Assembly (NCBI RefSeq): GCF_001655615.1
Contig: NZ_CP011567.1
Coordinates: forward strand, 3,109,001-3,173,000
Origin: Pseudomonas sp. GR 6-02
Lineage (GTDB): Bacteria > Pseudomonadota > Gammaproteobacteria > Pseudomonadales > Pseudomonadaceae
Direction: 5' to 3'
DNA: 64,000 bases
The notes beneath the pieces were generated by a model that made no database searches, was not told where the DNA came from, and saw nothing but the letters and a program-made list of their open reading frames with translations. Below are positions 1-64,000 of the stretch, piece by piece (position 1 is the first letter of the stretch; each line of letters begins with the position of its first letter). The translations under genes and the position numbers were made by a program.

Positions 1-184
1 CAAGCAACCCGGCATCGAGTTTCAGACTGGCGCCAAGCAACCCTTGGGCGCGGGGCAGGGCCTGCCGCAGCTTGGCCAGGCCTTCGGCGTCGAGGCTGTC
101 GATCAGTGTCACCTCGGTCTGCTCGTGCAAGCGAGCCATCAGCAGCGGCGAGAGTTTCTTGTACAGCACAACCTGCTTTTTCAT
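1..184 (-). CDS. kguD: 2-ketogluconate-6-phosphate reductase, N-terminal part (cut by window edge)
   Basis: Only the first 61 codons lie in the window; the gene continues beyond base 1. The start MKKQVVLYKKL is typical of the D-2-hydroxyacid dehydrogenase family, whose members reduce 2-keto acids with NAD(P)H. It directly follows kguT (stop at 197-199), and the order kguE-kguK-kguT-kguD is that of the known Pseudomonas 2-ketogluconate operon, so reduction of 2-keto-6-phosphogluconate to 6-phosphogluconate is the likely role. The ATG at 184 is preceded by a GGA at usable spacing. An in-frame ATG at 196, right after the kguT stop, is an alternative start. The catalytic residues lie outside the window, so the assignment rests on the N-terminus and context. 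Confidence 0.8.
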   Translation of the reverse strand, partial: MKKQVVLYKKLSPLLMARLHEQTEVTLIDSLDAEGLAKLRQALPRAQGLLGASLKLDAGLL

Positions 185-196
185 ATCAACATCCAT

Positions 197-1495
197 TCAG
201 GAATGAGCCGGCACCGGCCGGGGGGCGGCGGTTTTGGCCACGACCCGGTCACTGGCGCCGGGCTTGAGGAAAATCGTCAGCACCACAGACACCAGCAACG
301 CGCCGCTCATCAACAGATAAGACGCACCGGGCGATCCGGTGGAGCTGTTCAGGTAACCGACCAGATAAGAGCCGCCAAACGAACCGAGCGCACCCATGCT
401 GTTGATCAACGCCATGGCTCCACCGGCCACGTTGGCCGGGAGGATTTCTGGAACGATGGCGAAGAACGGCCCGTACGGGGCGTACATGCAGGCACCGGCA
501 ATCACCAGCAGGGTGTAGGACCACCAGAAATGCTCCGCGCCCAGCGCGTAGGAGCCGTAGAACGCAATTGAGGCGATCAGCAGCGGAGGCCAGACGAAGC
601 GTTTGCGCTTCTGCAACTTGTCCGAGCCCCAGGACACCAGCAGCATGCCGATCACTGCCGCCAGGTACGGCAGCGCCGACAGCCAGCCCGCTTCGATCAT
701 GTCCATTTGCGCGCCGGCCTTGAGGATCGATGGCAGCCACAGCACGAAACCGTAGACGCCGATGCTCCAGCAGAAGAACTGCAAGGCGAGGATGATGACT
801 TTTGGTGAACGGAAGGCTTCGGCGTAGTTTTTCACTGCCTTGATGCCGACCTGTTCGGCGGCCAGGGCACTTTCCAGGTCCTGCTTTTCCTGGTCGTTGA
901 GCCACTTGGCCTGAGCCGGACGGTCATCGGCCAGACGCCACCAGATAAACGCCCACACCACTGCCGGCAAGCCTTCGATGATGAACATCCAGCGCCAGTT
1001 GAAATGCTGGATCAGGTAGCCCGAGACCACCGACATCCACAGCATGGTCACCGGGTTGCCGAGGATCAGGAAGGTATTGGCGCGCGAGCGTTCGGCACGG
1101 GTGAACCAGTGGCACAGGTACACCAGCATCGCCGGCATCACCGCGGCTTCGACCACCCCGAGCATGAAACGAATGACGATCAGCCAGTAGGCGTTGGAGA
1201 CGATCCCGGTCAAGGTCGCCAGGGCGCCCCAGAGAATCAGGCTGACGAAAATCAGTTTCTTCACGCTGTGCTTCTGGGCGTAGATCGCGCCCGGAATCTG
1301 GAAGAAGAAATAGCCGAGGAAGAACAGTGCGCCGAGCAGGGAAGACAACCCCGGGGTGATCATCAGGTCCTTGGCCATCCCGGAGGCAGCGGCGAACCCG
1401 TAGTTGGCGCGGTCCAGATACGCCAGGCTGTAGGTGATGAACACGATGGGCATGATGTACCACCAGCGGCGGGTGGCCAGTGTTGCGGTTTTCAT
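197..1495 (-). CDS. kguT: 2-ketogluconate MFS transporter
   Basis: 432 aa, about twelve hydrophobic segments, in the anion:cation symporter branch of the major facilitator superfamily (start MKTATLATRRWWYIMPIVF, conserved LDRANYGFA near the first helix). It sits between the 2-ketogluconate kinase and the reductase, so it should bring 2-ketogluconate across the inner membrane. The ATG at 1495 has a good AGGAG ribosome site. The stop abuts the kguD start region, consistent with one operon. The 52-base gap to kguK is short, but the upstream gene ends in a REP pair, so expression of kguT and kguD may depend on read-through. Confidence 0.9.
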   Translation of the reverse strand: MKTATLATRRWWYIMPIVFITYSLAYLDRANYGFAAASGMAKDLMITPGLSSLLGALFFLGYFFFQIPGAIYAQKHSVKKLIFVSLILWGALATLTGIVSNAYWLIVIRFMLGVVEAAVMPAMLVYLCHWFTRAERSRANTFLILGNPVTMLWMSVVSGYLIQHFNWRWMFIIEGLPAVVWAFIWWRLADDRPAQAKWLNDQEKQDLESALAAEQVGIKAVKNYAEAFRSPKVIILALQFFCWSIGVYGFVLWLPSILKAGAQMDMIEAGWLSALPYLAAVIGMLLVSWGSDKLQKRKRFVWPPLLIASIAFYGSYALGAEHFWWSYTLLVIAGACMYAPYGPFFAIVPEILPANVAGGAMALINSMGALGSFGGSYLVGYLNSSTGSPGASYLLMSGALLVSVVLTIFLKPGASDRVVAKTAAPRPVPAHS

Positions 1496-1547
1496 AGTGA
1501 TGCTCCTGAGCTTGTTGTTTTTGTCGCAGCAGGTAACGGAGTCTGAT

Positions 1548-2588
1548 TCAAATTTTTACGTTAATGGTGAGGGCCCCTTCGCGGGCAAGCCTCGCTCCTA
1601 CGGGCGTACACCCCGAACCCTGTAGGAGCGAGGCTTGCCCGCGAACGGCGTCCTCAAATTCAGCATCCATCTCGGCTCGGGTGGGCAAGCCTTCCATATC
1701 CCCACGGCTCTGCACCGCGCGGCTGCCGATCCAGTTGGCACGTTGTACGGCATGGGCAACGCTGTGGTTTTCCAGCAGGGCGCTGATCAGGCCGACGGCA
1801 AACCCGTCACCGGCACCGACCGTATCGACCACTGTTGCCACGGGTACGCCTGCAACGAAACCTTCATCCTGATGCGTGCGGTAATACGCACCGTGCGGGC
1901 CAAGCTTGATCGCCACGGCTTCGGCGCCCTGGTCGAGGTAAAACGCCGCGATGTCGGCAGGGTCTTCGAAACCGGTCAGCAACCGTCCTTCGCTCAACCC
2001 CGGCAGCACCCAATGGGCGAGGGCGGCGAGGCGGTTGATCTCGCTGATCATCTGCTGTTCGCTGGCCCACAGGCTCGGGCGCAGGTTGGGGTCGAACGAC
2101 ACGCTGCGCCCGGCATCGCGCATGCGGGTCATCAGTTCGAAGGACATTGCCCGGGCCGACGCGGATAGCGCCGGAGGAATGCCGGTGGCATGCAAGTGCC
2201 GGGCGTTGAGCAGCGACGGGGAAATCGACTGCACCGACAAGTGACTGGCCGCCGAACCGCGACGGAAATATTCGACCACCGGATCGCTGCCGTCATCGGC
2301 GCGGGATTTGAGTTGAAACCCGGTGGGGTGCGCCGGGTCGATGTCGACGTGGCTGCAATCCAGGCCTTCTCTCTTTAGCATATCGATGACGAAACGGCCG
2401 AGAGAATCGGCGCCCACCCGGCTCAGCCAGGCGACGTTAAAGCCCAATCGCGACAGGCCAATGGCGACGTTGCTGTCGGCCCCGGCAATGCGCTTGTGGA
2501 AGTGGCCGACGTCGGCCAGTTCACCGTTCTGCTCGGCAACGAACATCGCCATGGTTTCGCCGAACGACAGAATCTCGATCTCAGACAT
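1548..2588 (-). CDS. kguK: 2-ketogluconate kinase (PfkB family) with a REP-encoded tail
   Basis: 346 aa, a ribokinase/PfkB-type sugar kinase. The C-terminal PfkB signature [12 protein letters not shown], with the catalytic Asp, lies near residue 253; the N-terminus ([16 protein letters not shown]) is typical of the family. It should phosphorylate 2-ketogluconate in the cytoplasm. The start overlaps the kguE stop by 8 bases, so the two are translationally coupled. The last ~32 residues (RGQASLLQ... VGARLARE...) are encoded by a REP inverted pair at 1578-1645 and run through it to a stop at 1548. This makes the protein about 30 residues longer than I expect for the family (about 316 aa). Confidence 0.9.
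1578..1645. repeat. REP inverted pair (family 1) inside the 3' end of kguK
   Basis: Inverted arms CTTCGCGGGCAAGCCTCGCT... and ...AGCGAGGCTTGCCCGCGAA are separated by about 20 bases. Most REP pairs are extragenic; here the kguK reading frame passes through the whole element. Confidence 0.9.
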
Positions 2589-3363
2589 GCGCAGGCTCCA
2601 GGCGGGATTGGCCGAGGCAGGCGAGGGTAGCGACGTGGTCGGTGGTCAACCGCACCAGGTCATTGCCTTGCAGCGGATATTCCGCCGCGCGCATTACGTT
2701 ATGGGGCATGTGCCGCAGCAATTGTTGCCACAGGTGCAAGTCGCTGGCCGCCGGTGGTACCGCCACCAGCTTGCCGTCGACCCGACGCGCCACTGCTTTG
2801 CAGTGCACGTAGCCGACATGTCGACCGAGCATGCGCGCGGCGCTGGCGGCGGACTGGTCCTGCCATTGCCAGTTGCCGATATCGAAGGTCATTTTGATTG
2901 GCAACTGATGCTGCTCGACGTCGGCGAAGAAACGCTGGAACGGCTCGATGCGGCCGCCGTGCAAGGTCTGGTCGTTTTCCACCAGCAATTGCACCGGGCT
3001 CTGCTGCAACACATGGGCCAGTGTTTGCAGATCGTTGTTGTCGGTGAAATAACCCAGGGAGACTTTCAGCCATTGTGAGCCGAATGCCTCGGCGCGTTGC
3101 AGGGTCGAGAGCAATTCAGGGTTGGGTGCCGATTGCCCGGCCAGCCACAACTCCAGCGGCGAGGAATACACGCTTTCCAGGCCCCGGGATTGCGTGGAGT
3201 CGGCCAATTGCGCGGGGTCTTCAAGGGTCAGCAGCTCTTCGCGCCATTCAATGTGCGTGGCACCGGCAGCGGCCAGCACTTCGACAAAACTACCCTGGCC
3301 ACGTTGGCGCACAAGCTCGGCGCCGTAGCTGGACAGGCTGATGGAAACGGGTGGTTTGTTCAT
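2581..3363 (-). CDS. kguE: 2-ketogluconate utilisation epimerase-like TIM-barrel protein
   Basis: 260 aa from the ATG at 3363, which has an AGAGGTG ribosome site. An in-frame ATG 27 bases further upstream would start inside the PtxS operator and is unlikely. The protein belongs to the xylose isomerase-like TIM-barrel (AP endonuclease 2) family: conserved acidic and His positions occur in ENDQTLHG and FDIGNW. It is the first gene of the kgu operon in Pseudomonas. Its exact reaction in 2-ketogluconate catabolism is not well established; the usual label is putative epimerase. Transcription should be controlled by PtxS through the palindrome at 3376-3389, immediately upstream of the start. Confidence 0.88.
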
Positions 3364-3375
3364 TGTTATCACCTC

Positions 3376-3389
3376 TGAAACCGGTTTCA
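3376..3389. promoter_or_regulatory. PtxS operator upstream of kguE
   Basis: The perfect 14-bp palindrome TGAAACCGGTTTCA is the published PtxS binding site of pseudomonads. It lies 12 bases upstream of the kguE start, so bound PtxS would block the kguEKTD transcript until 2-ketogluconate releases it. The identical site occurs at 4593-4606. Confidence 0.92.
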
Positions 3390-3432
3390 TTTTTGTTCAA
3401 AAAAAATATTAGTGAGTGATGTGTTGTTCTTT

Positions 3433-3514
3433 CGGGCCTCTTCGCGGGCAAGCCTCGCTCCTACAGGGGCGTGGGTGTAAATCCGTAGGAGCCAGGCTTG
3501 CCCGCGAAGAGGCC
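3433..3514. repeat. REP inverted pair (family 1) between kguE and ptxS
   Basis: Two inverted arms built on GCGGGCAAGCCTCGCTCCTA and its complement flank a short loop. The second arm reads GTAGGAGCCAGG, a one-base variant of the usual GAGCGAGG. It ends 1 base before the ptxS stop codon and can form a hairpin at the end of the ptxS transcript. Confidence 0.9.
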
Positions 3515-3515
3515 T

Positions 3516-4544
3516 TCAAATTGGAACACCCCCCGTGGTCGACCCCCGCACAATCAACCGTGCCGGAAAATCCAAAGTCCGCACCGGCCCGTCATCCCCA
3601 CGCAAACGCTTGAGCAAACACTCAAACGCACTCGCGCCAATGTCCTCGGTCGGCTGGGCGAGGGCGGTAATCCCGCTGCCCACCAGCGGATACCAATCCA
3701 GATCATCCAGGGCGATCAACCCGACATCCTCAAACAGGTTGCACTGCAATTCACGCAACGCATGGGTACTGGCCAACGCCGCAATACCGTTGGCGCAGAA
3801 CAGCGCTTTCGGCCTGGGACCAGGGGTATCAAGAAAGGATTTCAAGCGACCGGCCAGATCACCGCCAGTTTCAACCACCGCGCCCGAGAGCGCCGGACGC
3901 TGCTCGATCTGCGCCTTGAAGCTGCTGACCCGCTCGATCCGCGAACTGGTGCCGTCAAACGGCTCCGTCACCATCAGCACATCGCGATAACCGCGTTGTT
4001 CAAGATGGGCCACGGCGATCTCGACGGCGGCGGGATTGTCCAGCCCCACCAGATCGCTATCGAACTGCTCGACCTTGCGATCCACCAGCACCATGGGCAT
4101 TTCCTGCTGCAATTCGCGCAACTCATCCACGTGGTGGCCGAGGGTGTTCACGATCAAGCCTTCAATGTTGTACGAGCGCAGCAGCGCCAGGTGCTGACGT
4201 TCCTGCTCGTCATCGCGATCGGTGTTGCACACCACCAGGCTGTAGCCGTGCCGACGGCAGGCGGTTTCCACGCCATGCATCACAGCAATCGAATAAGGGT
4301 TACGGATATCGGCCACCAACATGCCGATCAGACGCGTGCGCCCACGTTTCAGGCCGCGGGCCATCTGGTTAGGGCGGTAGCCCAATTCGGCAATCGCCTG
4401 CTCGATGCGCAGGGCCGTGGCATCGGAGAGCAGGGCGCGGTCATCGCCGATGAAGCGCGAGACGCTGGCCTTGGAGACGCCCGCGTGTTCGGCGACGTCG
4501 AGCATGGTGACGCGGCTGCGCTGGGCGGCGGAGAAGTCGTTCAC
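3516..4544 (-). CDS. ptxS: LacI-family repressor of 2-ketogluconate genes
   Basis: 342 aa. An N-terminal LacI helix-turn-helix (MLDVAEHAGVSKASVSRF, about residues 14-31) and hinge are followed by a periplasmic-binding-protein-like effector domain. The start is GTG at 4544; an internal ATG at codon 14 would truncate the helix-turn-helix lead-in. PtxS is the 2-ketogluconate-responsive repressor of kgu genes and of itself, and both expected operators are present: 3376-3389 before kguE and 4593-4606 upstream of ptxS. Transcription runs toward kguE, separated by the REP pair. Confidence 0.93.
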   Translation of the reverse strand: MNDFSAAQRSRVTMLDVAEHAGVSKASVSRFIGDDRALLSDATALRIEQAIAELGYRPNQMARGLKRGRTRLIGMLVADIRNPYSIAVMHGVETACRRHGYSLVVCNTDRDDEQERQHLALLRSYNIEGLIVNTLGHHVDELRELQQEMPMVLVDRKVEQFDSDLVGLDNPAAVEIAVAHLEQRGYRDVLMVTEPFDGTSSRIERVSSFKAQIEQRPALSGAVVETGGDLAGRLKSFLDTPGPRPKALFCANGIAALASTHALRELQCNLFEDVGLIALDDLDWYPLVGSGITALAQPTEDIGASAFECLLKRLRGDDGPVRTLDFPARLIVRGSTTGGVPI

Positions 4545-4592
4545 GGATAGACAGCCTTCTTATTGGAATTATTCAGGGGCGACCGCAAGGTC

Positions 4593-4606
4593 TGAAACCG
4601 GTTTCA
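4593..4606. promoter_or_regulatory. PtxS operator upstream of ptxS
   Basis: A perfect copy of TGAAACCGGTTTCA, 48 bases upstream of the ptxS GTG. It implies autoregulation of the repressor. It is identical to the kguE operator. Confidence 0.9.
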
Positions 4607-4695
4607 GGTAACCGCATAACCCATCGGCTCGTCAAGCTTGAAAAGATCTGAACCCGACGACAGGGCCGGAGTATTCCGACCAGCGGTAGTTAAAC

Positions 4696-4711
4696 CTGTC
4701 AGATCTGACAG
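4696..4711. promoter_or_regulatory. lux-box-like palindrome upstream of 4785-5591
   Basis: CTGTCAGATCTGACAG is a perfect 16-bp palindrome with the CT-N12-AG form of LuxR-family (las/rhl-type) binding sites. It ends 73 bases before the ATG. A TTTAAT at 4735-4740 could be the -10. Nearly the same sequence precedes the genes at 11105 (minus) and 18871 (plus). No luxI or luxR gene is in the window, so the regulator is unknown. Confidence 0.65.
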
Positions 4712-4784
4712 TAGGCGAGATCGCGATTACTGCGTTTAATTTCTCCCGAAGCAAAGGGTTTTCAAGGCCTCTGGAGAACGGCGA

Positions 4785-5591
4785 ATGAGCACAACGACAC
4801 CCATCGGAATATTCGCCGCGCCATTAAGCATTGACGGTGTCGGTGCCGATAAGGTGCTTCCGCCGGACGCGCACCTCAATGGCGTGACACTGCGAATCCC
4901 CCCTTGGCTCGCACCTTCGCTCAAACCTGGCGAGAGTGATTTGCTGCAGATCTGGATTCGAGAGCCTGGGGCAACGTCCGACACTCGTTTTTACAACAAC
5001 CTTTTTCCCGTCCCGGTGGTGTTTCCGACCTCGATCCACTTGCCCTCGCAGTTCCTGCAACTGATAGGTGACATCACTCTGACCTACAAGGTGACGTCTG
5101 GAGATACCAAGAACGAGGATGACTCGCTGGCGCAGGTGTTCATCCTCAAACGCCCGGTCCCGGTCAACCTGAAGGAACCGGTCTTTCCCAACGCAACCTT
5201 GTGGGGTTACCTGAATTGCAGGACGTCTCCAGCGATCTGGGTGGTGGTCACTGTGCGTGTTCCGGCACAACCGGGGCGGTTCCTTGCAGGCGATGTGTGT
5301 GAACTGGGATGGGTAGGCTTCAGCAGCCTCAACGGCAGCGGTAACGCCATTCCAGGCACGGCGCTGAGCTTGCGCAAAACATTGACGCAGCAGGAAGCCG
5401 ATTCAGCGCTGGGCTTCGACTTCAGGCTCGAAAGCGACAAATACGAAAAACATATCAAGCCTATGGTCATCAACGCATCGGCACTCGCTCAGTACACGCT
5501 TTATCGAAAGGGTGTCGCTCTGGGTCGATCGGCCCCGGGCCTGGTAAAGATCGACCGGGGCGTATCGGGGAATCCACCTTGCGGCCCATAA
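4785..5591 (+). CDS. uncharacterised beta-rich protein with a GRS repeat unit
   Basis: 268 aa, no family recognised, no signal peptide and no membrane segment. The ATG has a GGAGAA ribosome site. The composition is beta-sandwich-like. A C-terminal unit of roughly 90 residues opens with GDVCELGWVG and closes with YTLYRKGVALGRSAP. That pattern (GD-x-hydrophobic ... Y-x-L-x-R-x-G ... GRS) recurs in the 753-aa protein at 18871-21132, so the two probably share an Ig-like repeat. A lux-box-like palindrome lies 73 bases upstream. The next gene starts 149 bases downstream on the same strand and is probably co-transcribed. Function unknown; the protein could be an effector, an adhesin-like protein or a carbohydrate binder. 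Confidence 0.75.
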   Translation: MSTTTPIGIFAAPLSIDGVGADKVLPPDAHLNGVTLRIPPWLAPSLKPGESDLLQIWIREPGATSDTRFYNNLFPVPVVFPTSIHLPSQFLQLIGDITLTYKVTSGDTKNEDDSLAQVFILKRPVPVNLKEPVFPNATLWGYLNCRTSPAIWVVVTVRVPAQPGRFLAGDVCELGWVGFSSLNGSGNAIPGTALSLRKTLTQQEADSALGFDFRLESDKYEKHIKPMVINASALAQYTLYRKGVALGRSAPGLVKIDRGVSGNPPCGP

Positions 5592-5740
5592 CTCAAGGAG
5601 TCTCAAGTTCAACCGTTGTAGAACACACAAACGCAAGAAAAACGTCAATCCCAGGGACATGCAGCCAGGAGTCGCGAGATTTTTCATTGGGACACAACGT
5701 TGATGGTTCAACGATTAATTCATCCATGGAGCATACAAAC

Positions 5741-7876
5741 ATGAATATGCAGGTTAAATCTGGCGGTGTCCTTGCCTTGCCTCCGACTATTGTCGGTGTG
5801 TTGCCTGATGGCCGAATTCCCTATCAACAACTGAAAGTCGACAGACGGGTCAAATTTCAATTGGCCGATGTCGATGACAAAACGCCTGAAGGCGCTCACA
5901 GAATCGAACTTCACGTGCACCCGAAAGGGGTCAAGCCCATAGAGTTCGACCCGACATGGGTGGTTTTGGAGTTGTTGAAAGCCAATCAGCCAGCGGCTGA
6001 CTGGACGTTTCCGATCGATTTTGACGTGACTGGAGCTGCACTCGATCGACTGGTCGACAGGTTTGATATGAACGGCGAATACGCGGAATACGGCGCGACA
6101 TTCATTATTTATGACGCCCACACCAACCCCGATATATCTGATCCACCTCTTGAGTTCAAAGTCGATCTGACCGCGCCTTACCAGCGCCAACCCGGTACGG
6201 GCAACGGCACCGGCACACGGCCTGTGTTGATCAGCCAGACTGGCTTGCCTACGAGGATTGACGACGCCTGGCTGGCGGATCCCGCCAACGCCGGCGGTCT
6301 CGATTTGCCCATTCCTACCGGCTATACAAAATTCGAAGCGTTAACCGATCGCGTCAGTATCTATGTTTCTACGCAAACAACATTTACAGGGATGCAGGGC
6401 GACGTCAACGGAGCCTCTGTCATCGATTTTCCGCTGCCGGTTGGCGGGGTCATCAACATTCCTCTGGCCGATCTGCAGGCGTTGAGGGATGGTTCGTACT
6501 TTTATTCCTATAACCTCAAGGATGCGCCAGGAAATATCAGCAACAACTCGGCCATCACGTTGCTGTTCAGTCGGGTAAGTGCCCCCGCCCCGGTACTGGG
6601 CGTGCCAAGGATCCCGGTCACCGGTCCTAATGGTCAAACGCCTATTACGCTTGGGACGTCAGCGTTTCCCACCAAAGCTGTAATGGAAGTCGATTTTCCG
6701 TTGAACGGGCTTCCCGGTGATCGGATCGTTCCAGAAGTCTTTGATTCGAATGGTGTTCCTTCACCGACAATCCCTGAACAACAAATTCCACCTGTCGGTA
6801 CACCGGGTCCACAGACACTGTTTTTCGACCTGGACGATGCGTTTTGGGCCGCTGTGTATGCGGACCCCAATCGCCAGGATGAGGAGCAGTTCACATACAG
6901 GTACAGATTGATTCGTCCTACGATTTCATCTGATCCGGTTTCGCAGCCGGAGCAATTCGGTATTCTCGATCGATCGTACGCCGGGCCTGAGCAACCGAAC
7001 CTGCCAGACCTGCTAAACCCCAACATTCAGCCGGTGGCGGTTCAGGGCGCAGGCACTCCGGTACCCGCCCCCAACACGCTTGGCACGGCACAGGCAGGCC
7101 TCGACGCCACCATGACCTGGCCTTTGTGGAGGGATCCAAACCGGCCGGTGACAGACCGTGAAATCGTGACGTTCTACTACCAGGGCAAGCAAGTGGGGAG
7201 CCCGGTGGGCGTGCGGGGTGACCAGCCGACGGTCACCACGACATTGCCTTGGGCCACGATCCTGGCCGAAGGCAACGGCAGTGGTGCAACGGCGCGAGAA
7301 GCCTACATCACCATCGGATACCCTGGCAGCGCGAACGTGATGACGCAGACGCCCGTGACCCCGGTCAACGTGACAGCCATCGTGATCAATCTGCCTGCGC
7401 CACAGATCATTGTTTCAGCCTTCAGAACAGCCACCGGGACCCTGGTGCCGGAGCGTGTCGCGACTTCCATCAACTGTCCAAGCATGGATCACCCGACTGT
7501 AGCGAACGGGCCGATGCCGCCTTACGCGGCGCGCAGCCTGCGGATCAGGATCCTGCGTGATCCCAATATCCCTACAGGCGCAATAGTGAACCTGGAATTT
7601 GAGGGCCGGGTCACCAACACGGCGGGTGGTGCTGCAATTCCCGGCACTCAGATCACGGATTCGAGGCCTATGCCAGCGACCGGAGTGCTGGAATTCAACC
7701 TGACGGACTACACCGCCATCAGGACGATCCAGCTGCCAAGCCCCGGCCCGGGTCAGCGACCTGCCACCCGTTTTGCGCGCATCGCGTATACGGTCAACGG
7801 AATCACTTCCGAGGTCATCGTCCCCGTGGCGCTCTTGAACTCGAGCCTGGTGTATTGCGAGCAGAACCGTCCTTGA
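5741..7876 (+). CDS. large uncharacterised protein with Ig-like repeats
   Basis: 711 aa from the ATG at 5741, chosen because a GGAG lies 9 bases upstream; an ATG at 5726 and an open frame back to 5579 are alternatives. No signal peptide, transmembrane segment or catalytic motif is visible. The sequence is rich in Pro, Thr, Val and Asn and looks like tandem beta-sandwich modules of about 100 residues with linkers such as NPNIQPVAVQGAGTPVPAPN. One module ends FTYRYRLIRPTISSDPVSQP, reminiscent of the Y-x-L-x-R ... S pattern in its neighbours. It follows 4785-5591 on the same strand and probably shares its lux-box-like promoter. Function and location are unknown. Confidence 0.75.
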   Translation: MNMQVKSGGVLALPPTIVGVLPDGRIPYQQLKVDRRVKFQLADVDDKTPEGAHRIELHVHPKGVKPIEFDPTWVVLELLKANQPAADWTFPIDFDVTGAALDRLVDRFDMNGEYAEYGATFIIYDAHTNPDISDPPLEFKVDLTAPYQRQPGTGNGTGTRPVLISQTGLPTRIDDAWLADPANAGGLDLPIPTGYTKFEALTDRVSIYVSTQTTFTGMQGDVNGASVIDFPLPVGGVINIPLADLQALRDGSYFYSYNLKDAPGNISNNSAITLLFSRVSAPAPVLGVPRIPVTGPNGQTPITLGTSAFPTKAVMEVDFPLNGLPGDRIVPEVFDSNGVPSPTIPEQQIPPVGTPGPQTLFFDLDDAFWAAVYADPNRQDEEQFTYRYRLIRPTISSDPVSQPEQFGILDRSYAGPEQPNLPDLLNPNIQPVAVQGAGTPVPAPNTLGTAQAGLDATMTWPLWRDPNRPVTDREIVTFYYQGKQVGSPVGVRGDQPTVTTTLPWATILAEGNGSGATAREAYITIGYPGSANVMTQTPVTPVNVTAIVINLPAPQIIVSAFRTATGTLVPERVATSINCPSMDHPTVANGPMPPYAARSLRIRILRDPNIPTGAIVNLEFEGRVTNTAGGAAIPGTQITDSRPMPATGVLEFNLTDYTAIRTIQLPSPGPGQRPATRFARIAYTVNGITSEVIVPVALLNSSLVYCEQNRP

Positions 7877-7911
7877 TAACGGATCAGCAGCGCTTCGAAT
7901 GAAACTTCCCA

Positions 7912-7945
7912 GGATAAGGGCGACAGCAATTGTCGTCCTCATCCG
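7912..7945 (+). terminator. possible imperfect hairpin after 5741-7876
   Basis: Arms around GGCGACA and TGTCGTCC, with flanking AGGAT and ATCC, can pair with mismatches. There is no T-run, so a Rho-independent terminator is not assured. The rest of 7877-8128 shows only a candidate promoter region for the autotransporter and no lux-box-like palindrome. Confidence 0.3.
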
Positions 7946-8128
7946 AGGAGGTGAAGTCAGATACGTACGAGCTTACGAATCAAGGGGATAAATCGTACAA
8001 AGACGGAGATTGATCCTACATATCCCCGGGAAAGTTATCCGTAGTCTGGCGACCGTTTTAGTCCGGCTCGCACACCGTTTGAGTCGGAAACTCGTTCCTG
8101 ATGGAATGCAATCGAGTAGGACTCAACT

Positions 8129-10576
8129 ATGTTGCCAAAGTCGCAATTTCCTTTTTTGAAAACATCGATCAGCTTCTGGGTGGCAACCCTGATGCCTCTT
8201 CTGATGAATTCATCGATGACTCAGGCTGCCACTGTTCCGGCGGGCACCACTCAAGCCATCGACGCCACGACACCCCTGCAAACCTGGCAGCTTCAAAGCA
8301 ACGCTACGTTGAACGCCACCAATGCCACAACACTGCAGATGACCAGTGCTGCTGGTGGTGTGTTCAACTTGACTGGCTCAAACGTCAGCGCCGCAACGGG
8401 TTCAGGTATTTCCCTGACCAACGCCAGCGCCAACCTGGACAACTCGAGCGTCAACAGTGCCACCGGCATCGGCATCTCTGCGATACGAAACGTCGCCAGC
8501 GTCGGTGGTTCGAATGTGACATTGCGCAATGGGTCTGTCGTTCGAGGTTTGCAAGGAGGTATCGCGGGCAACCGGTTCAGCGTCCTCAATCTGCGAAATT
8601 CCACTGTTGAAGGGACTGGCGCCACCAGTTTCGGGATTCGGATGCTGGAGGGTTCACTGTCGGCCACCGGAAGTACGATCACCGGCGGCCTCAATGGCGT
8701 GACGGTGGGCACCGACACGCAAGTATCGACTGTCATTCCAACCACCATCGTTCTGGACGCTACCCGTGTCGAAGGCAAGACAGGGTCGGCGTTAGTGGTC
8801 GGCATCAACGCGCCGAACTTTCCGACCGTGGCCAACATCGAAGTGCGTAATGGCTCGAGCCTGGTCTCAGGCAACAATACGTTGCTGGAAGTCAGGCGAG
8901 GCGCCTCGGCTGGTTTCCTTGTGGATAACAGCGCATTGACCGGTAATGTAACGGTGGCTTCCGGCAGTTCCGCCAACGTCACGCTGCAGAACAATGCATC
9001 GTTGACCGGGGACCTGCAAAACGTCACGACCGCCGTGTTAAATAATCAGGCACGTATGACCGGTAATGTGCTGGGTGCTTCAAGTGTCGCGCTTGATAAT
9101 GGTTCGACACTGAGCGGTAACCTGGACAATGTCGCCAGCGTGTCCATCAACAACCAGAGCATCATGACCGGCAACGTCAACGCTGCGACGGGCAGTGCTT
9201 CTGGCTTGACACTGGATAACGGGGCGAGCCTGACGGGGCAAGTGAACAACGTCGCCAATTTCGCCATCAGTAATCAGGCGCTCTGGCAGATGACCGGCAG
9301 CCAGTCGGTGAACAACCTGACACTCAGCAATGGCGGCGGAGTCCGATTAGGCACTAATCAGGAATATTTTCAACTGAACGTGGCCAACCTGGCGGGCAAC
9401 GGTACATTCAGGATGAGTACCGATTTCAACCAGGGCATCAGTGATTTGTTGAATATCACTGCAAGCGCTGCCGGCGATCATCAGTTGCTGGTTCGCAGTT
9501 CGGGTTTCGATCCGGTCAATGATGCTTCGATCAAGGTGGTGCAGAGCGTTGCTTCAAACGCGCAATACGGCCTCGTCAACAACCAGGTCGATGTCGGGGC
9601 GTTCACCTATAGACTGGTGAAGGACGGGAATGACTGGTACTTGCAACCCGACAAGGAAGTCGTCAGCACACCGACCCGCTCGATATTGGCGATTGCCGGC
9701 ACGACGCCTGCGGTGACCTACGGCGAAATGCCTCTATTGAACAACCGGATGGGCGATCTACGTGTCAATGGCGGGCAAACCGGCGGATGGGTCCGGTCTT
9801 TCGGCAGTCGGTACAGCATCGGCAACAATGCCTACGGGAACGGCTATAGCCAGCGCCAGTACGGGTTGTCAATGGGGGTCGATACCCCGGTGGAGATCGC
9901 GGGCGAGCGCGTGTTGCTGGGTGTGTTTGCCGGTTACAGCAAATCCGTTCTCGATCTGAGCCGTGGCAGCTCCGGTGAAATCGGCAGTACATCCCTCGGC
10001 GTTTATGGCACCTGGCTGGGTGATAGTGGCTATTACCTGGATACGGTGGCCAAGCTCAATCACTTCCGCAATGAAGCCAATGTGGCACTGAGCGATAACA
10101 CCAAAACCAAAGGCAACTACAACAATCTGGGCGCCAGTGCATCGGTCGAGTTCGGCAAGCGTATCGACTTCAAGGACGGCTATTACGCAGAGGTGTTCAC
10201 TCAATGGCAGGCAGCCTCCGTGCAAGGCAAGGACTTCAGTCTGGACAATGGCCTGAAGGTCGACGCCGACACCACACGTTCCGTGCTTGGCAAGGCGGGT
10301 GTAACGCTGGGACGTGGCATGACGCTGTCTGACGGCAGCGTCCTGCAACCTCATGTGCGTGTTGCTGGCGTTCATGAGTTCGTGAAGACCAATAAGGTGC
10401 GCGTCAATAACAATGAATTCGACAATAACTTGTCCGGCAATCAGTTGGAGGTTGCCGCCGGAGCATCCTGGACCCTCAATGATCGCTGGCAGCTACACGC
10501 GGAACTGGATACCAGCAAGGGCGATGGCGTTACCAAGGACTTTGGCGTGAACATGGGGGCGCATTACAAGTTCTGA
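8129..10576 (+). CDS. autotransporter (type Va) with beta-helical passenger
   Basis: 815 aa. The N-terminus has a hydrophobic signal segment (TSISFWVATLMPLLM) ending near TQA before ATVPAG. The passenger, to about residue 480, consists of short Asn/Ser/Thr-rich rungs typical of a right-handed beta-helix, with clear repeats such as ASLTGDLQNV, STLSGNLDNV and ASLTGQVNNV between about residues 270 and 400. The C-terminal ~260 residues (from GGWVRSFGSRYSIG) form the outer-membrane beta-barrel and end in Tyr-Lys-Phe; a terminal Phe is the usual outer-membrane sorting signal. No protease triad was seen, so it is probably a pertactin-like surface adhesin. The ATG has AGGA at 7 bases. Transcription ends at the hairpin at 10587-10614. 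Confidence 0.9.
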   Translation: MLPKSQFPFLKTSISFWVATLMPLLMNSSMTQAATVPAGTTQAIDATTPLQTWQLQSNATLNATNATTLQMTSAAGGVFNLTGSNVSAATGSGISLTNASANLDNSSVNSATGIGISAIRNVASVGGSNVTLRNGSVVRGLQGGIAGNRFSVLNLRNSTVEGTGATSFGIRMLEGSLSATGSTITGGLNGVTVGTDTQVSTVIPTTIVLDATRVEGKTGSALVVGINAPNFPTVANIEVRNGSSLVSGNNTLLEVRRGASAGFLVDNSALTGNVTVASGSSANVTLQNNASLTGDLQNVTTAVLNNQARMTGNVLGASSVALDNGSTLSGNLDNVASVSINNQSIMTGNVNAATGSASGLTLDNGASLTGQVNNVANFAISNQALWQMTGSQSVNNLTLSNGGGVRLGTNQEYFQLNVANLAGNGTFRMSTDFNQGISDLLNITASAAGDHQLLVRSSGFDPVNDASIKVVQSVASNAQYGLVNNQVDVGAFTYRLVKDGNDWYLQPDKEVVSTPTRSILAIAGTTPAVTYGEMPLLNNRMGDLRVNGGQTGGWVRSFGSRYSIGNNAYGNGYSQRQYGLSMGVDTPVEIAGERVLLGVFAGYSKSVLDLSRGSSGEIGSTSLGVYGTWLGDSGYYLDTVAKLNHFRNEANVALSDNTKTKGNYNNLGASASVEFGKRIDFKDGYYAEVFTQWQAASVQGKDFSLDNGLKVDADTTRSVLGKAGVTLGRGMTLSDGSVLQPHVRVAGVHEFVKTNKVRVNNNEFDNNLSGNQLEVAAGASWTLNDRWQLHAELDTSKGDGVTKDFGVNMGAHYKF

Positions 10577-10586
10577 CGCGAATGAA

Positions 10587-10614
10587 AAAGGGAAGCGCTG
10601 GCTTCCCTTTTTTT
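10587..10614 (+). terminator. Rho-independent terminator of the autotransporter
   Basis: A perfect stem AAAGGGAAGC / GCTTCCCTTT with loop GCTG, followed by a T-run. It sits 10 bases after the autotransporter stop. Confidence 0.92.
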
Positions 10615-10652
10615 GACTGTGTGTCCCGTCCTGAATAAGGTTTACACAGCGG

Positions 10653-11105
10653 TTAATATTTCAAAACTTGAAAATCACCATTGAGCTGAAATGTAGTTTC
10701 GTCGGCATTCTCTACGATTACCTTGAACCTGGCTTTGACGTTAGCGCTGTCGACAGCCGGTTCGATTTCGATTTCGCCTGAAATGGCTTCACTTACCACG
10801 GTGTCGTCTTTAAAGCTGAGTGCCACATCGGGACTGCTTTTGATCGCATGTTTGCCCACCGGGTAGTCCTTGGGGAGGATGATGATAATTTCACGTGCCG
10901 GATAGCTTTTGGCTTTAGTATTCGAAGCGGGTCGATCGATGGCCGTAATCTGTACGGCATCAAGTTGTTGAACGCCGACTTTTACCTGGTCTATCAGTCG
11001 GGAAGTGGCAATGAAATCCTCGATGGGTGTACCAGTGTTGGCGAAAGCCTTCGCAGTAACATAGTTACCTGGGGCAAAGCTGATTTGTTTGATTACAGCG
11101 TTCAT
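10653..11105 (-). CDS. small uncharacterised beta-rich protein
   Basis: 150 aa, start MNAVIKQISFAPGNYVTAK, with a GGAGA ribosome site 8 bases before the ATG. No signal peptide, membrane segment or recognised family. Alternating hydrophobic and polar stretches (REIIIILPKDY, GEIEIEPAVDSANVKARFKV) suggest an all-beta fold. It stands alone, convergent with the autotransporter, and has its own lux-box-like palindrome 95 bases upstream. That site matches those before 4785 and 18871, which argues that it belongs to the same regulon. Function unknown. Confidence 0.75.
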   Translation of the reverse strand: MNAVIKQISFAPGNYVTAKAFANTGTPIEDFIATSRLIDQVKVGVQQLDAVQITAIDRPASNTKAKSYPAREIIIILPKDYPVGKHAIKSSPDVALSFKDDTVVSEAISGEIEIEPAVDSANVKARFKVIVENADETTFQLNGDFQVLKY

Positions 11106-11200
11106 GAATAGGATCTCCGTTCACTAAAAGGAAGTATCCAAAGGCCGTCCGACCCTAACTCTGGATGCACCATGGAAGCGTTTTCCTGACGGGTTGTAAA

Positions 11201-11216
11201 CTGTCAAACCTGACAG
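11201..11216. promoter_or_regulatory. lux-box-like palindrome upstream of 10653-11105
   Basis: On the minus strand the site reads CTGTCAGGTTTGACAG, a CT-N12-AG palindrome that differs from the site at 4696-4711 only in the central bases. The flanks AAC before it and T after it also resemble that site. A further TGACAG at 11224-11229 (minus strand) adds a second inverted half-site. Confidence 0.6.
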
Positions 11217-11305
11217 GTTACAGCTGTCAAAATCTGTGAATGGATGGCCTCAGCATGCAGGCACAAAACGCTGGTATCCAGGCTGAACAGAGCAGGGGGC
11301 GGTCG

Positions 11306-11947
11306 TCAGCTGAACAAACCGGCGGCAATGTTGATGGAAAACCCCAATATCGCCGTGTTGAACACAAACCCGATCAACGATTGCGCTAGCACGATCTTGC
11401 GCAATTCCCGCGTGGCGACGCCGACATCCGCGGTCTGCACCGCCACGCCGATGGTGAACGAGAAGTACAGGAAGTCCCAGTAATTGGGGGTTGTCAGCCC
11501 TTCGGCAAATCGCAGCGCAGGTTCCTTGCCTTCCCAGGTGTAATACAACCGGGCGTAATGCACGCTGAAGATCACCCCGATCAACAGCCACGAGCCGATC
11601 ACGGTCATCCCGGTAAAGCCGTAGTGCAACAGCCGGTGATAGGTGTCCAGATCTTTGCTGCCTGCTAGTTGGAGGGTGATGGCGGCGAGGCTGGCCAGTG
11701 CAGCCATGCTCACGGTGAACAGCACCAGCCCGGCGTTTTCGTCCTCGACTTCGGCGATGCGTTTCACGTCGTCGGCTTTGGAACGCATGGTCAGCCAGAT
11801 GATCAGGGCCAGATACGTCCAGACCCCGGCATTCCAGCCGATGAGGATTTTGCCGAGGATCGAGTCGGCCGGAGCCAGAATGCCTGCCGCGACGCCAAGG
11901 GTGGCGGCGGCGGACAGGCGAGGGTGGGTGCGGGCGAGGAAGGGCAT
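11306..11947 (-). CDS. DUF1345 integral membrane protein
   Basis: 213 aa with about five hydrophobic segments. The ending, with [17 protein letters not shown] and the [20 protein letters not shown] stretch, is characteristic of the DUF1345 family of predicted bacterial membrane proteins of unknown function. The ATG at 11947 lacks a strong ribosome site. It lies downstream of the RND pump genes on the same strand, but a REP-like inverted pair at 12003-12099 separates them, so it is probably an independent unit. Confidence 0.85.
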
Positions 11948-12002
11948 GGAGACTCACTTTGATGGTGCGTTCCAGCACCATAGCGCACGCGACGTCGCTT
12001 TT

Positions 12003-12099
12003 GTAGGAGCTGCCGAAGGCTCGGGCCGCGTTCGGACGGTCTTTTGATCTTGATCTTTAAAAGCAAAGTCAAAAGATCGCAGCCTGCGGCAGCTCCTAC
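12003..12099. repeat. inverted repeat (family 2, GTAGGAGCTGCCG type)
   Basis: The arm GTAGGAGCTGCCGAAGGC is mirrored by GCCTGCGGCAGCTCCTAC, with inner arms around TTTTGATCT / AAAAGATC. It lies between the RND pump gene stop and DUF1345. Related copies are at 27622-27682, 41635-41660 (single arm) and 52629-52713. Confidence 0.85.
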
Positions 12100-12107
12100 A
12101 GGTGGAG

Positions 12108-15100
12108 TCAGTGGGGTTTGGCGGATTTGCGCACCCACTTCATCACCACCACAAAAAACACCGGTACAAACACCACCGCCAATGTCGCCGTGATCATCCC
12201 GCCGATCACCCCGGTGCCGATCGCCTGCTGGCTTGCGGAACTGGCCCCGGTAGCAATCGCCAACGGCACCACCCCAAGAATGAACGCCAGCGATGTCATC
12301 ACAATCGGCCGCAACCGCAGGCGCGCCGCTTGCAGCGTGGCATCGATCAGGTCATGACCTTCGTCATACAGGCTTTTGGCGAACTCGATGATCAGGATTG
12401 CGTTCTTCGCCGACAGGCCAATGATGGTGATCAGCCCGACCTTGAAGAACACGTCATTGGGCATCCCGCGCAGGGTCACAGCCAGGACCGCGCCGAGCAC
12501 ACCCAGCGGCACCACCAGCAGCACCGAGGTCGGAATCGACCAACTCTCATACAGCGCCGCCAGGCACAGGAACACGATCAGCAGCGACAGACCGAGCAGC
12601 ATCGGCGCCTGACTACCGGACAAGCGTTCCTGCAACGACAACCCGGTCCATTCCTGGCCCAACCCCGCCGGGCCTTGCGCCACCAGCCGTTCGATTTCCG
12701 CCATGGCTTCGCCAGTACTGTAACCGGGCGCCGGTTCACCGGAAATGCTGATGGCCGGGTAGCCGTTGTATCGGGTCAACTGCGCCGGGCCCTGGGTCCA
12801 GTTGGCCCGGACGAAGGCCGACAGTGGCACCATTTTTTCAGCGTTGTTGCGTACGTGAATCTTCAGCAGATCGGCGACCTGGCTGCGTTGATCGCCTTCG
12901 GCCTGGACCACCACTCGCTGCATTCGCCCCTGGTTGGGGAAGTCGTTGATGTAAGCCGAACCCACAGCGGTGGACAGTACGTTGCCGATGTCGGCAAAGG
13001 AGATGCCCAAGGCGTTGGCTTGCTTGCGGTCCACGATCAGCTGAACCTGTGGCGCTTCGGCCAGGGCACTTTCGCGCACGTTCATCAGGATCGGGCTCTT
13101 CTCGGCGGCCGCCAGCAACTGGCTACGCGCCTGCATCAGCGTGGCATGGCCGAGGCCGCCACGGTCCTGCAAGCGGAACTCGAAACCGCTGGAGGTGCCG
13201 AGACCGTCAACCGGCGGCGGCAGCACCGAGAAAGCCATGGCATCCTTGATCTGGCTCAGCGCGATGTTGGCGCGATCGGCGATGGAACTCGCCGAGTCGT
13301 CGCTGCCCCGATCCGACCAGTCCTTGAGCGTGGTGAACGCCAGCGCAGCGTTCTGCCCGCTACCGGAAAAACTGAAGCCGAGAATCACTGTGCTGTCGCC
13401 GACGCCCGGTTCGGTGGCGTTGTGTGCTTCGATCTGCTCCACCACATTTATTGTGCGATTCTTGCTCGCGCCCGGTGGCAGTTGGATGTCGGTGATGGTG
13501 TAGCCCTGGTCTTCCACCGGCAGGAACGAGGAGGGCAGACGACTGAAACACAGTCCCAGGCCGACTAGCAGCACGCCATAAATCAACAGGTAACGACCGG
13601 TGCGTTTCAACGCATAGGCGACCCAGCCCTGATAACGCTCGGTCAGTTGTTCGAAGCGCCGGTTGAACCAGCCAAAGAATCCGGCTTTTTCGTGATGCTC
13701 GCCTTTGGCAATCGGCTTCAACAGCGTCGCACACAACGCCGGGGTCAACGTCAGGGCGAGGAACGCCGAGAACAGGATCGACGTGGCCATCGACAGCGAG
13801 AACTGTTGGTAAATCACCCCGACCGAGCCCTGCATGAACGCCATCGGAATGAACACCGCCACCAGCACCAGGGTGATGCCGATGATCGCGCCGGTGATCT
13901 GCTTCATCGCCTTGCGCGTGGCTTCCTTGGGCGACAGGCCTTCGGTGGCCATGATTCGTTCGACGTTCTCCACCACCACAATCGCGTCGTCCACCAGAAT
14001 GCCGATGGCCAGCACCATGCCGAACATGGTCAACACGTTGATCGAGAAGCCCAGCGCGAGCATGGTCGCAAACGTGCCCATCAACGCCACCGGCACCACC
14101 AGCGTCGGGATCAGCGTGTAGCGGATGTTCTGCAGGAACAGGAACATCACCGCAAACACCAGCACCATCGCCTCGCCGAGGGTGTAAACCACTTTGGTGA
14201 TCGAGACCTTGACGAAGGGTGAGGTGTCGTACGGGATCTTGTATTCGACACCGGCCGGGAAATAGCGCGCCAGTTCGTCCATCTTTGCTCGCACCAGCGT
14301 TGCGGTGCTCAGGGCATTGGCGCCCGGCGACAGTTGCACACTGACGGCGGTAGACGGTTTGCCGTTCAGGCGTGTGGAGAACTGATATTCCTGGCTGCCG
14401 ATCTCGACCCGCGCCACATCACGGATGCGCACGGTAGAACCGTCAGGATTGGCCTTGAGCACGATGTCGGCGAATTCCTCAGGCGTCGACAGCTGGCCTT
14501 TGACCAGAACGGTCGCGGTGATTTCCTGAGTGGTGCGGGTCGGCAAGTCGCCGATGCTGCCCGCGGAAACCTGAGCGTTCTGCGCAACGATGGCGGCGTT
14601 GACGTCAGCCGGGGTCAGGTTGAAGCCGATCAGCTTCTGCGGGTCGATCCAGATCCGCATCGCCCGTTCGGCGCCGTACAACTGGGCCTTGCCGACGCCG
14701 TCCAGACGCTTGATCTCGTTCATCACGTTGCGCGCCAGGTAATCGCTGAGCGCCACGTCATCGAGCTTGCCGTCGCTGGAGGTGAGGGTGATCAGCAACA
14801 GGAAACCGGCGGAGACTTTCTCCACCTGCAAACCTTGCTGGGTGACCGCCTGAGGCAGGCGCGACTCAACCGCTTTGAGGCGGTTTTGCACATCGACCTG
14901 GGCCATTTCCGGATTGGTGCCCGGCTGGAACGTCGCGGTGATGGTGGCGCTGCCGAGGCTGCTCTGGGATTCGAAGTACAGCAGATGGTCGGCGCCGTTG
15001 AGTTCTCCTTCGATCAGGCTGACCACGCTTTCGTCCACGGTCTGCGCCGAAGCGCCGGGGTAGGTGGCGTAGATTTCGACTTTCGGCGGCGCAACGTTCG

Positions 15101-15206
15101 GGTATTGCGCCACGGGTAACTGCCCAATGGCCAACGCACCGGCCAGCAGGATGAACAAGGCAACCACCCAGGCGAACACCGGGCGATCGATAAAGAACTG
15201 CGGCAT
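12108..15206 (-). CDS. RND multidrug efflux inner-membrane pump, MexD-like
   Basis: 1032 aa, a full-length HAE1-type RND transporter: start MPQFFIDRPVFAWVVALFI, twelve membrane helices, two large periplasmic loops, and the proton-relay motif GILVDDAIVVVENVER in helix 4 at about residues 400-415. Family knowledge says such pumps export drugs, solvents or detergents from the periplasm and inner leaflet using proton influx. The N-terminal third resembles MexD more than MexB or MexF. The adaptor gene lies 14 bases upstream on the same strand. No outer-membrane channel gene is adjacent, so a channel such as OprM or TolC encoded elsewhere must be used. Confidence 0.93.
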   Translation of the reverse strand: MPQFFIDRPVFAWVVALFILLAGALAIGQLPVAQYPNVAPPKVEIYATYPGASAQTVDESVVSLIEGELNGADHLLYFESQSSLGSATITATFQPGTNPEMAQVDVQNRLKAVESRLPQAVTQQGLQVEKVSAGFLLLITLTSSDGKLDDVALSDYLARNVMNEIKRLDGVGKAQLYGAERAMRIWIDPQKLIGFNLTPADVNAAIVAQNAQVSAGSIGDLPTRTTQEITATVLVKGQLSTPEEFADIVLKANPDGSTVRIRDVARVEIGSQEYQFSTRLNGKPSTAVSVQLSPGANALSTATLVRAKMDELARYFPAGVEYKIPYDTSPFVKVSITKVVYTLGEAMVLVFAVMFLFLQNIRYTLIPTLVVPVALMGTFATMLALGFSINVLTMFGMVLAIGILVDDAIVVVENVERIMATEGLSPKEATRKAMKQITGAIIGITLVLVAVFIPMAFMQGSVGVIYQQFSLSMATSILFSAFLALTLTPALCATLLKPIAKGEHHEKAGFFGWFNRRFEQLTERYQGWVAYALKRTGRYLLIYGVLLVGLGLCFSRLPSSFLPVEDQGYTITDIQLPPGASKNRTINVVEQIEAHNATEPGVGDSTVILGFSFSGSGQNAALAFTTLKDWSDRGSDDSASSIADRANIALSQIKDAMAFSVLPPPVDGLGTSSGFEFRLQDRGGLGHATLMQARSQLLAAAEKSPILMNVRESALAEAPQVQLIVDRKQANALGISFADIGNVLSTAVGSAYINDFPNQGRMQRVVVQAEGDQRSQVADLLKIHVRNNAEKMVPLSAFVRANWTQGPAQLTRYNGYPAISISGEPAPGYSTGEAMAEIERLVAQGPAGLGQEWTGLSLQERLSGSQAPMLLGLSLLIVFLCLAALYESWSIPTSVLLVVPLGVLGAVLAVTLRGMPNDVFFKVGLITIIGLSAKNAILIIEFAKSLYDEGHDLIDATLQAARLRLRPIVMTSLAFILGVVPLAIATGASSASQQAIGTGVIGGMITATLAVVFVPVFFVVVMKWVRKSAKPH

Positions 15207-15220
15207 AAAAAGCGTCCTGC

Positions 15221-16378
15221 TTACTGACCAGAAACCTGGGCAAGTGGAAGAGGGGTGTTGTCGATCTGGACTTTCTCACCGGGGCGCGCGTGTTGCAGGC
15301 CTTCAGTGACGATGCGGTCACCGGGCTTGAGGCCGCGGGTGACGATCCAGCGATCGTTCTGCACCGGGCCCAGCTCTACCGGTTGCTGGCCGACCCGCTG
15401 TTCGGCGTCGAGCAATAGCACTTGGGCGACACCGGCGCTGTCACGCTGAATGGCCCGTTGCGGCACGCTGATGCCTTGCTGATTGAACGCTTGCTCCAGA
15501 CGTACGCGAACGAAGCTGCCCGGCAGCAAGTCGAGGTCCGGGTTGGGGAACTCGCTGCGCAGAATGATCTGACCGGTGCCCGGGTCGACGGTGATGTCGG
15601 TGAACAACAACTTGCCGGGCAACGGATAAAGGCTGCCGTCGTCCTGGATCAGCGTGGCTTTGGCCTGGCCTTGGCCCACTTCCTTTAACTGGCCAGAGCG
15701 GAAGGCCCGGCGCAGATCGTTGAGTTCACGGGTCGATTGGGTCAGGTCGGCGTGGATCGGGTTCAACTGCTGAATCAGCGCCAGCGGCGTGGTTTCGTTC
15801 TGCCCCACCAGCGCGCCTTCAGTCACCAGCGCGCGGCCGATGCGCCCGGAAATCGGCGCGGTGACGGTGGCATAACCGAGGTTCAATTTCGCCCGCTCCA
15901 CCGCGGCTTTGTTGGCGGCGACATCGGCGGCGGTCTGCCGGGCATTGGCTCGGGCATTGTCGTAATCCTGAGCGCTGATGGCGTTGCCTTCGATCAATTG
16001 GGCGTAACGCTGCTCCTGCAATCTGGCCTGGAACGCGTTGGCTTCGGCCTTGCGCTGCGCGGCTTCGGCGCTGTCCAGGTCGGCCTTGAAGGGGGCCGGG
16101 TCGATACGGAACAGAACGTCGCCTTTATTCACGTCGCTGCCTTCGCGGAAGACCCGCTGTAACACCACGCCGGCAACCCGGGCACGCACTTCGGCAATCC
16201 GTGGCGCGGCAATCCGCCCGCTCAAGTCGCTGCTGATTGACAGAGGACGAGCTTCGACGGTTTCGATGCGCACCGTGGCCAGCGGTGCCGATTCTTCGGC
16301 GGTCGAAGACTGGTCACAAGCGCTCAGCGTCAACGCCAGGGCAATCAGGCTGAGCGTGGCAAGCAGGTTCTTTGACAT
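15221..16378 (-). CDS. RND efflux periplasmic adaptor lipoprotein, MexC-like
   Basis: 385 aa membrane fusion protein. The N-terminal signal ends in the lipobox LTLSAC, so Cys21 should be lipidated and the protein anchored to the inner membrane. A biotinyl-lipoyl-like hairpin domain (VLFRIDPAPFKADLDSAEAA and the later ATVTAPISGRIGRALV) and a beta-barrel follow. It precedes the RND pump by 14 bases in one operon. The divergent two-component system at 16630 probably regulates it, because the shared intergenic region is only ~250 bases and contains a REP pair. Confidence 0.92.
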   Translation of the reverse strand: MSKNLLATLSLIALALTLSACDQSSTAEESAPLATVRIETVEARPLSISSDLSGRIAAPRIAEVRARVAGVVLQRVFREGSDVNKGDVLFRIDPAPFKADLDSAEAAQRKAEANAFQARLQEQRYAQLIEGNAISAQDYDNARANARQTAADVAANKAAVERAKLNLGYATVTAPISGRIGRALVTEGALVGQNETTPLALIQQLNPIHADLTQSTRELNDLRRAFRSGQLKEVGQGQAKATLIQDDGSLYPLPGKLLFTDITVDPGTGQIILRSEFPNPDLDLLPGSFVRVRLEQAFNQQGISVPQRAIQRDSAGVAQVLLLDAEQRVGQQPVELGPVQNDRWIVTRGLKPGDRIVTEGLQHARPGEKVQIDNTPLPLAQVSGQ

Positions 16379-16533
16379 GGAAATACCCCAATAATGACTA
16401 CCCGCATCCTACGGGGAGTCGATGAGGGTAGCGGTGAAGCTTTGTTGGTGCTGTGTGAAATTGTGTAAGGGTTTTGCTCGCGTATGCGTGAGGGCGTATA
16501 TCCTTCGCAGCTTGAAACTTTTTGCGACGGTCA

Positions 16534-16595
16534 GGCCGCCTTCGCGGGCAAGCCTCGCTCCTACAGTAGGAGCGAGGCTTGCCCGCGAAGAGGCC
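16534..16595. repeat. REP inverted pair (family 1) between the efflux operon and the response regulator
   Basis: Arms GCCTTCGCGGGCAAGCCTCG and the complement CGAGGCTTGCCCGCGAAG meet almost without a loop (CTACAGTAG). It is the tightest of the seven family-1 pairs in the window and lies in the divergent promoter region. Confidence 0.9.
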
Positions 16596-16629
16596 CTGAA
16601 GTTCGCCACAGCACTTTCTGGAAACACCC

Positions 16630-17331
16630 ATGCCCAACATCCTCCTGGTCGAAGACGACACCGCGCTCTCGGAACTGATTGCCAGCTACCTGGAACGCAA
16701 CGGTTATTCCGTCAGCGTGATCAGCCGCGGCGATCATGTACGCGAACGCGCGCGGGTCAGTCCGCCGGACCTGGTGATTCTCGATCTGATGTTGCCGGGG
16801 CTCGACGGCTTGCAGGTCTGCCGCTTGCTGCGGGCGGATTCGGCGACGTTGCCGATCCTGATGCTCACCGCCCGTGACGACAGTCACGATCAGGTGCTGG
16901 GCCTGGAAATGGGCGCAGACGACTACGTCACCAAACCCTGCGAGCCCCGTGTGTTGCTGGCCCGCGTACGCACGCTGTTGCGTCGCAGCAGCCTCAGCGA
17001 ACCGCAGACCGCTAATGACCGTATTCTCATGGGCAACCTGTGCATCGACCTGTCCGAGCGCACTGTGACCTGGCGCGGGCAACTGGTCGAGCTGTCCAGC
17101 GGCGAATACAACTTGCTGGTGGTGCTGGCCCGGCATGCCGGCGAGGTGCTGAGCCGTGACCAAATTCTGCAACGCCTGCGCGGTATCGAATTCAACGGTA
17201 CCGACCGCTCGGTGGATGTGGCCATCTCCAAACTGCGGCGCAAGTTCGACGACCACGCCGGCGAGGCGCGCAAGATCAAGACCGTGTGGGGCAAGGGCTA
17301 CCTGTTCAGCCGCTCCGAGTGGGAATGCTGA
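16630..17331 (+). CDS. OmpR-family response regulator, RstA-like
   Basis: 233 aa. The receiver domain (residues 1-115) has the acidic pocket VEDD, phosphoacceptor Asp52 (VILDLMLPG) and the conserved Lys in YVTKPCEP. The winged-helix output domain (about 135-228) ends with IKTVWGKGYLFS. The sensor kinase starts 3 bases after its stop. Sequence and arrangement resemble the RstA/RstB pair. Divergent placement from a MexCD-like pump suggests, but does not prove, that it controls the pump. Confidence 0.9.
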   Translation: MPNILLVEDDTALSELIASYLERNGYSVSVISRGDHVRERARVSPPDLVILDLMLPGLDGLQVCRLLRADSATLPILMLTARDDSHDQVLGLEMGADDYVTKPCEPRVLLARVRTLLRRSSLSEPQTANDRILMGNLCIDLSERTVTWRGQLVELSSGEYNLLVVLARHAGEVLSRDQILQRLRGIEFNGTDRSVDVAISKLRRKFDDHAGEARKIKTVWGKGYLFSRSEWEC

Positions 17332-17334
17332 ACC

Positions 17335-18636
17335 ATGTTCAGAATCCTGTTTCGTCTGTACCTGGTGACCATCGTTTCGTTCAGCGCGGCGATCTACCTG
17401 GTGCCGGACCTGGTGATCAAGGTCTTCCATGAGCGTTTTGTGACCTACAACCTCGATTACTCCCGAGGTTTGCAAACGCTGATCGTCAAACAGTTTCGTA
17501 CGGTGCCTGTCGAGCAGTGGCCGGCGCTGGCGGCGGAGATGGACAAGGAGTTCCAGCCGCTGCACATCATTTTGGCCCGCAATGACGATGCCGAATTTAC
17601 CCTGGATGAGCGCGAACGCTTGCAGCGCGGGGAGAACGTGGTACGCATCGGCGACTGGGGCTGGCGCACCCTGGCGGTGACACCATTGAACGAGCAGATG
17701 GTGGTGGAGATGGTCGTGCCACCGGACCCCACGGATGTCAGTTGGTTGTACTGGAGCATCAACGTGCTGATCGGTGCGACGATGCTGGCCTGCCTGTTGT
17801 TGTGGCTGCGCCCGCACTGGCGCGACCTGGAACGTCTCAAAAGCACCGCCGAACGCTTCGGCAAGGGCCATTTGAGCGAGCGCACGCAGATTTCCCCCAG
17901 CTCCAACATCGGCAGCCTGGCCAACGTGTTCGACACCATGGCCGGCGACATCGAAAACCTGCTCAACCAGCAGCGCGACTTGCTCAACGCCGTGTCCCAC
18001 GAATTGCGCACGCCGTTGACGCGGCTGGATTTCGGCCTGGCCCTGGCGCTGTCCGACGACTTGCCGGCCACCAGCCGGGAACGCCTGCAAGGCCTGGTCG
18101 CGCACATTCGCGAACTGGATGAGCTGGTGCTGGAGCTGCTGTCCTACAGCCGATTGCAAAACCCGGCTCGGCTGCCGGATCAGGTCGAGGTGTCGCTGGA
18201 TGAATTCATCGACAGTATTTTGGGCAGCGTCGATGAAGAGCTTGAGTCACCGGAAATCGTCATTGATGTGCTGCTGCACGGTCAGCTCGAACGCTTCTCG
18301 CTGGATCCGAGATTGACCGCCCGGGCGATCCAGAACCTGCTGCGCAACGCCATGCGCTATTGCGAGAAACGGATTCAGATTGGTGTGCAGGTGTGCGCCA
18401 AAGGCTGTGAGATCTGGGTGGATGACGATGGCATTGGCATTCCCGATGAAGAGCGGGAGCGGATCTTTGAGCCGTTCTATCGGCTGGATCGCAGTCGGGA
18501 TCGCGCCACAGGCGGGTTTGGCCTGGGGCTGGCAATCAGCCGCCGAGCACTGGAAGCGCAGGGCGGCACGCTGACCGCGCAGGCATCACCATTGGGCGGC
18601 GCACGGTTCCGTTTGTGGCTGCCCACCTCGGCCTGA
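17335..18636 (+). CDS. sensor histidine kinase, RstB-like
   Basis: 433 aa, the same length as E. coli RstB. A membrane helix near the N-terminus and a second at about residues 140-160 (NVLIGATMLACLLLWLRPHW) enclose a periplasmic sensor region. HAMP, dimerisation and ATPase domains follow. The phosphoacceptor is His222 in AVSHELRTPLTRL; the ATP-binding boxes are NLLRNAMRY, DDDGIGIP and GGFGLGLAI. RLRPHW-type and MAGDIENLL motifs match RstB. It forms a two-gene operon with the response regulator. Confidence 0.9.
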   Translation: MFRILFRLYLVTIVSFSAAIYLVPDLVIKVFHERFVTYNLDYSRGLQTLIVKQFRTVPVEQWPALAAEMDKEFQPLHIILARNDDAEFTLDERERLQRGENVVRIGDWGWRTLAVTPLNEQMVVEMVVPPDPTDVSWLYWSINVLIGATMLACLLLWLRPHWRDLERLKSTAERFGKGHLSERTQISPSSNIGSLANVFDTMAGDIENLLNQQRDLLNAVSHELRTPLTRLDFGLALALSDDLPATSRERLQGLVAHIRELDELVLELLSYSRLQNPARLPDQVEVSLDEFIDSILGSVDEELESPEIVIDVLLHGQLERFSLDPRLTARAIQNLLRNAMRYCEKRIQIGVQVCAKGCEIWVDDDGIGIPDEERERIFEPFYRLDRSRDRATGGFGLGLAISRRALEAQGGTLTAQASPLGGARFRLWLPTSA

Positions 18637-18644
18637 CGCATTCG

Positions 18645-18700
18645 TTGTAGCAGCTGCCGAGCCTGCGAGGCTGCGTTCGAGTGCGCAGCACTCGTAGAAC
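18645..18700. repeat. single-arm repeat (family 3, GTAGCAGCTGCCGAGC type)
   Basis: The arm TTGTAGCAGCTGCCGAGCCT is followed by a small internal hairpin GAGTGCGCAGCACTC just after the kinase stop. The paired form of this family appears at 21315-21460 and 47062-47206. Here the second arm is missing. Confidence 0.75.
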
Positions 18701-18771
18701 CAGCCTAATTGGTACGGCAGAAAGACTGCCGAAGCTCCAGCTGACAGACGGTAGCGATAATCAGTCCCTAC

Positions 18772-18787
18772 CTGTCAGATATGACAG
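18772..18787. promoter_or_regulatory. lux-box-like palindrome upstream of 18871-21132
   Basis: CTGTCAGATATGACAG differs by one base from the perfect palindrome at 4696-4711, and the flanks (ACC before, TAG after) also match. A TATAAA at 18817-18822 could serve as the -10. The site ends 83 bases before the ATG. Confidence 0.65.
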
Positions 18788-18870
18788 TAGCCAAGCCTCC
18801 GGCCTTAGCGCTCTCATATAAATGAAGCCTCTCTGCACCTGGAGCGGTGTCACTGACAGGAAGCGCTGCG

Positions 18871-21132
18871 ATGACCGACATTCACCTGCTGACCCTTTAC
18901 GCCCCACGAATTCCAGGCTGGAAAGATACCGTACCTGCCCCGATCAATGCTCATGGAGGGATTCCGCTGGCGCTGACCTACCTTTACCCTGAAGGGGTGA
19001 AAGTCTTTGTTGACGGCTATCTGGAGCAGGAAGTCGGTGACAACATCGACCTCTATCTCAACGGCGTTGTAGTGTCGGTCGCTATCGTCGAGTCACTGAC
19101 CGACAAACGCTTCATTCTGTATTTGCCGGTAAAAGCGCTGTTCGACGGGCTCAATGAAATCTACTACAGCATCCGGCGCGGCTCGGAAAACATTGACTCG
19201 TCGACGACGTTGCGAGCCTGGTTTCACAAGCGACGGCCAGGTCTTAAAGATCTCGAAGGTAATCACGAGTCGCACTCTGAACTGGGGATCAATGTATTGC
19301 CGCCACAGGTGGTGGACGACGGTGTATACCCTGAGCAAGCCCGGCAAGGTGTGATCTGCACGGCCTTCTATCCCCTGACCCGAGCGTTCGACAAGATCCG
19401 CGTAAGATGCGGCGGCGAGTCGATTGAGCATGAGGTTTCAGAGGATGAGGCGAAGTCCGGCGAGCCCGTGGAGATCTTGATCGACGAAGCAGTGTTCAAA
19501 AAGATCGGTGACACACCCAAGTGTGTCGTGACCTATACCGTATGGGACTGGATCGGTAACAGCGTGGATCTGGATGCCCTGTGGTCGGCGGCCATCGAAC
19601 TGTTCGTCAGCCTGAACGGCACTTGGTACGAGCCACCGCTGGTCAGCGAAGACCCGAACGACGCCTCGGACGATCCGGATAGCATCGATTTGGGCAAGCT
19701 CGCAGGCCAACCAGCGATTGCTCAAGTCCACGCGCAACGTTCATGGCTCAGGGGCGACATCATTGAGCTGACCTGCACGTTCACCTCGGCGACGGACTCG
19801 TCCGAGGTGCTGGTTCTCAAGGAAACCGTGGATCGCGCACCGTTCATTTACAAACTACCGGTGCCCCACGCACAGTTCGTCAGGGCAGTGGGCGGTTCGG
19901 CCAGATTCAAATACAAGTTGCTGCGCGGTGGCAAGGAAGTAGGGCGATCCTTCACGACCACGGTTGACGTGATTGGGGAGGCGCTGATCGAGCTGCCGCT
20001 GGTGACAGTGGTCGGCGTGCCGGGGTTGGTAGTTGATCCGTTGGCCTACCCGGAAGGCTTGATCGCTAGAATCGAGTTTGCGAAGGCACAAACGGGCGAC
20101 ACAGGCCTTCAACTTGTCCGTCCCGTCACGGCAGAGGGTTTTCCGATGTTTCCCGCCAAGGCGTTCAATGCCAATAAGCGGGTTAATAACACCCTGACGA
20201 TTCAGGATCTGGTTGCTCGGCACGGCACAGTGATCCGATTGCCGTGGGAGCTGACGCGAAACGGCGTCAAGACTCGCTCGAAGCCGACATTGTTGACGGT
20301 GCAGAAAATTGTCGACGGGGATCCGAGACTGCCAACGCCGAAGGTGCCTCAAGCGCCGGATGACAAGGTGTTGGATTTCAGCAAGTTTGAAGGCGATGCC
20401 GAGGTGAAGGTGCTGCCTTGGTTGGGGATTCGGGAAGGACAAGAAGTTGAACTCAAGTGCGTCGGGATCGATAGCGGAGGCGGCGAGTATGTGATTCCGC
20501 TACTTAAAGCATTTAAAGTAACAACGAATGAAGTGAGTTCCGGACTGAGTGTGCCGTTGCGGAGAAAAGAACTGGCAGGTCTGAAACATGACAGTAAGGC
20601 AAATGTGAGCTTGAGTGTTTTGCTCGGCCAGAACACTGATCAGGTCAGGTCAGTTTTGTTTCCGATACGTGAGTTGACTGTGCAGCGTACGCTCACTGAA
20701 AATTTTGATAACCAATTGACACAGATTATAGTTTCAGGTCAGACGATCGAAACCTCGGTTATGAGAATAGGATTTGTATCAGGGGGCGGGATGACGGGGA
20801 TCGCACCGACTACAGACGGTTTTATTACCATTCCGGAGAAAACAGAACTTCAAGTTTTACATATAGGTTACAAAGACTCGGGAGCACAACGCATTGCGTT
20901 AAACTTGAAAAAACCATGCAACGAAGTTTCGTTCTGGTACGGGGCGACGAATGTCGCCACGAATGTCGCATATTTTTATGGGGTGAACGGCTTGTTAGGG
21001 CAGCAATTTTTGCTTTTGAACTTGAATTCTGCAAATAAAATTGTTTTTTCTGAGACCGGTATTGTGCGGATTGAGATCCAAAACCCAGAAGGAGATTGGT
21101 TAATATTGGATAATTTTTCATTCTCTTTCTGA
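18871..21132 (+). CDS. large uncharacterised repeat protein with lectin-like C-terminus
   Basis: 753 aa from the ATG at 18871 (AGGAAG ribosome site 7 bases upstream); an in-frame GTG at 18847 is less likely. No signal peptide, membrane segment or catalytic motif. The first ~530 residues look like tandem Ig-like units, one running from RGDIIELTCTF to FKYKLLRGGKEVGRSF, which matches the GRS unit of the protein at 4785. The last ~150 residues begin ENFDNQ and end ILDNFSFSF, a layout seen in jelly-roll carbohydrate-binding modules. The coding DNA of this tail (from about 20480) is clearly more AT-rich than the rest, which suggests a recently acquired or exchanged module. Preceded by a lux-box-like site. 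Function unknown. Confidence 0.78.
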   Translation: MTDIHLLTLYAPRIPGWKDTVPAPINAHGGIPLALTYLYPEGVKVFVDGYLEQEVGDNIDLYLNGVVVSVAIVESLTDKRFILYLPVKALFDGLNEIYYSIRRGSENIDSSTTLRAWFHKRRPGLKDLEGNHESHSELGINVLPPQVVDDGVYPEQARQGVICTAFYPLTRAFDKIRVRCGGESIEHEVSEDEAKSGEPVEILIDEAVFKKIGDTPKCVVTYTVWDWIGNSVDLDALWSAAIELFVSLNGTWYEPPLVSEDPNDASDDPDSIDLGKLAGQPAIAQVHAQRSWLRGDIIELTCTFTSATDSSEVLVLKETVDRAPFIYKLPVPHAQFVRAVGGSARFKYKLLRGGKEVGRSFTTTVDVIGEALIELPLVTVVGVPGLVVDPLAYPEGLIARIEFAKAQTGDTGLQLVRPVTAEGFPMFPAKAFNANKRVNNTLTIQDLVARHGTVIRLPWELTRNGVKTRSKPTLLTVQKIVDGDPRLPTPKVPQAPDDKVLDFSKFEGDAEVKVLPWLGIREGQEVELKCVGIDSGGGEYVIPLLKAFKVTTNEVSSGLSVPLRRKELAGLKHDSKANVSLSVLLGQNTDQVRSVLFPIRELTVQRTLTENFDNQLTQIIVSGQTIETSVMRIGFVSGGGMTGIAPTTDGFITIPEKTELQVLHIGYKDSGAQRIALNLKKPCNEVSFWYGATNVATNVAYFYGVNGLLGQQFLLLNLNSANKIVFSETGIVRIEIQNPEGDWLILDNFSFSF

Positions 21133-21487
21133 GATAACTACTTCTGGCGTATATCCCCATCGCGCAGCAGCGTCGCCGCATGAGCACTCTGCTGCACGTC
21201 TGCACCACTGGCGCGGGTGATATCGAGGTGGTCAGTCTTTCCATCATCAGTGTGACTGCGAGAAACCGGCGGTTCATTTGTAGGTTTTCCGAACCTGAGC
21301 GGCGGCCCTGACCTGTAGCAGCTGCCGAGCTTGCGAGGCTGCGTTCGAGTGCGCAGCACTCGTAAAACCAGGTAACCGGTTCTTTTCGGGAAAACCGCAT
21401 CCGCCGGGCTTGCGAGGACTGCGTCCTCGAACGCAGCCTCGCAAGCTCGGCAGCTGCTACGAACCAGGCGGGGAAACGTTCAACAGT
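21133..21487. other. intergenic region with a family-3 inverted repeat
   Basis: This 355-base gap lies between convergent genes. Bases 21315-21460 hold a long inverted pair (GTAGCAGCTGCCGAGCTTGC and its complement near 21437-21460). The first ~180 bases carry an open minus-strand frame without a credible start; it may be a gene remnant, but no family was recognised. Confidence 0.6.
21315..21460. repeat. long inverted pair (family 3)
   Basis: The outer arms GTAGCAGCTGCCGAGCTTGC and GCAAGCTCGGCAGCTGCTAC are perfect complements, with internal GAGGCTGCGTTCGAG / CTCGAACGCAGCCTC arms. The structure can act as a bidirectional hairpin between the two convergent genes. Confidence 0.88.
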
Positions 21488-22117
21488 TCAGTCGAGCAAT
21501 TCGGCTGACTCAATCAACCCGACCCCCGCCACCTGCATCCGCTCAATCGCCGCCGCCAGCGACCCTTCCAGATCAATCGCGCGGCAAGCATCCATCACCA
21601 CAAACGCATTGAACCCCGCCGCCCGCGCATCCAGCGCAGAAAACATCACGCAGAAATCCAGTGCCAGCCCAACCATGTAAACCGTGTCGATGCCGCGTTC
21701 TTTCAGGTACCCGGCCAAACCGGTGGTCGTGGTTCGATCCGCCTCCAGAAACGCCGAATAACTGTCGATGTCCGGGTTGCAGCCCTTGCGGATGATCAAT
21801 TGGGCGTGGGGCAGGTCCAGCTCCGGGTGGAACTCGGCGCCGGGCGTGGCGCGAACACAATGCTGCGGCCACAGGGTCTGTTCACCGTAAGGCAACTGAA
21901 TCACGTCGTAAGGCTTGTGCCCAGGGTGGCTGGAAGCGAACGAGGCGTGGCCGGGCGGGTGCCAGTCCTGGGCAATGATGACCTGTTTGAACTGGCGACC
22001 CAGACGATTAATCAGGGGCACAATCAGGTCACCCTCCGGCACCGGCAATTGACCGCCGGGAATGAAGTCGTTTTGTACGTCGATGACCAGTAAGGCAGCG
22101 CGTGAAGAAATCGGCAT
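21488..22117 (-). CDS. pncA: nicotinamidase
   Basis: 209 aa cysteine hydrolase of the isochorismatase-like family. It converts nicotinamide to nicotinate for NAD salvage in the cytoplasm. The catalytic triad is visible: Asp in VIDVQNDFIPGG, Lys in IRKGCN and Cys in LALDFCVMFSA. The metal site is DWHPPGHASF. The start at 22117 has an AGGAGG ribosome site; an upstream in-frame start at 22162 lacks one. Length and motifs fit PncA well. It is a single-gene unit. Confidence 0.92.
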   Translation of the reverse strand: MPISSRAALLVIDVQNDFIPGGQLPVPEGDLIVPLINRLGRQFKQVIIAQDWHPPGHASFASSHPGHKPYDVIQLPYGEQTLWPQHCVRATPGAEFHPELDLPHAQLIIRKGCNPDIDSYSAFLEADRTTTTGLAGYLKERGIDTVYMVGLALDFCVMFSALDARAAGFNAFVVMDACRAIDLEGSLAAAIERMQVAGVGLIESAELLD

Positions 22118-22215
22118 GGGTAGGGTTCCTCCTTGGAAAGTCAGGCGCAAGCATAGTGACAACTTTGTTCTTGCGCCAAGACGATTTCATGAGGCAGTGA
22201 ATAGATCGGTGGTGT

Positions 22216-22291
22216 GGCCTTCGCGGGCAAGCCTCGCTCCTACAGGGGCACTCGTATCGTTGTAGGAGCGAGGCTTGCCCGCGAAGAGGCC
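22216..22291. repeat. REP inverted pair (family 1)
   Basis: GGCCTTCGCGGGCAAGCCTC and the complementary GAGGCTTGCCCGCGAAGAGG flank about 20 bases, in the divergent region between pncA and the crotonase gene. Confidence 0.9.
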
Positions 22292-22412
22292 CGTCCAGAC
22301 GCTGAAAATCCAGAAGCCAGTCCCGTATTTGGCCGAACCGCTGCCTTACTGCCGACACAGATGCCTTGTTATAGTTCGGGCTTCATTTTCTGTCCGGTAA
22401 AGGATCACTGCC

Positions 22413-23225
22413 ATGTCTCAATACACCGCCTTCAGCGTCGAACTGGCCGATAACATCGCCCATGTGCAGATCAACCGTCCGGACAAGATCAACTCGATGA
22501 ACGCCGCGTTCTGGAGCGAGATCATCGAGATTTTCCAGTGGATCGACGATACCGATGAAGTCCGGGTGGTGGTGCTCAGTGGCGCCGGCAAGCATTTTTC
22601 TTCCGGTATCGACCTGATGATGCTCGCCGGTGTGGCCAATGAACTGGGCAAGGACGTCGGCCGCAATGCGCGCCTGCTGCGGCGCAAGATCCTGGCATTG
22701 CAAGCGTCGTTCAACGCCGTCGACAACTGCCGCAAACCGGTGCTGGCGGCGGTGCAGGGTTATTGCCTGGGCGGCGCCATCGATCTGATTTCGGCCTGCG
22801 ACATGCGTTACGCGGCTGAGGACGCGCAATTTTCCATCAAGGAAATCGATATCGGCATGGCGGCCGATGTTGGCACTTTGCAACGCTTGCCGCGGATCAT
22901 CGGTGACGGCATGCTGCGTGAACTGGCTTACACTGGTCGCACCTTTGGCGCCGAAGAAGCGCGTAACATTGGCCTGGTCAATCGCGTCTACAGCGACACC
23001 GCCAGCCTGCTTGAAGGCGTGATGGGGATTGCCCGCGAAATCGCCGGCAAGTCGCCGATTGCCATCACCGGTACCAAAGAGATGATCAGCTACATGCGCG
23101 ACCATCGCATCGACGACGGCCTTGAATACGTCGCCACGTGGAACGCCGCCATGCTGCAGTCCACCGATCTGCGCGTGGCCATGGCCGCCCATATGAGCAA
23201 ACAGAAACCCGAATTTCTGGATTGA
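22413..23225 (+). CDS. crotonase-family protein, delta3,5-delta2,4-dienoyl-CoA isomerase-like
   Basis: 270 aa with the enoyl-CoA hydratase/isomerase fold. The oxyanion-hole segments are GKHFSSGIDL and GYCLGGAIDL. The stretch KEIDIGMAADVGTLQRLP keeps the acidic residues used by mammalian ECH1 dienoyl-CoA isomerase (a Glu and an Asp eight positions apart), rather than the two Glu of ordinary hydratases. It probably isomerises 3,5-dienoyl-CoA from odd-position unsaturated fatty acids. AAAGGA lies 10 bases before the ATG. nudC begins 6 bases after its stop, so the two are co-transcribed. Confidence 0.87.
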   Translation: MSQYTAFSVELADNIAHVQINRPDKINSMNAAFWSEIIEIFQWIDDTDEVRVVVLSGAGKHFSSGIDLMMLAGVANELGKDVGRNARLLRRKILALQASFNAVDNCRKPVLAAVQGYCLGGAIDLISACDMRYAAEDAQFSIKEIDIGMAADVGTLQRLPRIIGDGMLRELAYTGRTFGAEEARNIGLVNRVYSDTASLLEGVMGIAREIAGKSPIAITGTKEMISYMRDHRIDDGLEYVATWNAAMLQSTDLRVAMAAHMSKQKPEFLD

Positions 23226-23231
23226 TTAACC

Positions 23232-24062
23232 ATGACTTCACGCTGGACCACTGCAGTACTGGACACCGATCAACCCGGCGGCTGGGCCGTGGCGCGCAGC
23301 CCCGAAGGCTTTTTGTTCGATGACAATGGCGCCCTGTTTCCACGGGAATGGCTCAAGCGTCAGGACTTGTCGGTTCTTGCCGAGCACGGCATCGGTCACC
23401 TGGATGGCGAACCGGTGTACCTGCTGGAATTGCGCAGTCACAGCGACGTGCCGGGTTGTAACTGGAAAGGCCTGCGGGCGTTCATGCTCGAGGGCGATCA
23501 CACCGTCTACAAGGTTCTGGGCTATGCCGCGCAAATCGGTACCTGGGCCCGTGAGCACCGTTTTTGCGGCAACTGCGGGCAGGCGATGATCCAGGTGCCG
23601 CGCGAGCGGGCAATGTACTGCGAGCCATGCGATTTACGCAGCTACCCGCGTATTTCGCCAAGCATGATTGTGCTGGTGACCCGTGGCGACGAGGTTCTGC
23701 TGGCCCGTTCGCCGCGTTTTGTCACCGGGGTCTACAGCACGTTGGCGGGGTTTGCCGAGCCGGGTGAGTCGGCCGAAGATTGCCTGATTCGCGAGGTTCG
23801 CGAAGAGGTGCAGATCGAGGTCAAGAACATCCAGTACATGGGCAGTCAGTGCTGGCCGTTCCCGCATTCGATGATGCTCGGTTTTCATGCCGAGTACGCC
23901 GGTGGCGAGATTGTCTGTCAGGAAGACGAGATCGAAGACGCCCAGTGGTTCAACGTGCACGAGCTGCCGCCGTTGCCGGCGTCACGCTCGATTGCCCGCT
24001 ACCTGATCGACGTCTACGTGGCGCGGCGCTTAGGCCACGCTGAACCAGTGCTGCCAGGCTAG
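23232..24062 (+). CDS. nudC: NAD(H) pyrophosphatase / decapping Nudix hydrolase
   Basis: 276 aa. A zinc ribbon (CGNCGQ ... CEPC, about residues 111-135) precedes the Nudix box [20 protein letters not shown], which supplies the metal-binding glutamates. The downstream [14 protein letters not shown] is the NADH-pyrophosphatase array (usually SQPWPFPxS; Cys replaces the first Pro here). The enzyme hydrolyses NADH to NMNH and AMP and removes NAD caps from RNA. Its 3' end overlaps the convergent TSUP gene by 33 bases. Confidence 0.93.
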
Positions 24063-24809
24063 GCGCACGGTCAGGCCGAGCACCACCGTAATGAACACCG
24101 GACGAATGAATTTCGCACCGCCGCTGATGGCGGTGCGCGCGCCGAAGAAGGCGCCGACCATCACCGACAGGCCCATGCTCAGGCCGATAATCCAGTCCAC
24201 TTGCCCGGAAAAGATGAACACCGACAGCGCTGCAATGTTGCTGACGAAGTTCATGCTGCGCGCCACGCCGCTGGCCTTGACCAGGTCGATGGGGTAGAGC
24301 AGCAGGCTGCTGACGGTCCAGAACGCCCCCGTTCCCGGGCCGGCCACGCCGTCATAGAAACCGAGGCTGAAGCCTTGGCTCGATTGCCACTTTTTCTTGA
24401 TCGGTGCATCGCTGTCCAGCGGCGCTTTCGGTGTGCCGCCGAACAACAGGTACAGGCCGCAGGCGAACACAATTACCGGCAGCATTTTGTTCAGCCATTC
24501 CGCCGGCAAATAATGAGCGACGATGGCGCCGCTGAGCGCACCAACCAACGTGCCGACGATGGCATGCATCCATTGCCGTGGATGAAACAGCTTGCGCCGG
24601 TAGAAGGTGAAGCTGGCAGTGGCCGAGCCAAAGGTCGAACTGAGTTTGTTGGTGCCCAGTACCAGATGCGGCGGCAGGCCGGCGGTCAGCAGTGCCGGGG
24701 TGGTCAACAGACCGCCACCGCCAGCGATGGCGTCAATGAAACCGGCAATGAAAGCGACGAGAGCCAGAACGGCCAGGGTAGTGAGGTCAACGCTGAGTTC
24801 GAAAGGCAT
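24030..24809 (-). CDS. TSUP (TauE/SafE) family membrane permease
   Basis: 259 aa with about eight hydrophobic helices. [22 protein letters not shown] near the N-terminus and the later [15 protein letters not shown] are the two repeat signatures of the TauE/SafE family, which exports sulfite or organosulfonates. The substrate here is unknown. The start at 24809 (MPFELSVD) is chosen because the in-frame sequence before it has no membrane-protein character. The 3' end overlaps nudC by 33 bases in convergent orientation. Confidence 0.9.
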
Positions 24810-24891
24810 GGAATGGGGCTTATTCGGCAGGGCGCAGAAGAGGGCTGCGGGAAAAGGCCGGTATCTTACCCATAAAGTTATCCGGGTACAG

Positions 24892-24927
24892 CCGATCGTT
24901 CCCACGCGGGCGCGTGGGAACGATCGG
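24892..24927. repeat. perfect 36-bp palindrome
   Basis: 17-bp arms CCGATCGTTCCCACGCG and CGCGTGGGAACGATCGG are separated by GG. It lies between the TSUP gene and the 3' end of the NTF2-like gene. Such hairpins recur in Pseudomonas genomes and may end the incoming transcript; there is no T-run. Confidence 0.85.
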
Positions 24928-24942
24928 TCAGGGGGATTGTGT

Positions 24943-25419
24943 CTACAGGCCTAGATCGGAGAGACCTGGATGATCATCCGGCCGGCGACCCAGTGGCCAG
25001 TGGAATTTGCGCTCGCTTTCCTTGAGCGGCAGGTCGTTGATGCAGGCGTAGCGGTTGAACATCAGGCCGTTCTCGTCGAACTCCCAGTTTTCGTTGCCGT
25101 AGGAACGGAACCAGTTACCCGAATCGTCGTGCCATTCGTAGGCGTAACGCACGGCGATGCGGTTGTCACCGTGGGCCCAGAGTTCCTTGATCAGTCGGTA
25201 GTCCAGTTCCTTGGCCCATTTGCGGGTCAGGAAAGCTTTGGCTTCTTCGCGGTTGTGGGCGAACTCGGCGCGGTTACGCCATTGGGTGTCCAGGGTGTAG
25301 GCAAGAGACACCCGTTCCGGGTCACGGGAGTTCCAGCCATCTTCGGCCAGGCGAACTTTTTCGATGGCCGATTCACGGGTAAACGGCGGCAATGGCGGAC
25401 GAACTTCGGCAGTAGACAT
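24943..25419 (-). CDS. DUF1348 / NTF2-like small protein
   Basis: 158 aa, start at 25419 (GGGAG ribosome site). Motifs such as [36 protein letters not shown] and [14 protein letters not shown] identify the DUF1348 nuclear-transport-factor-2-like family, small alpha+beta barrels that often bind small ligands. The biochemical role is not known. It lies 57 bases downstream of a TetR regulator on the same strand and is probably its target. Confidence 0.87.
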
Positions 25420-25475
25420 ATTAAGTCTCCCTATCAAATTAACGTTCAAGCAAGTTGTCGGGCTTATTTAAAGTG

Positions 25476-26039
25476 TTACAGGTCCAATAACTTTCGCGCC
25501 ATGCATTGCGCATTATCGGCGGCACTGTGATCACCCATCACAAGCGCTACGGTAATGGCGCCGTCGATCAGGATCAGCAGCTGTCTGGCCAGCGTCTCCG
25601 GGTCTGTTGCGCCATGTTCGGTACAGAGCTCGCGCACGTAGTCGAGCAGCTTCTGTTTGTGGTCTTTGGCGACCAGGCGAACCGGGTCTTGCGGGTCGCC
25701 GGTTTCGCCGCTGGTATTGATGAATGCGCAGCCGCGGAAGCCTTCGGAGACGAACCAGGCCTTGAGCACGGTAAACAGGTTGAGCAGCCGCTCGGCCGGG
25801 GTTTGGGCCGTGCCGACTTCGCTCCGGTACCAGTGCATCCAGCGCTCATCGCGGCGTTGCAGGGCCGCGACGACAAGCTCCTCCTTGTTGGCGAAGTAGC
25901 GGTAAATACTTTTTCTGGAGACGCCGGCGGTTTTCACCAGAAGATCCATGCCGGTGGCAGCGATGCCACTTTTGTAGATCAACTTTTCGGTGACATCCAG
26001 AATGATGTCGCGTGTGTCGTTGCTAATGATTTCGTTCAT
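25476..26039 (-). CDS. TetR-family repressor
   Basis: 187 aa from the ATG at 26039 (MNEIISNDTRDI). The N-terminal helix-turn-helix is GMDLLVKTAGVSRKSIYRYF; the rest is a helical ligand-binding domain with CAFINTSGETGD. In-frame ATGs at 26069 and 26075 would start inside or beyond the palindrome at 26052-26065, which looks like its own operator, so the shorter form is preferred. It should repress itself and the DUF1348 gene downstream. The inducer is unknown. Confidence 0.88.
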   Translation of the reverse strand: MNEIISNDTRDIILDVTEKLIYKSGIAATGMDLLVKTAGVSRKSIYRYFANKEELVVAALQRRDERWMHWYRSEVGTAQTPAERLLNLFTVLKAWFVSEGFRGCAFINTSGETGDPQDPVRLVAKDHKQKLLDYVRELCTEHGATDPETLARQLLILIDGAITVALVMGDHSAADNAQCMARKLLDL

Positions 26040-26051
26040 GTGGCTAACAGT

Positions 26052-26065
26052 AGAATGATCGTTCT
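26052..26065. promoter_or_regulatory. candidate TetR operator
   Basis: AGAATGATCGTTCT is a palindrome with one central mismatch pair, 12 bases upstream of the chosen TetR start. The position and form fit autoregulation by a TetR repressor. Confidence 0.55.
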
Positions 26066-26102
26066 TCATGGTCAAGTAGTTATTTGTAGTGCCTATGAAA
26101 TT

Positions 26103-26187
26103 GCCTTCGCGGGCAAGCCTCGCTCCTACAGGATTTGTGTTCCAAACGACGAAAAACCGTAGGAGCGAGGCTTGCCCGCGAAGAGGT
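26103..26187. repeat. REP inverted pair (family 1)
   Basis: GCCTTCGCGGGCAAGCCTCG and the complementary CGAGGCTTGCCCGCGAAGAG, about 30 bases apart, between the divergent TetR gene and pssA. Confidence 0.9.
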
Positions 26188-26267
26188 CTTTACAGACAGT
26201 AACAAGACCCAAACCCATCCATGGTGTAAGCTCTCAGGCTCTTCGGATTCGACCCTTTGCGAGCCCT

Positions 26268-27611
26268 ATGCCGTTGCTTTTCAAACGTTCTCTGCTGCCT
26301 AAATTGCGCAGTTTTCCGCTGACCGCCGATGCCGTCACCATCCTCTCTGGCGCTGCCGAGTTCCGTCGTTGCCTGCTGGAAAAAATCGCTCAGGCGACCC
26401 GGCGCATCTACATCGTTGCGCTGTACCTGCAACAGGATGAGGCCGGCCAGGAAATCCTCGATGCGCTGCACGCGGCCAAACTGGCACGTCCGGAACTGGA
26501 CGTGGTGGTGGTCGTGGACTGGCTGCGCGCCCAGCGCGGCTTGATCGGTGCCGGCAAGCAACCGGGCAACTCAGCCTGGTATCAGGAAACCACCCGTACC
26601 CACGAAAGCGAAGTGCCGGTGTACGGCGTGCCGGTGCAGACCCGCGAACTGTTCGGCGTACTGCATTTGAAAGGCTTCGTGATCGACGATTGCGTGATCT
26701 ACAGCGGCGCGAGCCTGAACAACGTTTACCTGCACAAATTCGACAAGTACCGCTTCGACCGTTATCACCTGCTGCAGAATCAGGCGCTCGCCGATTCGAT
26801 GCATCACTTGATCCAGCACGGTTTGATCACCTCCAAAGCGGTGCATCGCCTAGACCTGCCGAACCTGCCGACCACCCGCAGTCTGCGTCACGACATCGGC
26901 GACCTGCGCAGCCGTCTCAAGCACGCGGCGTACGACACCACGGCGGGCAGCACGGCAAAGGGCGGTTTATCGGTCAGTCCGTTGCTCGGTGTGGGCAAGA
27001 ACAACCCGTTGAGTCGAGTCATCTGCGAGCTGATCGCCAGTGCGCAGCATCAGCTGACCATCTGCACGCCGTACTTCAACCTGCCGCTGGCGGTGACCCG
27101 GGAAATCAATCGGGCCCTGGCTCGCGGCGTGAAGATCGACATCATCGTCGGCGACAAGACCGCCAACGACTTCTACATCCCGCCCAGCGAGCCGTTCAAG
27201 GTGATCGCGGCGCTGCCATACCTCTACGAAATCAGCCTGCGACGTTTCGCCAAGCGTCATCAGCGCAACATCGACAGCGGCAAGCTGAACCTGCATCTGT
27301 GGAAGGATGGTGACAACACCTATCATCTCAAGGGCATGTGGATCGATCAGCGCTACACCTTGCTGACCGGCAACAACCTCAATCCACGGGCGTTCCGTCT
27401 CGACCTGGAAAATGCGTTGCTGATTGATGATCCGAAAGGCGAGTTGCTGGAGCCGCGTGGCAAGGAACTGGCGGAAATTTTCCAGCACACCCGCCGTATT
27501 GAGCGTTACCTGGATCTGCAAACGCTGCCGGATTACCCGGCGGGGGTGGCCAAGTTTCTCAAGCGTGTGAGTCGCGTCAGGATTGAGCGGTTGTTGTATC
27601 GGATTTTGTAG
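26268..27611 (+). CDS. pssA: CDP-diacylglycerol-serine O-phosphatidyltransferase, PLD type
   Basis: 447 aa, close to the 451 aa of E. coli PssA. Two phospholipase-D HKD motifs are visible: HLKGFVIDD at about residue 132 and HLKGMWIDQ at about 353, the second followed by LTGNNLNPRAFRLDLENAL. It makes phosphatidylserine, the precursor of phosphatidylethanolamine, at the inner membrane. The start at 26268 (MPLLFKRSLLPKL) matches the family N-terminus; in-frame sequence upstream overlaps the REP pair. Its TAG stop is followed at once by a family-2 inverted repeat. Confidence 0.88.
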   Translation: MPLLFKRSLLPKLRSFPLTADAVTILSGAAEFRRCLLEKIAQATRRIYIVALYLQQDEAGQEILDALHAAKLARPELDVVVVVDWLRAQRGLIGAGKQPGNSAWYQETTRTHESEVPVYGVPVQTRELFGVLHLKGFVIDDCVIYSGASLNNVYLHKFDKYRFDRYHLLQNQALADSMHHLIQHGLITSKAVHRLDLPNLPTTRSLRHDIGDLRSRLKHAAYDTTAGSTAKGGLSVSPLLGVGKNNPLSRVICELIASAQHQLTICTPYFNLPLAVTREINRALARGVKIDIIVGDKTANDFYIPPSEPFKVIAALPYLYEISLRRFAKRHQRNIDSGKLNLHLWKDGDNTYHLKGMWIDQRYTLLTGNNLNPRAFRLDLENALLIDDPKGELLEPRGKELAEIFQHTRRIERYLDLQTLPDYPAGVAKFLKRVSRVRIERLLYRIL

Positions 27612-27621
27612 GGCTCAAAAG

Positions 27622-27682
27622 CAAAGATTGCAGCCTTCGGCAGCTCCGCGCCTGTGGGCGCCGCCGAAGGCTGCGATCTTTT
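27622..27682. repeat. family-2 inverted repeat between convergent pssA and efeM
   Basis: AAAGATTGCAGCCTTCGGC and GCCGAAGGCTGCGATCTTTT form a long stem. In this convergent gap it could terminate both transcripts. Confidence 0.8.
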
Positions 27683-27700
27683 CACAGACAACGCCGATAT

Positions 27701-28525
27701 TCAGTTCAACCCCAACTTCCCCCGCAACATCGACAAGTCCTCAGCCAAGGTATTCACCGGCCCGACCAGCGCTTTGCGGTCGCTGTCCTTCACCTTGTCA
27801 TACGTTTCAAAACCACCCCCTGTAGTTTTGTACTTGGCTAACGTCTTGTTCACCGTAGCGAAGTTCTTGTCGACTTTGGCCATGAATGCCGCGTCTTGCT
27901 TCTCGATCTGCGGACGGAACAGGTCGACGATTTTCTTCGCGCCGTCGATGTTGCCCTGGAAATCATACAGGTCGGTGTGGCTGTAGCGATCTTCCTCGCC
28001 GGATATCTTGGTGGCGGCCACTTCTTCAAGCAGCGCAGCGGCGCCGCCGACGACTTTTTCCGGTGGGAAGGTCAGGCCGGCGACGCGGGTTTGCAGGTCT
28101 TTCACGTCTTTGTTCAAGCCGTCAGCCAGCTTCTCCAGACCCTGGGTGCTGTTCTCTGAAAACAATGAATATTCGATGCGATGGAAACCGGTGAAGTCTT
28201 CGGCCTTCACGCCTTTTTCGTGGTCGTCGACCCGGGAGTCGATGGACGCATCGAGGTCACTGAACAGCTCGGCAATCGGTTCGATCGACTCGTAATAGAC
28301 GCGGGTCGGTGCGTAGAGCTTTTTCGCGGTGGCCAGGTCGCCTTTTTTCACTGCATCGGTGAATTGCTGAGTGTGGCTGGCGAGTTCATCCAGTTGTTCG
28401 GTGACGTAGATCTTGTAGTCAGAGATCGGCCCCACCAACTCCAGTGGCGCCGTCGCCGCGAAAGCCGAAAACGGGGTGTTGAGCAAACCAAGGGTCAGCA
28501 GTAACGCGAGGGGCGACTTTTTCAT
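27701..28525 (-). CDS. efeM: EfeM/imelysin-family (M75) periplasmic protein
   Basis: 274 aa. A Sec signal peptide (LLLTLGLLNTPFSAFA before ATAPLEL) is followed by an imelysin/M75 domain with the HxxE-type motif GFHRIEYSLF and EEDRYSHTDLYDF. It lacks the cupredoxin domain of the longer EfeO encoded upstream, which matches the short EfeM form. It is probably a periplasmic metal-binding partner of the EfeUOB ferrous iron importer. It is the last gene of the operon, 26 bases after efeB. Confidence 0.88.
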   Translation of the reverse strand: MKKSPLALLLTLGLLNTPFSAFAATAPLELVGPISDYKIYVTEQLDELASHTQQFTDAVKKGDLATAKKLYAPTRVYYESIEPIAELFSDLDASIDSRVDDHEKGVKAEDFTGFHRIEYSLFSENSTQGLEKLADGLNKDVKDLQTRVAGLTFPPEKVVGGAAALLEEVAATKISGEEDRYSHTDLYDFQGNIDGAKKIVDLFRPQIEKQDAAFMAKVDKNFATVNKTLAKYKTTGGGFETYDKVKDSDRKALVGPVNTLAEDLSMLRGKLGLN

Positions 28526-28551
28526 GGGACGGTTCCGTGGAGTGGTAAGGG

Positions 28552-29850
28552 TCAGACTGAGGCTTTGGGTTGTGTAGCGTTGAGCAGCGAGCGGCCGATG
28601 AAGTCCTTGTCGCCGGTCACACCCGGCAGGGTGAAGAAGTACCCGCCGCCAACCGGTTTCAGGTATTCCTCCAACGGCTCGCCATTGAGTCGGGTCTGCA
28701 CGGTGATGAAGCCTTTTTGCAAATCCGCCTGGTAACAGATGAACAGCAAACCCATGTCCAGCTGACCGTTCTTGTTCACGCCGTTGGAGTAGTTGAACGG
28801 TCGGCGCAGGATCAGGTTGGCCTGGGTTGCGGCGGTGCGCGGGTTGGCCAGGCGGATGTGGGCGTCGAGTTTGGTCAGCTTGCCTTTCGGGTCTTTGGCG
28901 TAATCCGGGACTTGGGTTTCATGCGCACCATCCATCGGTGCACCGGTGCTCTTGACCCGGCCGATAATGCTTTGCTGTTCTTGCAGCGGCGTGCGGTCCC
29001 AGCGCTCGACGAAGTTGCGGATGATCCGCACCGCCTGGTAGCTGCCGTTGACCGCCCAGGCCGGTTCGTCGCTGCCGGGCTGGACCCAGACGATGCTGTC
29101 CATGGCCTTGGCGTCGTTGGAGTCGGGGTTGGCCGAGCCGTCGCGAAAACCCAGAAAGTTGCGTGCGCTTTGCGCCGGCACACCGGGTTTCGTCGGGGCT
29201 TGCGGAGGCACGCTGCCTTCCTGTTTCCAGCGCACCAGCAACAGGTCCGGCAGGTTTTTCACGATGTCGCGCAGGGCGTGGATGTTGGTGTCGGCGGTGT
29301 TGGAGCAGAACTGCAGGCTAAGGTCGCCGTGGCAGCAGTCGGCCTCCAGTGCGTCGTTGGGGAAACCGACCATGCGGATCAGCCGCTTGGGCTTGGCGCC
29401 GGCCAGACCGAAGCGCTCGTCGAACAGCGACTCGCCCACCGATACGGTGATGGTCAGGTTGTCCGGTGTAACCACCGGGCCAAGAATCCCCGAGTCCAGC
29501 GGCGGCAGTTTGGGGTCGACCTGCGCCACCGGACCGCCCTGCATCAGGAACGCGATACGCTCGTTGAGCGTGCGAAACAGCCGCTCCAGATCTGCGCGGT
29601 CGCTGGCCAATACGTCGAACGACACCAGCATGCCGGATGTTGGGCGCGGGGTGACGATGCCGGTCTGGTGCTGGCCGTGGAAGGCGTGGCGGTCCTCGGT
29701 CTTGTCGCTGCTCGGTGCTTCGGTGACTTGCGCCGGGGTCGCGGCCATGACCGGGCAACTCAGGGCCGAACCGGCTATCGCCACACCGGCGGCTCCCATA
29801 CCCATCAATACACGACGGCGTTGTGCTGAAAACTGTTCTGAGTCGTTCAT
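28552..29850 (-). CDS. efeB: dye-decolorizing heme peroxidase EfeB
   Basis: 432 aa DyP-type peroxidase with a twin-arginine signal ([20 protein letters not shown]). The family motif GxxDG appears as LGFRDGSAN, with the catalytic Asp. In EfeUOB systems EfeB acts in the periplasm, oxidising ferrous iron or releasing iron from heme, and is exported folded by Tat. It lies between efeO (18-base gap) and efeM. Confidence 0.93.
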
Positions 29851-29868
29851 CTGTCTGAGGTCTTCTGC

Positions 29869-31068
29869 TTACAGGCCGGAAAGGCCAAGGGCGGGATCGA
29901 TTCCATCGAGTGCATCGGCCAGAACCTTGGCCTTGTCGGCGATACGTTTGCGCTGTTCGGCGCTGACAGTGTCGTAGCTGGCGTAGCCATCCTTGACCTT
30001 GAAACCGTTGAGTTCGGCGTCGAAGGCCGTGACCGCGCTGTCGATTTTCGCCAGTAGTTCAGCGGCAGGTTTGCTCAGCAACGGCCGCAACAGGTCGACG
30101 ACTTTGCGGGTCGCGTCGAGGTTGGCGGCGAAACCGTTCAGGTCGGAGTGGCTGTAGCGTTCTTCTTCGCCGCTGCTGGCGCGTACCTCGGCGAGGCTGT
30201 TGAGGTTGCGCACCAGCATGCTCACCAGTTGTTCCGGTGGTAGCGACTGGGCCAGCAGTTGCTGTTTGAGATTGGCGACATCGATGCTCAGGCGTTGTGC
30301 AACAGGCGTCAGACCGTCGAGGTTGCGTTGTTGGAACAGCGCGTATTCGAGGCGGTGGAAGCCGACGAAGCCCGGATCCTGCTCGCGCTTATCGAAGTAA
30401 TCGGCGCGGGCGTTGATCGCGTTGTCCAGCTCCGCCAGGCGCTGGGCTGCTGGAGCCAACCGTTGATAGGCCGCACGAGCCGGCACATACAAGGCTTGTG
30501 CCTGGCTCAGGTCGCCGGCCTCGATCGCTTGCTCAAGCGCGGCGACGGCTTTGATCAATGCGGTGCTCTGGCTGCTCAGGTACACGCGAAATTCCGACAG
30601 CGGGCCAATGAACGCCACCATCGACGGACGCGCCTTGGCCGCCGCATCGGATGCGGCGGTCGGACTGACATGCAAGGTGCCGCGCGGGTTGCTCAGCAAG
30701 CCGCAGGTGATGGCGTAGTCGCCGGGCAACAGGTTGGCGTTGATCACCTGGCTCAGGCCAGGGGCGATGTTCTCGCGCTCTTCGACCACCAGCACGCCGT
30801 CAAGAATTTCCCATTCGACGGCACGGTCCGAGCGGTTGACGATACGGAAACTGGTGCGACCGGCCGGAACCGTCAGCGCATTCGGTTCGCAGCTGTGCGG
30901 GTGAAGGGTAACCAGCACTTGGTCGTGGTTGCTCTGGCGCTTGGCGGCGGCCATTTTCGAGGCGTAGTAGAACAGGCCGCCGGCGGCGATCATCACGATC
31001 ACCGAGCCGGCTACCGCCCAGCGCAAGGCGCGCGGAGGTGAAGCCACTGGAGGAACTGGCGTTGACAT
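29869..31068 (-). CDS. efeO: EfeO: cupredoxin plus imelysin iron-uptake protein
   Basis: 399 aa from the ATG at 31068 (MSTPVPPVASPP); in-frame sequence upstream overlaps efeU in another frame. A membrane-anchoring helix (about residues 16-36) precedes a cupredoxin domain (VLVTLHPHSCEPNALTVPAG ... AITCGLL), then an imelysin domain with GFHRLEYALF and EEERYSHSDL. EfeO delivers iron to the EfeU permease in the periplasm. The gap to efeU is 8 bases. Confidence 0.92.
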   Translation of the reverse strand: MSTPVPPVASPPRALRWAVAGSVIVMIAAGGLFYYASKMAAAKRQSNHDQVLVTLHPHSCEPNALTVPAGRTSFRIVNRSDRAVEWEILDGVLVVEERENIAPGLSQVINANLLPGDYAITCGLLSNPRGTLHVSPTAASDAAAKARPSMVAFIGPLSEFRVYLSSQSTALIKAVAALEQAIEAGDLSQAQALYVPARAAYQRLAPAAQRLAELDNAINARADYFDKREQDPGFVGFHRLEYALFQQRNLDGLTPVAQRLSIDVANLKQQLLAQSLPPEQLVSMLVRNLNSLAEVRASSGEEERYSHSDLNGFAANLDATRKVVDLLRPLLSKPAAELLAKIDSAVTAFDAELNGFKVKDGYASYDTVSAEQRKRIADKAKVLADALDGIDPALGLSGL

Positions 31069-31076
31069 GAAGGCCC

Positions 31077-31922
31077 TTACTGGCTGGAAACGGAGGAGGG
31101 TGTTTGCGCAGACGTGGCTACGGGAGCCGGGAGAAAAAACATCACCAGCGCCACCAACAGATAAGTCAGATATGCCCCGAGGGTGCTGACCGTCGGTGCG
31201 TCCTGGTAACCGAACATCCCGGCCAGCACCGAGCCCAGCGGGCCGTCCATCGGCAGCGTGGCGCTGAAGTCGAAGAGCACGGTTTGCAGGTGATTCCACA
31301 CGCCGGCTTCATGCAGGGCTTGCACCGAGTTGGAGAGAATCCCGGCGGCTACCACCAGAATGAACAGACCGGTCCAGCGCAAGAACGCCGAGAGATTCAG
31401 GCGCAGGCTGCCGGTGTAGATCAGGAAGCCGACGATGATCGCCAGGGCCAGGCCGAGCAGGGCGCCGAGCGGTGCGGCCGGGCCTTCGCTTTGCTGGAAC
31501 ACGGCGAGCAGGAAGAACACTGTTTCCAGGCCTTCCCGGGCGACGGCGAAAAACACCATGGCGATCAGCGCGGTCACTTGATGCCTGGAGCCGGTCAGCG
31601 CCTGATCGAGGGAAACGTGCAGCGAATGCTTGATCGAACGCGCCATCTTGCGCATCCAGAACACCATGGAGCTGAGAATGCCGACGGCCAGCAAACCGAC
31701 CACACCTTCAAACAGCTCTTGCTGCTTTTGCGGGAATTCAGCACTGATCAGTTCCAGGCCACCGCCGACCAGCAGGGCCAGCGCGGCGGCGAGGAATACG
31801 CCGACCCACACTGCCGGCATCCATTGGCCGCGACCGGTCTGCTTGAGGTAACTGGCGATAATGCCAACGATCAACGCGGCTTCGATGCCTTCGCGCAGCA
31901 TGATCAGAAAAGGAACGAGCAT
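31077..31922 (-). CDS. efeU: ferrous iron permease EfeU (FTR1 family)
   Basis: 281 aa with about seven helices and the two iron-translocating REXXE motifs: REGIE at the N-terminus (MLREGIEAALIVG) and REGLE in the middle (FFAVAREGLETVFF). It imports Fe2+, or Fe3+ in a ferroxidase-linked mode, across the inner membrane. It is the first gene of efeUOBM. A Fur-box-like sequence at 31963-31981 lies about 40 bases upstream, consistent with iron repression. Confidence 0.94.
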   Translation of the reverse strand: MLVPFLIMLREGIEAALIVGIIASYLKQTGRGQWMPAVWVGVFLAAALALLVGGGLELISAEFPQKQQELFEGVVGLLAVGILSSMVFWMRKMARSIKHSLHVSLDQALTGSRHQVTALIAMVFFAVAREGLETVFFLLAVFQQSEGPAAPLGALLGLALAIIVGFLIYTGSLRLNLSAFLRWTGLFILVVAAGILSNSVQALHEAGVWNHLQTVLFDFSATLPMDGPLGSVLAGMFGYQDAPTVSTLGAYLTYLLVALVMFFLPAPVATSAQTPSSVSSQ

Positions 31923-31962
31923 TCAGCACCGGGGAGTAATTAGATAGGGTGCTAATTTGTAA

Positions 31963-31981
31963 CATGATGAAACTCATTCTC
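31963..31981 (-). promoter_or_regulatory. Fur-box-like site upstream of efeU
   Basis: The minus-strand sequence GAGAATGAGTTTCATCATG matches 13 of 19 positions of the consensus Fur box by eye. Position and gene content make Fur control of efeUOBM likely. Confidence 0.6.
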
Positions 31982-32043
31982 ATATGGTAGTTATTGCTAA
32001 TTGCCTGAACCTAAGCTGAACAACCCTGAAGATCCCACCATCC

Positions 32044-32132
32044 CGTAGGAGCGAGGCTTGCCCGCGAATCAGGCAACTCGGTCTGTCGGTGAAACCGCGT
32101 CATCGTTCTTCGCGGGCAAGCCTCGCTCCTAC
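32044..32132. repeat. REP inverted pair (family 1), reversed order
   Basis: CGTAGGAGCGAGGCTTGCCC comes first and GGGCAAGCCTCGCTCCTACG second, the opposite arm order to the other family-1 pairs. It lies between divergent efeU and the AraC-type gene. Confidence 0.88.
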
Positions 32133-32193
32133 GGAATCGGTTTGGTGTGCGCTAATATGCCCACCACTCCAATAACAAGGCTCACCCCGGTCA

Positions 32194-33210
32194 ATGTCGG
32201 AAAAAGACACCATCGCCATTCAACTGGTGCGTGAAGCACTGTTGCAAAGTTGCGCCCCGGGCGCTGCCACCGCAGAGGTGTTGAACAAGGTCGGCATCGA
32301 TCCAGCGCTGTTGGACAGCACCGACGCGCGTGTCCCGGCCGCCGCCTATGCGCGCCTGTGGCGTTTGCTGGCCCGGCGTGGGGACGATGAGTTTTTTGGC
32401 ATGGACCCACGCAAGCTCAAGTCCGGCAGCCTGGAGTTTCTCTGTCGCTGCTCCATGGTTCAGCCGAGCCTGGCCGTCGGGCTGACCTCGGGCCTGAGCT
32501 TTCTGTCGTTGATGCTCGAACGCCTGCCCGCACAACTGGTTCGCCAGCAAAGCCTGGCGGAAATCGTCCTGCTGGAGGAGGACGAAGAACCACGCCGCGC
32601 CTTCACCTATTTCACTTACTGGATGATCGTGCACGGCGTTGCCTGCTGGCTGGCGGGGCGGCGGATTCCGATCCTGGCCATCGAGTTGCGTTGCCCGGAG
32701 CCGGATTTTTGCGATGACTATAGGGTGATGTTTTCCGAGAACCTGCGATTCGACCGGCCGCGTACGCGGATGATTTTCTCCGCCGACTGCCTGGATTTGC
32801 CGATCAAGCGCAGCGCTGAAGAGCTCAAGCGCTTTCTGGCCCATGCGCCGGCGAACATTCTGGTCAAGTACCGCGACCCCGAGAGCCTGGCCAGCCGGAT
32901 CAAGCACGATCTGCGGCAATTGCCCGCCGAGCGCTGGCCGGAAACCGAAGCGCTGGCGCAGCAACTGTGCATGTCGGCCTCAACGTTGCGCCGCCGCCTG
33001 GCCGAAGAAGGGCAGACGTATCAGGGGCTCAAGGACAGCGTGCGCAAGGAACTGGCCATCGTCTGGCTGGCCGAGCCGGCCATCAGCTTCGCTGAAATCG
33101 CCACCCGTTTGGGGTTTGCCGATGCCAGCTCGTTCTACAAGGCGTTTCGCAAATGGTCGGGGTCCAATCCTGGGCATTATCGGAGTTTGATTCTGAACGA
33201 GGCGGACTGA
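32194..33210 (+). CDS. AraC-family regulator (arabinose-binding-like N-domain)
   Basis: 338 aa. The N-terminal two thirds resemble the AraC_binding_2/Arabinose_bd domain common in Pseudomonas regulators of lipid and amino-acid catabolism. The C-terminal AraC DNA-binding domain has two helix-turn-helices: CMSASTLRRRLAEEGQTYQG and ISFAEIATRLGFADASSFYK. It is directly upstream of, and co-oriented with, the acyl-CoA cluster beginning at 33379, so it is the likely activator of that cluster. The ligand is unknown. Confidence 0.9.
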   Translation: MSEKDTIAIQLVREALLQSCAPGAATAEVLNKVGIDPALLDSTDARVPAAAYARLWRLLARRGDDEFFGMDPRKLKSGSLEFLCRCSMVQPSLAVGLTSGLSFLSLMLERLPAQLVRQQSLAEIVLLEEDEEPRRAFTYFTYWMIVHGVACWLAGRRIPILAIELRCPEPDFCDDYRVMFSENLRFDRPRTRMIFSADCLDLPIKRSAEELKRFLAHAPANILVKYRDPESLASRIKHDLRQLPAERWPETEALAQQLCMSASTLRRRLAEEGQTYQGLKDSVRKELAIVWLAEPAISFAEIATRLGFADASSFYKAFRKWSGSNPGHYRSLILNEAD

Positions 33211-33378
33211 TCCGGATCCTGGGGGGCTGACGCCATCGCGGGCACGCCCTCGAACCTTGGCCAAACCAGTCACACAACTTGATAGCTTTGACCATTGTCC
33301 CGCTCCGCGCGCAGAGCGAGTATTTCCCTGTTGATTACGGTTCCCCCAACCTAATAAAAATACAGAGGGATTCTGGCA

Positions 33379-35043
33379 ATGCGCGATTACTTGTCTGCTA
33401 CGTCACAGTTCAATTATCAGCACACCGTCGATGCCGCGCTCACAGGGTCGTTGACCGCGCTCAACGCCTGCGTCGAGTGTTGCGACCGGCATGCCTTGCC
33501 GGGGCGCATAGCGCTGTTCTGGGAAGGCCGCGACGGTAGCAGCGCGACCTACACCTTCAGCGACTTGCAGGATAAGGCCGCACGCTTTGCCAATTTCCTG
33601 CTGGCCCAGGGCGTGAAGAAGGGCGACAAGGTCGCAGGCCTGCTGCCCCGCAACTTCGAATTGCTGATCACCGTGTTCGCCACCTGGCGCATCGGTGCGG
33701 TTTATCAGCCGCTATTCACCGCCTTCGGCCCCAAAGCCATCGAACACCGTCTGAACAGTTCCGGCGCCAAAGTGGTGGTCACCGATGCGGTCAATCGGCC
33801 GAAACTGGCTGAAGTGGCCGACTGCCCGACCATCGTCACCGTCGGCGGCGCGAAAGGCCAAGGTATTGTTCGGGGTGATTTCAGTTTCTGGGCGGAACTG
33901 GCCAACTACTCCAGCGTCTGCGAACCGGTGTTGCTGACCGGCGAAGACCCGTTCCTGCTGATGTTCACCTCGGGCACCACCGGTCCGTCGAAAGCGCTGT
34001 CGGTGCCGCTCAAGGCCATCGTTGCGTTCCAGAGTTACACCCGTGACGCAGTGGATTTGCGCCCCGAAGACGCCTTCTGGAACGTCGCCGATCCGGGTTG
34101 GGCCTACGGCATTTATTTCGGTGTCACCGGGCCGATGGCGATGGGGCATCCGATCACCTTTTACGATGGCCCGTTCACCCTCGAAAGCACCTGCCGGGTG
34201 ATCAACAAATACGGGATTACCAACCTCACTGGCTCACCGACCGCCTATCGCTTGCTGATTGCCGGTGGCGATGAATTCGCCCGTTCGATCAAGGGCAAGC
34301 TGCGCATCGTCAGCAGCGCCGGCGAGCCGCTGAATCCGGAAGTGATCCGCTGGTTCGCCGACAACCTCGGCGTGGTGATTCACGACCATTACGGCCAGAC
34401 CGAACTGGGCATGGTGCTGTGCAATCACCATGGCCTGGAACATCCGATCCACATGGGCGCCGCCGGTTTTGCCTCGCCGGGCCACCGTATCGTGGTGCTG
34501 GATGAGGAATACAAAGAACTCGGCGTTGGCCAGCCAGGAATCCTGGCCATTGACCGTACCCAGTCGCCGATGTGCTGGTTCGGTGGTTACGAAGGCGTAC
34601 CGACCAAAGCGTTCGTCGGCAATTATTACCTGAGCGGCGACACCGTCGAGTGGAACCCGGACGGCAGCATCAGCTTCGTCGGCCGCAGCGACGACGTGAT
34701 TACCACCTCGGGTTACCGCGTCGGCCCGTTCGACGTGGAAAGCGCCCTGATCGAACACCCGGCGGTGGTCGAGGCGGCGGTGATCGGCAAGCCCGACCCG
34801 GAGCGCACCGAACTGGTGAAAGCCTTCGTCGTGCTCAGCCCGCAATACCGCGCCGAGCCTGCGCTGGCCGAAGAACTGCGGCAACACGTGCGCAAGCGTC
34901 TGGCGGCGCACTCGTACCCCCGTGAAATCGAATTTGTCAGCGAATTGCCGAAAACCCCAAGCGGCAAATTGCAGCGCTTTATCTTGCGCAACCAGGAAAT
35001 CGCCAAGGCTCAAGAGGCCGCCGCGAAGAACGTTTCAGCTTGA
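33379..35043 (+). CDS. acyl-CoA synthetase (AMP-forming)
   Basis: 554 aa of the ANL superfamily. The P-loop-like motif is [15 protein letters not shown], the YGQTE motif appears as [11 protein letters not shown], and the C-terminal catalytic Lys is in [10 protein letters not shown]. It activates a short or branched-chain acid to its CoA ester with ATP. The gene order synthetase, SDR, thiolase, acyl-CoA dehydrogenase, hydratase matches P. putida PP_2213-PP_2217 as I recall it, which is linked to isoleucine-type and short-chain acid breakdown. AGAGGGA precedes the ATG. Confidence 0.9.
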
Positions 35044-35059
35044 ATCCAAGGAAACAAAG

Positions 35060-35821
35060 ATGCAGATCGAAAACAAGGTTTTTCTCGTCACCGGCGGTGC
35101 TTCCGGCCTCGGTGCCGCCACCGCTGAAATGCTGGTGGCCGCCGGCGCCAAGGTGATGCTGGTGGACATGAACGCCGAAGCCGTCGCGGCGCAGGCTGTA
35201 CGTCTCGGCGCGCAAAGCGTGGTGGCCGACATCAGCAATGAAGCGGCGGCCGAAGCGGCGGTGCAGGCGACGGTCAAAGCGTTTGGCGGCCTTAATGGCC
35301 TGGTCAATTGCGCCGGCATCGTGCGTGGCGAGAAGATCCTCGGCAAGACCGGCCCTCATGCCTTGGCCAGTTTCAGCCAGGTGATCAACGTCAACCTGAT
35401 CGGCAGTTTCAATATGCTGCGCCTGGCTGCTGCGGCGATTGCCGAGACTGAAGCGGATGCAGACGGCGAGCGCGGGGTGATCATCAACACCGCCTCGGTG
35501 GCGGCCTTCGACGGCCAGATTGGCCAGGCTGCGTATTCGGCGTCCAAAGGCGCGATTGCCAGCCTGACCTTGCCTGCCGCCCGTGAGCTGGCGCGTTTCG
35601 GCATCCGCGTGATGACCATCGCACCGGGCATTTTCGAAACGCCGATGATGGCCGGCATGACCCCGGAAGTACGTGATTCACTGGCCGCTGGGGTGCCGTT
35701 TCCGCCACGCCTGGGCAAGCCGAGCGAGTACGCCGCGTTGGCCAGGCATATCATAGAAAACAGCATGCTCAACGGCGAGGTGATCCGTCTCGACGGTGCC
35801 TTGCGCATGGCCGCCAAATAA
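35060..35821 (+). CDS. SDR-family 3-hydroxyacyl-CoA dehydrogenase (type 2)
   Basis: 253 aa short-chain dehydrogenase, resembling human HSD17B10. The cofactor motif is [13 protein letters not shown], the catalytic Ser is in INTASVAAF, and the YxxxK pair is in [10 protein letters not shown]. In this setting it should oxidise 2-methyl-3-hydroxybutyryl-CoA or similar 3-hydroxyacyl-CoAs with NAD. The start at 35060 follows AAGGAAAC; the synthetase stop lies 16 bases upstream, so the genes are coupled in one operon. Confidence 0.9.
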
Positions 35822-35833
35822 GGAGTATTTGTC

Positions 35834-37027
35834 ATGACATTGTCCAACGATCCGATTGTTATTGTCAGCGCCGTCCGCACCCCGATGGGCGGTTTCCAGG
35901 GCGAACTGAAAAGCCTGACCGCGCCGCAACTGGGCGCTGCTGCGATTCGTGCCGCGGTCGAACGCGCCGGTATCGCCCCTGAATCCGTCGAAGAAGTGCT
36001 GTTCGGCTGCGTGCTCTCCGCCGGCCTCGGCCAGGCCCCGGCGCGGCAAGCGGCACTGGGCGCCGGGTTGGATAAATCGACCCGCTGCACGACGCTGAAC
36101 AAAATGTGCGGCTCGGGCATGGAAGCGACGATCCTGGCCCACGACATGCTGATCGCCGGCAGCGCCGACGTGGTGGTCGCTGGCGGCATGGAAAGCATGT
36201 CCAACGCGCCGTACCTGCTGGACCGCGCCCGCAGCGGTTACCGCATGGGCCATGGCCAGGTGCCCGATCACATGTTCCTCGATGGCCTCGAAGACGCCTA
36301 CGACAAGGGCCGCCTGATGGGCACCTTTGCCGAGGATTGCGCCGAGACCAATGGCTTCAGCCGTGAAGATCAGGACGCGTTTGCCATCGCGTCGACCACC
36401 CGCGCCCAACAGGCGATCCAGGAAGGTAGTTTTAACGCCGAGATCGTGCCGCTCACCGTGACGGTCGGCAAACAGCAAGTGCTGATCAGCCACGACGAAC
36501 AACCGCCGAAAGCCAAACTGGACAAGATCGCTTCGCTGAAACCGGCGTTCCGCGAGGGCGGCACGGTGACGGCGGCCAACTCCAGTTCGATTTCCGACGG
36601 CGCCGCGGCATTGGTGCTGATGCGCCGTTCCGAAGCCGAGAAACAAGGCTTGAAACCACTGGCAGTGATTCATGGCCACGCGGCGTTCGCCGACACCCCG
36701 GGGCTGTTCCCGGTGGCACCGGTGGGCGCGATCAAGAAATTGATGAAGAAAACCGGCTGGTCGCTGGATGAAGTCGAGTTGTTCGAAGTCAACGAAGCCT
36801 TCGCCGTGGTGAGCCTGGTGACCATGACCAAGCTGGAAATCTCCCACGAGAAGATCAACGTCCACGGCGGTGCCTGTGCCTTGGGCCACCCGATTGGTGC
36901 ATCCGGCGCGCGGATCCTCGTGACCTTGCTCTCGGCCCTGCGCCAGAAAGGCCTGAAACGTGGCGTTGCAGCGATCTGCATCGGTGGCGGCGAAGCGACG
37001 GCCATGGCCGTTGAATGCCTGTACTGA
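35834..37027 (+). CDS. acetyl-CoA acyltransferase (thiolase)
   Basis: 397 aa thiolase. The nucleophilic Cys is in [13 protein letters not shown], the catalytic His in [12 protein letters not shown], the second Cys in AICIGGGEA, and NEAF is present. It should cleave 2-methylacetoacetyl-CoA to acetyl-CoA and propionyl-CoA, or acetoacetyl-CoA to acetyl-CoA, given the neighbouring genes. It starts 12 bases after the SDR gene. A long repeat (37042-37165) separates it from the next gene. Confidence 0.92.
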
Positions 37028-37041
37028 GGCTGACGCCAATC

Positions 37042-37165
37042 CCTGTGGGAGCGAGCTTTGTGGCGAGGGGGCTTGCCCCCGTTCGAGTGCGCAGCGCTCG
37101 CAGATTCTTGGGTCCGCTGCGCGGCCCAACGGGGGCAAGCCCCCTCGCCACAAGGCTCCCACAGG
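37042..37165. repeat. inverted repeat (family 4, GGCGAGGGGGCTTGCCCCC type)
   Basis: Arms CCTGTGGGAGCGAGCTTTGT / ACAAGGCTCCCACAGG and GTGGCGAGGGGGCTTGCCCC / complement enclose a smaller GAGTGCGCAGCGCTC hairpin. It sits within the acyl-CoA operon between the thiolase and dehydrogenase genes, so it may tune downstream expression. Confidence 0.88.
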
Positions 37166-37199
37166 TCTTGCGTTTCAACTTGATTTTTAAGGAATTGGC

Positions 37200-38327
37200 A
37201 TGATCCCCAACGACGAACAACTTCAGATCAGCGACGCGGCCCGGCAGTTTGCCCAGGAACGGCTGAAACCGTTCGCCGCCGAATGGGACCGCGAACATCG
37301 CTTCCCCAAGGAAGCCATCAGCGAGATGGCTGACCTGGGCTTCTTCGGCATGCTGGTGCCGGAGCAGTGGGGCGGTTGTGACACCGGATACCTGGCTTAC
37401 GCCATGGCCCTGGAAGAAATCGCTGCCGGCGACGGCGCCTGCTCGACCATCATGAGCGTGCACAACTCGGTGGGTTGCGTGCCGATCCTCAAGTTCGGCA
37501 ACGACGACCAGAAAGAACGTTTCCTCAAACCGCTGGCCGGCGGCGCGATGCTCGGTGCGTTTGCGCTGACCGAACCGCAAGCCGGCTCCGATGCCAGCAG
37601 CCTGAAAACCCGTGCCCGGCTGGAAGGCGATCACTACGTGCTCAACGGCTGCAAGCAGTTCATCACTTCCGGGCAAAACGCCGGGGTGGTGATTGTGTTT
37701 GCGGTGACTGACCCGAGTGCCGGCAAACGCGGGATCACCGCGCTGATCGTGCCCACCGATTCGCCGGGCTATAAAGTCGCGCGGGTCGAAGACAAGCTCG
37801 GTCAACATGCCTCCGATACCTGCCAGATCCTCTTCGAGGATGTGAAAGTGCCGGTGGCCAATCGACTGGGTGAGGAGGGCGAAGGTTACAAGATCGCCCT
37901 GGCCAACCTCGAAGGCGGACGTGTCGGCATCGCCTCGCAATCGGTGGGCATGGCCCGCGCCGCATTCGAAGCGGCCCGCGACTACGCCCGCGAACGCGAG
38001 AGCTTCGGCAAGCCGATCATCGAGCACCAGGCGGTAGCGTTCCGCCTGGCCGACATGGCCACCCAGATCGCCGTGGCCCGGCAGATGGTGCATTACGCGG
38101 CGGCATTGCGCGACAGCGGCAAACCGGCGCTGGTCGAAGCGTCGATGGCAAAACTGTTCGCCTCGGAAATGGCCGAAAAGGTTTGTTCCTCGGCGTTGCA
38201 AACCCTTGGCGGTTACGGTTACCTGAACGACTTCCCGCTGGAGCGTATCTACCGCGACGTGCGGGTGTGCCAGATCTACGAAGGCACCAGCGACATTCAG
38301 CGCATGGTCATTTCGCGCAATCTTTGA
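37200..38327 (+). CDS. acyl-CoA dehydrogenase (short/branched chain)
   Basis: 375 aa flavoprotein of the acyl-CoA dehydrogenase family. FAD and substrate motifs are [16 protein letters not shown] and [20 protein letters not shown]; the catalytic Glu lies in [12 protein letters not shown]. It introduces the alpha-beta double bond, probably into 2-methylbutyryl-CoA, with electrons passing to ETF. The hydratase starts 15 bases downstream. A paralogue is encoded at 39240-40391 on the other strand. Confidence 0.92.
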
Positions 38328-38342
38328 GAAGGAGTCCCGTCT

Positions 38343-39131
38343 GTGAGCAATAAAGAGCTGAACTACGAAACGATTTTGCTGGAAACCCACGGCCGTGTCG
38401 GCCTGATCACCCTCAACCGTCCGCAAGCCTTGAACGCGTTGAATGCCCAAATCGTCAGTGAACTGAACCACGCCCTCGATGGCCTGGAAGCCGATTCGAA
38501 TATCGGTTGCATCGTGTTGACCGGCTCGAAAAAAGCCTTCGCCGCCGGTGCCGATATCAAGGAAATGGCCGAGCTGACTTACCCGCAGATCTACCTCGAT
38601 GATCTGTTCAGCGACAGCGATCGCGTGGCTAACCGCCGCAAGCCGATCATTGCCGCGGTCAACGGTTTCGCCTTGGGCGGTGGCTGTGAACTGGCGCTGA
38701 TGTGCGACTTCATCCTGGCCGGCGACAATGCAAAATTCGGCCAACCGGAAATCAACCTCGGCGTCTTGCCGGGCATGGGCGGCACCCAGCGCCTGACCCG
38801 CGCCGTGGGCAAGGCCAAGGCCATGGAAATGTGCCTGAGCGGGCGCTTGATCGATGCGGTGGAAGCCGAGCGTTGCGGGATCGTGGCGCGCATCGTGCCG
38901 GCGGATGAGCTGGTGGACGAAGCGCTGAAAGTCGCGGCGCTGATTGCGAAGAAATCACTGCCGATTGCGATGATGATCAAGGAAAGCGTCAACCGCGCCT
39001 TTGAAGTCAGCCTGTCGGAAGGCGTGCGTTTTGAACGCCGGGTATTCCATGCGGCGTTTGCCACCCAGGATCAGAAAGAAGGGATGGCGGCGTTTATTGC
39101 CAAGCGTGAGGCCGAATTCCAAGGCAAGTGA
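38343..39131 (+). CDS. enoyl-CoA hydratase
   Basis: 262 aa crotonase. The oxyanion-hole motifs are [13 protein letters not shown] and [16 protein letters not shown]; both catalytic glutamates are present (GGGCELA and [16 protein letters not shown]). It hydrates the enoyl-CoA made by the preceding dehydrogenase. The start is GTG at 38343, supported by AAGGAG 8 bases upstream. It is the last gene of the plus-strand acyl-CoA operon, followed by a REP pair. Confidence 0.92.
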
Positions 39132-39148
39132 TGTAGCGTCCTCACGGA

Positions 39149-39236
39149 CGTCTTCGCGGGCAAGTCGGATCGCCGCACCGCTCGCGCCTACAGAGGATAT
39201 GCATTCCCCTGTAGGAGCGAGGCTTGCCCGCGAAGC
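39149..39236. repeat. REP pair (family 1) with a disrupted left arm
   Basis: The right arm CTGTAGGAGCGAGGCTTGCC is intact. The left arm GCGGGCAAG is followed by TCGGATCGCCGCACCG before the remnant GCCTAC, so about 22 bases replace the normal continuation. The same 16 bases occur at 41707-41722 inside a different repeat family. It lies between convergent genes. Confidence 0.8.
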
Positions 39237-39239
39237 TTT

Positions 39240-40391
39240 TTAGATCAGGTAGTTCTTGAGTTCCCGGGCAATCACCATCCGCTGTATCTCGCTCGACCCT
39301 TCATAAATCTGCGTGATCCGCGCATCCCGGTAGTAACGCTCCACCGGGTAGTCCTCCAGATACCCATACCCGCCATGAATCTGAATCGCCGACGAGCAGA
39401 CTTTCTCCGCAATCTCCGAAGCAAACAGCTTGGCCTGTGAAGCCTCCGACAGACAGGGCTTGCCGGCACTGCGCAAGCGCGCGGCGTGCAGGATCAACAG
39501 GCGCGCGGCGTTCAGTCGGGTCTGCATGTCGGCCAGCATATTGGCGATGCTCTGGTGTTCGATGATCGGCTTGTCGAACTGCACCCGATCCCGCGCGTAA
39601 GCCAGCGCCGCTTCGAACGCCGCACGGGCGATGCCCAGGGCTTGCGCAGCGATGCCGATGCGGCCGCCTTCGAGGTTGGAGAGGGCGATGGCCAGGCCTT
39701 TGCCGCGTTCACCCAGCAAATTGGCTTCAGGGACGGTGCAGTTGTTCAGGGTGACGGCGCAGGTGTCGGAAGCGCGGATGCCCATCTTGTGTTCACTGCG
39801 GTCGACGATGAACCCCGCTGTTTCGGTCGGCACCAGGAATGCCGAGATGCCACGCTTGCCCAGCTCTGGATCAGTCACGGCGAAAACGATTGCCAGCTTC
39901 GCCCGTTTGCCGTTGCTGACGAATTGCTTGGCGCCGTTGATCACCCACTGGCCGTCGCGCAGTTCGGCGCGGGTGCGCAGGTTATGGGCTTCGGAACCGG
40001 CTTGCGGTTCGGTCAGGCAGAAGCAACCGATGGCCTGGCCGCTGGCGAGGTCCGGCAGCCATTGCTGTTTTTGCTCTTCGGTGCCGTAATTGAGCACTGG
40101 CCCGCAGCCCACGGAGTTGTGGATGCTCATGAGTGCACCGGTGGCGCCGTCACCGGCGGAAATCTCTTCCACCGCCAGCGCGTAGGCCACGTAGTCGACA
40201 TAGGTGCCGCCCCATTCCTCGGGCACCACCATGCCCAGCAGACCCAGCTCACCCATCTTCGCCACCAGACCGTCATCGATCCAGCCGGCCTTTTCCCAGG
40301 CTTGTGCGTGGGGCGCGATTTCGCCGCGGGCAAAATCCCGGGCCATGTCGCGGATCATCACTTGTTCTTCGCTCAATTCGATATCGTGCAT
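39240..40391 (-). CDS. acyl-CoA dehydrogenase (isobutyryl-CoA type)
   Basis: 383 aa. Motifs are [36 protein letters not shown] and the catalytic Glu in [13 protein letters not shown]. It differs clearly from the dehydrogenase at 37200. Its partner 3 bases downstream of its start side, at 40395-41501, is a 3-hydroxyisobutyryl-CoA hydrolase-like gene. That pairing, also seen in Pseudomonas valine-degradation loci, suggests isobutyryl-CoA as substrate. It is the second gene of a two-gene minus-strand operon. Confidence 0.9.
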
Positions 40392-40394
40392 GGC

Positions 40395-41501
40395 TCAGCT
40401 CCCGCTCTGGTCAAACCCGGTGAAAAAACTCGCGACGTGCTCGGCGTCCAGCGCCTGCAAGGTCGGCGGGTTCCAGCGCGGGTTCTTGTCTTTGTCGATC
40501 AGCAAGGCGCGCACGCCTTCGATCAGGTCGCCGCGTTCGAACCACTGGCGATCCAGGTGCAGTTCGAGGGCGAAGCACTGTTCCAGGCTCAGGTGCCGAC
40601 CGCGCCGCAGCATTTCCAGGGTCACGCCCATGGCCAGCGGTGAACGGCTTTCCAGCAAGTCGGCGGTGGCCATGGCCCACTCATGGCTGTCGGCGACGGT
40701 CACTGCACGCAGTTGTTCCACCATACTCGGCACATCGGGCAGGGCGAAGAAGTGGTCGATGACCGGCCGCAGCGCCGCCAGCGGCGCTACCGGCAGTTGC
40801 TGCACGGCGAGTTTCGCCAGCGCGCCTTGCAGGTCCTTGAGCGGGGTGTCGTGCCATTCCAGATGGTCGAGTCGCTCGTCCAGCTCGCCCAGGCTGGCGC
40901 TATCCAGATACCAGTCGGCCAGGCCGCAATAGAGCGCATCGGCGGCGCGGATCTGCACGCCGCTGACGCCGAGATAGATGCCCAGCTCACCGGGAATGCG
41001 CGGCAGGAAGTAGCTGCCGCCGACGTCCGGGAAATAACCGATGGCCACTTCCGGCATCGCCAGACGGCTACGCTCGGTGACCACTCGCAAATCGGCGCCT
41101 TGCACCAGCCCCATGCCGCCACCCAGGACAAAGCCGTCCATCAAGGCCAGGACCGGTTTGCGGTAGTGATGGATCGTGAGGTCGAGGGCGTATTCCTCGA
41201 CGAAGAAATCTTCGTGCAGCGTGTCGCCGCTTTTGAAGCTGTCGTACAGCGAGCGGATATCGCCGCCGGCACAGAAGGCTTTCTCGCCAGCACCGCGCAA
41301 CACTACCGCATGCACCTGCGGATCCTGTGCCCAGGCATCGAGTTGCTGTTGCAGGCTGCGGACCATGTCCAGGGTAATGGCGTTGAGGCCGGCGGGGCGG
41401 TTGAGGGTCAGGTGACCGATGTGATTGCGAACCTCGGCCAACACTTCATTTTGCGTGGCATCCATGGACGGTGTCCCCGGGGATGAAACCTGAGCAGTCA
41501 T
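40395..41501 (-). CDS. 3-hydroxyisobutyryl-CoA hydrolase-like crotonase
   Basis: 368 aa, longer than a hydratase as expected for the HIBYL-CoA hydrolase branch. Diagnostic segments are GGDIRSLYDSFKSGD, DGFVLGGGMGLVQGADL and AMPEVAIGYFPDVGGSYFL, carrying the catalytic Glu and Asp. It would release 3-hydroxyisobutyrate in valine catabolism. The ATG at 41501 has GGGAG at 6 bases; a GTG one codon earlier and an ATG at 41465 are alternatives. It is the first gene of the operon with the dehydrogenase at 39240. Confidence 0.9.
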   Translation of the reverse strand: MTAQVSSPGTPSMDATQNEVLAEVRNHIGHLTLNRPAGLNAITLDMVRSLQQQLDAWAQDPQVHAVVLRGAGEKAFCAGGDIRSLYDSFKSGDTLHEDFFVEEYALDLTIHHYRKPVLALMDGFVLGGGMGLVQGADLRVVTERSRLAMPEVAIGYFPDVGGSYFLPRIPGELGIYLGVSGVQIRAADALYCGLADWYLDSASLGELDERLDHLEWHDTPLKDLQGALAKLAVQQLPVAPLAALRPVIDHFFALPDVPSMVEQLRAVTVADSHEWAMATADLLESRSPLAMGVTLEMLRRGRHLSLEQCFALELHLDRQWFERGDLIEGVRALLIDKDKNPRWNPPTLQALDAEHVASFFTGFDQSGS

Positions 41502-41846
41502 CACTAACTCCCTGCTTTTATTGTTCTTTATAGAGAAGCTCGCGCGCGAGCGATGCAGGATCGTAACAGTGCAAATTTGCCCTGTACAACCGAGATACGT
41601 GCAGGTTCTTTCTGCATTTTTACCTTAGTGCAAAATCAAAAGATCGCAGCCTTCGGCAGCCTGACTCCGTTTTGAATCAACCTTGAATTTGTGGCGAGGG
41701 GGCTTGTCGGATCGCCGCACCGTCCCGTTCGACTGCGCAGCAGCCGCAGATAAGGGCAATGAGGTATGCCTGGAAAAATTCGTTAGCAGGTTTTGGGGCC
41801 GCTTCGCGACCCAACGGGGGCAAGCCCCCTCGCCACAAAGATGCCT
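41502..41846. other. intergenic region with two repeat elements
   Basis: This gap of about 345 bases contains the promoter side of the hydrolase gene, a single family-2 arm at 41635-41660 (ATCAAAAGATCGCAGCCTTC), and a family-4 inverted repeat at 41691-41836. No gene is apparent in it. Confidence 0.7.
41691..41836. repeat. inverted repeat (family 4) with a 16-base insertion in its left arm
   Basis: The right arm GGGGGCAAGCCCCCTCGCCA is intact. The left arm GTGGCGAGGGGGCTTG is followed by TCGGATCGCCGCACCG (41707-41722) where the copy at 37042 continues with CCCCC. The inserted block equals that at 39165-39180. Confidence 0.8.
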
Positions 41847-42551
41847 TTAGGTTCTGCTGCTCAGCACTTCACCGATACTGCGCCGCTTGGCATGCAATTC
41901 ACTGGCATGAATCAACTGCTCGAGGTCTTCAGGGGTGACGTCGTAGAAGGCCTCCATGTCGGCGAGTGCCCGTCGCAGATCTTCGGCGGTGATCGCCTGG
42001 ATGTCGGCCGCGGGCATAAGCGGGGCCGGTTCGGCGGGACGCTTGGGGTAACGAATGCGCGTGAAGTTGTTGTACGCCAACGCGCTGAGCAGCATCGTCG
42101 AGCCACTGAGCATTACCGGGCCGAGGGCTTTCCAGTCCATGGCGATGGTCGCCGGGTCTGCCAGCACCATCAGCAGCGCCAGCGCCCCGGCGGGTGGGTG
42201 CAGGCAACGCAGCCAGCACATCAGAATCAGCGCCATGCCCGCCGCGAGGCAGGCGCTGCCGAGGGTGCGGCCGAGTACGTGAGCGACCAGCAGCGAGATC
42301 ACCCCCGCGCAAAGGTAACCGCCAAGAATCGACCACGGCTGGGCCAGCGCACCCGAGGACACGGCGAACAGTAATACCGCCGACGCGCCCAACGGACCTA
42401 TCAGATGCAGCGCCACGTCGATGCCGAACACCTGGCCGCACACCCAGACACTGAACATCGTCCCCATGGCCATGCCGATGGCGGCACGGCTCCATTCGGA
42501 GGGGCGGGTGTTGATGGCGGCGGGCAACCAGTGAGCGAGCATGACGAACAT
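41847..42551 (-). CDS. HPP-family integral membrane protein
   Basis: 234 aa from the ATG at 42551; an ATG at 42542 is equally possible, since AAAGGA lies 3 bases before the first and 12 before the second. About five membrane helices include the family signature HPPAGALALLMVLADP. The C-terminal ~65 residues are hydrophilic (AITAEDLRRALADMEAFYDV ...). HPP proteins are of uncertain function; some cyanobacterial and plant members transport nitrite. A longer frame back to 42647 exists but has no ribosome site. Confidence 0.82.
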   Translation of the reverse strand: MFVMLAHWLPAAINTRPSEWSRAAIGMAMGTMFSVWVCGQVFGIDVALHLIGPLGASAVLLFAVSSGALAQPWSILGGYLCAGVISLLVAHVLGRTLGSACLAAGMALILMCWLRCLHPPAGALALLMVLADPATIAMDWKALGPVMLSGSTMLLSALAYNNFTRIRYPKRPAEPAPLMPAADIQAITAEDLRRALADMEAFYDVTPEDLEQLIHASELHAKRRSIGEVLSSRT

Positions 42552-42702
42552 CGATCCTTTGACAAAAACCAGGGCAAAAAAAAGGCTTGTCCGGATACCC
42601 GGAAAGCCCTTGAAGTGGTTCCAACTATTGGGGGAGGAACGGCGCACAGTGTGCCGGTCATTACCGATGCTGACAAATTCATATTAATGCAGCTTCAATG
42701 CA

Positions 42703-43881
42703 TTATTTTTGCAGTATCGCGACGCGTCGACCGCTCATGAAACAGAGAAAACCGCCCATCGCCGTCAATGCGCTCAGGGCGTAGAACATGGTGGGCGCGG
42801 GCGTGTGCATCAGCAGGAAGCCGCAGATCACCGGGCTCAGCGCACCACCGAGGGCTGCGAGGTTCTGCGCGCCGTAGTAGCTGCCGCGCAGTTCTTCCGG
42901 GGCCAGGGTGTCGATGAAGAGGAATTCGGCCGGGTAAATGATCATTTCGCCGAGGGTGAAAATGAACATTGCGATGCACCAGCTCACCAGGCCGTCGGCC
43001 AGGCTGAAACCGATCAAGCCGAGGATGAACAGGCTGCTGCCGCCGACAATCCAGTAACGCAGTTGTTCGCGTTTGAGAAACCGGCCGATCTGGTATTGCA
43101 GCAGGATCACGCTGATGGCGTTGCAGGCGAGCAGGGCGGCCATGGTTTCCAGCGCTCGTTTGGAGTCGTGGGTTACCAGCAGGTATTGCGACAGGTACAA
43201 GGTAAAACGACCGTGGACCACGGTGCTGAGCAGGCAGCCGCAGGTGAACATGATCAGCGTGCGGTCGTTTTTCAGGGTGACCAGGGTTTTGAGAAAGCTT
43301 TGGGGCTGGCCGATGGTGGATGTCTGGGCCGGGTCCTTGGGAATGCCGCTCATCAGGAAAATGCTGAAGAACGCGATGCCGCCGGCGATCAGGAACGGCG
43401 CAATCGGGTACACGCCAGCGATCACCACGCCGAGCATCGGGCCGGTGGCGTAGCCGATGTTGGTCAGGGTGTAGCGTAGCGAAAAAGCCTTGGCGCGTTG
43501 GCCCATGGGCAGGTTGTCGCTGAGAATCGCCTTGGACCCGATCAGAAACAGCGCCGAGGCGGTTTCGGTGATCACCAGGGTGGCGGTGGTCAGGTAGAGG
43601 TTTTCGGCAAAGGTCAGCAGCACGAAGCCGATGGCACTGGAGAGCATGGCCAGGATCAACAGCCGACGCTTTTCGAGGCGGTCGATGATGTAACCACCAT
43701 AGAGCGCGAGCAGGGTGGCGATGAACACCGCAATCCCGAGCAGCAGGCCGACGTCCTGTTGGTTGAGGCCGAGCTTGGTGCTCAGGAACAGCGTGAGCAA
43801 CGGGCTGGTGATGGCGCGACTGACGACGATGGTCAGCGAGCAGATCATCAGCCGGCGGATAACGAGGGAGTAAGTGGCCAC
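42703..43881 (-). CDS. MFS transporter
   Basis: 392 aa with twelve helices, DHA1/drug-efflux-like. GGYIIDRLEKRRLLIL is the loop 2-3 motif and RYTLTNIGYATGPMLGVVIAG lies in helix 5. The start is GTG at 43881, with AAGGAC 12 bases upstream. It begins 64 bases after the MmgE/PrpD-family gene on the same strand, so it may be the last gene of the catabolic operon and export or import a related compound. The substrate is unknown. A long frame in another phase over the same DNA is a shadow. Confidence 0.85.
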   Translation of the reverse strand: MATYSLVIRRLMICSLTIVVSRAITSPLLTLFLSTKLGLNQQDVGLLLGIAVFIATLLALYGGYIIDRLEKRRLLILAMLSSAIGFVLLTFAENLYLTTATLVITETASALFLIGSKAILSDNLPMGQRAKAFSLRYTLTNIGYATGPMLGVVIAGVYPIAPFLIAGGIAFFSIFLMSGIPKDPAQTSTIGQPQSFLKTLVTLKNDRTLIMFTCGCLLSTVVHGRFTLYLSQYLLVTHDSKRALETMAALLACNAISVILLQYQIGRFLKREQLRYWIVGGSSLFILGLIGFSLADGLVSWCIAMFIFTLGEMIIYPAEFLFIDTLAPEELRGSYYGAQNLAALGGALSPVICGFLLMHTPAPTMFYALSALTAMGGFLCFMSGRRVAILQK

Positions 43882-43945
43882 GGTGGGGCAAATGTCCTTA
43901 TTCAGATTCTGTGGTGTTCGACGCGCAACGCCAGGCTCAACTCAG

Positions 43946-45301
43946 TCACCGATCAAGCGCCCGAACCGACTCCAGTTCTTCCAGCCGCCACAACTGCTCC
44001 AGCAGCTCTTTTGCCTGCTGTAGCGGTATCACCCGCTCGGCCAGGCTGAAGAATTTCTCCTCCAGCGCCGCATCACTCAGCGGATTGCCCGGCGCCCCCA
44101 ACGGCACCTCAACGCACAGGCTTGCTTGCCGACCGTCCACGGTCCGCACGCTGACCATAGGCTCGCCATCCTCGGACAGTTGCGGGTCGACTTCAAGGCG
44201 AATACGCGACATCCAGTGCGCAATCCGCGGGTGGCGGCGCTGTTCATCGTCGTAGGCTTCCAATCGGCAATGCCCATGGAGCAGCCGGGCCGCCAGGGCA
44301 TAACGCAGGCTCATCTGCGCCGCCGGCAACGTGCTGACGTCCTGGCCACCGCACATGTCTTGAAGGAATCCGCACAGCGATACCTGAACGTCCTCGACCT
44401 GCTCGGCGCTGACCTGCAATTGATCGAGCAACAGGCCCAATGCGTCGATCGCCGAATGGGTCCCACGGCAAGCCGCATAGGGCTTGATCGAGCAGCGCGC
44501 GAGTTTCCATACGTGGCCCAGTTCGGCGTCCAACGCCTCGGGCGCGGCGGTGTCCGCTGCGAGCGTCCTGAGGAAACCGCCCCAGACGTCATCGAACAGT
44601 TTTGTCGGGCCGGTGATGCCTTGTTGAGCAAACCGCGCGGCCAGCAATCCACCTTCGGCGGCGCGTCCGCTGTGGAGTCTTTTGCTTTGCGAGCCGTCAT
44701 GGATAAACGCCCACAGACCACCACTGAAGCTGCCGGCGATGCCCAGTGCCGACAAGGTTTGTTGTGCATCCAGCCCCAGAATCCGTGCACTGGCCGCCGC
44801 CGCGCCAAACACTCCGCACGTCGCCGTGGAGTGCCAACCGGCGCCGTTATGGGCCGAGTAACTGCCGCAGGCTTCGAGCACCCGACGGCCGATTTCGTAG
44901 CCGATCACCACCGCAGTGATCAGTTCGCGGCCGTCTACTGGCTTCGTTGACATCGACAGCGCCGCCATCACCGCCGGCAGCACCACCGCGCCGGAATGGT
45001 CGCAGCCGCCGGTATCGTCCAGCTCCAGGGCATGCGCGGCGATACCGTTGAGCATGGCGGCTTGCGCCGCGCCGACTCGCTGACCGGTGCCCCAGACCAA
45101 CGTGCTGCCGGCTTCTCCCTTGAACACCTGACGCGCCTGTCTGGCGACATCGCTGCCGGCTCCGGCCAGGGCTGCGCCGAAGGTGTCGAGAATGTGTCGC
45201 TTGGCTTGCTCCGCCAACGCGGCAGGTAACTCTTCGAAACGGGTATCGACGCAGAACTGCGCCAGACGCGCCATTCGCATAACCCCATCCTGATCTCTCA
45301 T
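43946..45301 (-). CDS. MmgE/PrpD-family protein
   Basis: 451 aa. HILDTFGAALAGAGSDVARQ, ALELDDTGGCDHSGAVVLPA and KPYAACRGTHSAIDAL are characteristic of the family that contains 2-methylcitrate dehydratase, cis-aconitate decarboxylase and iminodisuccinate epimerase. No prpB or prpC is nearby, so a methylcitrate-cycle role is unlikely. The ATG at 45301 overlaps the preceding hydrolase stop by 4 bases (ATGA). In the context of an ArgH-like lyase, an epimerase or lyase on an N-substituted dicarboxylic amino acid is conceivable; this is inference. Confidence 0.88.
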   Translation of the reverse strand: MRDQDGVMRMARLAQFCVDTRFEELPAALAEQAKRHILDTFGAALAGAGSDVARQARQVFKGEAGSTLVWGTGQRVGAAQAAMLNGIAAHALELDDTGGCDHSGAVVLPAVMAALSMSTKPVDGRELITAVVIGYEIGRRVLEACGSYSAHNGAGWHSTATCGVFGAAAASARILGLDAQQTLSALGIAGSFSGGLWAFIHDGSQSKRLHSGRAAEGGLLAARFAQQGITGPTKLFDDVWGGFLRTLAADTAAPEALDAELGHVWKLARCSIKPYAACRGTHSAIDALGLLLDQLQVSAEQVEDVQVSLCGFLQDMCGGQDVSTLPAAQMSLRYALAARLLHGHCRLEAYDDEQRRHPRIAHWMSRIRLEVDPQLSEDGEPMVSVRTVDGRQASLCVEVPLGAPGNPLSDAALEEKFFSLAERVIPLQQAKELLEQLWRLEELESVRALDR

Positions 45302-46185
45302 ACGCCGTAATCCCGATAATGACGCTCGTACACAGCGGCCGGGTGATCCTCGGTCACCGGCGCCGCCGACTCTGCCCACCACTGAGCCACTTCGGCACCG
45401 GTGGCGATCCACACGTCATCGTGCTGCTGAATGCTTTGCAGCAATTCGCGCAACACGCCGATCCGCCCTGGCGTGGCGATGATTTCCGGGTGCAGCCGCA
45501 GCACGTAACACAAGCCGAATCGGTGAAACCCGGCGAAGTCCATCTTCAGATTGCCAAGGGTGTGGCTGTAAGAGGCGATGCGCGATTGTGCCGGTGGCAC
45601 CGCCGGGCTGAGGTTGAAGGCGAAATAGGGCTCGTCCTCCAGTTCGTAGTGCAACGGCAGTTCGATCACCTCGGGCGCCGTCGGGTGGGCGAAGGGCAAA
45701 TCATCGCCGCGCCATGACGAGGACCAACGGATACCGTGCTCGCGCAACGCCTCGATGAAGCCGGATGCGCCATTGCCGGCGGGAATGCGAAAGCCTGTCG
45801 GACGCTGACCGGTCAGCGCGCTCAAGGCCGCGCAGCCCTTGGCGATTTCGGTGCTTTGCTCGGCCAGAGTCAGGTGGTTGTAGTGCTGATGGCGGTAGCC
45901 GGCGCAGGCTATCTCGTGCCCGCCGGCCTGGATCGCCCGGAGGTGTTGCGGGTTTTCCTCGGCGACGATGCCGGGCACGAACCAGCTGCTGGAAACCCCC
46001 AGTTCTGCGAACACGCCAAGCAAACGCTGGACCCCGCGCTGGGTGCCGTAGCGCCACACCGACAAGGTCTTGTCGCGCCCGGCGACTTCCGGCGCCTGGG
46101 TGAGGATGCCGTGGATGTCGTTGTAATCGACGGTCAGCACCACGGCGCAGCGGTAGCCGTTGGGCCAGACAATGGAATCAGCCAT
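45298..46185 (-). CDS. NodB-fold hydrolase paralogue with altered metal site
   Basis: 295 aa in the polysaccharide deacetylase superfamily, closest in look to PuuE allantoinase and cyclic imidase members. Compared with its neighbour at 46178-47026, the motif FDLDG becomes VDYND (metal Asp to Asn22) and HGYKH becomes AGYRH (metal His to Ala95); His99 and the C-terminal LHP motif remain. Two of three usual metal ligands are therefore missing. RGDD and the family's PGRI stretch are kept. It overlaps both neighbours (8 and 4 bases). It may be a non-catalytic partner subunit or have a different mechanism. Confidence 0.87.
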   Translation of the reverse strand: MADSIVWPNGYRCAVVLTVDYNDIHGILTQAPEVAGRDKTLSVWRYGTQRGVQRLLGVFAELGVSSSWFVPGIVAEENPQHLRAIQAGGHEIACAGYRHQHYNHLTLAEQSTEIAKGCAALSALTGQRPTGFRIPAGNGASGFIEALREHGIRWSSSWRGDDLPFAHPTAPEVIELPLHYELEDEPYFAFNLSPAVPPAQSRIASYSHTLGNLKMDFAGFHRFGLCYVLRLHPEIIATPGRIGVLRELLQSIQQHDDVWIATGAEVAQWWAESAAPVTEDHPAAVYERHYRDYGV

Positions 46186-47026
46186 GGTGATGCTCCTTCA
46201 GCCACCAGTGGGCGACATCGCGGCAGGTGGCGAACCACACGTCATCGCGTTGGCGCATGTGTTCGAAGAGTTTTTCCAGCAACAGGATGCGGCCCGGTTT
46301 GCCGGTGATCTTGGGGTGGAACAGGGTGGTCAGGCACAGGCCTTCAGCCATGGCGCCATCGAACTCGCGGCACCAGTTATCGAGGGTCAGTTCGTAGCTG
46401 GCGGTTCGGTCCAGCCCGGAAGGGAAGTCCGGTGCGCGGGTGTAGGCGAGGGAGGCGTAGTCGTCCATTTCCCAGCGGCCGGGGATTTCCACCAGTGGTG
46501 TATCGAAGCCCGGCACCTTGACCAGGTAGGGCCGGTCATCGCCGCGCATGCTGCTGGAATAGGTCACACCGGCTTCCACCAGCATGGCCGGCGTTTCGGC
46601 CCGCCAGTCGCCGGACGGCGTGCGGAAACCTTCAGCGCGGATGTTCAGGTACTTCCAGAACACCTCGCGGGATTTGTGCATCACGTCCTTCTGCTGCTCC
46701 AGCGTCAGGGCGTAAAAAGATTCGTGTTTGTAGCCGTGATAGGCCACCTCATGCCCGCGCTCGACAATCGCCTGGCACTGTTTCGGCCAGTTCTCCACGA
46801 CCCAGGCCGGAACGAAAAACGTGGTCGGGATGCGGAACTCATCCAGCAGATCGAGAATCCGCGGCAGCGCCCGATAGGGGCCGTAACCGCCGAAACCGAA
46901 ATACTCGGGCTTGCGCCAGATCGAGCCGTTAAGCATGGCATCGCCGGTGGGGCCATCGAGGTCGAAGGCCAGGGCGAGGCAGGCCTGGTGCTGGTCGGGC
47001 CAGGTGGGTTGCAGCGAGGAGGACAT
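46178..47026 (-). CDS. NodB-fold hydrolase, PuuE/cyclic-imidase-like
   Basis: 282 aa from the ATG at 47026 (GGAG 9 bases upstream). Polysaccharide deacetylase superfamily: metal Asp24 in AFDLDGPTGD, metal His97 and His101 in YHGYKHES, then GFRTPSGDW, SSSMRGDDRPY and LFHPKITGKPGR. Members with this pattern include allantoinase PuuE and a cyclic imide hydrolase of about 293 aa described from P. putida. No signal peptide, so it is cytoplasmic and not a cell-wall deacetylase. A C-N hydrolysis of a cyclic amide or imide is the likeliest reaction. Confidence 0.88.
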   Translation of the reverse strand: MSSSLQPTWPDQHQACLALAFDLDGPTGDAMLNGSIWRKPEYFGFGGYGPYRALPRILDLLDEFRIPTTFFVPAWVVENWPKQCQAIVERGHEVAYHGYKHESFYALTLEQQKDVMHKSREVFWKYLNIRAEGFRTPSGDWRAETPAMLVEAGVTYSSSMRGDDRPYLVKVPGFDTPLVEIPGRWEMDDYASLAYTRAPDFPSGLDRTASYELTLDNWCREFDGAMAEGLCLTTLFHPKITGKPGRILLLEKLFEHMRQRDDVWFATCRDVAHWWLKEHHHG

Positions 47027-47061
47027 CGTATGGCGCTCCAGAATTAATAGTTGAAACACCC

Positions 47062-47206
47062 GTAGCAGCTGCCGAGCCCGCGAGGCTGCGTTCGGCGGCG
47101 CAGCCGTCGTGAATTCAAACTACGCGGTGTTTCAGGAAAACCTCGCGTGCAGGGTTTACGACGGCTGCGCCGCCGAACGCAGCCTCGCAAGCTCGGCAGC
47201 TGCTAC
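47062..47206. repeat. long inverted pair (family 3) inside the operon
   Basis: GTAGCAGCTGCCGAGCCCGC and GCAAGCTCGGCAGCTGCTAC, with inner GGCTGCGTTCGGCGGCGCAG and its complement, separate the substrate-binding protein gene from the NodB-fold hydrolase genes. It may protect or attenuate the transcript. Confidence 0.88.
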
Positions 47207-47214
47207 GAACCGTG

Positions 47215-48039
47215 TTATTTCCCGGCGTTGATGGTCACGGTCTTGATCGCGCCCAGTTCCAGGTCCCATTTCTTCAGGATTGCCTGGTAGCTGCCGTCAT
47301 CGATTATGCTTTGCAACGCGACTTTCACCGCTTCGCTCAGCTCAGGTTTTTTCTTGCTCACACCCATGCCCGAGAACTGCTTGGAGATCGGCAGGCCCAC
47401 GGTTTTGTACATGTCCTTTTCCTGGGTCTTGAGGTACGACAGGGTTTCGCTGCCTTGCATGGCCGCGTCGATACGGCTCTGACGCAGTTGCGCACGGGCG
47501 TCGGCCGAGCCTTCGGTGCCGATCACGTTGATCGCGGGTTTGCCGGCGGCTTCGCAGTTTTCCTTGCTCCACGCGGCGATTTCCGCCGGGAAGGTGGTAC
47601 GGCGGCTGGTGCCGACTTTCTTGCCGCACAAGTCGACGATCTCGTTGGTGTCCTTGTTTTTCTGCAAGGTGTAGAACTGCGGACCGCTGGTGAAGTAATC
47701 GACGAAGGTCACGCTGGCCTGACGCTCGGCGGTGTCGGTCATGCCCGAGAGCACCATGTCTACGCGGTCGGTCGTGAGCGCGTTGATCATTTGCTCGAAG
47801 CCGGTTTCCTGCCATTTGATCTTCACGCCCAGACGTTCGGCCAGGGCGTTGCCCAGGTCATAGTCAAGGCCGGTGAGGGTGTTGGTGGCCGGGTCCTTGA
47901 AATCCATCGGCGGGTAGTTCGGCATGATCGCAACAACGATCTCGCCCTTGTCCTTGATGCTGGCCGGCAACTCGGCAGCGAAGGCGAAACCGGATGCCAG
48001 GACGCTGGCAAGTACTGCTGGGATGACTAGGTTCTTCAT
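47215..48039 (-). CDS. amino-acid ABC transporter substrate-binding protein
   Basis: 274 aa. A Sec signal (VLASVLASGFAFA before AELPASIKD) is followed by a family-3 solute-binding domain (VAIMPNYPPMDFKDP, GLDYDLGNALAERLGVK, VDMVLSGMTDTAERQ). It binds an amino acid or a related small dicarboxylate or amine in the periplasm and delivers it to the permease at 48854-49732. The substrate is unknown; the neighbouring lyase hints at an N-substituted amino acid. Its TAA stop lies 8 bases before the family-3 repeat. Confidence 0.92.
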   Translation of the reverse strand: MKNLVIPAVLASVLASGFAFAAELPASIKDKGEIVVAIMPNYPPMDFKDPATNTLTGLDYDLGNALAERLGVKIKWQETGFEQMINALTTDRVDMVLSGMTDTAERQASVTFVDYFTSGPQFYTLQKNKDTNEIVDLCGKKVGTSRRTTFPAEIAAWSKENCEAAGKPAINVIGTEGSADARAQLRQSRIDAAMQGSETLSYLKTQEKDMYKTVGLPISKQFSGMGVSKKKPELSEAVKVALQSIIDDGSYQAILKKWDLELGAIKTVTINAGK

Positions 48040-48078
48040 GGTCGTTCTCTTATGAGTGTTGTGAGCGCCAAAGGACGC

Positions 48079-48843
48079 TTAGGTTCGAACGGCAGAAATG
48101 AAGCTTTGGGTGCGTGGGTTTTGCGGACTTATTAGTATTTCTTCGGGGCTTCCAGCCTCCACGATCTGCCCGCCGTCCATGAACACCATGCGGTTGGAAA
48201 CCTCGCGAGCGAAGCCCAGTTCATGGGTGACGACGATCATGGTCATGCCGGTTTGCGCCAGATCGCGCATCACCGACAGCACCTCTCCGACCAGTTCCGG
48301 GTCGAGTGCCGAAGTGGGTTCATCGAACAGCATCAGCTTGGGGCGCATGGCCAATGCACGGGCAATGGCGACACGTTGTTGCTGACCACCCGACAGTTCG
48401 ATCGGGTAGCTGTTGCGCTTGTCGGCCAGGCCGACGCGAGCGAGCAGTTCCACGGCTTCTTCGTGCGCCTCTTTGGGCGAACGCTTGAGCACCTGGCATG
48501 GCCCTTCGATGATGTTTTGCAGCACAGTCATGTGCGGGAACAGGTTGAAACGCTGGAACACCATGCCGGTGGCCAGGCGCTGGCGGGCAATCTGCGATTC
48601 GTTGAGCTCGTGCAGTTTGTTGCCGACGATCCGGTAACCCACCAGCTCGCCGTCGACCCACAGGCCGCCCTTGTCGATTTTTTCCAGCTGATTCACGCAG
48701 CGCAGCAGGGTACTTTTGCCGGAGCCGGACGGGCCGATGATGCACAGCACTTCGCCTTGCTCGACTTCGATGTTGATGTCCTTGAGCGCGTGGTACTGGT
48801 CGTAATATTTGTTCAGGCTCACGGCCTTGACGATGCTTCTCAT
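48079..48843 (-). CDS. amino-acid ABC transporter ATP-binding protein
   Basis: 254 aa. Walker A is [12 protein letters not shown], the signature is [16 protein letters not shown], and Walker B is [12 protein letters not shown] with the switch His in VVTHELGFA. It is of the polar amino acid transporter (GlnQ/HisP) type. The start at 48843 has GAGGAG upstream; in-frame sequence further up belongs to the permease reading region. It powers import together with the permease 10 bases upstream and the binding protein downstream. Confidence 0.93.
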
Positions 48844-48853
48844 GTTGGGCTCC

Positions 48854-49732
48854 TCAAGAACGCTTGCCGGCGCCGCGAGCGAAACGACGCTCCAGACGGC
48901 TTTGACCAAAGGACAGCACGGTGACCGTGGCCAGGTACCAGATACCGGCAACGATCAGCAACTCCATCACACGGGCGTTGGCGTAGTAGATGTTCTGCGC
49001 GTTGTAGAGCAGTTCCGAGTACTGGATGACGCTCGCCAGGGAGGTCATTTTCACCATGCCGATGAATTCATTACCGACTGGCGGAATGATGATCCGCATG
49101 GCCTGGGGCAGGATGATCCGGCGCAGGGCTTGCAGGCGCGGCATGCCGATCGACTTGGCGGCTTCGTACTGGCCGGTGTCCACCGACAACAGGCCGGCAC
49201 GCACCACTTCAGCGGTATAGGCGCCCTGGTTGATGCTCAAGCCGAGGAGGGCGGCTACGAAGGGCGTCATCAGGCTCACGGTGTCCATTTCGAACAGGCC
49301 GGGAATGCCGATGGTGGGGAAGATCAGCGCCAGGTTGAACCACAGCAACAGCTGCAGGATCAGCGGCGTGCCACGGAACAGCCAGGTGTAGGTCAGCGCC
49401 ACATAGCGCAGGATCGGGTTGGCCGACATGCGCATGATCGCCGTGATCACCCCGAAGACAATGCCCAGCGCCATCGCCAGCACCGCCATGACGATGGTGT
49501 TGAGCAAGCCCCACATGATCGCTTGCGAAGTGAGGAACTGGCCGATGTACGACCATTCGATCTTGCCTTCGGCGAAGGCCCGCACCAGGCCGACAATGGC
49601 GATGACAATGACGGTAGCGAAAAAAATTCGCCCGTAATAACGCCGTGGCACGTGTTGGTACTGGGTGATATCGAACTGGTTTTCCGCCAGTTTGCGCTCC
49701 GCCTGGAGTCGTTCTGCCTGTGTCTGGCTCAT
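48854..49732 (-). CDS. amino-acid ABC transporter permease
   Basis: 292 aa with a hydrophilic N-terminus (about 35 residues), then about six helices. The EAA-like loop is [26 protein letters not shown], typical of the HisM/GlnP family. Only one permease gene is present, so it would act as a homodimer. It starts 145 bases after the lyase stop, across a family-5 inverted repeat, and precedes the ATPase gene by 10 bases. Confidence 0.92.
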
Positions 49733-49774
49733 GTTGGTTCTCCGTACACTGTTCTTTCAGATCAAGCACAATCC

Positions 49775-49863
49775 CCTTGTAGGAGCCGGCTTGCTGGCGA
49801 TGGAGTGTCAGTCGACATCAATTCAGCTGACACACCATCGCCAGCAAGCCGGCTCCTACAAGG
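49775..49863. repeat. inverted pair (family 5, GTAGGAGCCGGCTTGCTGGC type)
   Basis: CCTTGTAGGAGCCGGCTTGC and GCAAGCCGGCTCCTACAAGG form nearly perfect arms, extended by GATGGAGTGTCAG / CTGACACACCATC. It sits between the lyase and permease genes of one operon. Confidence 0.9.
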
Positions 49864-49877
49864 TTTTGCGTTGTCTA

Positions 49878-51305
49878 TCAGAGGCGGAAGCCCTGATAGT
49901 TCTCGGTCCACGCTTGCTGCGCGGCGAGGGCGGTTTTCAGTCGGCCGATCTGCTCGCGCACCTGTTGCGGTGCGGTGCCACCCCAGCCACTGCGGGCGGC
50001 GATAGCCGCTTCGAGGGTCAGGCTCTCGCGCACCTCAGGCGTCAGGCGCGGATCGATCTCGGCCAGCAGCGCCGGCGAGGCTTCCCACAGTTCGATGTCA
50101 TGTTTCTCACAGGCCTGGACCAATGCGCCGGTGATTTCATGCGCTTCCTTGAACGGCACGCCGCGCACTGCCAACCAGTCGGCGACTTCGGTGGCAAGGG
50201 TGAAACCCAGTGGTGCCTGACGGCGCAGTTCTTCGACGTTGACCTTCATGGTCGCGACCATCCCGGCCATGGCCGGCAGCACCAGCAGCAGGGTGTCGAC
50301 GCTGTCGAGCACGCCGTTCTTGTCTTCGCTCAAGTCACGGTTGTAGGACAGCGGCAGGGATTTGAGCGTCGAGAGCAGGCCGGTCAGGTTGCCGATCAAG
50401 CGGCCAGCCTTGCCCCGGGCCAGTTCGGCGATGTCCGGGTTTTTCTTCTGCGGCATGATTGAACTGCCGGTGGCGTAGGCATCGTCCAAAGCGACCCAGC
50501 GAAATTGCCGCGACGACCACAGGCAGAACTCTTCGGCGAGGCGGGAAATGTTGATCCCTAGCATGCTGGCGATAAACAGGAATTCGGCGACGTGATCGCG
50601 GCTGGCCACGGCGTCGATGGAGTTTTCGCACACGCCGCTGTAGCCCATTTCCTTGGCTGACTGCTGGGGCAGGCGAGCGATGGCGGAACCGGCCAGGGCC
50701 GCTGCACCCAGTGGCGACAGCGAGGTGCGCGCGTCCCAGTCCACCAGGCGCTGCACATCGCGCAGCATCGATTGGGCGTGGGCCAGCAAGTGGTGAGCGA
50801 ACACGATCGGCTGGGCTTGTTGCAAGTGAGTGAAACCCGGGCAGATGCTCTCGACGTGTTGCTCGGCCTGTTCCACCAGCGCTTGCTGCAAGGCCAGCAC
50901 TTCAACGGCCAACGTACGGACGTGATCACGCAGGAACAGCCGCAGGTCGTTGGCGGTCTGGTCGTTGCGCGAACGGCCGGCGCGCAGCTTGCCGCCCAGT
51001 GCGCCGAGGCGTTCGGTCAGCAGGCGCTCGATGAAGGTGTGCACGTCTTCGTCGTCCAGGGTCGGCGCGATGTTGCCGGCACGGAAGTCATCACCGATGC
51101 CCTGCAGGGCGTCGAGCATGGTCTGGGTTTCCTGCTCGCTCAGAAGGCCGGCTCGCTGCAACTCCCGGGCATGCGCCTTGGAACCGGCGAGGTCATATGG
51201 GGTAAGGCGAAAGTAGCGCTCGGGGCAACGGGACAGCGCCGCCAGAGCTTCAGACGGGCCGCTCTTGAAACGGGCACCCCAGAGACGGTCGGTGGTTTGA
51301 GACAT
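49878..51305 (-). CDS. argininosuccinate lyase-like enzyme
   Basis: 475 aa of the aspartase/fumarase superfamily, closest to ArgH. The residues are AGRSRNDQTANDL, the catalytic-His segment GFTHLQQAQPI, and the superfamily signature GSSIMPQKKNPD at about 280-291 with the catalytic Ser. Bacterial argH normally lies with arginine genes; this copy heads an operon with an amino-acid importer, two NodB-fold hydrolases and an MmgE/PrpD-family protein. It may therefore be a catabolic paralogue that splits an N-substituted aspartate into fumarate and an amine. True argininosuccinate cleavage is not excluded. A LysR gene is divergent. Confidence 0.85.
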   Translation of the reverse strand: MSQTTDRLWGARFKSGPSEALAALSRCPERYFRLTPYDLAGSKAHARELQRAGLLSEQETQTMLDALQGIGDDFRAGNIAPTLDDEDVHTFIERLLTERLGALGGKLRAGRSRNDQTANDLRLFLRDHVRTLAVEVLALQQALVEQAEQHVESICPGFTHLQQAQPIVFAHHLLAHAQSMLRDVQRLVDWDARTSLSPLGAAALAGSAIARLPQQSAKEMGYSGVCENSIDAVASRDHVAEFLFIASMLGINISRLAEEFCLWSSRQFRWVALDDAYATGSSIMPQKKNPDIAELARGKAGRLIGNLTGLLSTLKSLPLSYNRDLSEDKNGVLDSVDTLLLVLPAMAGMVATMKVNVEELRRQAPLGFTLATEVADWLAVRGVPFKEAHEITGALVQACEKHDIELWEASPALLAEIDPRLTPEVRESLTLEAAIAARSGWGGTAPQQVREQIGRLKTALAAQQAWTENYQGFRL

Positions 51306-51463
51306 TGTTGTTTTCCTCGTCGGTAACGCGAACTGATATCGGTGTGCAGAGCCTGAAACACTTCCCGGAAATTATTCGGGTGTGGTCATGGCCAAGCAGT
51401 GTTCAAGAGGGCAGTTGCTAAAGGGCGAGAGCTGATCGAAGTGTCAGTTTTTAATAGTTCGAA

Positions 51464-51483
51464 ATCAGTGAGTTGGCACTGAT
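51464..51483. promoter_or_regulatory. candidate LysR-type binding palindrome
   Basis: ATCAGTG-AGTTGG-CACTGAT has perfect 7-bp arms and contains the T-N11-A core of LysR sites. It lies in the gap between the divergent lyase and LysR genes, 158 bases from the lyase start and 118 from the LysR start. A second related half, CTGATCGAAGTGTCAG, lies at 51432-51447. Confidence 0.55.
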
Positions 51484-51601
51484 CGGCGGAATTTATTAAC
51501 GGTTGCCAAGCCTTGTTTTCTGTGTTCATTATTATTAGCCAGCACTGTTTTTGTTGTTGGGCACAGGTTGTTGAATAGGGCGCCAGAGGTAAATAAGCAT
51601 T

Positions 51602-52567
51602 ATGGAAACCCCACTTTCCAATTCCGGAAACCCGCCGTTAAAAACGGTACATCGGGCGCCGTTGGCCCTCAGCGGCCTGGACTTCAAACTGCTCAAAGTA
51701 TTCAAGGCCGTGGTCGAGGCTGGCGGCTTCAGTGCGGCGCAGAATGAGCTGAACGTGGGCTTGGCGGCCATCAGCAAACAGATTTCCGACCTTGAGATTC
51801 GCATCGGCATGCGCCTGTGTACCCGGGGGCGGGAAGGGTTTCACCTGACCGAAGAAGGGCGCCTGGTGTATCAGGCGTCGATCGATTTATTTGCCTCGGT
51901 CGATAACTTTCGTGATCGGCTTAGTTCGGCGCAGAATGAACTTATTGGCGACCTTGGGGTGGGCGTCATTGATAATACAATTACGGACTCGAATTCTCCG
52001 TTAGTTGCGGCGCTTAGAAGAATAAATGAAGAGTCGCCGAAAGTAAGATTTCAACTTCAGGCCTCCCAGTTAGATGAGGTGGAAAGAGGTGTGGTCGAGG
52101 GGCGGTTAGTGGCCGGGATCGTGCCGGTTTATCAAAAAAGAGAAGAGTTCGATTACTTCCCGCTGTATGAAGAACGCTCGTATGTGTATTGCGCCGTCGG
52201 TCATCCACTGTTCTCGGTGCCGGAGGCGGACATGGGCGGCAATGTGCTGCAGGATTACGAGTGCATCAACCACCGCTACGCGATCCATCGGGACAAACTG
52301 AACTTTGCCCGCTACGACAGCTTTTCCGCTTCGGCGACTCAAGTGGAAGCTGTGGCGCTGCTGGTCAAGACGGGGCGTTTCGTCGGTTTTCTGCCCGAGC
52401 ATTACGCGGCAAACCTGGTGGCTCAGGGACAGTTTCGGGCGGTGCGTCCGGACCTGATCAACATCGTCACGCCGTTCAATCTGATCCTGCGCCACAACAC
52501 TGTGCGCAGTCCGTTGGTGAAGGCGTTTGCCCAGTCGCTGGGGGTGGATTTGAAGGCGCCGGTTTAA
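51602..52567 (+). CDS. LysR-family transcriptional regulator
   Basis: 321 aa. The winged helix-turn-helix (FKAVVEAGGFSAAQNELNVG and AAISKQISDLEIRIG) is followed by a LysR substrate-binding domain. It is divergent from the eight-gene operon headed by the ArgH-like lyase and is the expected regulator, probably through the palindrome at 51464-51483. The middle of the gene (about 51955-52140) is more AT-rich than the surroundings. The inducer is unknown but is presumably the transported compound. Confidence 0.9.
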   Translation: METPLSNSGNPPLKTVHRAPLALSGLDFKLLKVFKAVVEAGGFSAAQNELNVGLAAISKQISDLEIRIGMRLCTRGREGFHLTEEGRLVYQASIDLFASVDNFRDRLSSAQNELIGDLGVGVIDNTITDSNSPLVAALRRINEESPKVRFQLQASQLDEVERGVVEGRLVAGIVPVYQKREEFDYFPLYEERSYVYCAVGHPLFSVPEADMGGNVLQDYECINHRYAIHRDKLNFARYDSFSASATQVEAVALLVKTGRFVGFLPEHYAANLVAQGQFRAVRPDLINIVTPFNLILRHNTVRSPLVKAFAQSLGVDLKAPV

Positions 52568-52628
52568 CCTCAAACGTAGGCGTTCAAGTGTGGTTAACAG
52601 TAACTAAAGGACAATACATGGATACGCA

Positions 52629-52713
52629 GGAGCTACTGCAGGCTGCGATCTTTGATCTTGCTCTTCAGCAACATCGAAACCATCAAAAGATCGCAGCCTA
52701 CGGCAGTTCCTAC
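52629..52713. repeat. inverted repeat (family 2) overlapping the stop of the GT-C gene
   Basis: AGGCTGCGATCTTTGAT and ATCAAAAGATCGCAGCCTAC are the arms; the outer end GGCAGTTCCTAC contains the TAG stop (52710-52712) of the minus-strand glycosyltransferase. It lies between convergent genes and can act as a terminator. Confidence 0.82.
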
Positions 52714-54332
52714 AAGGGCGGCGTGTGCAGCAATACGAAATCGTTTTTATCGAAACGTCCGCTCAATACCGGTGGCTGGGCACCCAGCGGAGTGCCTTGC
52801 AAGGCGTTGTAGTCGTTTCGGTCCATCATCAGCCAGGCCGGCCCCGAGAGGGCTTCCAGTTCCTGTGTCGATTCGGTGAACACCGGTTGAAAGTCCTGCT
52901 CGATATTGACCATGAACTTGATCGCCTTGGCGTCTTTGCCCATGCCGTGCAGCACCAACGGCGCCGGCGCTTTTTGAATCTCTGCGAACGCGGCTCGACT
53001 GAAGGCTTGCGTGTCGTAAAGCTGACGTTCGACCGGTTCATACACCAGGATATAAACCGACCACAGCGCCAGGACTGCGCAACAGGCCAGCACCTCGGCT
53101 CGCCAGTGAGCGCAGAACCAAGCCGCCAGTGTGATGACTTGCAGAGCCGCAAGCACGATCAATACCGGCACAAAGGCAGGAGGTTGTGCTGGCAGACGCC
53201 GCTGAATGATCAGCAATGCGACAATCAACACCCCCGGTATCACCAGCCACAGCCCTTGCATCAAACCCCGCAACCAACCGAATACCCGACCTTGCGCCAC
53301 CTGAAACGGGTACGCCGCAATGATCGCCGCCATGGGCAGCATCGGCAGCAGGTAACGGGCCTTTTTCGCCTGGGGAATCGATAAGCCAATCATCACGATC
53401 AACCCGGCCGCCGTGCAGTATTGCAACAAGCGTAATGCCGGACCTGCCTGCCGTGGATTCGTCAGCCAGACCGCGGCCAATACCAGCAGTGCCAATGGAT
53501 AAGCGAGCGCATAGTTGCCAAACGAAGCGGTGAAGTAATACAGCGAACCACTGACGCCTTCACTGCCGTCCATGCGCCCCATGAACTGCATGCGCACCAC
53601 GTCATGCATGAAGGCCGTTCCACCACTGGCTTCGGCCAGCCACAGCAGCGCGCCGACGCACACCACCAACAACACCGCCGCCAGCAGGCCAAAACCGAAC
53701 AACCGTGACCATTGGCGATTGAGCAGGTAGTAGCTGCACAACATACCGGTGGGGATAACCAGCCCGATCGGCCCGCGAATCCCGAAGCCCAACAGCAGCA
53801 GCACAAAAATCAGCGGCCACCGACGGGGCATCGCGAAATGATCGGCGGCGTACCCAAGGTAGAACACCGAAAAGGCCACGGCCGCTAGCATCAGGTCCTG
53901 GGACACGGCACGGGTTTCAGTGACAAATGTACTGGTGAGCAACATCAACGCGATGCTCAGCAGCGCCCAGCGTGTGGAGCAGGGCGCGACCAACCGGTAC
54001 ATCAACGTGACGATCACCGCAGCGCCGATGGCAGTCGGCAACCACGCGGTGAGGCTATTGACCTGACCGAACGGCAGGGACAACAGCCAGACAAACACCG
54101 TAGACAGCGCCGAGTAATCGGCATAGGGCTGGCCATAGGTGGTCGGGAAAAACGACGGCCCGTGGCGCAGCATCTCCTGGGCGAACAGCACGAACCGCGA
54201 ATCGAAACCGATTGCTGTTTGCTGATAGACCCCCGCGATGAACAGCATGAACGTCAGCAGCCCGAACCCTAAGGACTGCCGACGAATGCTGGGCGATACC
54301 GTACTCACGCGACGCCTGAGGCCGATGGCCAT
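52710..54332 (-). CDS. ArnT-like GT-C glycosyltransferase
   Basis: 540 aa with about twelve helices, related to the lipid A aminoarabinose transferase ArnT/GT83 family. The first periplasmic loop has AIGFDSRFVLFAQEMLRHG, where ArnT at 56432 has [14 protein letters not shown], so the Asp is kept but the following Glu is Ser. It overlaps the ugd stop by 28 bases and so belongs to the arn operon, in which P. aeruginosa has no such gene. It may transfer another sugar from undecaprenyl phosphate to an envelope acceptor. The stop is supplied by a REP-like repeat. Confidence 0.85.
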   Translation of the reverse strand: MAIGLRRRVSTVSPSIRRQSLGFGLLTFMLFIAGVYQQTAIGFDSRFVLFAQEMLRHGPSFFPTTYGQPYADYSALSTVFVWLLSLPFGQVNSLTAWLPTAIGAAVIVTLMYRLVAPCSTRWALLSIALMLLTSTFVTETRAVSQDLMLAAVAFSVFYLGYAADHFAMPRRWPLIFVLLLLGFGIRGPIGLVIPTGMLCSYYLLNRQWSRLFGFGLLAAVLLVVCVGALLWLAEASGGTAFMHDVVRMQFMGRMDGSEGVSGSLYYFTASFGNYALAYPLALLVLAAVWLTNPRQAGPALRLLQYCTAAGLIVMIGLSIPQAKKARYLLPMLPMAAIIAAYPFQVAQGRVFGWLRGLMQGLWLVIPGVLIVALLIIQRRLPAQPPAFVPVLIVLAALQVITLAAWFCAHWRAEVLACCAVLALWSVYILVYEPVERQLYDTQAFSRAAFAEIQKAPAPLVLHGMGKDAKAIKFMVNIEQDFQPVFTESTQELEALSGPAWLMMDRNDYNALQGTPLGAQPPVLSGRFDKNDFVLLHTPPL

Positions 54333-55684
54333 TGCTGAAGGGGAATTGGCAATTTGCGGGATTCACCACGGCCCATCGGGAAATACAGGAAGCCGCTGCG
54401 GGCCAGGCGCTCTGCGTCGTACAGGTTACGTCCGTCGAAAATCACCGGTGCATTCAGGCGTTGCTGGATCAGGTCGAAGTCTGGCGCCTTGAACTGCTGC
54501 CATTCGGTGCAGATGATCAAAGCGTCGGCACCCGAAAGGACTGATTCCGGCGTGCCCATGAGCATCAGCTTCGGTTCGTCAGGATAAAGGTGTTGGGTTT
54601 CCTGCATGGCTTCCGGGTCGAACGCCCGTACATTGGCCCCCGCAGCCCACAGCGATTCCAGTAGCACCCGGCTCGGCGCATCGCGCATGTCGTCGGTGTT
54701 GGGCTTGAAGGCCAGGCCCCAAACGGCGAAGGTCTTGTCGCGCAAATCACCCTTGTAGAACGCGTTGATGCGTTCGAACAATTTGTGTTTCTGCCGCTCG
54801 TTGATGGCTTCCACCGCTTGCAGCAGGTCGCTGTTGCAGTGGGCTTCTTCGGCACTGTGGATCAGAGCGCGCATATCCTTGGGGAAACACGAGCCGCCGT
54901 AACCGCAGCCGGGGTAGATGAAGTGGTAACCGATACGCGAGTCGGCACCGATGCCCAGCCGTACCGATTCGATGTCGGCACCCAGGTGTTCGGCCAGTTC
55001 GGCGATCTGGTTGATGAAGCTGATTTTGGTCGCCAGCATGCAGTTGGCGGCGTATTTGGTCAGCTCGGCGCTGCGCAGGTCCATGAACATGACGCGGTCA
55101 TGGTTGCGGTTGAACGGTGCATAGAGGTCGCGCATCACGTCGCGCACTTCATCGCCTTCACAGCCGATGATGATGCGGTCCGGGCGCCGGCAATCGGCCA
55201 CGGCCGAACCTTCTTTCAAAAACTCCGGGTTGGAAACGATATCGAACTGCAGCTGACGGCCGGCCTTGAGCAGGTACTGGTCGATATGGGCGCGCAGCGT
55301 ATCGCCGGTGCCCACCGGCACCGTGGATTTCTCCACCAGGATCACCGGCTGTTCACGATGACGCGCGACCGCTTCACCCACGGACAACACGTATTGCAGA
55401 TCCGCCGAACCATCCTCCCGGGACGGCGTGCCGACGGCGATGAACAGCACCTGGCCATGTTGCACCGCGAACTTTTCGTCCGAGGTGAAGTGCAGCCGCT
55501 TGGCATCCAGGCTTTCACGCACCAGGCTGGCCAGCCCCGGCTCGAAGATGCTGACGTGGCCTTGTTGCAGCAACGCAACTTTTTTCTCGTCAATGTCCAT
55601 GCACACTACGTCATGGCCGACTTCAGCCAGGACGGCGGCTTGCACCAGACCAACGTAACCGCTACCAAATACACTGATTTTCAT
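54305..55684 (-). CDS. ugd: UDP-glucose 6-dehydrogenase
   Basis: 459 aa. The Rossmann start is [17 protein letters not shown]; the catalytic Cys is in [26 protein letters not shown] is also typical. It oxidises UDP-glucose to UDP-glucuronate, the precursor for ArnA. The start overlaps the arnF stop by 4 bases (ATGA) and the end overlaps the GT-C gene by 28. It belongs to the lipid A aminoarabinose operon. Confidence 0.95.
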
Positions 55685-56094
55685 GATGCACTCCTAAGTT
55701 CGGGCGCGCGAGCAGGTCGAGAATTAATAGTAATGACCCCCAGGATGACCAGCGCCACTCCCAGGGTTTTTGAAAGACTGAAGGATTCGTTGAACAGTGG
55801 CAGGCTGGCGGCCAGCACATACACCAGCGCGTAGCTGATGCTCAGCAGCGAATAGGCCCGACCCAGCGGCACATCCCGCAGGGCCGCGAGCCAGGTGAGC
55901 ATCGACACGGCATAGGCGAGGATGGCGGCCAGTACGACAATCACAGCGGGCATATCGACGCTGCCGCTGCTCAAGGCCGCTAACCACTGTTCGGGATGTG
56001 GCAAGCGAGTCATGCTCCAGCGCATGCCCAACTGCGCGGCGGTGCCCAGCACTACGCTGCCCATGGCAAAGGCGATTCCGCGACGCAGGCTCAT
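55681..56094 (-). CDS. arnF: undecaprenyl-phosphate-aminoarabinose flippase subunit ArnF
   Basis: 137 aa small multidrug-resistance-like protein with four helices (start [17 protein letters not shown]). With ArnE it is thought to flip undecaprenyl-phosphate-L-Ara4N to the periplasmic face. The true start at 56094 overlaps the arnE stop by 4 bases; longer open frames in this phase run through arnE and are spurious. The C-terminal end continues past the fourth helix by ~15 polar residues. Confidence 0.9.
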
Positions 56095-56435
56095 GCGTGT
56101 TGCCCCAGCAACGCCACGCCACCAATCACCAGCGCCACGCCCAACCAGTGACGGCGGTCGATGACTTCGTGAAAGACGAAACGGGCGACCAGTGTGATCA
56201 GCACGAAATTCAGGCTGAGCATGGGATAGGCGATACCGACTTCGAGGCGCTGCAACACCAGCAGCCAGACCAGCAAGCCCAGCCCCAGAGAGGCGAGCGC
56301 CAGCCACAGCCAAGGCGAACGCAGTTTCTCGCCCCAACCCGAGGTCTTGCCACGCCAGCTTTCCACGGCGTACTTCTGGGCGATCTGGCCAAGGCAAGTC
56401 AGCAGGCAGGCGGTCAGGAGCAGCAACAGGCTCAT
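56091..56435 (-). CDS. arnE: undecaprenyl-phosphate-aminoarabinose flippase subunit ArnE
   Basis: 114 aa, four helices, EamA/SMR-like ([20 protein letters not shown], then [20 protein letters not shown]). It is the partner of ArnF in moving the Ara4N lipid carrier across the inner membrane. It is coupled to arnT upstream and arnF downstream through 4-base overlaps. Confidence 0.92.
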
Positions 56436-58087
56436 GACGCATCCCGAGGGAAGATCAGGATCACCAGGTTGCCTTGTTCATAACGTTTGCCATCCTTGGG
56501 CAGCAGTTCGATTTCTTGCAGTTCGTCATCCCCTTTGACCCGCATCACCACGCCGACCGAACCACTCTGACGCGCTTCGCGCATCCACTGTTGCACGTGC
56601 TCAAGATCGACCCGCTGCTGTATTGCATCTGGATCAGGATAGTCGAGGCCGTATTTCAATTCGCCTATCGTGTTGTACAACGCCACCTCCGGGCGTTTCA
56701 AGCGCCAGGCCAGGGCCGAGGCAGCGCCCAGGTCGTTGCTCAACAGCTTGTCGGTCTGCGCCAGTTCCGGGGCGTGCTGGAGGATGAACTGGTCGGGCAT
56801 CTTGTTAGCCACCACCGAATCCGGCATGCCGGCCGGCAGCACGCCGATCAGCAGCAAACTGCCAAAAGCCGGTGCCGCCCAGCATTGCAAGGGACGGAAG
56901 GCCTGCAGCAGGTTGGCCATGATCCAGCCGATCAACCCGATGAACACCAATACCAGGTTGTGCAGTTCGTGGGTGTACAGCGGTTTTTTCAGTTGCAGAT
57001 AAACCAGCGCAATCAGGACGATCAGGCCCAGCGTCATGTTCAGCAGGCCATTGATCCCCAGCACCCGGCCTTGTTCCAGCTTCAGTCGGTCCGCCAGGGC
57101 ATGGCCCAGCAACAACGCCAGAGGCAGCAGGCAGGGCATGATGTAGGTCGGCAGCTTGCCGTTGCTCAGGCTGAAAAACAGCAAGGGCATCAGCAACCAC
57201 AGCAGCAGGAAAGCGATGTTGGCCTGACGCCGGGTCTGCCAGGCCTGTTTCAGCGCCGATGGCAGCAACGCCGCCCATGGCAGGCTGAACGCCACCAGCA
57301 GCGGCAGGTAGAACCACCATGGCGCATCGTGTTGGGCGTCATCCCCGGCGAAGCGGCGAATGTGTTCGTGCCAGAAGAAGAACCGCCAGTAATCGGGTTC
57401 CTGCGCGTGCACCGCCAAGGCCCACGGCAGGCTCACCGCGATGGCGACGATAATCGCCACCGGGCCGTAAGTCAGCAGTTCCCGCCAGCGTTTCTGCCAG
57501 AGCACCCAGGGCAGGGCGATCAACACCGGCAACGCCCAGGCGAGGAAGCCTTTGGTCATGAAACCCATGCCACAGGCAAGCCCCAGTACAGTCCAGCCGA
57601 GCAGACGCTGGCCACGGCTGGTGCTGTCCAGCGCAAACCACAAAGCCACCAGGCTCAGGTTTACCCAGAAGGTGAATTGCGGATCGAGGTTGGCGTAGCC
57701 GGCTTGCCCGGCGATGATCGCAAAGCTCATGTACAGCAGCGCACAGGCAAAACTCTTGCGCGGCTCGTTCCACAGCCGGTGAGCGATCAGGTAGCACAGC
57801 AACACGCTCAGCCCGGTGCTCAGCACCGAGGCAATACGTACGCCAAACAGATTGTCGCCAAACAGCGCCTGGCCGATAGCGATCATCCAGTAGCCCGCGA
57901 TGGGCTTTTCGAAGTAACGCAGGCTCATGAAATGCGGCGACACCCAGTTACCGCTCAGGAGCATGTCCTGGCTGATCTGGGCGTAACGGGTTTCGTCGGG
58001 AATCCAAAGGCCGTGAGAGCCTAGCGGCAGCAGGTACGCCAGCGCCAGAACGACCAGTAATAACGGCAATGCCCAGGGTTTGCTCAT
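56432..58087 (-). CDS. arnT: lipid A aminoarabinose transferase ArnT
   Basis: 551 aa GT83 enzyme with about twelve helices. The first loop [18 protein letters not shown] carries the conserved Asp-Glu; FEKPIAGYW follows, and a C-terminal periplasmic domain is present. It transfers L-Ara4N from undecaprenyl phosphate to lipid A phosphates, giving polymyxin resistance. Coupled to arnD and arnE by ATGA overlaps. Confidence 0.95.
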
Positions 58088-58971
58088 GCGCCTTGAACCC
58101 CTAGCCAGCCTTCGCGACCCTCAAGAGTGCCGCGTACGACCCGGCCCTTAGGCAAGATGGCGGGGGCGTCGGGAAGCAAATTGCCCAAGGGTTGGAAATG
58201 AATATCACGTTGGCGAGCATCGGCCAATAATTGGCGAAAATCGTTGGCCATCAGAATCCCTTCTACTTCGGCATGGACAGTGTAGACATTGAGTTTTTGC
58301 GGGGAGAACCGCTCAAGAATGAAAGTGTTGAAGTCTTTGGCTGCAACGGTCGGGCCAACCACTTCGTCGAAGGTCGGCAGGTCCACCGGAATCTGCGGTG
58401 CGCCCAGACTACCATTGGTCAGGATTGGCTGGAACAGGTGCTGGCCCCGACAATCGCTGTTGTAGCGAAAGCCGAAACCTTGCTTGGCTTCGATCACACG
58501 CTCGTCCGCCCGCCAACCGGCGGAAGCCGAGCATTCGACTTTTTGGCCGAGGATGTCACTGAGGCTGTCGACGCCACGACGAATCTGCTCGATCAGTTGC
58601 GCCTGGCTCCAGCGTCCGGCATTGGCCTGCCAGCCGTGGTGATCCCAGGCGTGCAGGCCGACTTCATGCCCAGCCGCCTGGGCTTGACGCATCAGGTGCC
58701 CGAGGTCCCGACCGATCGGTTTACCCGGCCACGCAGTGCCTGCCAACAAAATATCCCAGCCATACAGGCCGGCAGCGTTGGAACGAAGCATCTTCCAGAG
58801 AAACTGCGGACGGATAAGGCGCCACAAGTGGCGCCCCATGTTGTCTGGCCCGACGCTGAAGAAAAACGTCGCCTTGACCTGTGCTTCATCGAGTATTTCG
58901 AGTAACCGCGGCACCCCTTCACGGGTGCCTCGGTAGGTGTCGACATCGATTCGAAGGCCTGCCTGCATCAA
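58084..58971 (-). CDS. arnD: deformylase ArnD
   Basis: 295 aa polysaccharide-deacetylase-fold enzyme ([33 protein letters not shown]). It removes the formyl group from undecaprenyl-phosphate-Ara4FN. The metal Asp and His-x-x-x-His type motifs are present (DVDT, HAWDHH). It overlaps arnA and arnT by 4 bases each. Confidence 0.94.
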
Positions 58972-60962
58972 CGTTTTTTGTCCGCGATTTCGAGCATGGC
59001 CTCGCGCAGGAAGAAGTCCAGCGTGTTGCCGATGGTTTCCTTCATCTCCACGGTGGGTGCCCAGTCAAGCAGACGCTTGGCGTTGGCGATGCTCGGTTTG
59101 CGGTGAGACACGTCCTGATAGCCAGTGCCGTAGAAAGCCTTGCTTTCGATATCGCGGAAACCGGCGAATGGCGGGAAGTTGTCGCGCAACGGGTGAGCTT
59201 CGAACTGACGCAGCAGTTCTTCGCCCAGCTGACGAATGCTGGCTTCGTTGTCCGGGTTGCCGATGTTGATGATCTGGCCGTTGCAGACATCGTTGTCGTT
59301 GTCGATGATCCGCGCCAGGGCTTCGACGCCATCGGCGATGTCGGTGAAGCAGCGTTTTTGTTCGCCGCCGTCGAACAGGCGAATTGGCGTGCCTTCCACC
59401 AGGTTCAGGATCAACTGGGTGATGGCCCGGGAGCTGCCGATACGCGCCGAGTCCAGACGGTCCAGGCGTGGGCCCATCCAGTTGAAAGGGCGGAACAGGG
59501 TGAAGTTCAGGCCTTTCTGGCCGTAAGCCCAGATCACTCGGTCAAGCAGCTGCTTGGAGATCGAGTAGATCCAGCGTTGCTTGTTGATCGGCCCAACCAC
59601 CAGGTTGGAGCTGTCTTCGTCGAAGTTGGCGTCCTGGCACATGCCATAGACTTCGGAGGTCGACGGGAAGATCACGCGCTTGTTGTATTTGACGCAGTAG
59701 CGAACCAGTTTCAGGTTCTCTTCGAAGTCCAGTTCGAATACACGCAGCGGATTGCGGGTGTATTCGATCGGCGTGGCGATCGCCACCAGCGGCAGGACCA
59801 CGTCGCATTTCTTGATGTGGTACTCGATCCACTCCGAGTGGATGCTGATATCGCCTTCGACGAAGTGGAAGTTCGGATGGCTGCGCAGGCGCTCGATGGC
59901 GTCCGAGCCGATGTCCAGGCCGTACACTTCATAGCGGTCGTCACGCAGCAGGCGCTCGGACAGGTGATTGCCGATGAAGCCGTTGACGCCAAGGATCAGC
60001 ACGCGGGTGCGACGCGGTGCACGGCCCGATTCGGCGCCACGCAGCACAGAACCGTCGACCAGCCCCAGCTCATTGGCCAGTTGTGGACCGCTGAGGTACA
60101 GGCCGTTGTCGTTGCGTTGGCCGGCGTTGACCACCAGCGAGTCTTCGCCGCAGGCGATGCGCAGCGGATCGACGCTGATAACCCGGCCCGGTGCCTGGCC
60201 TTCGTTGCCCTTGACGACATCCGCGCTCCAGACAATCAACTTGTGCTCGCCCACGGCACAGAACGCGCCCGGGTAAGGTTGGGTCACGGCGCGGACCAGA
60301 TTGAACAGTTCTTCGGCAGGTTTACTCCAGACCAGTTTGCCGTCCGCCGGGGTGCGACGGCCAAACACTGTGGCTTTGGATTCGTCCTGTGGGGTTTCGC
60401 TGATTTTGCCCTGAAGCAAGGCAGGCAAGGTGTCGCGCAGCAGATCGCTGGCGGCCTGGCGCAATTTGGCGTGCAGGGTCAGCGCGGTGTCGGCGCGCTC
60501 GATCGCTACCCGCTCCTGGGCAATGATGGCGCCGGCATCGGCACGTTTGACCATGCGGTGCAGGGTCACGCCGGTCTCGGTTTCACCGTTGACCAGTACC
60601 CAGTTGGCCGGTGCGCGGCCACGGTAGCGAGGCAGCAACGAACCGTGCAGGTTGAAGGCGCCTTTGCTGGCCGTGGCCAACAGTGGTTCGCTCAGCAGGT
60701 TGCGGTAGTAGAACGAAAACAGGTACTCGGGATTGAGTTTGCTGATGCGCTCGATCCACAGCGGGTGGTTGGCGTCTTCCGGGGCATGCACCGGGATGCC
60801 TTTACGGGCGCACAGTTGCGCAACCGAGCCATAGAACGCATTTTCCTTCGGGTCATCGGGATGGGTGAACACGGCTGCAATCTCGAAACCGCTGGCAAGC
60901 AGGGATTCGATGCCGGCACAGCCAATATCGTGATAAGCGAAGACAACAGCTTTTGCACTCAT
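58968..60962 (-). CDS. arnA: bifunctional UDP-glucuronate decarboxylase / UDP-Ara4N formyltransferase ArnA
   Basis: 664 aa. The N-terminal formyltransferase domain (about 1-300) has [16 protein letters not shown] and the catalytic Asp in KRADAGAI. The C-terminal dehydrogenase/decarboxylase (from about residue 317) starts [19 protein letters not shown] and has the YxxxK pair in [11 protein letters not shown]. It converts UDP-glucuronate to the 4-keto sugar and formylates UDP-Ara4N. Overlaps of 4 bases link it to arnC and arnD. Confidence 0.95.
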
Positions 60963-61978
60963 GAGAGAACCTGATCTGAAGAAGTGGAAGTGAGACCGTC
61001 AACGGTGACAACGGGGGCAGGAGCAGAAGGGGTGCTACGTAAAACTTTTTCGATAAAGAACCGTGGACGTGCCCGGACGTCGCTGTACATGCGACCCAGG
61101 TACTCGCCCAGCAGGCCCATGCCAATGAATTGCCCGCCGGTGAAAACGAACAGTACGGCGAACAGGACGAACGTACCGCCGCCCGCCCAACCGGCGCCGA
61201 AAGCCATGCGCAGCACAATCAACGCGATGGCGAACAGCACGCCTAGGCCGGCCATGCCGAAGCCGACGATGCTCAGCAATCGCAGGGGCGTGGTCGTCAT
61301 GCAGGTGATCAGATCGAACATCAGGTTGATCAGGCGCATCGGGCTGTATTTGGATTCGCCGTGTTCACGCTCGGCGTGGGTCACCAGAATTTCCGTGGTG
61401 TGCCGGGCGAAGCTGTTGGCCAGGATCGGGATGAACGTGCTGCGTTCGCGGCAGGCGAGCATGGCGTCGACGATGGTGCGGCGGTAGGCGCGCAGCATGC
61501 AGCCGTAGTCGCTCATGGCAACACCGGTGGAGCGTTGCACGGCAAGGTTGATCAGCTTCGACGGCCAGCGACGCAAGGCCGAGTCCTGACGGTTGTTGCG
61601 CACCGTGGCGACTACGTCATAGCCCAGTTCGGCCTGAGCCACCAGCCGCGGGATTTCTTCAGGCGGGTTCTGCAGGTCGGCGTCGAGGGTGATCACCACG
61701 TCGCCCTTGCATTGTTCGAACCCTGCCATGATCGCCGCGTGCTGGCCGTAGTTGCGGTTGAGAATGACCGCCACCACCGGGCTGCCGTCGAGACTGGCCG
61801 CCTCCTCGAGGATTTGCGCCGAGTTGTCGCGGCTGCCGTCGTCGACCAGCACAATTTCGTAGTCATGGTGCAGTTGCTGGCACGCCGCTTCGGTGCGCCG
61901 AAGCAACTCGGGCAGACTGTCCTCCTCGTTATAGACCGGGATGACGATTGATACGCAACGGATCGGATAAGGTTTCAC
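60959..61978 (-). CDS. arnC: undecaprenyl-phosphate 4-deoxy-4-formamido-L-arabinose transferase ArnC
   Basis: 339 aa family-2 glycosyltransferase ([19 protein letters not shown], the DxD-like [13 protein letters not shown]) followed by two C-terminal membrane helices. It loads Ara4FN onto undecaprenyl phosphate at the cytoplasmic face. The start overlaps arnB by 4 bases and the stop overlaps arnA by 4. Confidence 0.95.
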
Positions 61979-63129
61979 AGGCTTCTGTCCAGTGTTTTTT
62001 CAATGGCGCCGACGACACGATCGACATCATCGGTGGTCATGTCGGGGAACAACGGGATCGAACACAGCCGCGCCGAGTTCCATTCGGTGTTGGGCAGGTA
62101 GATGTTGGGGAAACGCTGCCGGTAGTAAGTGTGCAGGTGGGTGGCGATGAAGTGAATACCTGTGCCGATGTTCTGTTCCTGCAACGCCTTCATGAACGCC
62201 TCGCGATCCAGCCCGCAACGTTCGGCGTCGATGCGCAGGATGAACAGATGCCAGGCGTGCTGTTGCGCATGGGCCGGAATGGCCAGCGGTTGCACCGGCA
62301 GGCCTTCAAGGCGTTGCAGGTAGGTCTGGGCCAGCTCTGTGCGCTTGGCGTTGATCGCGTCCAGGCGTTCCAGCTGAACCAGGGCGATGGCGGCATTGAT
62401 GTCGGCCAGGTTGTACTTGAAGCCGGGTTCGATCACCTGGGCCTGGGGTTTGCGGCCGTGGGTGAGGCGGTCGTAGGCGTCGACGCCCAGGCCATGGAAC
62501 TTGAGCATGCGTACCCGATTGGCCAGGGCTTCATCGTCGCTGACGAACATCGCGCCCTCGGCGCAGGTCATGTTCTTGATCGCGTGGAACGAGAAGATCG
62601 CCGTGCCTTGGGCGCCGACATGCCGACCTTTATAGAAAGTGCCCGCTGCGTGAGCCGCGTCTTCGATGACGGTGATGCCATGTTTGTCGGCCAGAGCGTA
62701 GAGCGGATCGAGGTCGAATGCCGCGCCGGCGTAATGCACCGGAATGATTGCCTTGGTGCGAGGCGTGATCGCCGCTTCGATGCTCTCCAGGTCGCTCATC
62801 AACGTGTCGCGGTCAACGTCGACAAAAACCGGCGTCGCACCGAGCAGGCAGATCATGTTGGCGGTCGACACCCAGGTCTGGGACGGAGTGATGACTTCGT
62901 CACCGGGACCGATACCCAAGGCCAACAAAGTAATGTGCATGCCACCGGTGGCCGAGGACAATGCGACGGCATGCCGACAGCCGACATAGTTGGCGAAGTG
63001 TTCTTCCAGTTGCTGGTTTTTCGGCCCGGTAGTGATCCAGCCAGAGCGCAGTACTTGCTCTACCGCAGCAATTTCTTCATCGCCGATACTCGGGCGAGAG
63101 AAGGGGAGAAACGCCTGACTCATGGGCAC
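61975..63129 (-). CDS. arnB: UDP-Ara4O aminotransferase ArnB
   Basis: 384 aa PLP-dependent DegT/DnrJ/EryC1 family member. The Schiff-base Lys185 lies in [16 protein letters not shown]; the start [20 protein letters not shown] is typical. It transaminates UDP-Ara4O to UDP-Ara4N with glutamate. It is the first gene of the operon; a 19-bp perfect palindrome lies 95 bases upstream (63224-63242) and may be its regulatory site. Confidence 0.95.
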
Positions 63130-63223
63130 CTCGGAACTGAAAAAAAATTAGACTATCAGGCTTGAACGTTGGATCCAACATCAGCGTAGACGCTAAAACA
63201 AAAGCGGCATCAAGCAGTTGCCA

Positions 63224-63242
63224 GTAATTTGTGACAAATTAC
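63224..63242. promoter_or_regulatory. 19-bp perfect palindrome upstream of arnB
   Basis: GTAATTTGT-G-ACAAATTAC is a perfect AT-rich inverted repeat 94 bases before the arnB start. It does not resemble the PmrA or PhoP sites that I would expect for an arn promoter. It may be an operator for another regulator. Confidence 0.5.
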
Positions 63243-63345
63243 ATCGGTTGACTTTGCTTGTCATGCCCGACGGGTTGGACGCTATCAAGACGCCATCTGT
63301 GATCCGTTGAGGGTAAGCGCGATTTTGTGAAAGGAACATGAAAAA

Positions 63346-63403
63346 CCGGTAGGTGATTCGTTTTATTTCAAGCCCATACAGGCACTGTTCAGGCTTCTAC
63401 CGG
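63346..63403 (-). terminator. nested hairpin, possible terminator of the upstream ABC operon
   Basis: On the minus strand, outer arms CCGGTAG / CTACCGG and inner arms AAGCC / GGCTT are followed by TTTTT. Position downstream of the ABC ATPase stop fits termination. The long loop (about 44 bases between the outer arms) is unusual. Confidence 0.4.
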
Positions 63404-63538
63404 CTCATCGCATTTTTTGTAGGGAAAGGCGTACAGAAGTGTCTGCCTTGATGGACTTGCGCTGCATTGCTTAGTTGTTTTTTTGAATTGTTATATTCGG
63501 GGGCGATTTCGTTTCTCGCCCGTTACCGATTCAAAAGC

Positions 63539-64000
63539 TTAAGGTTCGCTCAGTACATGAGCATGGCCGATGGTCGACACATGAACCTCGCTCCCAGCGG
63601 GTGGCGCATGCATGCCGGAACTGCGCACCAGCAATGAACGCCCCGGACGGTCATCAGCGTTCAACGTCTGCAATTCCACGGTCAATGTGCAGGTATTACC
63701 GCCGAAGTCGCATTCGGTGACCACGCCGCGACAGCCGTCCTGTTGCTCCAGGCCGTGGGGCGCGCTGATCAGCTGAAGTTGCTCGGGGCGCAGCATGATT
63801 TGCGCTGATCGGTTGTTTCTGTGGTTGTTGACCGGTATGCGACCCAGATCGCAATGAGCCCAACCCGCTTCGATTCTGGCCGGCATGACCACGGCATCCC
63901 CGAGAAACAGGGCGGTTTGTTCATCGGCGGGATAGCGGTAAAGGTCCAGCGGATGTCCGGATTGCACTAGCCGGCCCTGACGCATCACCGCCAACTGATC
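63539..64000 (-). CDS. ABC transporter ATP-binding protein, C-terminal part (cut by window edge)
   Basis: The last 153 codons of an ABC ATPase that begins beyond base 64000. DQLAVMRQGRLVQSGHPLDL is the segment after the switch His; the remainder is a TOBE-like domain (IMLRPEQLQLI, GRSLLVRSSGM) used by the spermidine/putrescine and ferric-iron type (PotA/FbpC) importers. Without the Walker motifs and partner genes the substrate cannot be told; a ferric-iron or polyamine role is possible. Confidence 0.82.
   Translation of the reverse strand, partial: DQLAVMRQGRLVQSGHPLDLYRYPADEQTALFLGDAVVMPARIEAGWAHCDLGRIPVNNHRNNRSAQIMLRPEQLQLISAPHGLEQQDGCRGVVTECDFGGNTCTLTVELQTLNADDRPGRSLLVRSSGMHAPPAGSEVHVSTIGHAHVLSEP

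Follow-up and report, generated by a model that had tools for sequence, protein, structure and literature searches.

Three 16-bp palindromes in a stretch of the Pseudomonas sp. GR 6-02 genome (64,000 nucleotides, referred to here as the window) are probably operators of the regulator PpoR, through which gene modules would be activated by a class II mechanism, probably upon the AHLs of neighbours. The candidate operators are site 1 (CTGTCAGATCTGACAG, 4696..4711, plus strand), site 2 (CTGTCAGGTTTGACAG, 11201..11216, minus strand) and site 3 (CTGTCAGATATGACAG, 18772..18787, plus strand), each an exact match to CTGTCA-N4-TGACAG. Their distances to the next start codons are 73 (ATG 4785, plus strand), 95 (ATG 11105, minus strand) and 83 bases (ATG 18871); for site 3, an alternative GTG start upstream of ATG 18871 would shorten the spacer to 59. 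A preliminary description of this DNA had reported the three palindromes with the CT-N12-AG dyad form of LuxR-type sites and spacers of 73-95 bases, and its positions, letters, form and distances all proved exact. With up to two mismatches allowed, these three places gave 6 matches in the window, counted on both strands, where 1.25 were expected; 1 of 100 shuffles reached this number.

The exact pattern occurs 7 times in the whole genome and a reversed control pattern not once; when one mismatch was allowed, the counts were 26 and 10. Across 119 Pseudomonas genomes we counted 850 sites and 14 control matches, and a single relative can have as many as 35 exact sites. On the window shuffles and the genome-wide control counts we rejected a chance origin of the palindromes, and the genome scan did not find the motif scattered at random or inside genes. 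The comparative evidence supports the suggestion of a LuxR-solo regulon, as judged from sequence; the regulon would exist but would not be 'small', since 7 exact and 7 one-mismatch sites in this genome (14 of its 19 one-mismatch sites were examined) have a similar promoter layout. The genes behind sites, usually one site per gene with no flanking pair, include those for large proteins of a beta-rich family (present at two of the three loci in the window) and those for RHS/Tc-type, lectin, ubiquitin-like, SET and cold-shock proteins, an autotransporter and other small proteins.

The promoter layout is polar. In 55 gene-oriented sites, the common arrangement is CTGTCAnnTCTGACAG, mostly followed by TAG and then by a degenerate -10 element, the last T of which is at +28 in 47 of the 55. 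In this genome, 12 of the 14 sites linked to genes have the T at +28 and none of the 7 others does; the two gene-linked sites without it are site 3, which has TATAAA farther downstream, and one one-mismatch site. When further sites were oriented crudely by the longest ORF alone (23 sites, in L040 and L044-L064, of which the distant-clade site in L056 was left out), 14 of the 22 had the T on the side so chosen. The -10 assignment rests on the column count at +28 in the 55 gene-oriented sites; a strict test for TATAAT-like elements did not reach significance (8 found, 5.1 expected, equalled in 147 of 1000 shuffles). If the T at +28 ends the -10 element, the centre of the box falls near -43, where LuxR-type activators bind, and the site covers the -35 in the manner of a lux box (centre about -42.5), the transcription start being inferred from sequence. 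Behind site 1, the palindrome is followed by TAG and a predicted -10, TTTAAT, at offset +23..+28 (4735..4740, plus strand); for site 2 the predicted -10 is TTCCAT (11172..11177, minus strand). The position of site 2 is conserved as CTGTCAACTCTGACAG in L033 and L034, ahead of proteins that are 52-53% identical.

The regulator is likely PpoR, a subgroup A LuxR solo of fluorescent pseudomonads that has been known since 2009. As had been noted, the window contains neither luxR nor luxI: both of the genome's Autoind_bind matches lie outside it and the luxI profile has no match anywhere in the genome. The LuxR-family gene to be sought elsewhere is probably ppoR, at C1:5593854-5594561, flanked by fpr (ferredoxin-NADP reductase) and rlmG (23S rRNA methyltransferase), names that we assigned from the sequences and the published description of the locus, which was traced in 119 genomes. 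Its product matches PF03472 at 83.6 bits and aligns with QscR, RhlR, SdiA and LasR over both domains (PF03472 and the LuxR HTH). All six residues which we take, by TraR numbering, to be AHL-pocket positions (W57, Y61, D70, P71, W85 and G113) are present, and each is kept in 52-54 of the 54 clade PpoR sequences read. No site, even with 2 mismatches allowed, lies within the 11 kb surrounding a second LuxR-type gene (C1:2788414, 27 bits). A LuxI/LuxR pair was rejected; as the first luxI search had no positive control, it was repeated genus-wide, where the same profile finds luxI in 23 of 119 genomes and has no match in 44 of the 57 ppoR-carrying genomes of the site-using clade. Quorum sensing in the strict sense, with an AHL synthase of the cell's own, is therefore not supported for this genome, and eavesdropping or another ligand is likelier.

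The number of sites tracks the state of ppoR at the fpr-rlmG locus. The site-using clade comprises 72 genomes (support 0.954); every one of the 57 that carry ppoR has sites (1-35, median 13), including three in which the frame is broken in the assembly and which yet keep 5, 30 and 9 sites (G088, G074 and G090, respectively). The 28 genomes without ppoR have 0-2 sites, 20 of them none; four of these are nested in the site-using clade, represent two losses on the tree and have 0 sites. The 23 genomes with more distant PpoRs are mostly siteless (0 sites in 15). Furthermore, among the 88 of 91 sequences in which the recognition helix was read, those with R belonged to genomes with >3 sites in 54 of 63 cases and those with S to genomes with <=3 sites in 21 of 25; this genome and three others have S despite many sites. 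Shared ancestry accounts for part of the co-occurrence of sites and ppoR.

Eleven genomes, which form one lineage (support 1.0), retain only the DNA-binding domain of PpoR at the fpr-rlmG locus; sites persist in 10 of the eleven. All eight genomes that have 3-10 sites but give no full-length PpoR match at E 1e-20 carry such an HTH-only ppoR there, whereas G116 and G106 have 1 and 2 sites and G094 combines an intact HTH-only gene with 0 sites. The median dN/dS of the HTH-only gene is 0.10 (26 usable of 55 pairs), and the gene is under purifying selection. These proteins provide a natural experiment on the role of the sensor domain.

Could another regulator, gained and lost alongside ppoR, bind the sites while PpoR merely rides along? 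Two linked genes are indistinguishable by presence and absence, shared ancestry explains some of the pattern, as one clade uses the site, and published PpoR data point to other genes. We nevertheless consider this unlikely: in the 11-genome lineage it is the DNA-binding domain that stays at the locus when the ligand domain is gone, with sites in all but one genome; the two nested ppoR losses left 0 sites; and the CT-N12-AG form and the placement at about -43 are those of LuxR-type boxes. The outer CTGT and ACAG with 8 bases between them also fit the LexA SOS box, CTGT-N8-ACAG. That the palindromes are SOS boxes is very unlikely, and we rejected it, because LexA is to our knowledge present throughout the genus, yet the ppoR-less genomes are nearly siteless (none in 20 of 28, 1-2 in the rest), and a scan of 50 proteins encoded downstream of or next to sites gave no repair family above its cut-off.

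It is also very improbable that the palindrome serves recombination or marks cassette borders, travelling with accessory genes and having no regulatory role. Site and gene do look modular: next to a DUF2780 gene, this genome and G005 have a site plus a cold-shock gene, and G047 has a site plus a DUF3757-like gene. However, the spacing between the palindrome and a T/A-rich, -10-like element is fixed, and the palindrome has polarity toward the gene, mostly occurs singly and not as a border pair, and is linked to ppoR. In a search of 15 genomes, G005 alone had an exact site in the DUF2780 stretch; G039 has a two-mismatch site in that stretch and an exact site in another part of the locus. Decay of sites in ppoR-less genomes was sought at the DUF2780 neighbour and at a thioredoxin-like gene and was not seen either way; the DUF2780 gene proved merely a flank, and the thioredoxin-like gene is missing from all four ppoR-deleted genomes and also from G039, G029, G094 and G066. 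A different question is whether the operator belongs to a PpoR that acts independently of AHLs, following growth phase or another ligand. This is a real though doubtful possibility. The HTH-only versions cannot bind a ligand, and in the parts of the reports considered, ppoR expression depends on growth phase (PMC2703642) and Ppu16R is soluble without AHL (PMC8546723). On the other hand, the six AHL-contact residues are all kept in this PpoR, and published assays show AHL binding by both PpoR and PplR.

We infer the following mechanism from the observed sites, their layout and their co-occurrence with ppoR and its DNA-binding domain. A PpoR dimer would bind CTGTCA-N4-TGACAG in the place of the -35 box, centred at about -43, and as a class II activator would recruit RNA polymerase to a -10 element that lies 23-28 bases further downstream; the targets would be promoter-plus-gene modules at varied loci. 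As the AHL-holding residues are kept and luxI has no match, activation probably follows the AHLs of neighbours, and the purpose may be to deal with competitors or eukaryotic hosts. More tentatively, a wider picture is quite possible: a PpoR regulon of movable modules (1-35 exact sites per clade genome) may make Tc/RHS-type and eukaryote-like (ubiquitin, SET, ricin-B, Ig) proteins upon the AHLs of others, the receptor of one lineage may have shed its sensor and turned into an HTH-only regulator that serves the same promoters but is blind to signals, and sites may vanish once ppoR is deleted. Listening to neighbours would then be linked with large uncharacterised beta-rich and toxin-like proteins. 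The 16-bp operator and its set promoter geometry make target lists computable for any genome, and the candidate operator provides a ready reporter.

Among known systems, las/rhl-type lux boxes, e.g. CTGCCAGTTCTGGCAG, share the 16-bp dyad, the CT-N12-AG form and the promoter-proximal position, while the fourth and thirteenth positions are T/A here and C/G there. The closest solved relative of PpoR is QscR of P. aeruginosa (PDB 3szt; E 2e-39, nearly full length), likened here by protein sequence and also an orphan AHL receptor; it differs in that, according to the part of the literature consulted, it answers AHLs of its own cell. The truncated PpoRs resemble GerE-type regulators (PDB 1fse) in having a lone LuxR-type HTH, which here is found at the ppoR locus with the operator retained. 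P. putida PpoR and its subgroup share the fpr-ppoR-rlmG locus, the two-domain LuxR architecture and the AHL-contact residues, here with no cognate luxI. According to PMC8546723, no other LuxR solos of fluorescent pseudomonads are as widespread as the PpoR type, and the consulted sections of published work describe no operator for PpoR (PMC2703642, PMC8546723, PMC10134790, PMC11543582). The regulon proposed here consists of other genes than the P. putida microarray, in which PpoR overexpression altered sulfur, ribosome and amino-acid genes; its tables, from one biological sample and with KT2440 gene names, name no site-associated families in the part consulted (PMC2703642). The printed part of the table of differentially expressed genes in a PplR mutant lists a response regulator and no RHS, beta-rich or cold-shock gene (PMC11543582), and the sections consulted on Ppu16R, of the same subgroup, give no direct evidence of its targets or AHL binding (PMC8546723).

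The proteins behind the window sites had been called proteins of unknown function, and indeed searches of Pfam and NCBIfam up to E 0.1 gave nothing for four proteins encoded at the three loci; a fifth protein searched, the autotransporter at 8129, does match. They had also been called beta-rich and possibly surface or secreted, of which the modelling bears out the former for the 150-aa protein behind site 2 (10653..11105, minus strand; family not recognised), whose predicted all-beta fold has ten strands and no helix (mean pLDDT 81). This protein has 22 database matches, the best of which, at 97%, is probably the window's own protein. The 753-aa protein behind site 3 (18871..21132, plus strand) gave chance-level PDB matches only, and some of its distant relatives are named BIG2 or Ig-like domain proteins. 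Behind site 1 lie a 268-aa protein (4785..5591, plus strand), which has 43 database matches, all from Pseudomonas where the organism was shown, and no PDB match to its profile, and a 711-aa protein (5741..7876, plus strand). Both belong with the 753-aa protein to one beta-rich, site-associated similarity cluster, joined via relatives and not directly. The 268-aa and 711-aa genes probably form one operon, and in Pseudomonas sp. RIT288 (L034) a single 1039-aa protein behind a site matches both.

All three palindromes of the window lie exactly where the preliminary description had placed them, letter for letter, and each matches the 16-bp pattern CTGTCA-N4-TGACAG exactly. The spacing of 73–95 bases to the start codons was reproduced: site 1 (CTGTCAGATCTGACAG, 4696–4711, plus strand) lies 73 bases before the start of a 268-aa protein (4785), site 2 (CTGTCAGGTTTGACAG, 11201–11216, minus strand) 95 bases before that of a 150-aa protein (11105, minus strand) and site 3 (CTGTCAGATATGACAG, 18772–18787, plus strand) 83 bases before that of a 753-aa protein (18871). 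In keeping with their description as proteins of unknown function, these three and a 711-aa protein at 5741 gave no Pfam or NCBIfam match up to E 0.1. When 62 site-linked proteins were compared by all-versus-all BLAST, 16 of them, 116 to 1082 aa in size, joined one loose cluster that includes the window proteins at 4785, 5741 and 18871; in Pseudomonas sp. RIT288 (retrieved locus L034) a single 1039-aa protein behind a site matches both 4785 and 5741. The 150-aa protein falls outside this cluster and has a predicted fold of ten strands and zero helices (mean pLDDT 81), and the site is also present before its relatives in L033 and L034. An 815-aa autotransporter (PF03797, PF03212; 8129–10576, plus strand) is encoded between sites 1 and 2, with no site at up to two mismatches near its start. 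Directly upstream of site 3 (12108–18636), ORF reading indicated an RND efflux pump and membrane-fusion protein, divergent from a two-component system.

The genome scan that the preliminary description had proposed yielded seven exact sites in 6.5 Mb, while the reversed control pattern gave none. The four outside the window precede a SET-domain protein (contig coordinate C1:950475), an RHS protein ending in a YwqJ-deaminase (C1:4273459), a 905-aa relative of window protein 18871 (C1:4840790) and a cold-shock protein (C1:5907067). With one mismatch allowed, 26 sites were found versus 10 for the control. We inspected 14 of the 19 one-mismatch sites: seven were gene-linked (another RHS protein, a 1082-aa member of the beta-rich cluster, a response regulator, and thioredoxin-like, YncE-like, lipoprotein-like and 120-aa proteins; some named by BLAST, others by reading of the sequence) and seven looked unlike promoters by eye. 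This split, made before the layouts were compared, was borne out by them, as a T at offset +28 (counted along the downstream side) occurred in 12 of the 14 exact or gene-linked sites versus none of the seven others (Fisher p 0.0003).

Promoter geometry was analyzed on 63 sites: those of the window, the remaining exact sites of this genome, those of L033/L034 and those in surroundings retrieved from five genomes (G105, G047, G037, G085 and G057). Fifty-five could be oriented toward a likely gene; of the eight left out, three belong to the distant-clade G057, one was an additional site before a gene already represented, and the other four had no gene start that was convincing. The right flank was TAG in 28 and GTG in 10 of the oriented sites, and the 43 asymmetric cores had TC at the end in 28 cases, GA at the beginning in 7 and neither in 8 (p 0.0005). 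A T stood at +28 in 47 of 55 (p 7e-21), preceded by an A/T-rich stretch from +23 to +27. If this T closes a −10 element, the palindrome centre would lie near −43, in the class II position known for LuxR-type activators. The strict count of TATAAT-like sequences in the oriented sites was not significant, so the −10 element would be degenerate. Another 22 sites, taken from other genomes and oriented by the longest ORF only, had the +28 T on the chosen side in 14 cases. Paired sites 72–130 bases apart were seen at L199:3078–3165, L217:3052–3197 and L222:3102–3243, at least the first two flanked by divergent ORFs, an arrangement that would suit one region serving two promoters.

Across 119 Pseudomonas genomes there were 850 exact sites versus 14 for the control (0–35 per genome). 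Among the matches listed, cores such as GATC, ACTC and GAGT dominate in G105, G047 and this genome, and TTTC or GAAA in G037, G079 and G085. The SET gene and the response-regulator gene have kept their sites in G105, and the thioredoxin-like gene has a site at each of its eight loci (one in this genome, one in G105 and six further ones), about 66–70 bases away in five and about 590–630 in three; at these last (L250, L251 and L252) it is as if a gene intervened. Next to the DUF2780 gene, this genome and G005 carry the site with a cold-shock gene, G047 carries it with a DUF3757-like gene, and of 15 genomes searched the other 14 have no exact site in this stretch. To judge from such comparisons, site-plus-gene modules appear to move between loci. 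When 50 proteins encoded behind or next to sites were scanned with Pfam, 24 had no family at E 0.01; among the remaining ones were RHS (2), TcB-type SpvB/TcdB (1), TcA-type VRP1 (2), SET (2), cold-shock (2), bacterial Ig domains (2 over the cut-off, 1 below), thioredoxin (2), ubiquitin (1), ricin-B lectin (1), autotransporter (1), EF-hand (1), response regulator (1) and DUF5122 beta-propeller (1). Matches to T2SSE ATPase, histidine kinase and DUF2780 probably stem from neighbouring genes that lie across the site. The ubiquitin domain (PF00240, E 3e-16) belongs to a 154-aa bacterial protein behind a site in G105 (L195:3351–3812).

Which regulator binds these sites? A LuxR-family gene, which the preliminary description had proposed to look for elsewhere in the genome, exists: one good Autoind_bind (PF03472) gene, at 83.6 bits, lies at C1:5593908 between fpr and rlmG, where the accessible parts of two studies place PpoR, the subgroup A LuxR solo (PMC8546723, PMC10134790). 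A second, weak LuxR-type gene with this domain (27 bits; L023:5196–5861, C1:2788414) stands beside what read as short-chain dehydrogenase genes, with no site in the surrounding 11 kb. As rlmG is present in all 119 genomes, we retrieved and classed the stretch upstream of it in each (L022 in this genome) and built a tree from RlmG plus Fpr. The site-using clade comprises 72 genomes (support 0.954). Its 57 genomes with ppoR have 1–35 sites (median 13; at least three in 55), and its four genomes without ppoR (181–248 bases between the flanking genes) have none. Three of these four, G061, G071 and G073, form one group (support 0.995) and G092 is sister to 39 others (group support 0.965); these separate positions indicate two ppoR losses. 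Overall, ppoR is absent from this locus in 28 genomes, those four included, with 0–2 sites each (0 in 20). A more distant PpoR (27–44% identity) occurs in 23 genomes outside the clade, which have no sites in 15 cases, one in 5, and 2, 3 and 6 in one genome each. In G088, G074 and G090 the ppoR frame is interrupted in the assembly (L095, L102 and L123), by recent loss or sequence error; these genomes keep 5, 30 and 9 sites.

Eight genomes (G018, G020, G022, G050, G056, G068, G085 and G115) had 3–10 sites yet no PpoR match at E 1e-20. At lower stringency all eight gave a match limited to PpoR residues from about 169–175 to 236, the HTH (54–61% identity), and in all eight the piece lies between fpr and rlmG. 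Such an HTH-only ppoR occurs in 11 genomes overall, which form one lineage on the tree (support 1.0), and is under purifying selection, as its median dN/dS is 0.10 (26 usable of 55 pairs). Sites (1–10) are present in 10 of the 11; G094 has 0. Because HTH-only genomes keep sites and ppoR-less ones have almost none, the sites stay when the sensor is lost and are gone when the whole gene is lost. The residue before TV of the recognition helix, readable in 88 of 91 sequences, gives an additional hint: with R, 54 of 63 genomes have more than three sites; with S, 21 of 25 have three or fewer, this genome being one of four exceptions with S yet many sites.

The regulator of the sites is thus very probably PpoR; the observation of three operator-like palindromes was right, and its LuxR-solo reading is well supported. 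In the available portion of its report, work on PpoR covers AHL binding, growth-phase expression and an overexpression microarray of one sample (PMC2703642), and the subgroup A study, as far as its text was available, records no direct evidence on which genes Ppu16R targets (PMC8546723). Published expression data, in the sections available, name none of the gene families found behind the sites (PMC2703642, PMC11543582). This is a point against the model unless it stems from a lack of AHL, from strain content or from the conditions. The LuxR operator as a kind is already known. In the literature searched, with most subscription papers outside its scope, the site in six forms had no match and no regulon of this kind was seen among the LuxR-solo and LuxR matches listed; as far as this search shows, the clade-wide module regulon, with its set promoter geometry and sensor-less regulator variant, is new.

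The PpoR of this genome retains W57, Y61, D70, P71, W85 and G113 (TraR numbering), and QscR ranks first among its solved relatives by sequence. The AHL synthase also to be looked for elsewhere in the genome was not found, as luxI gave no match here; within the clade, 44 of the 57 genomes that carry ppoR likewise lack a luxI match. AHL binding is reported, in the parts of the papers available, for PpoR (PMC2703642) and PplR (PMC11543582). Together, the six kept residues, the missing luxI match and the published binding make it likely that PpoR senses foreign AHLs. For the HTH-only versions, any action must be independent of a ligand of the sensor domain.
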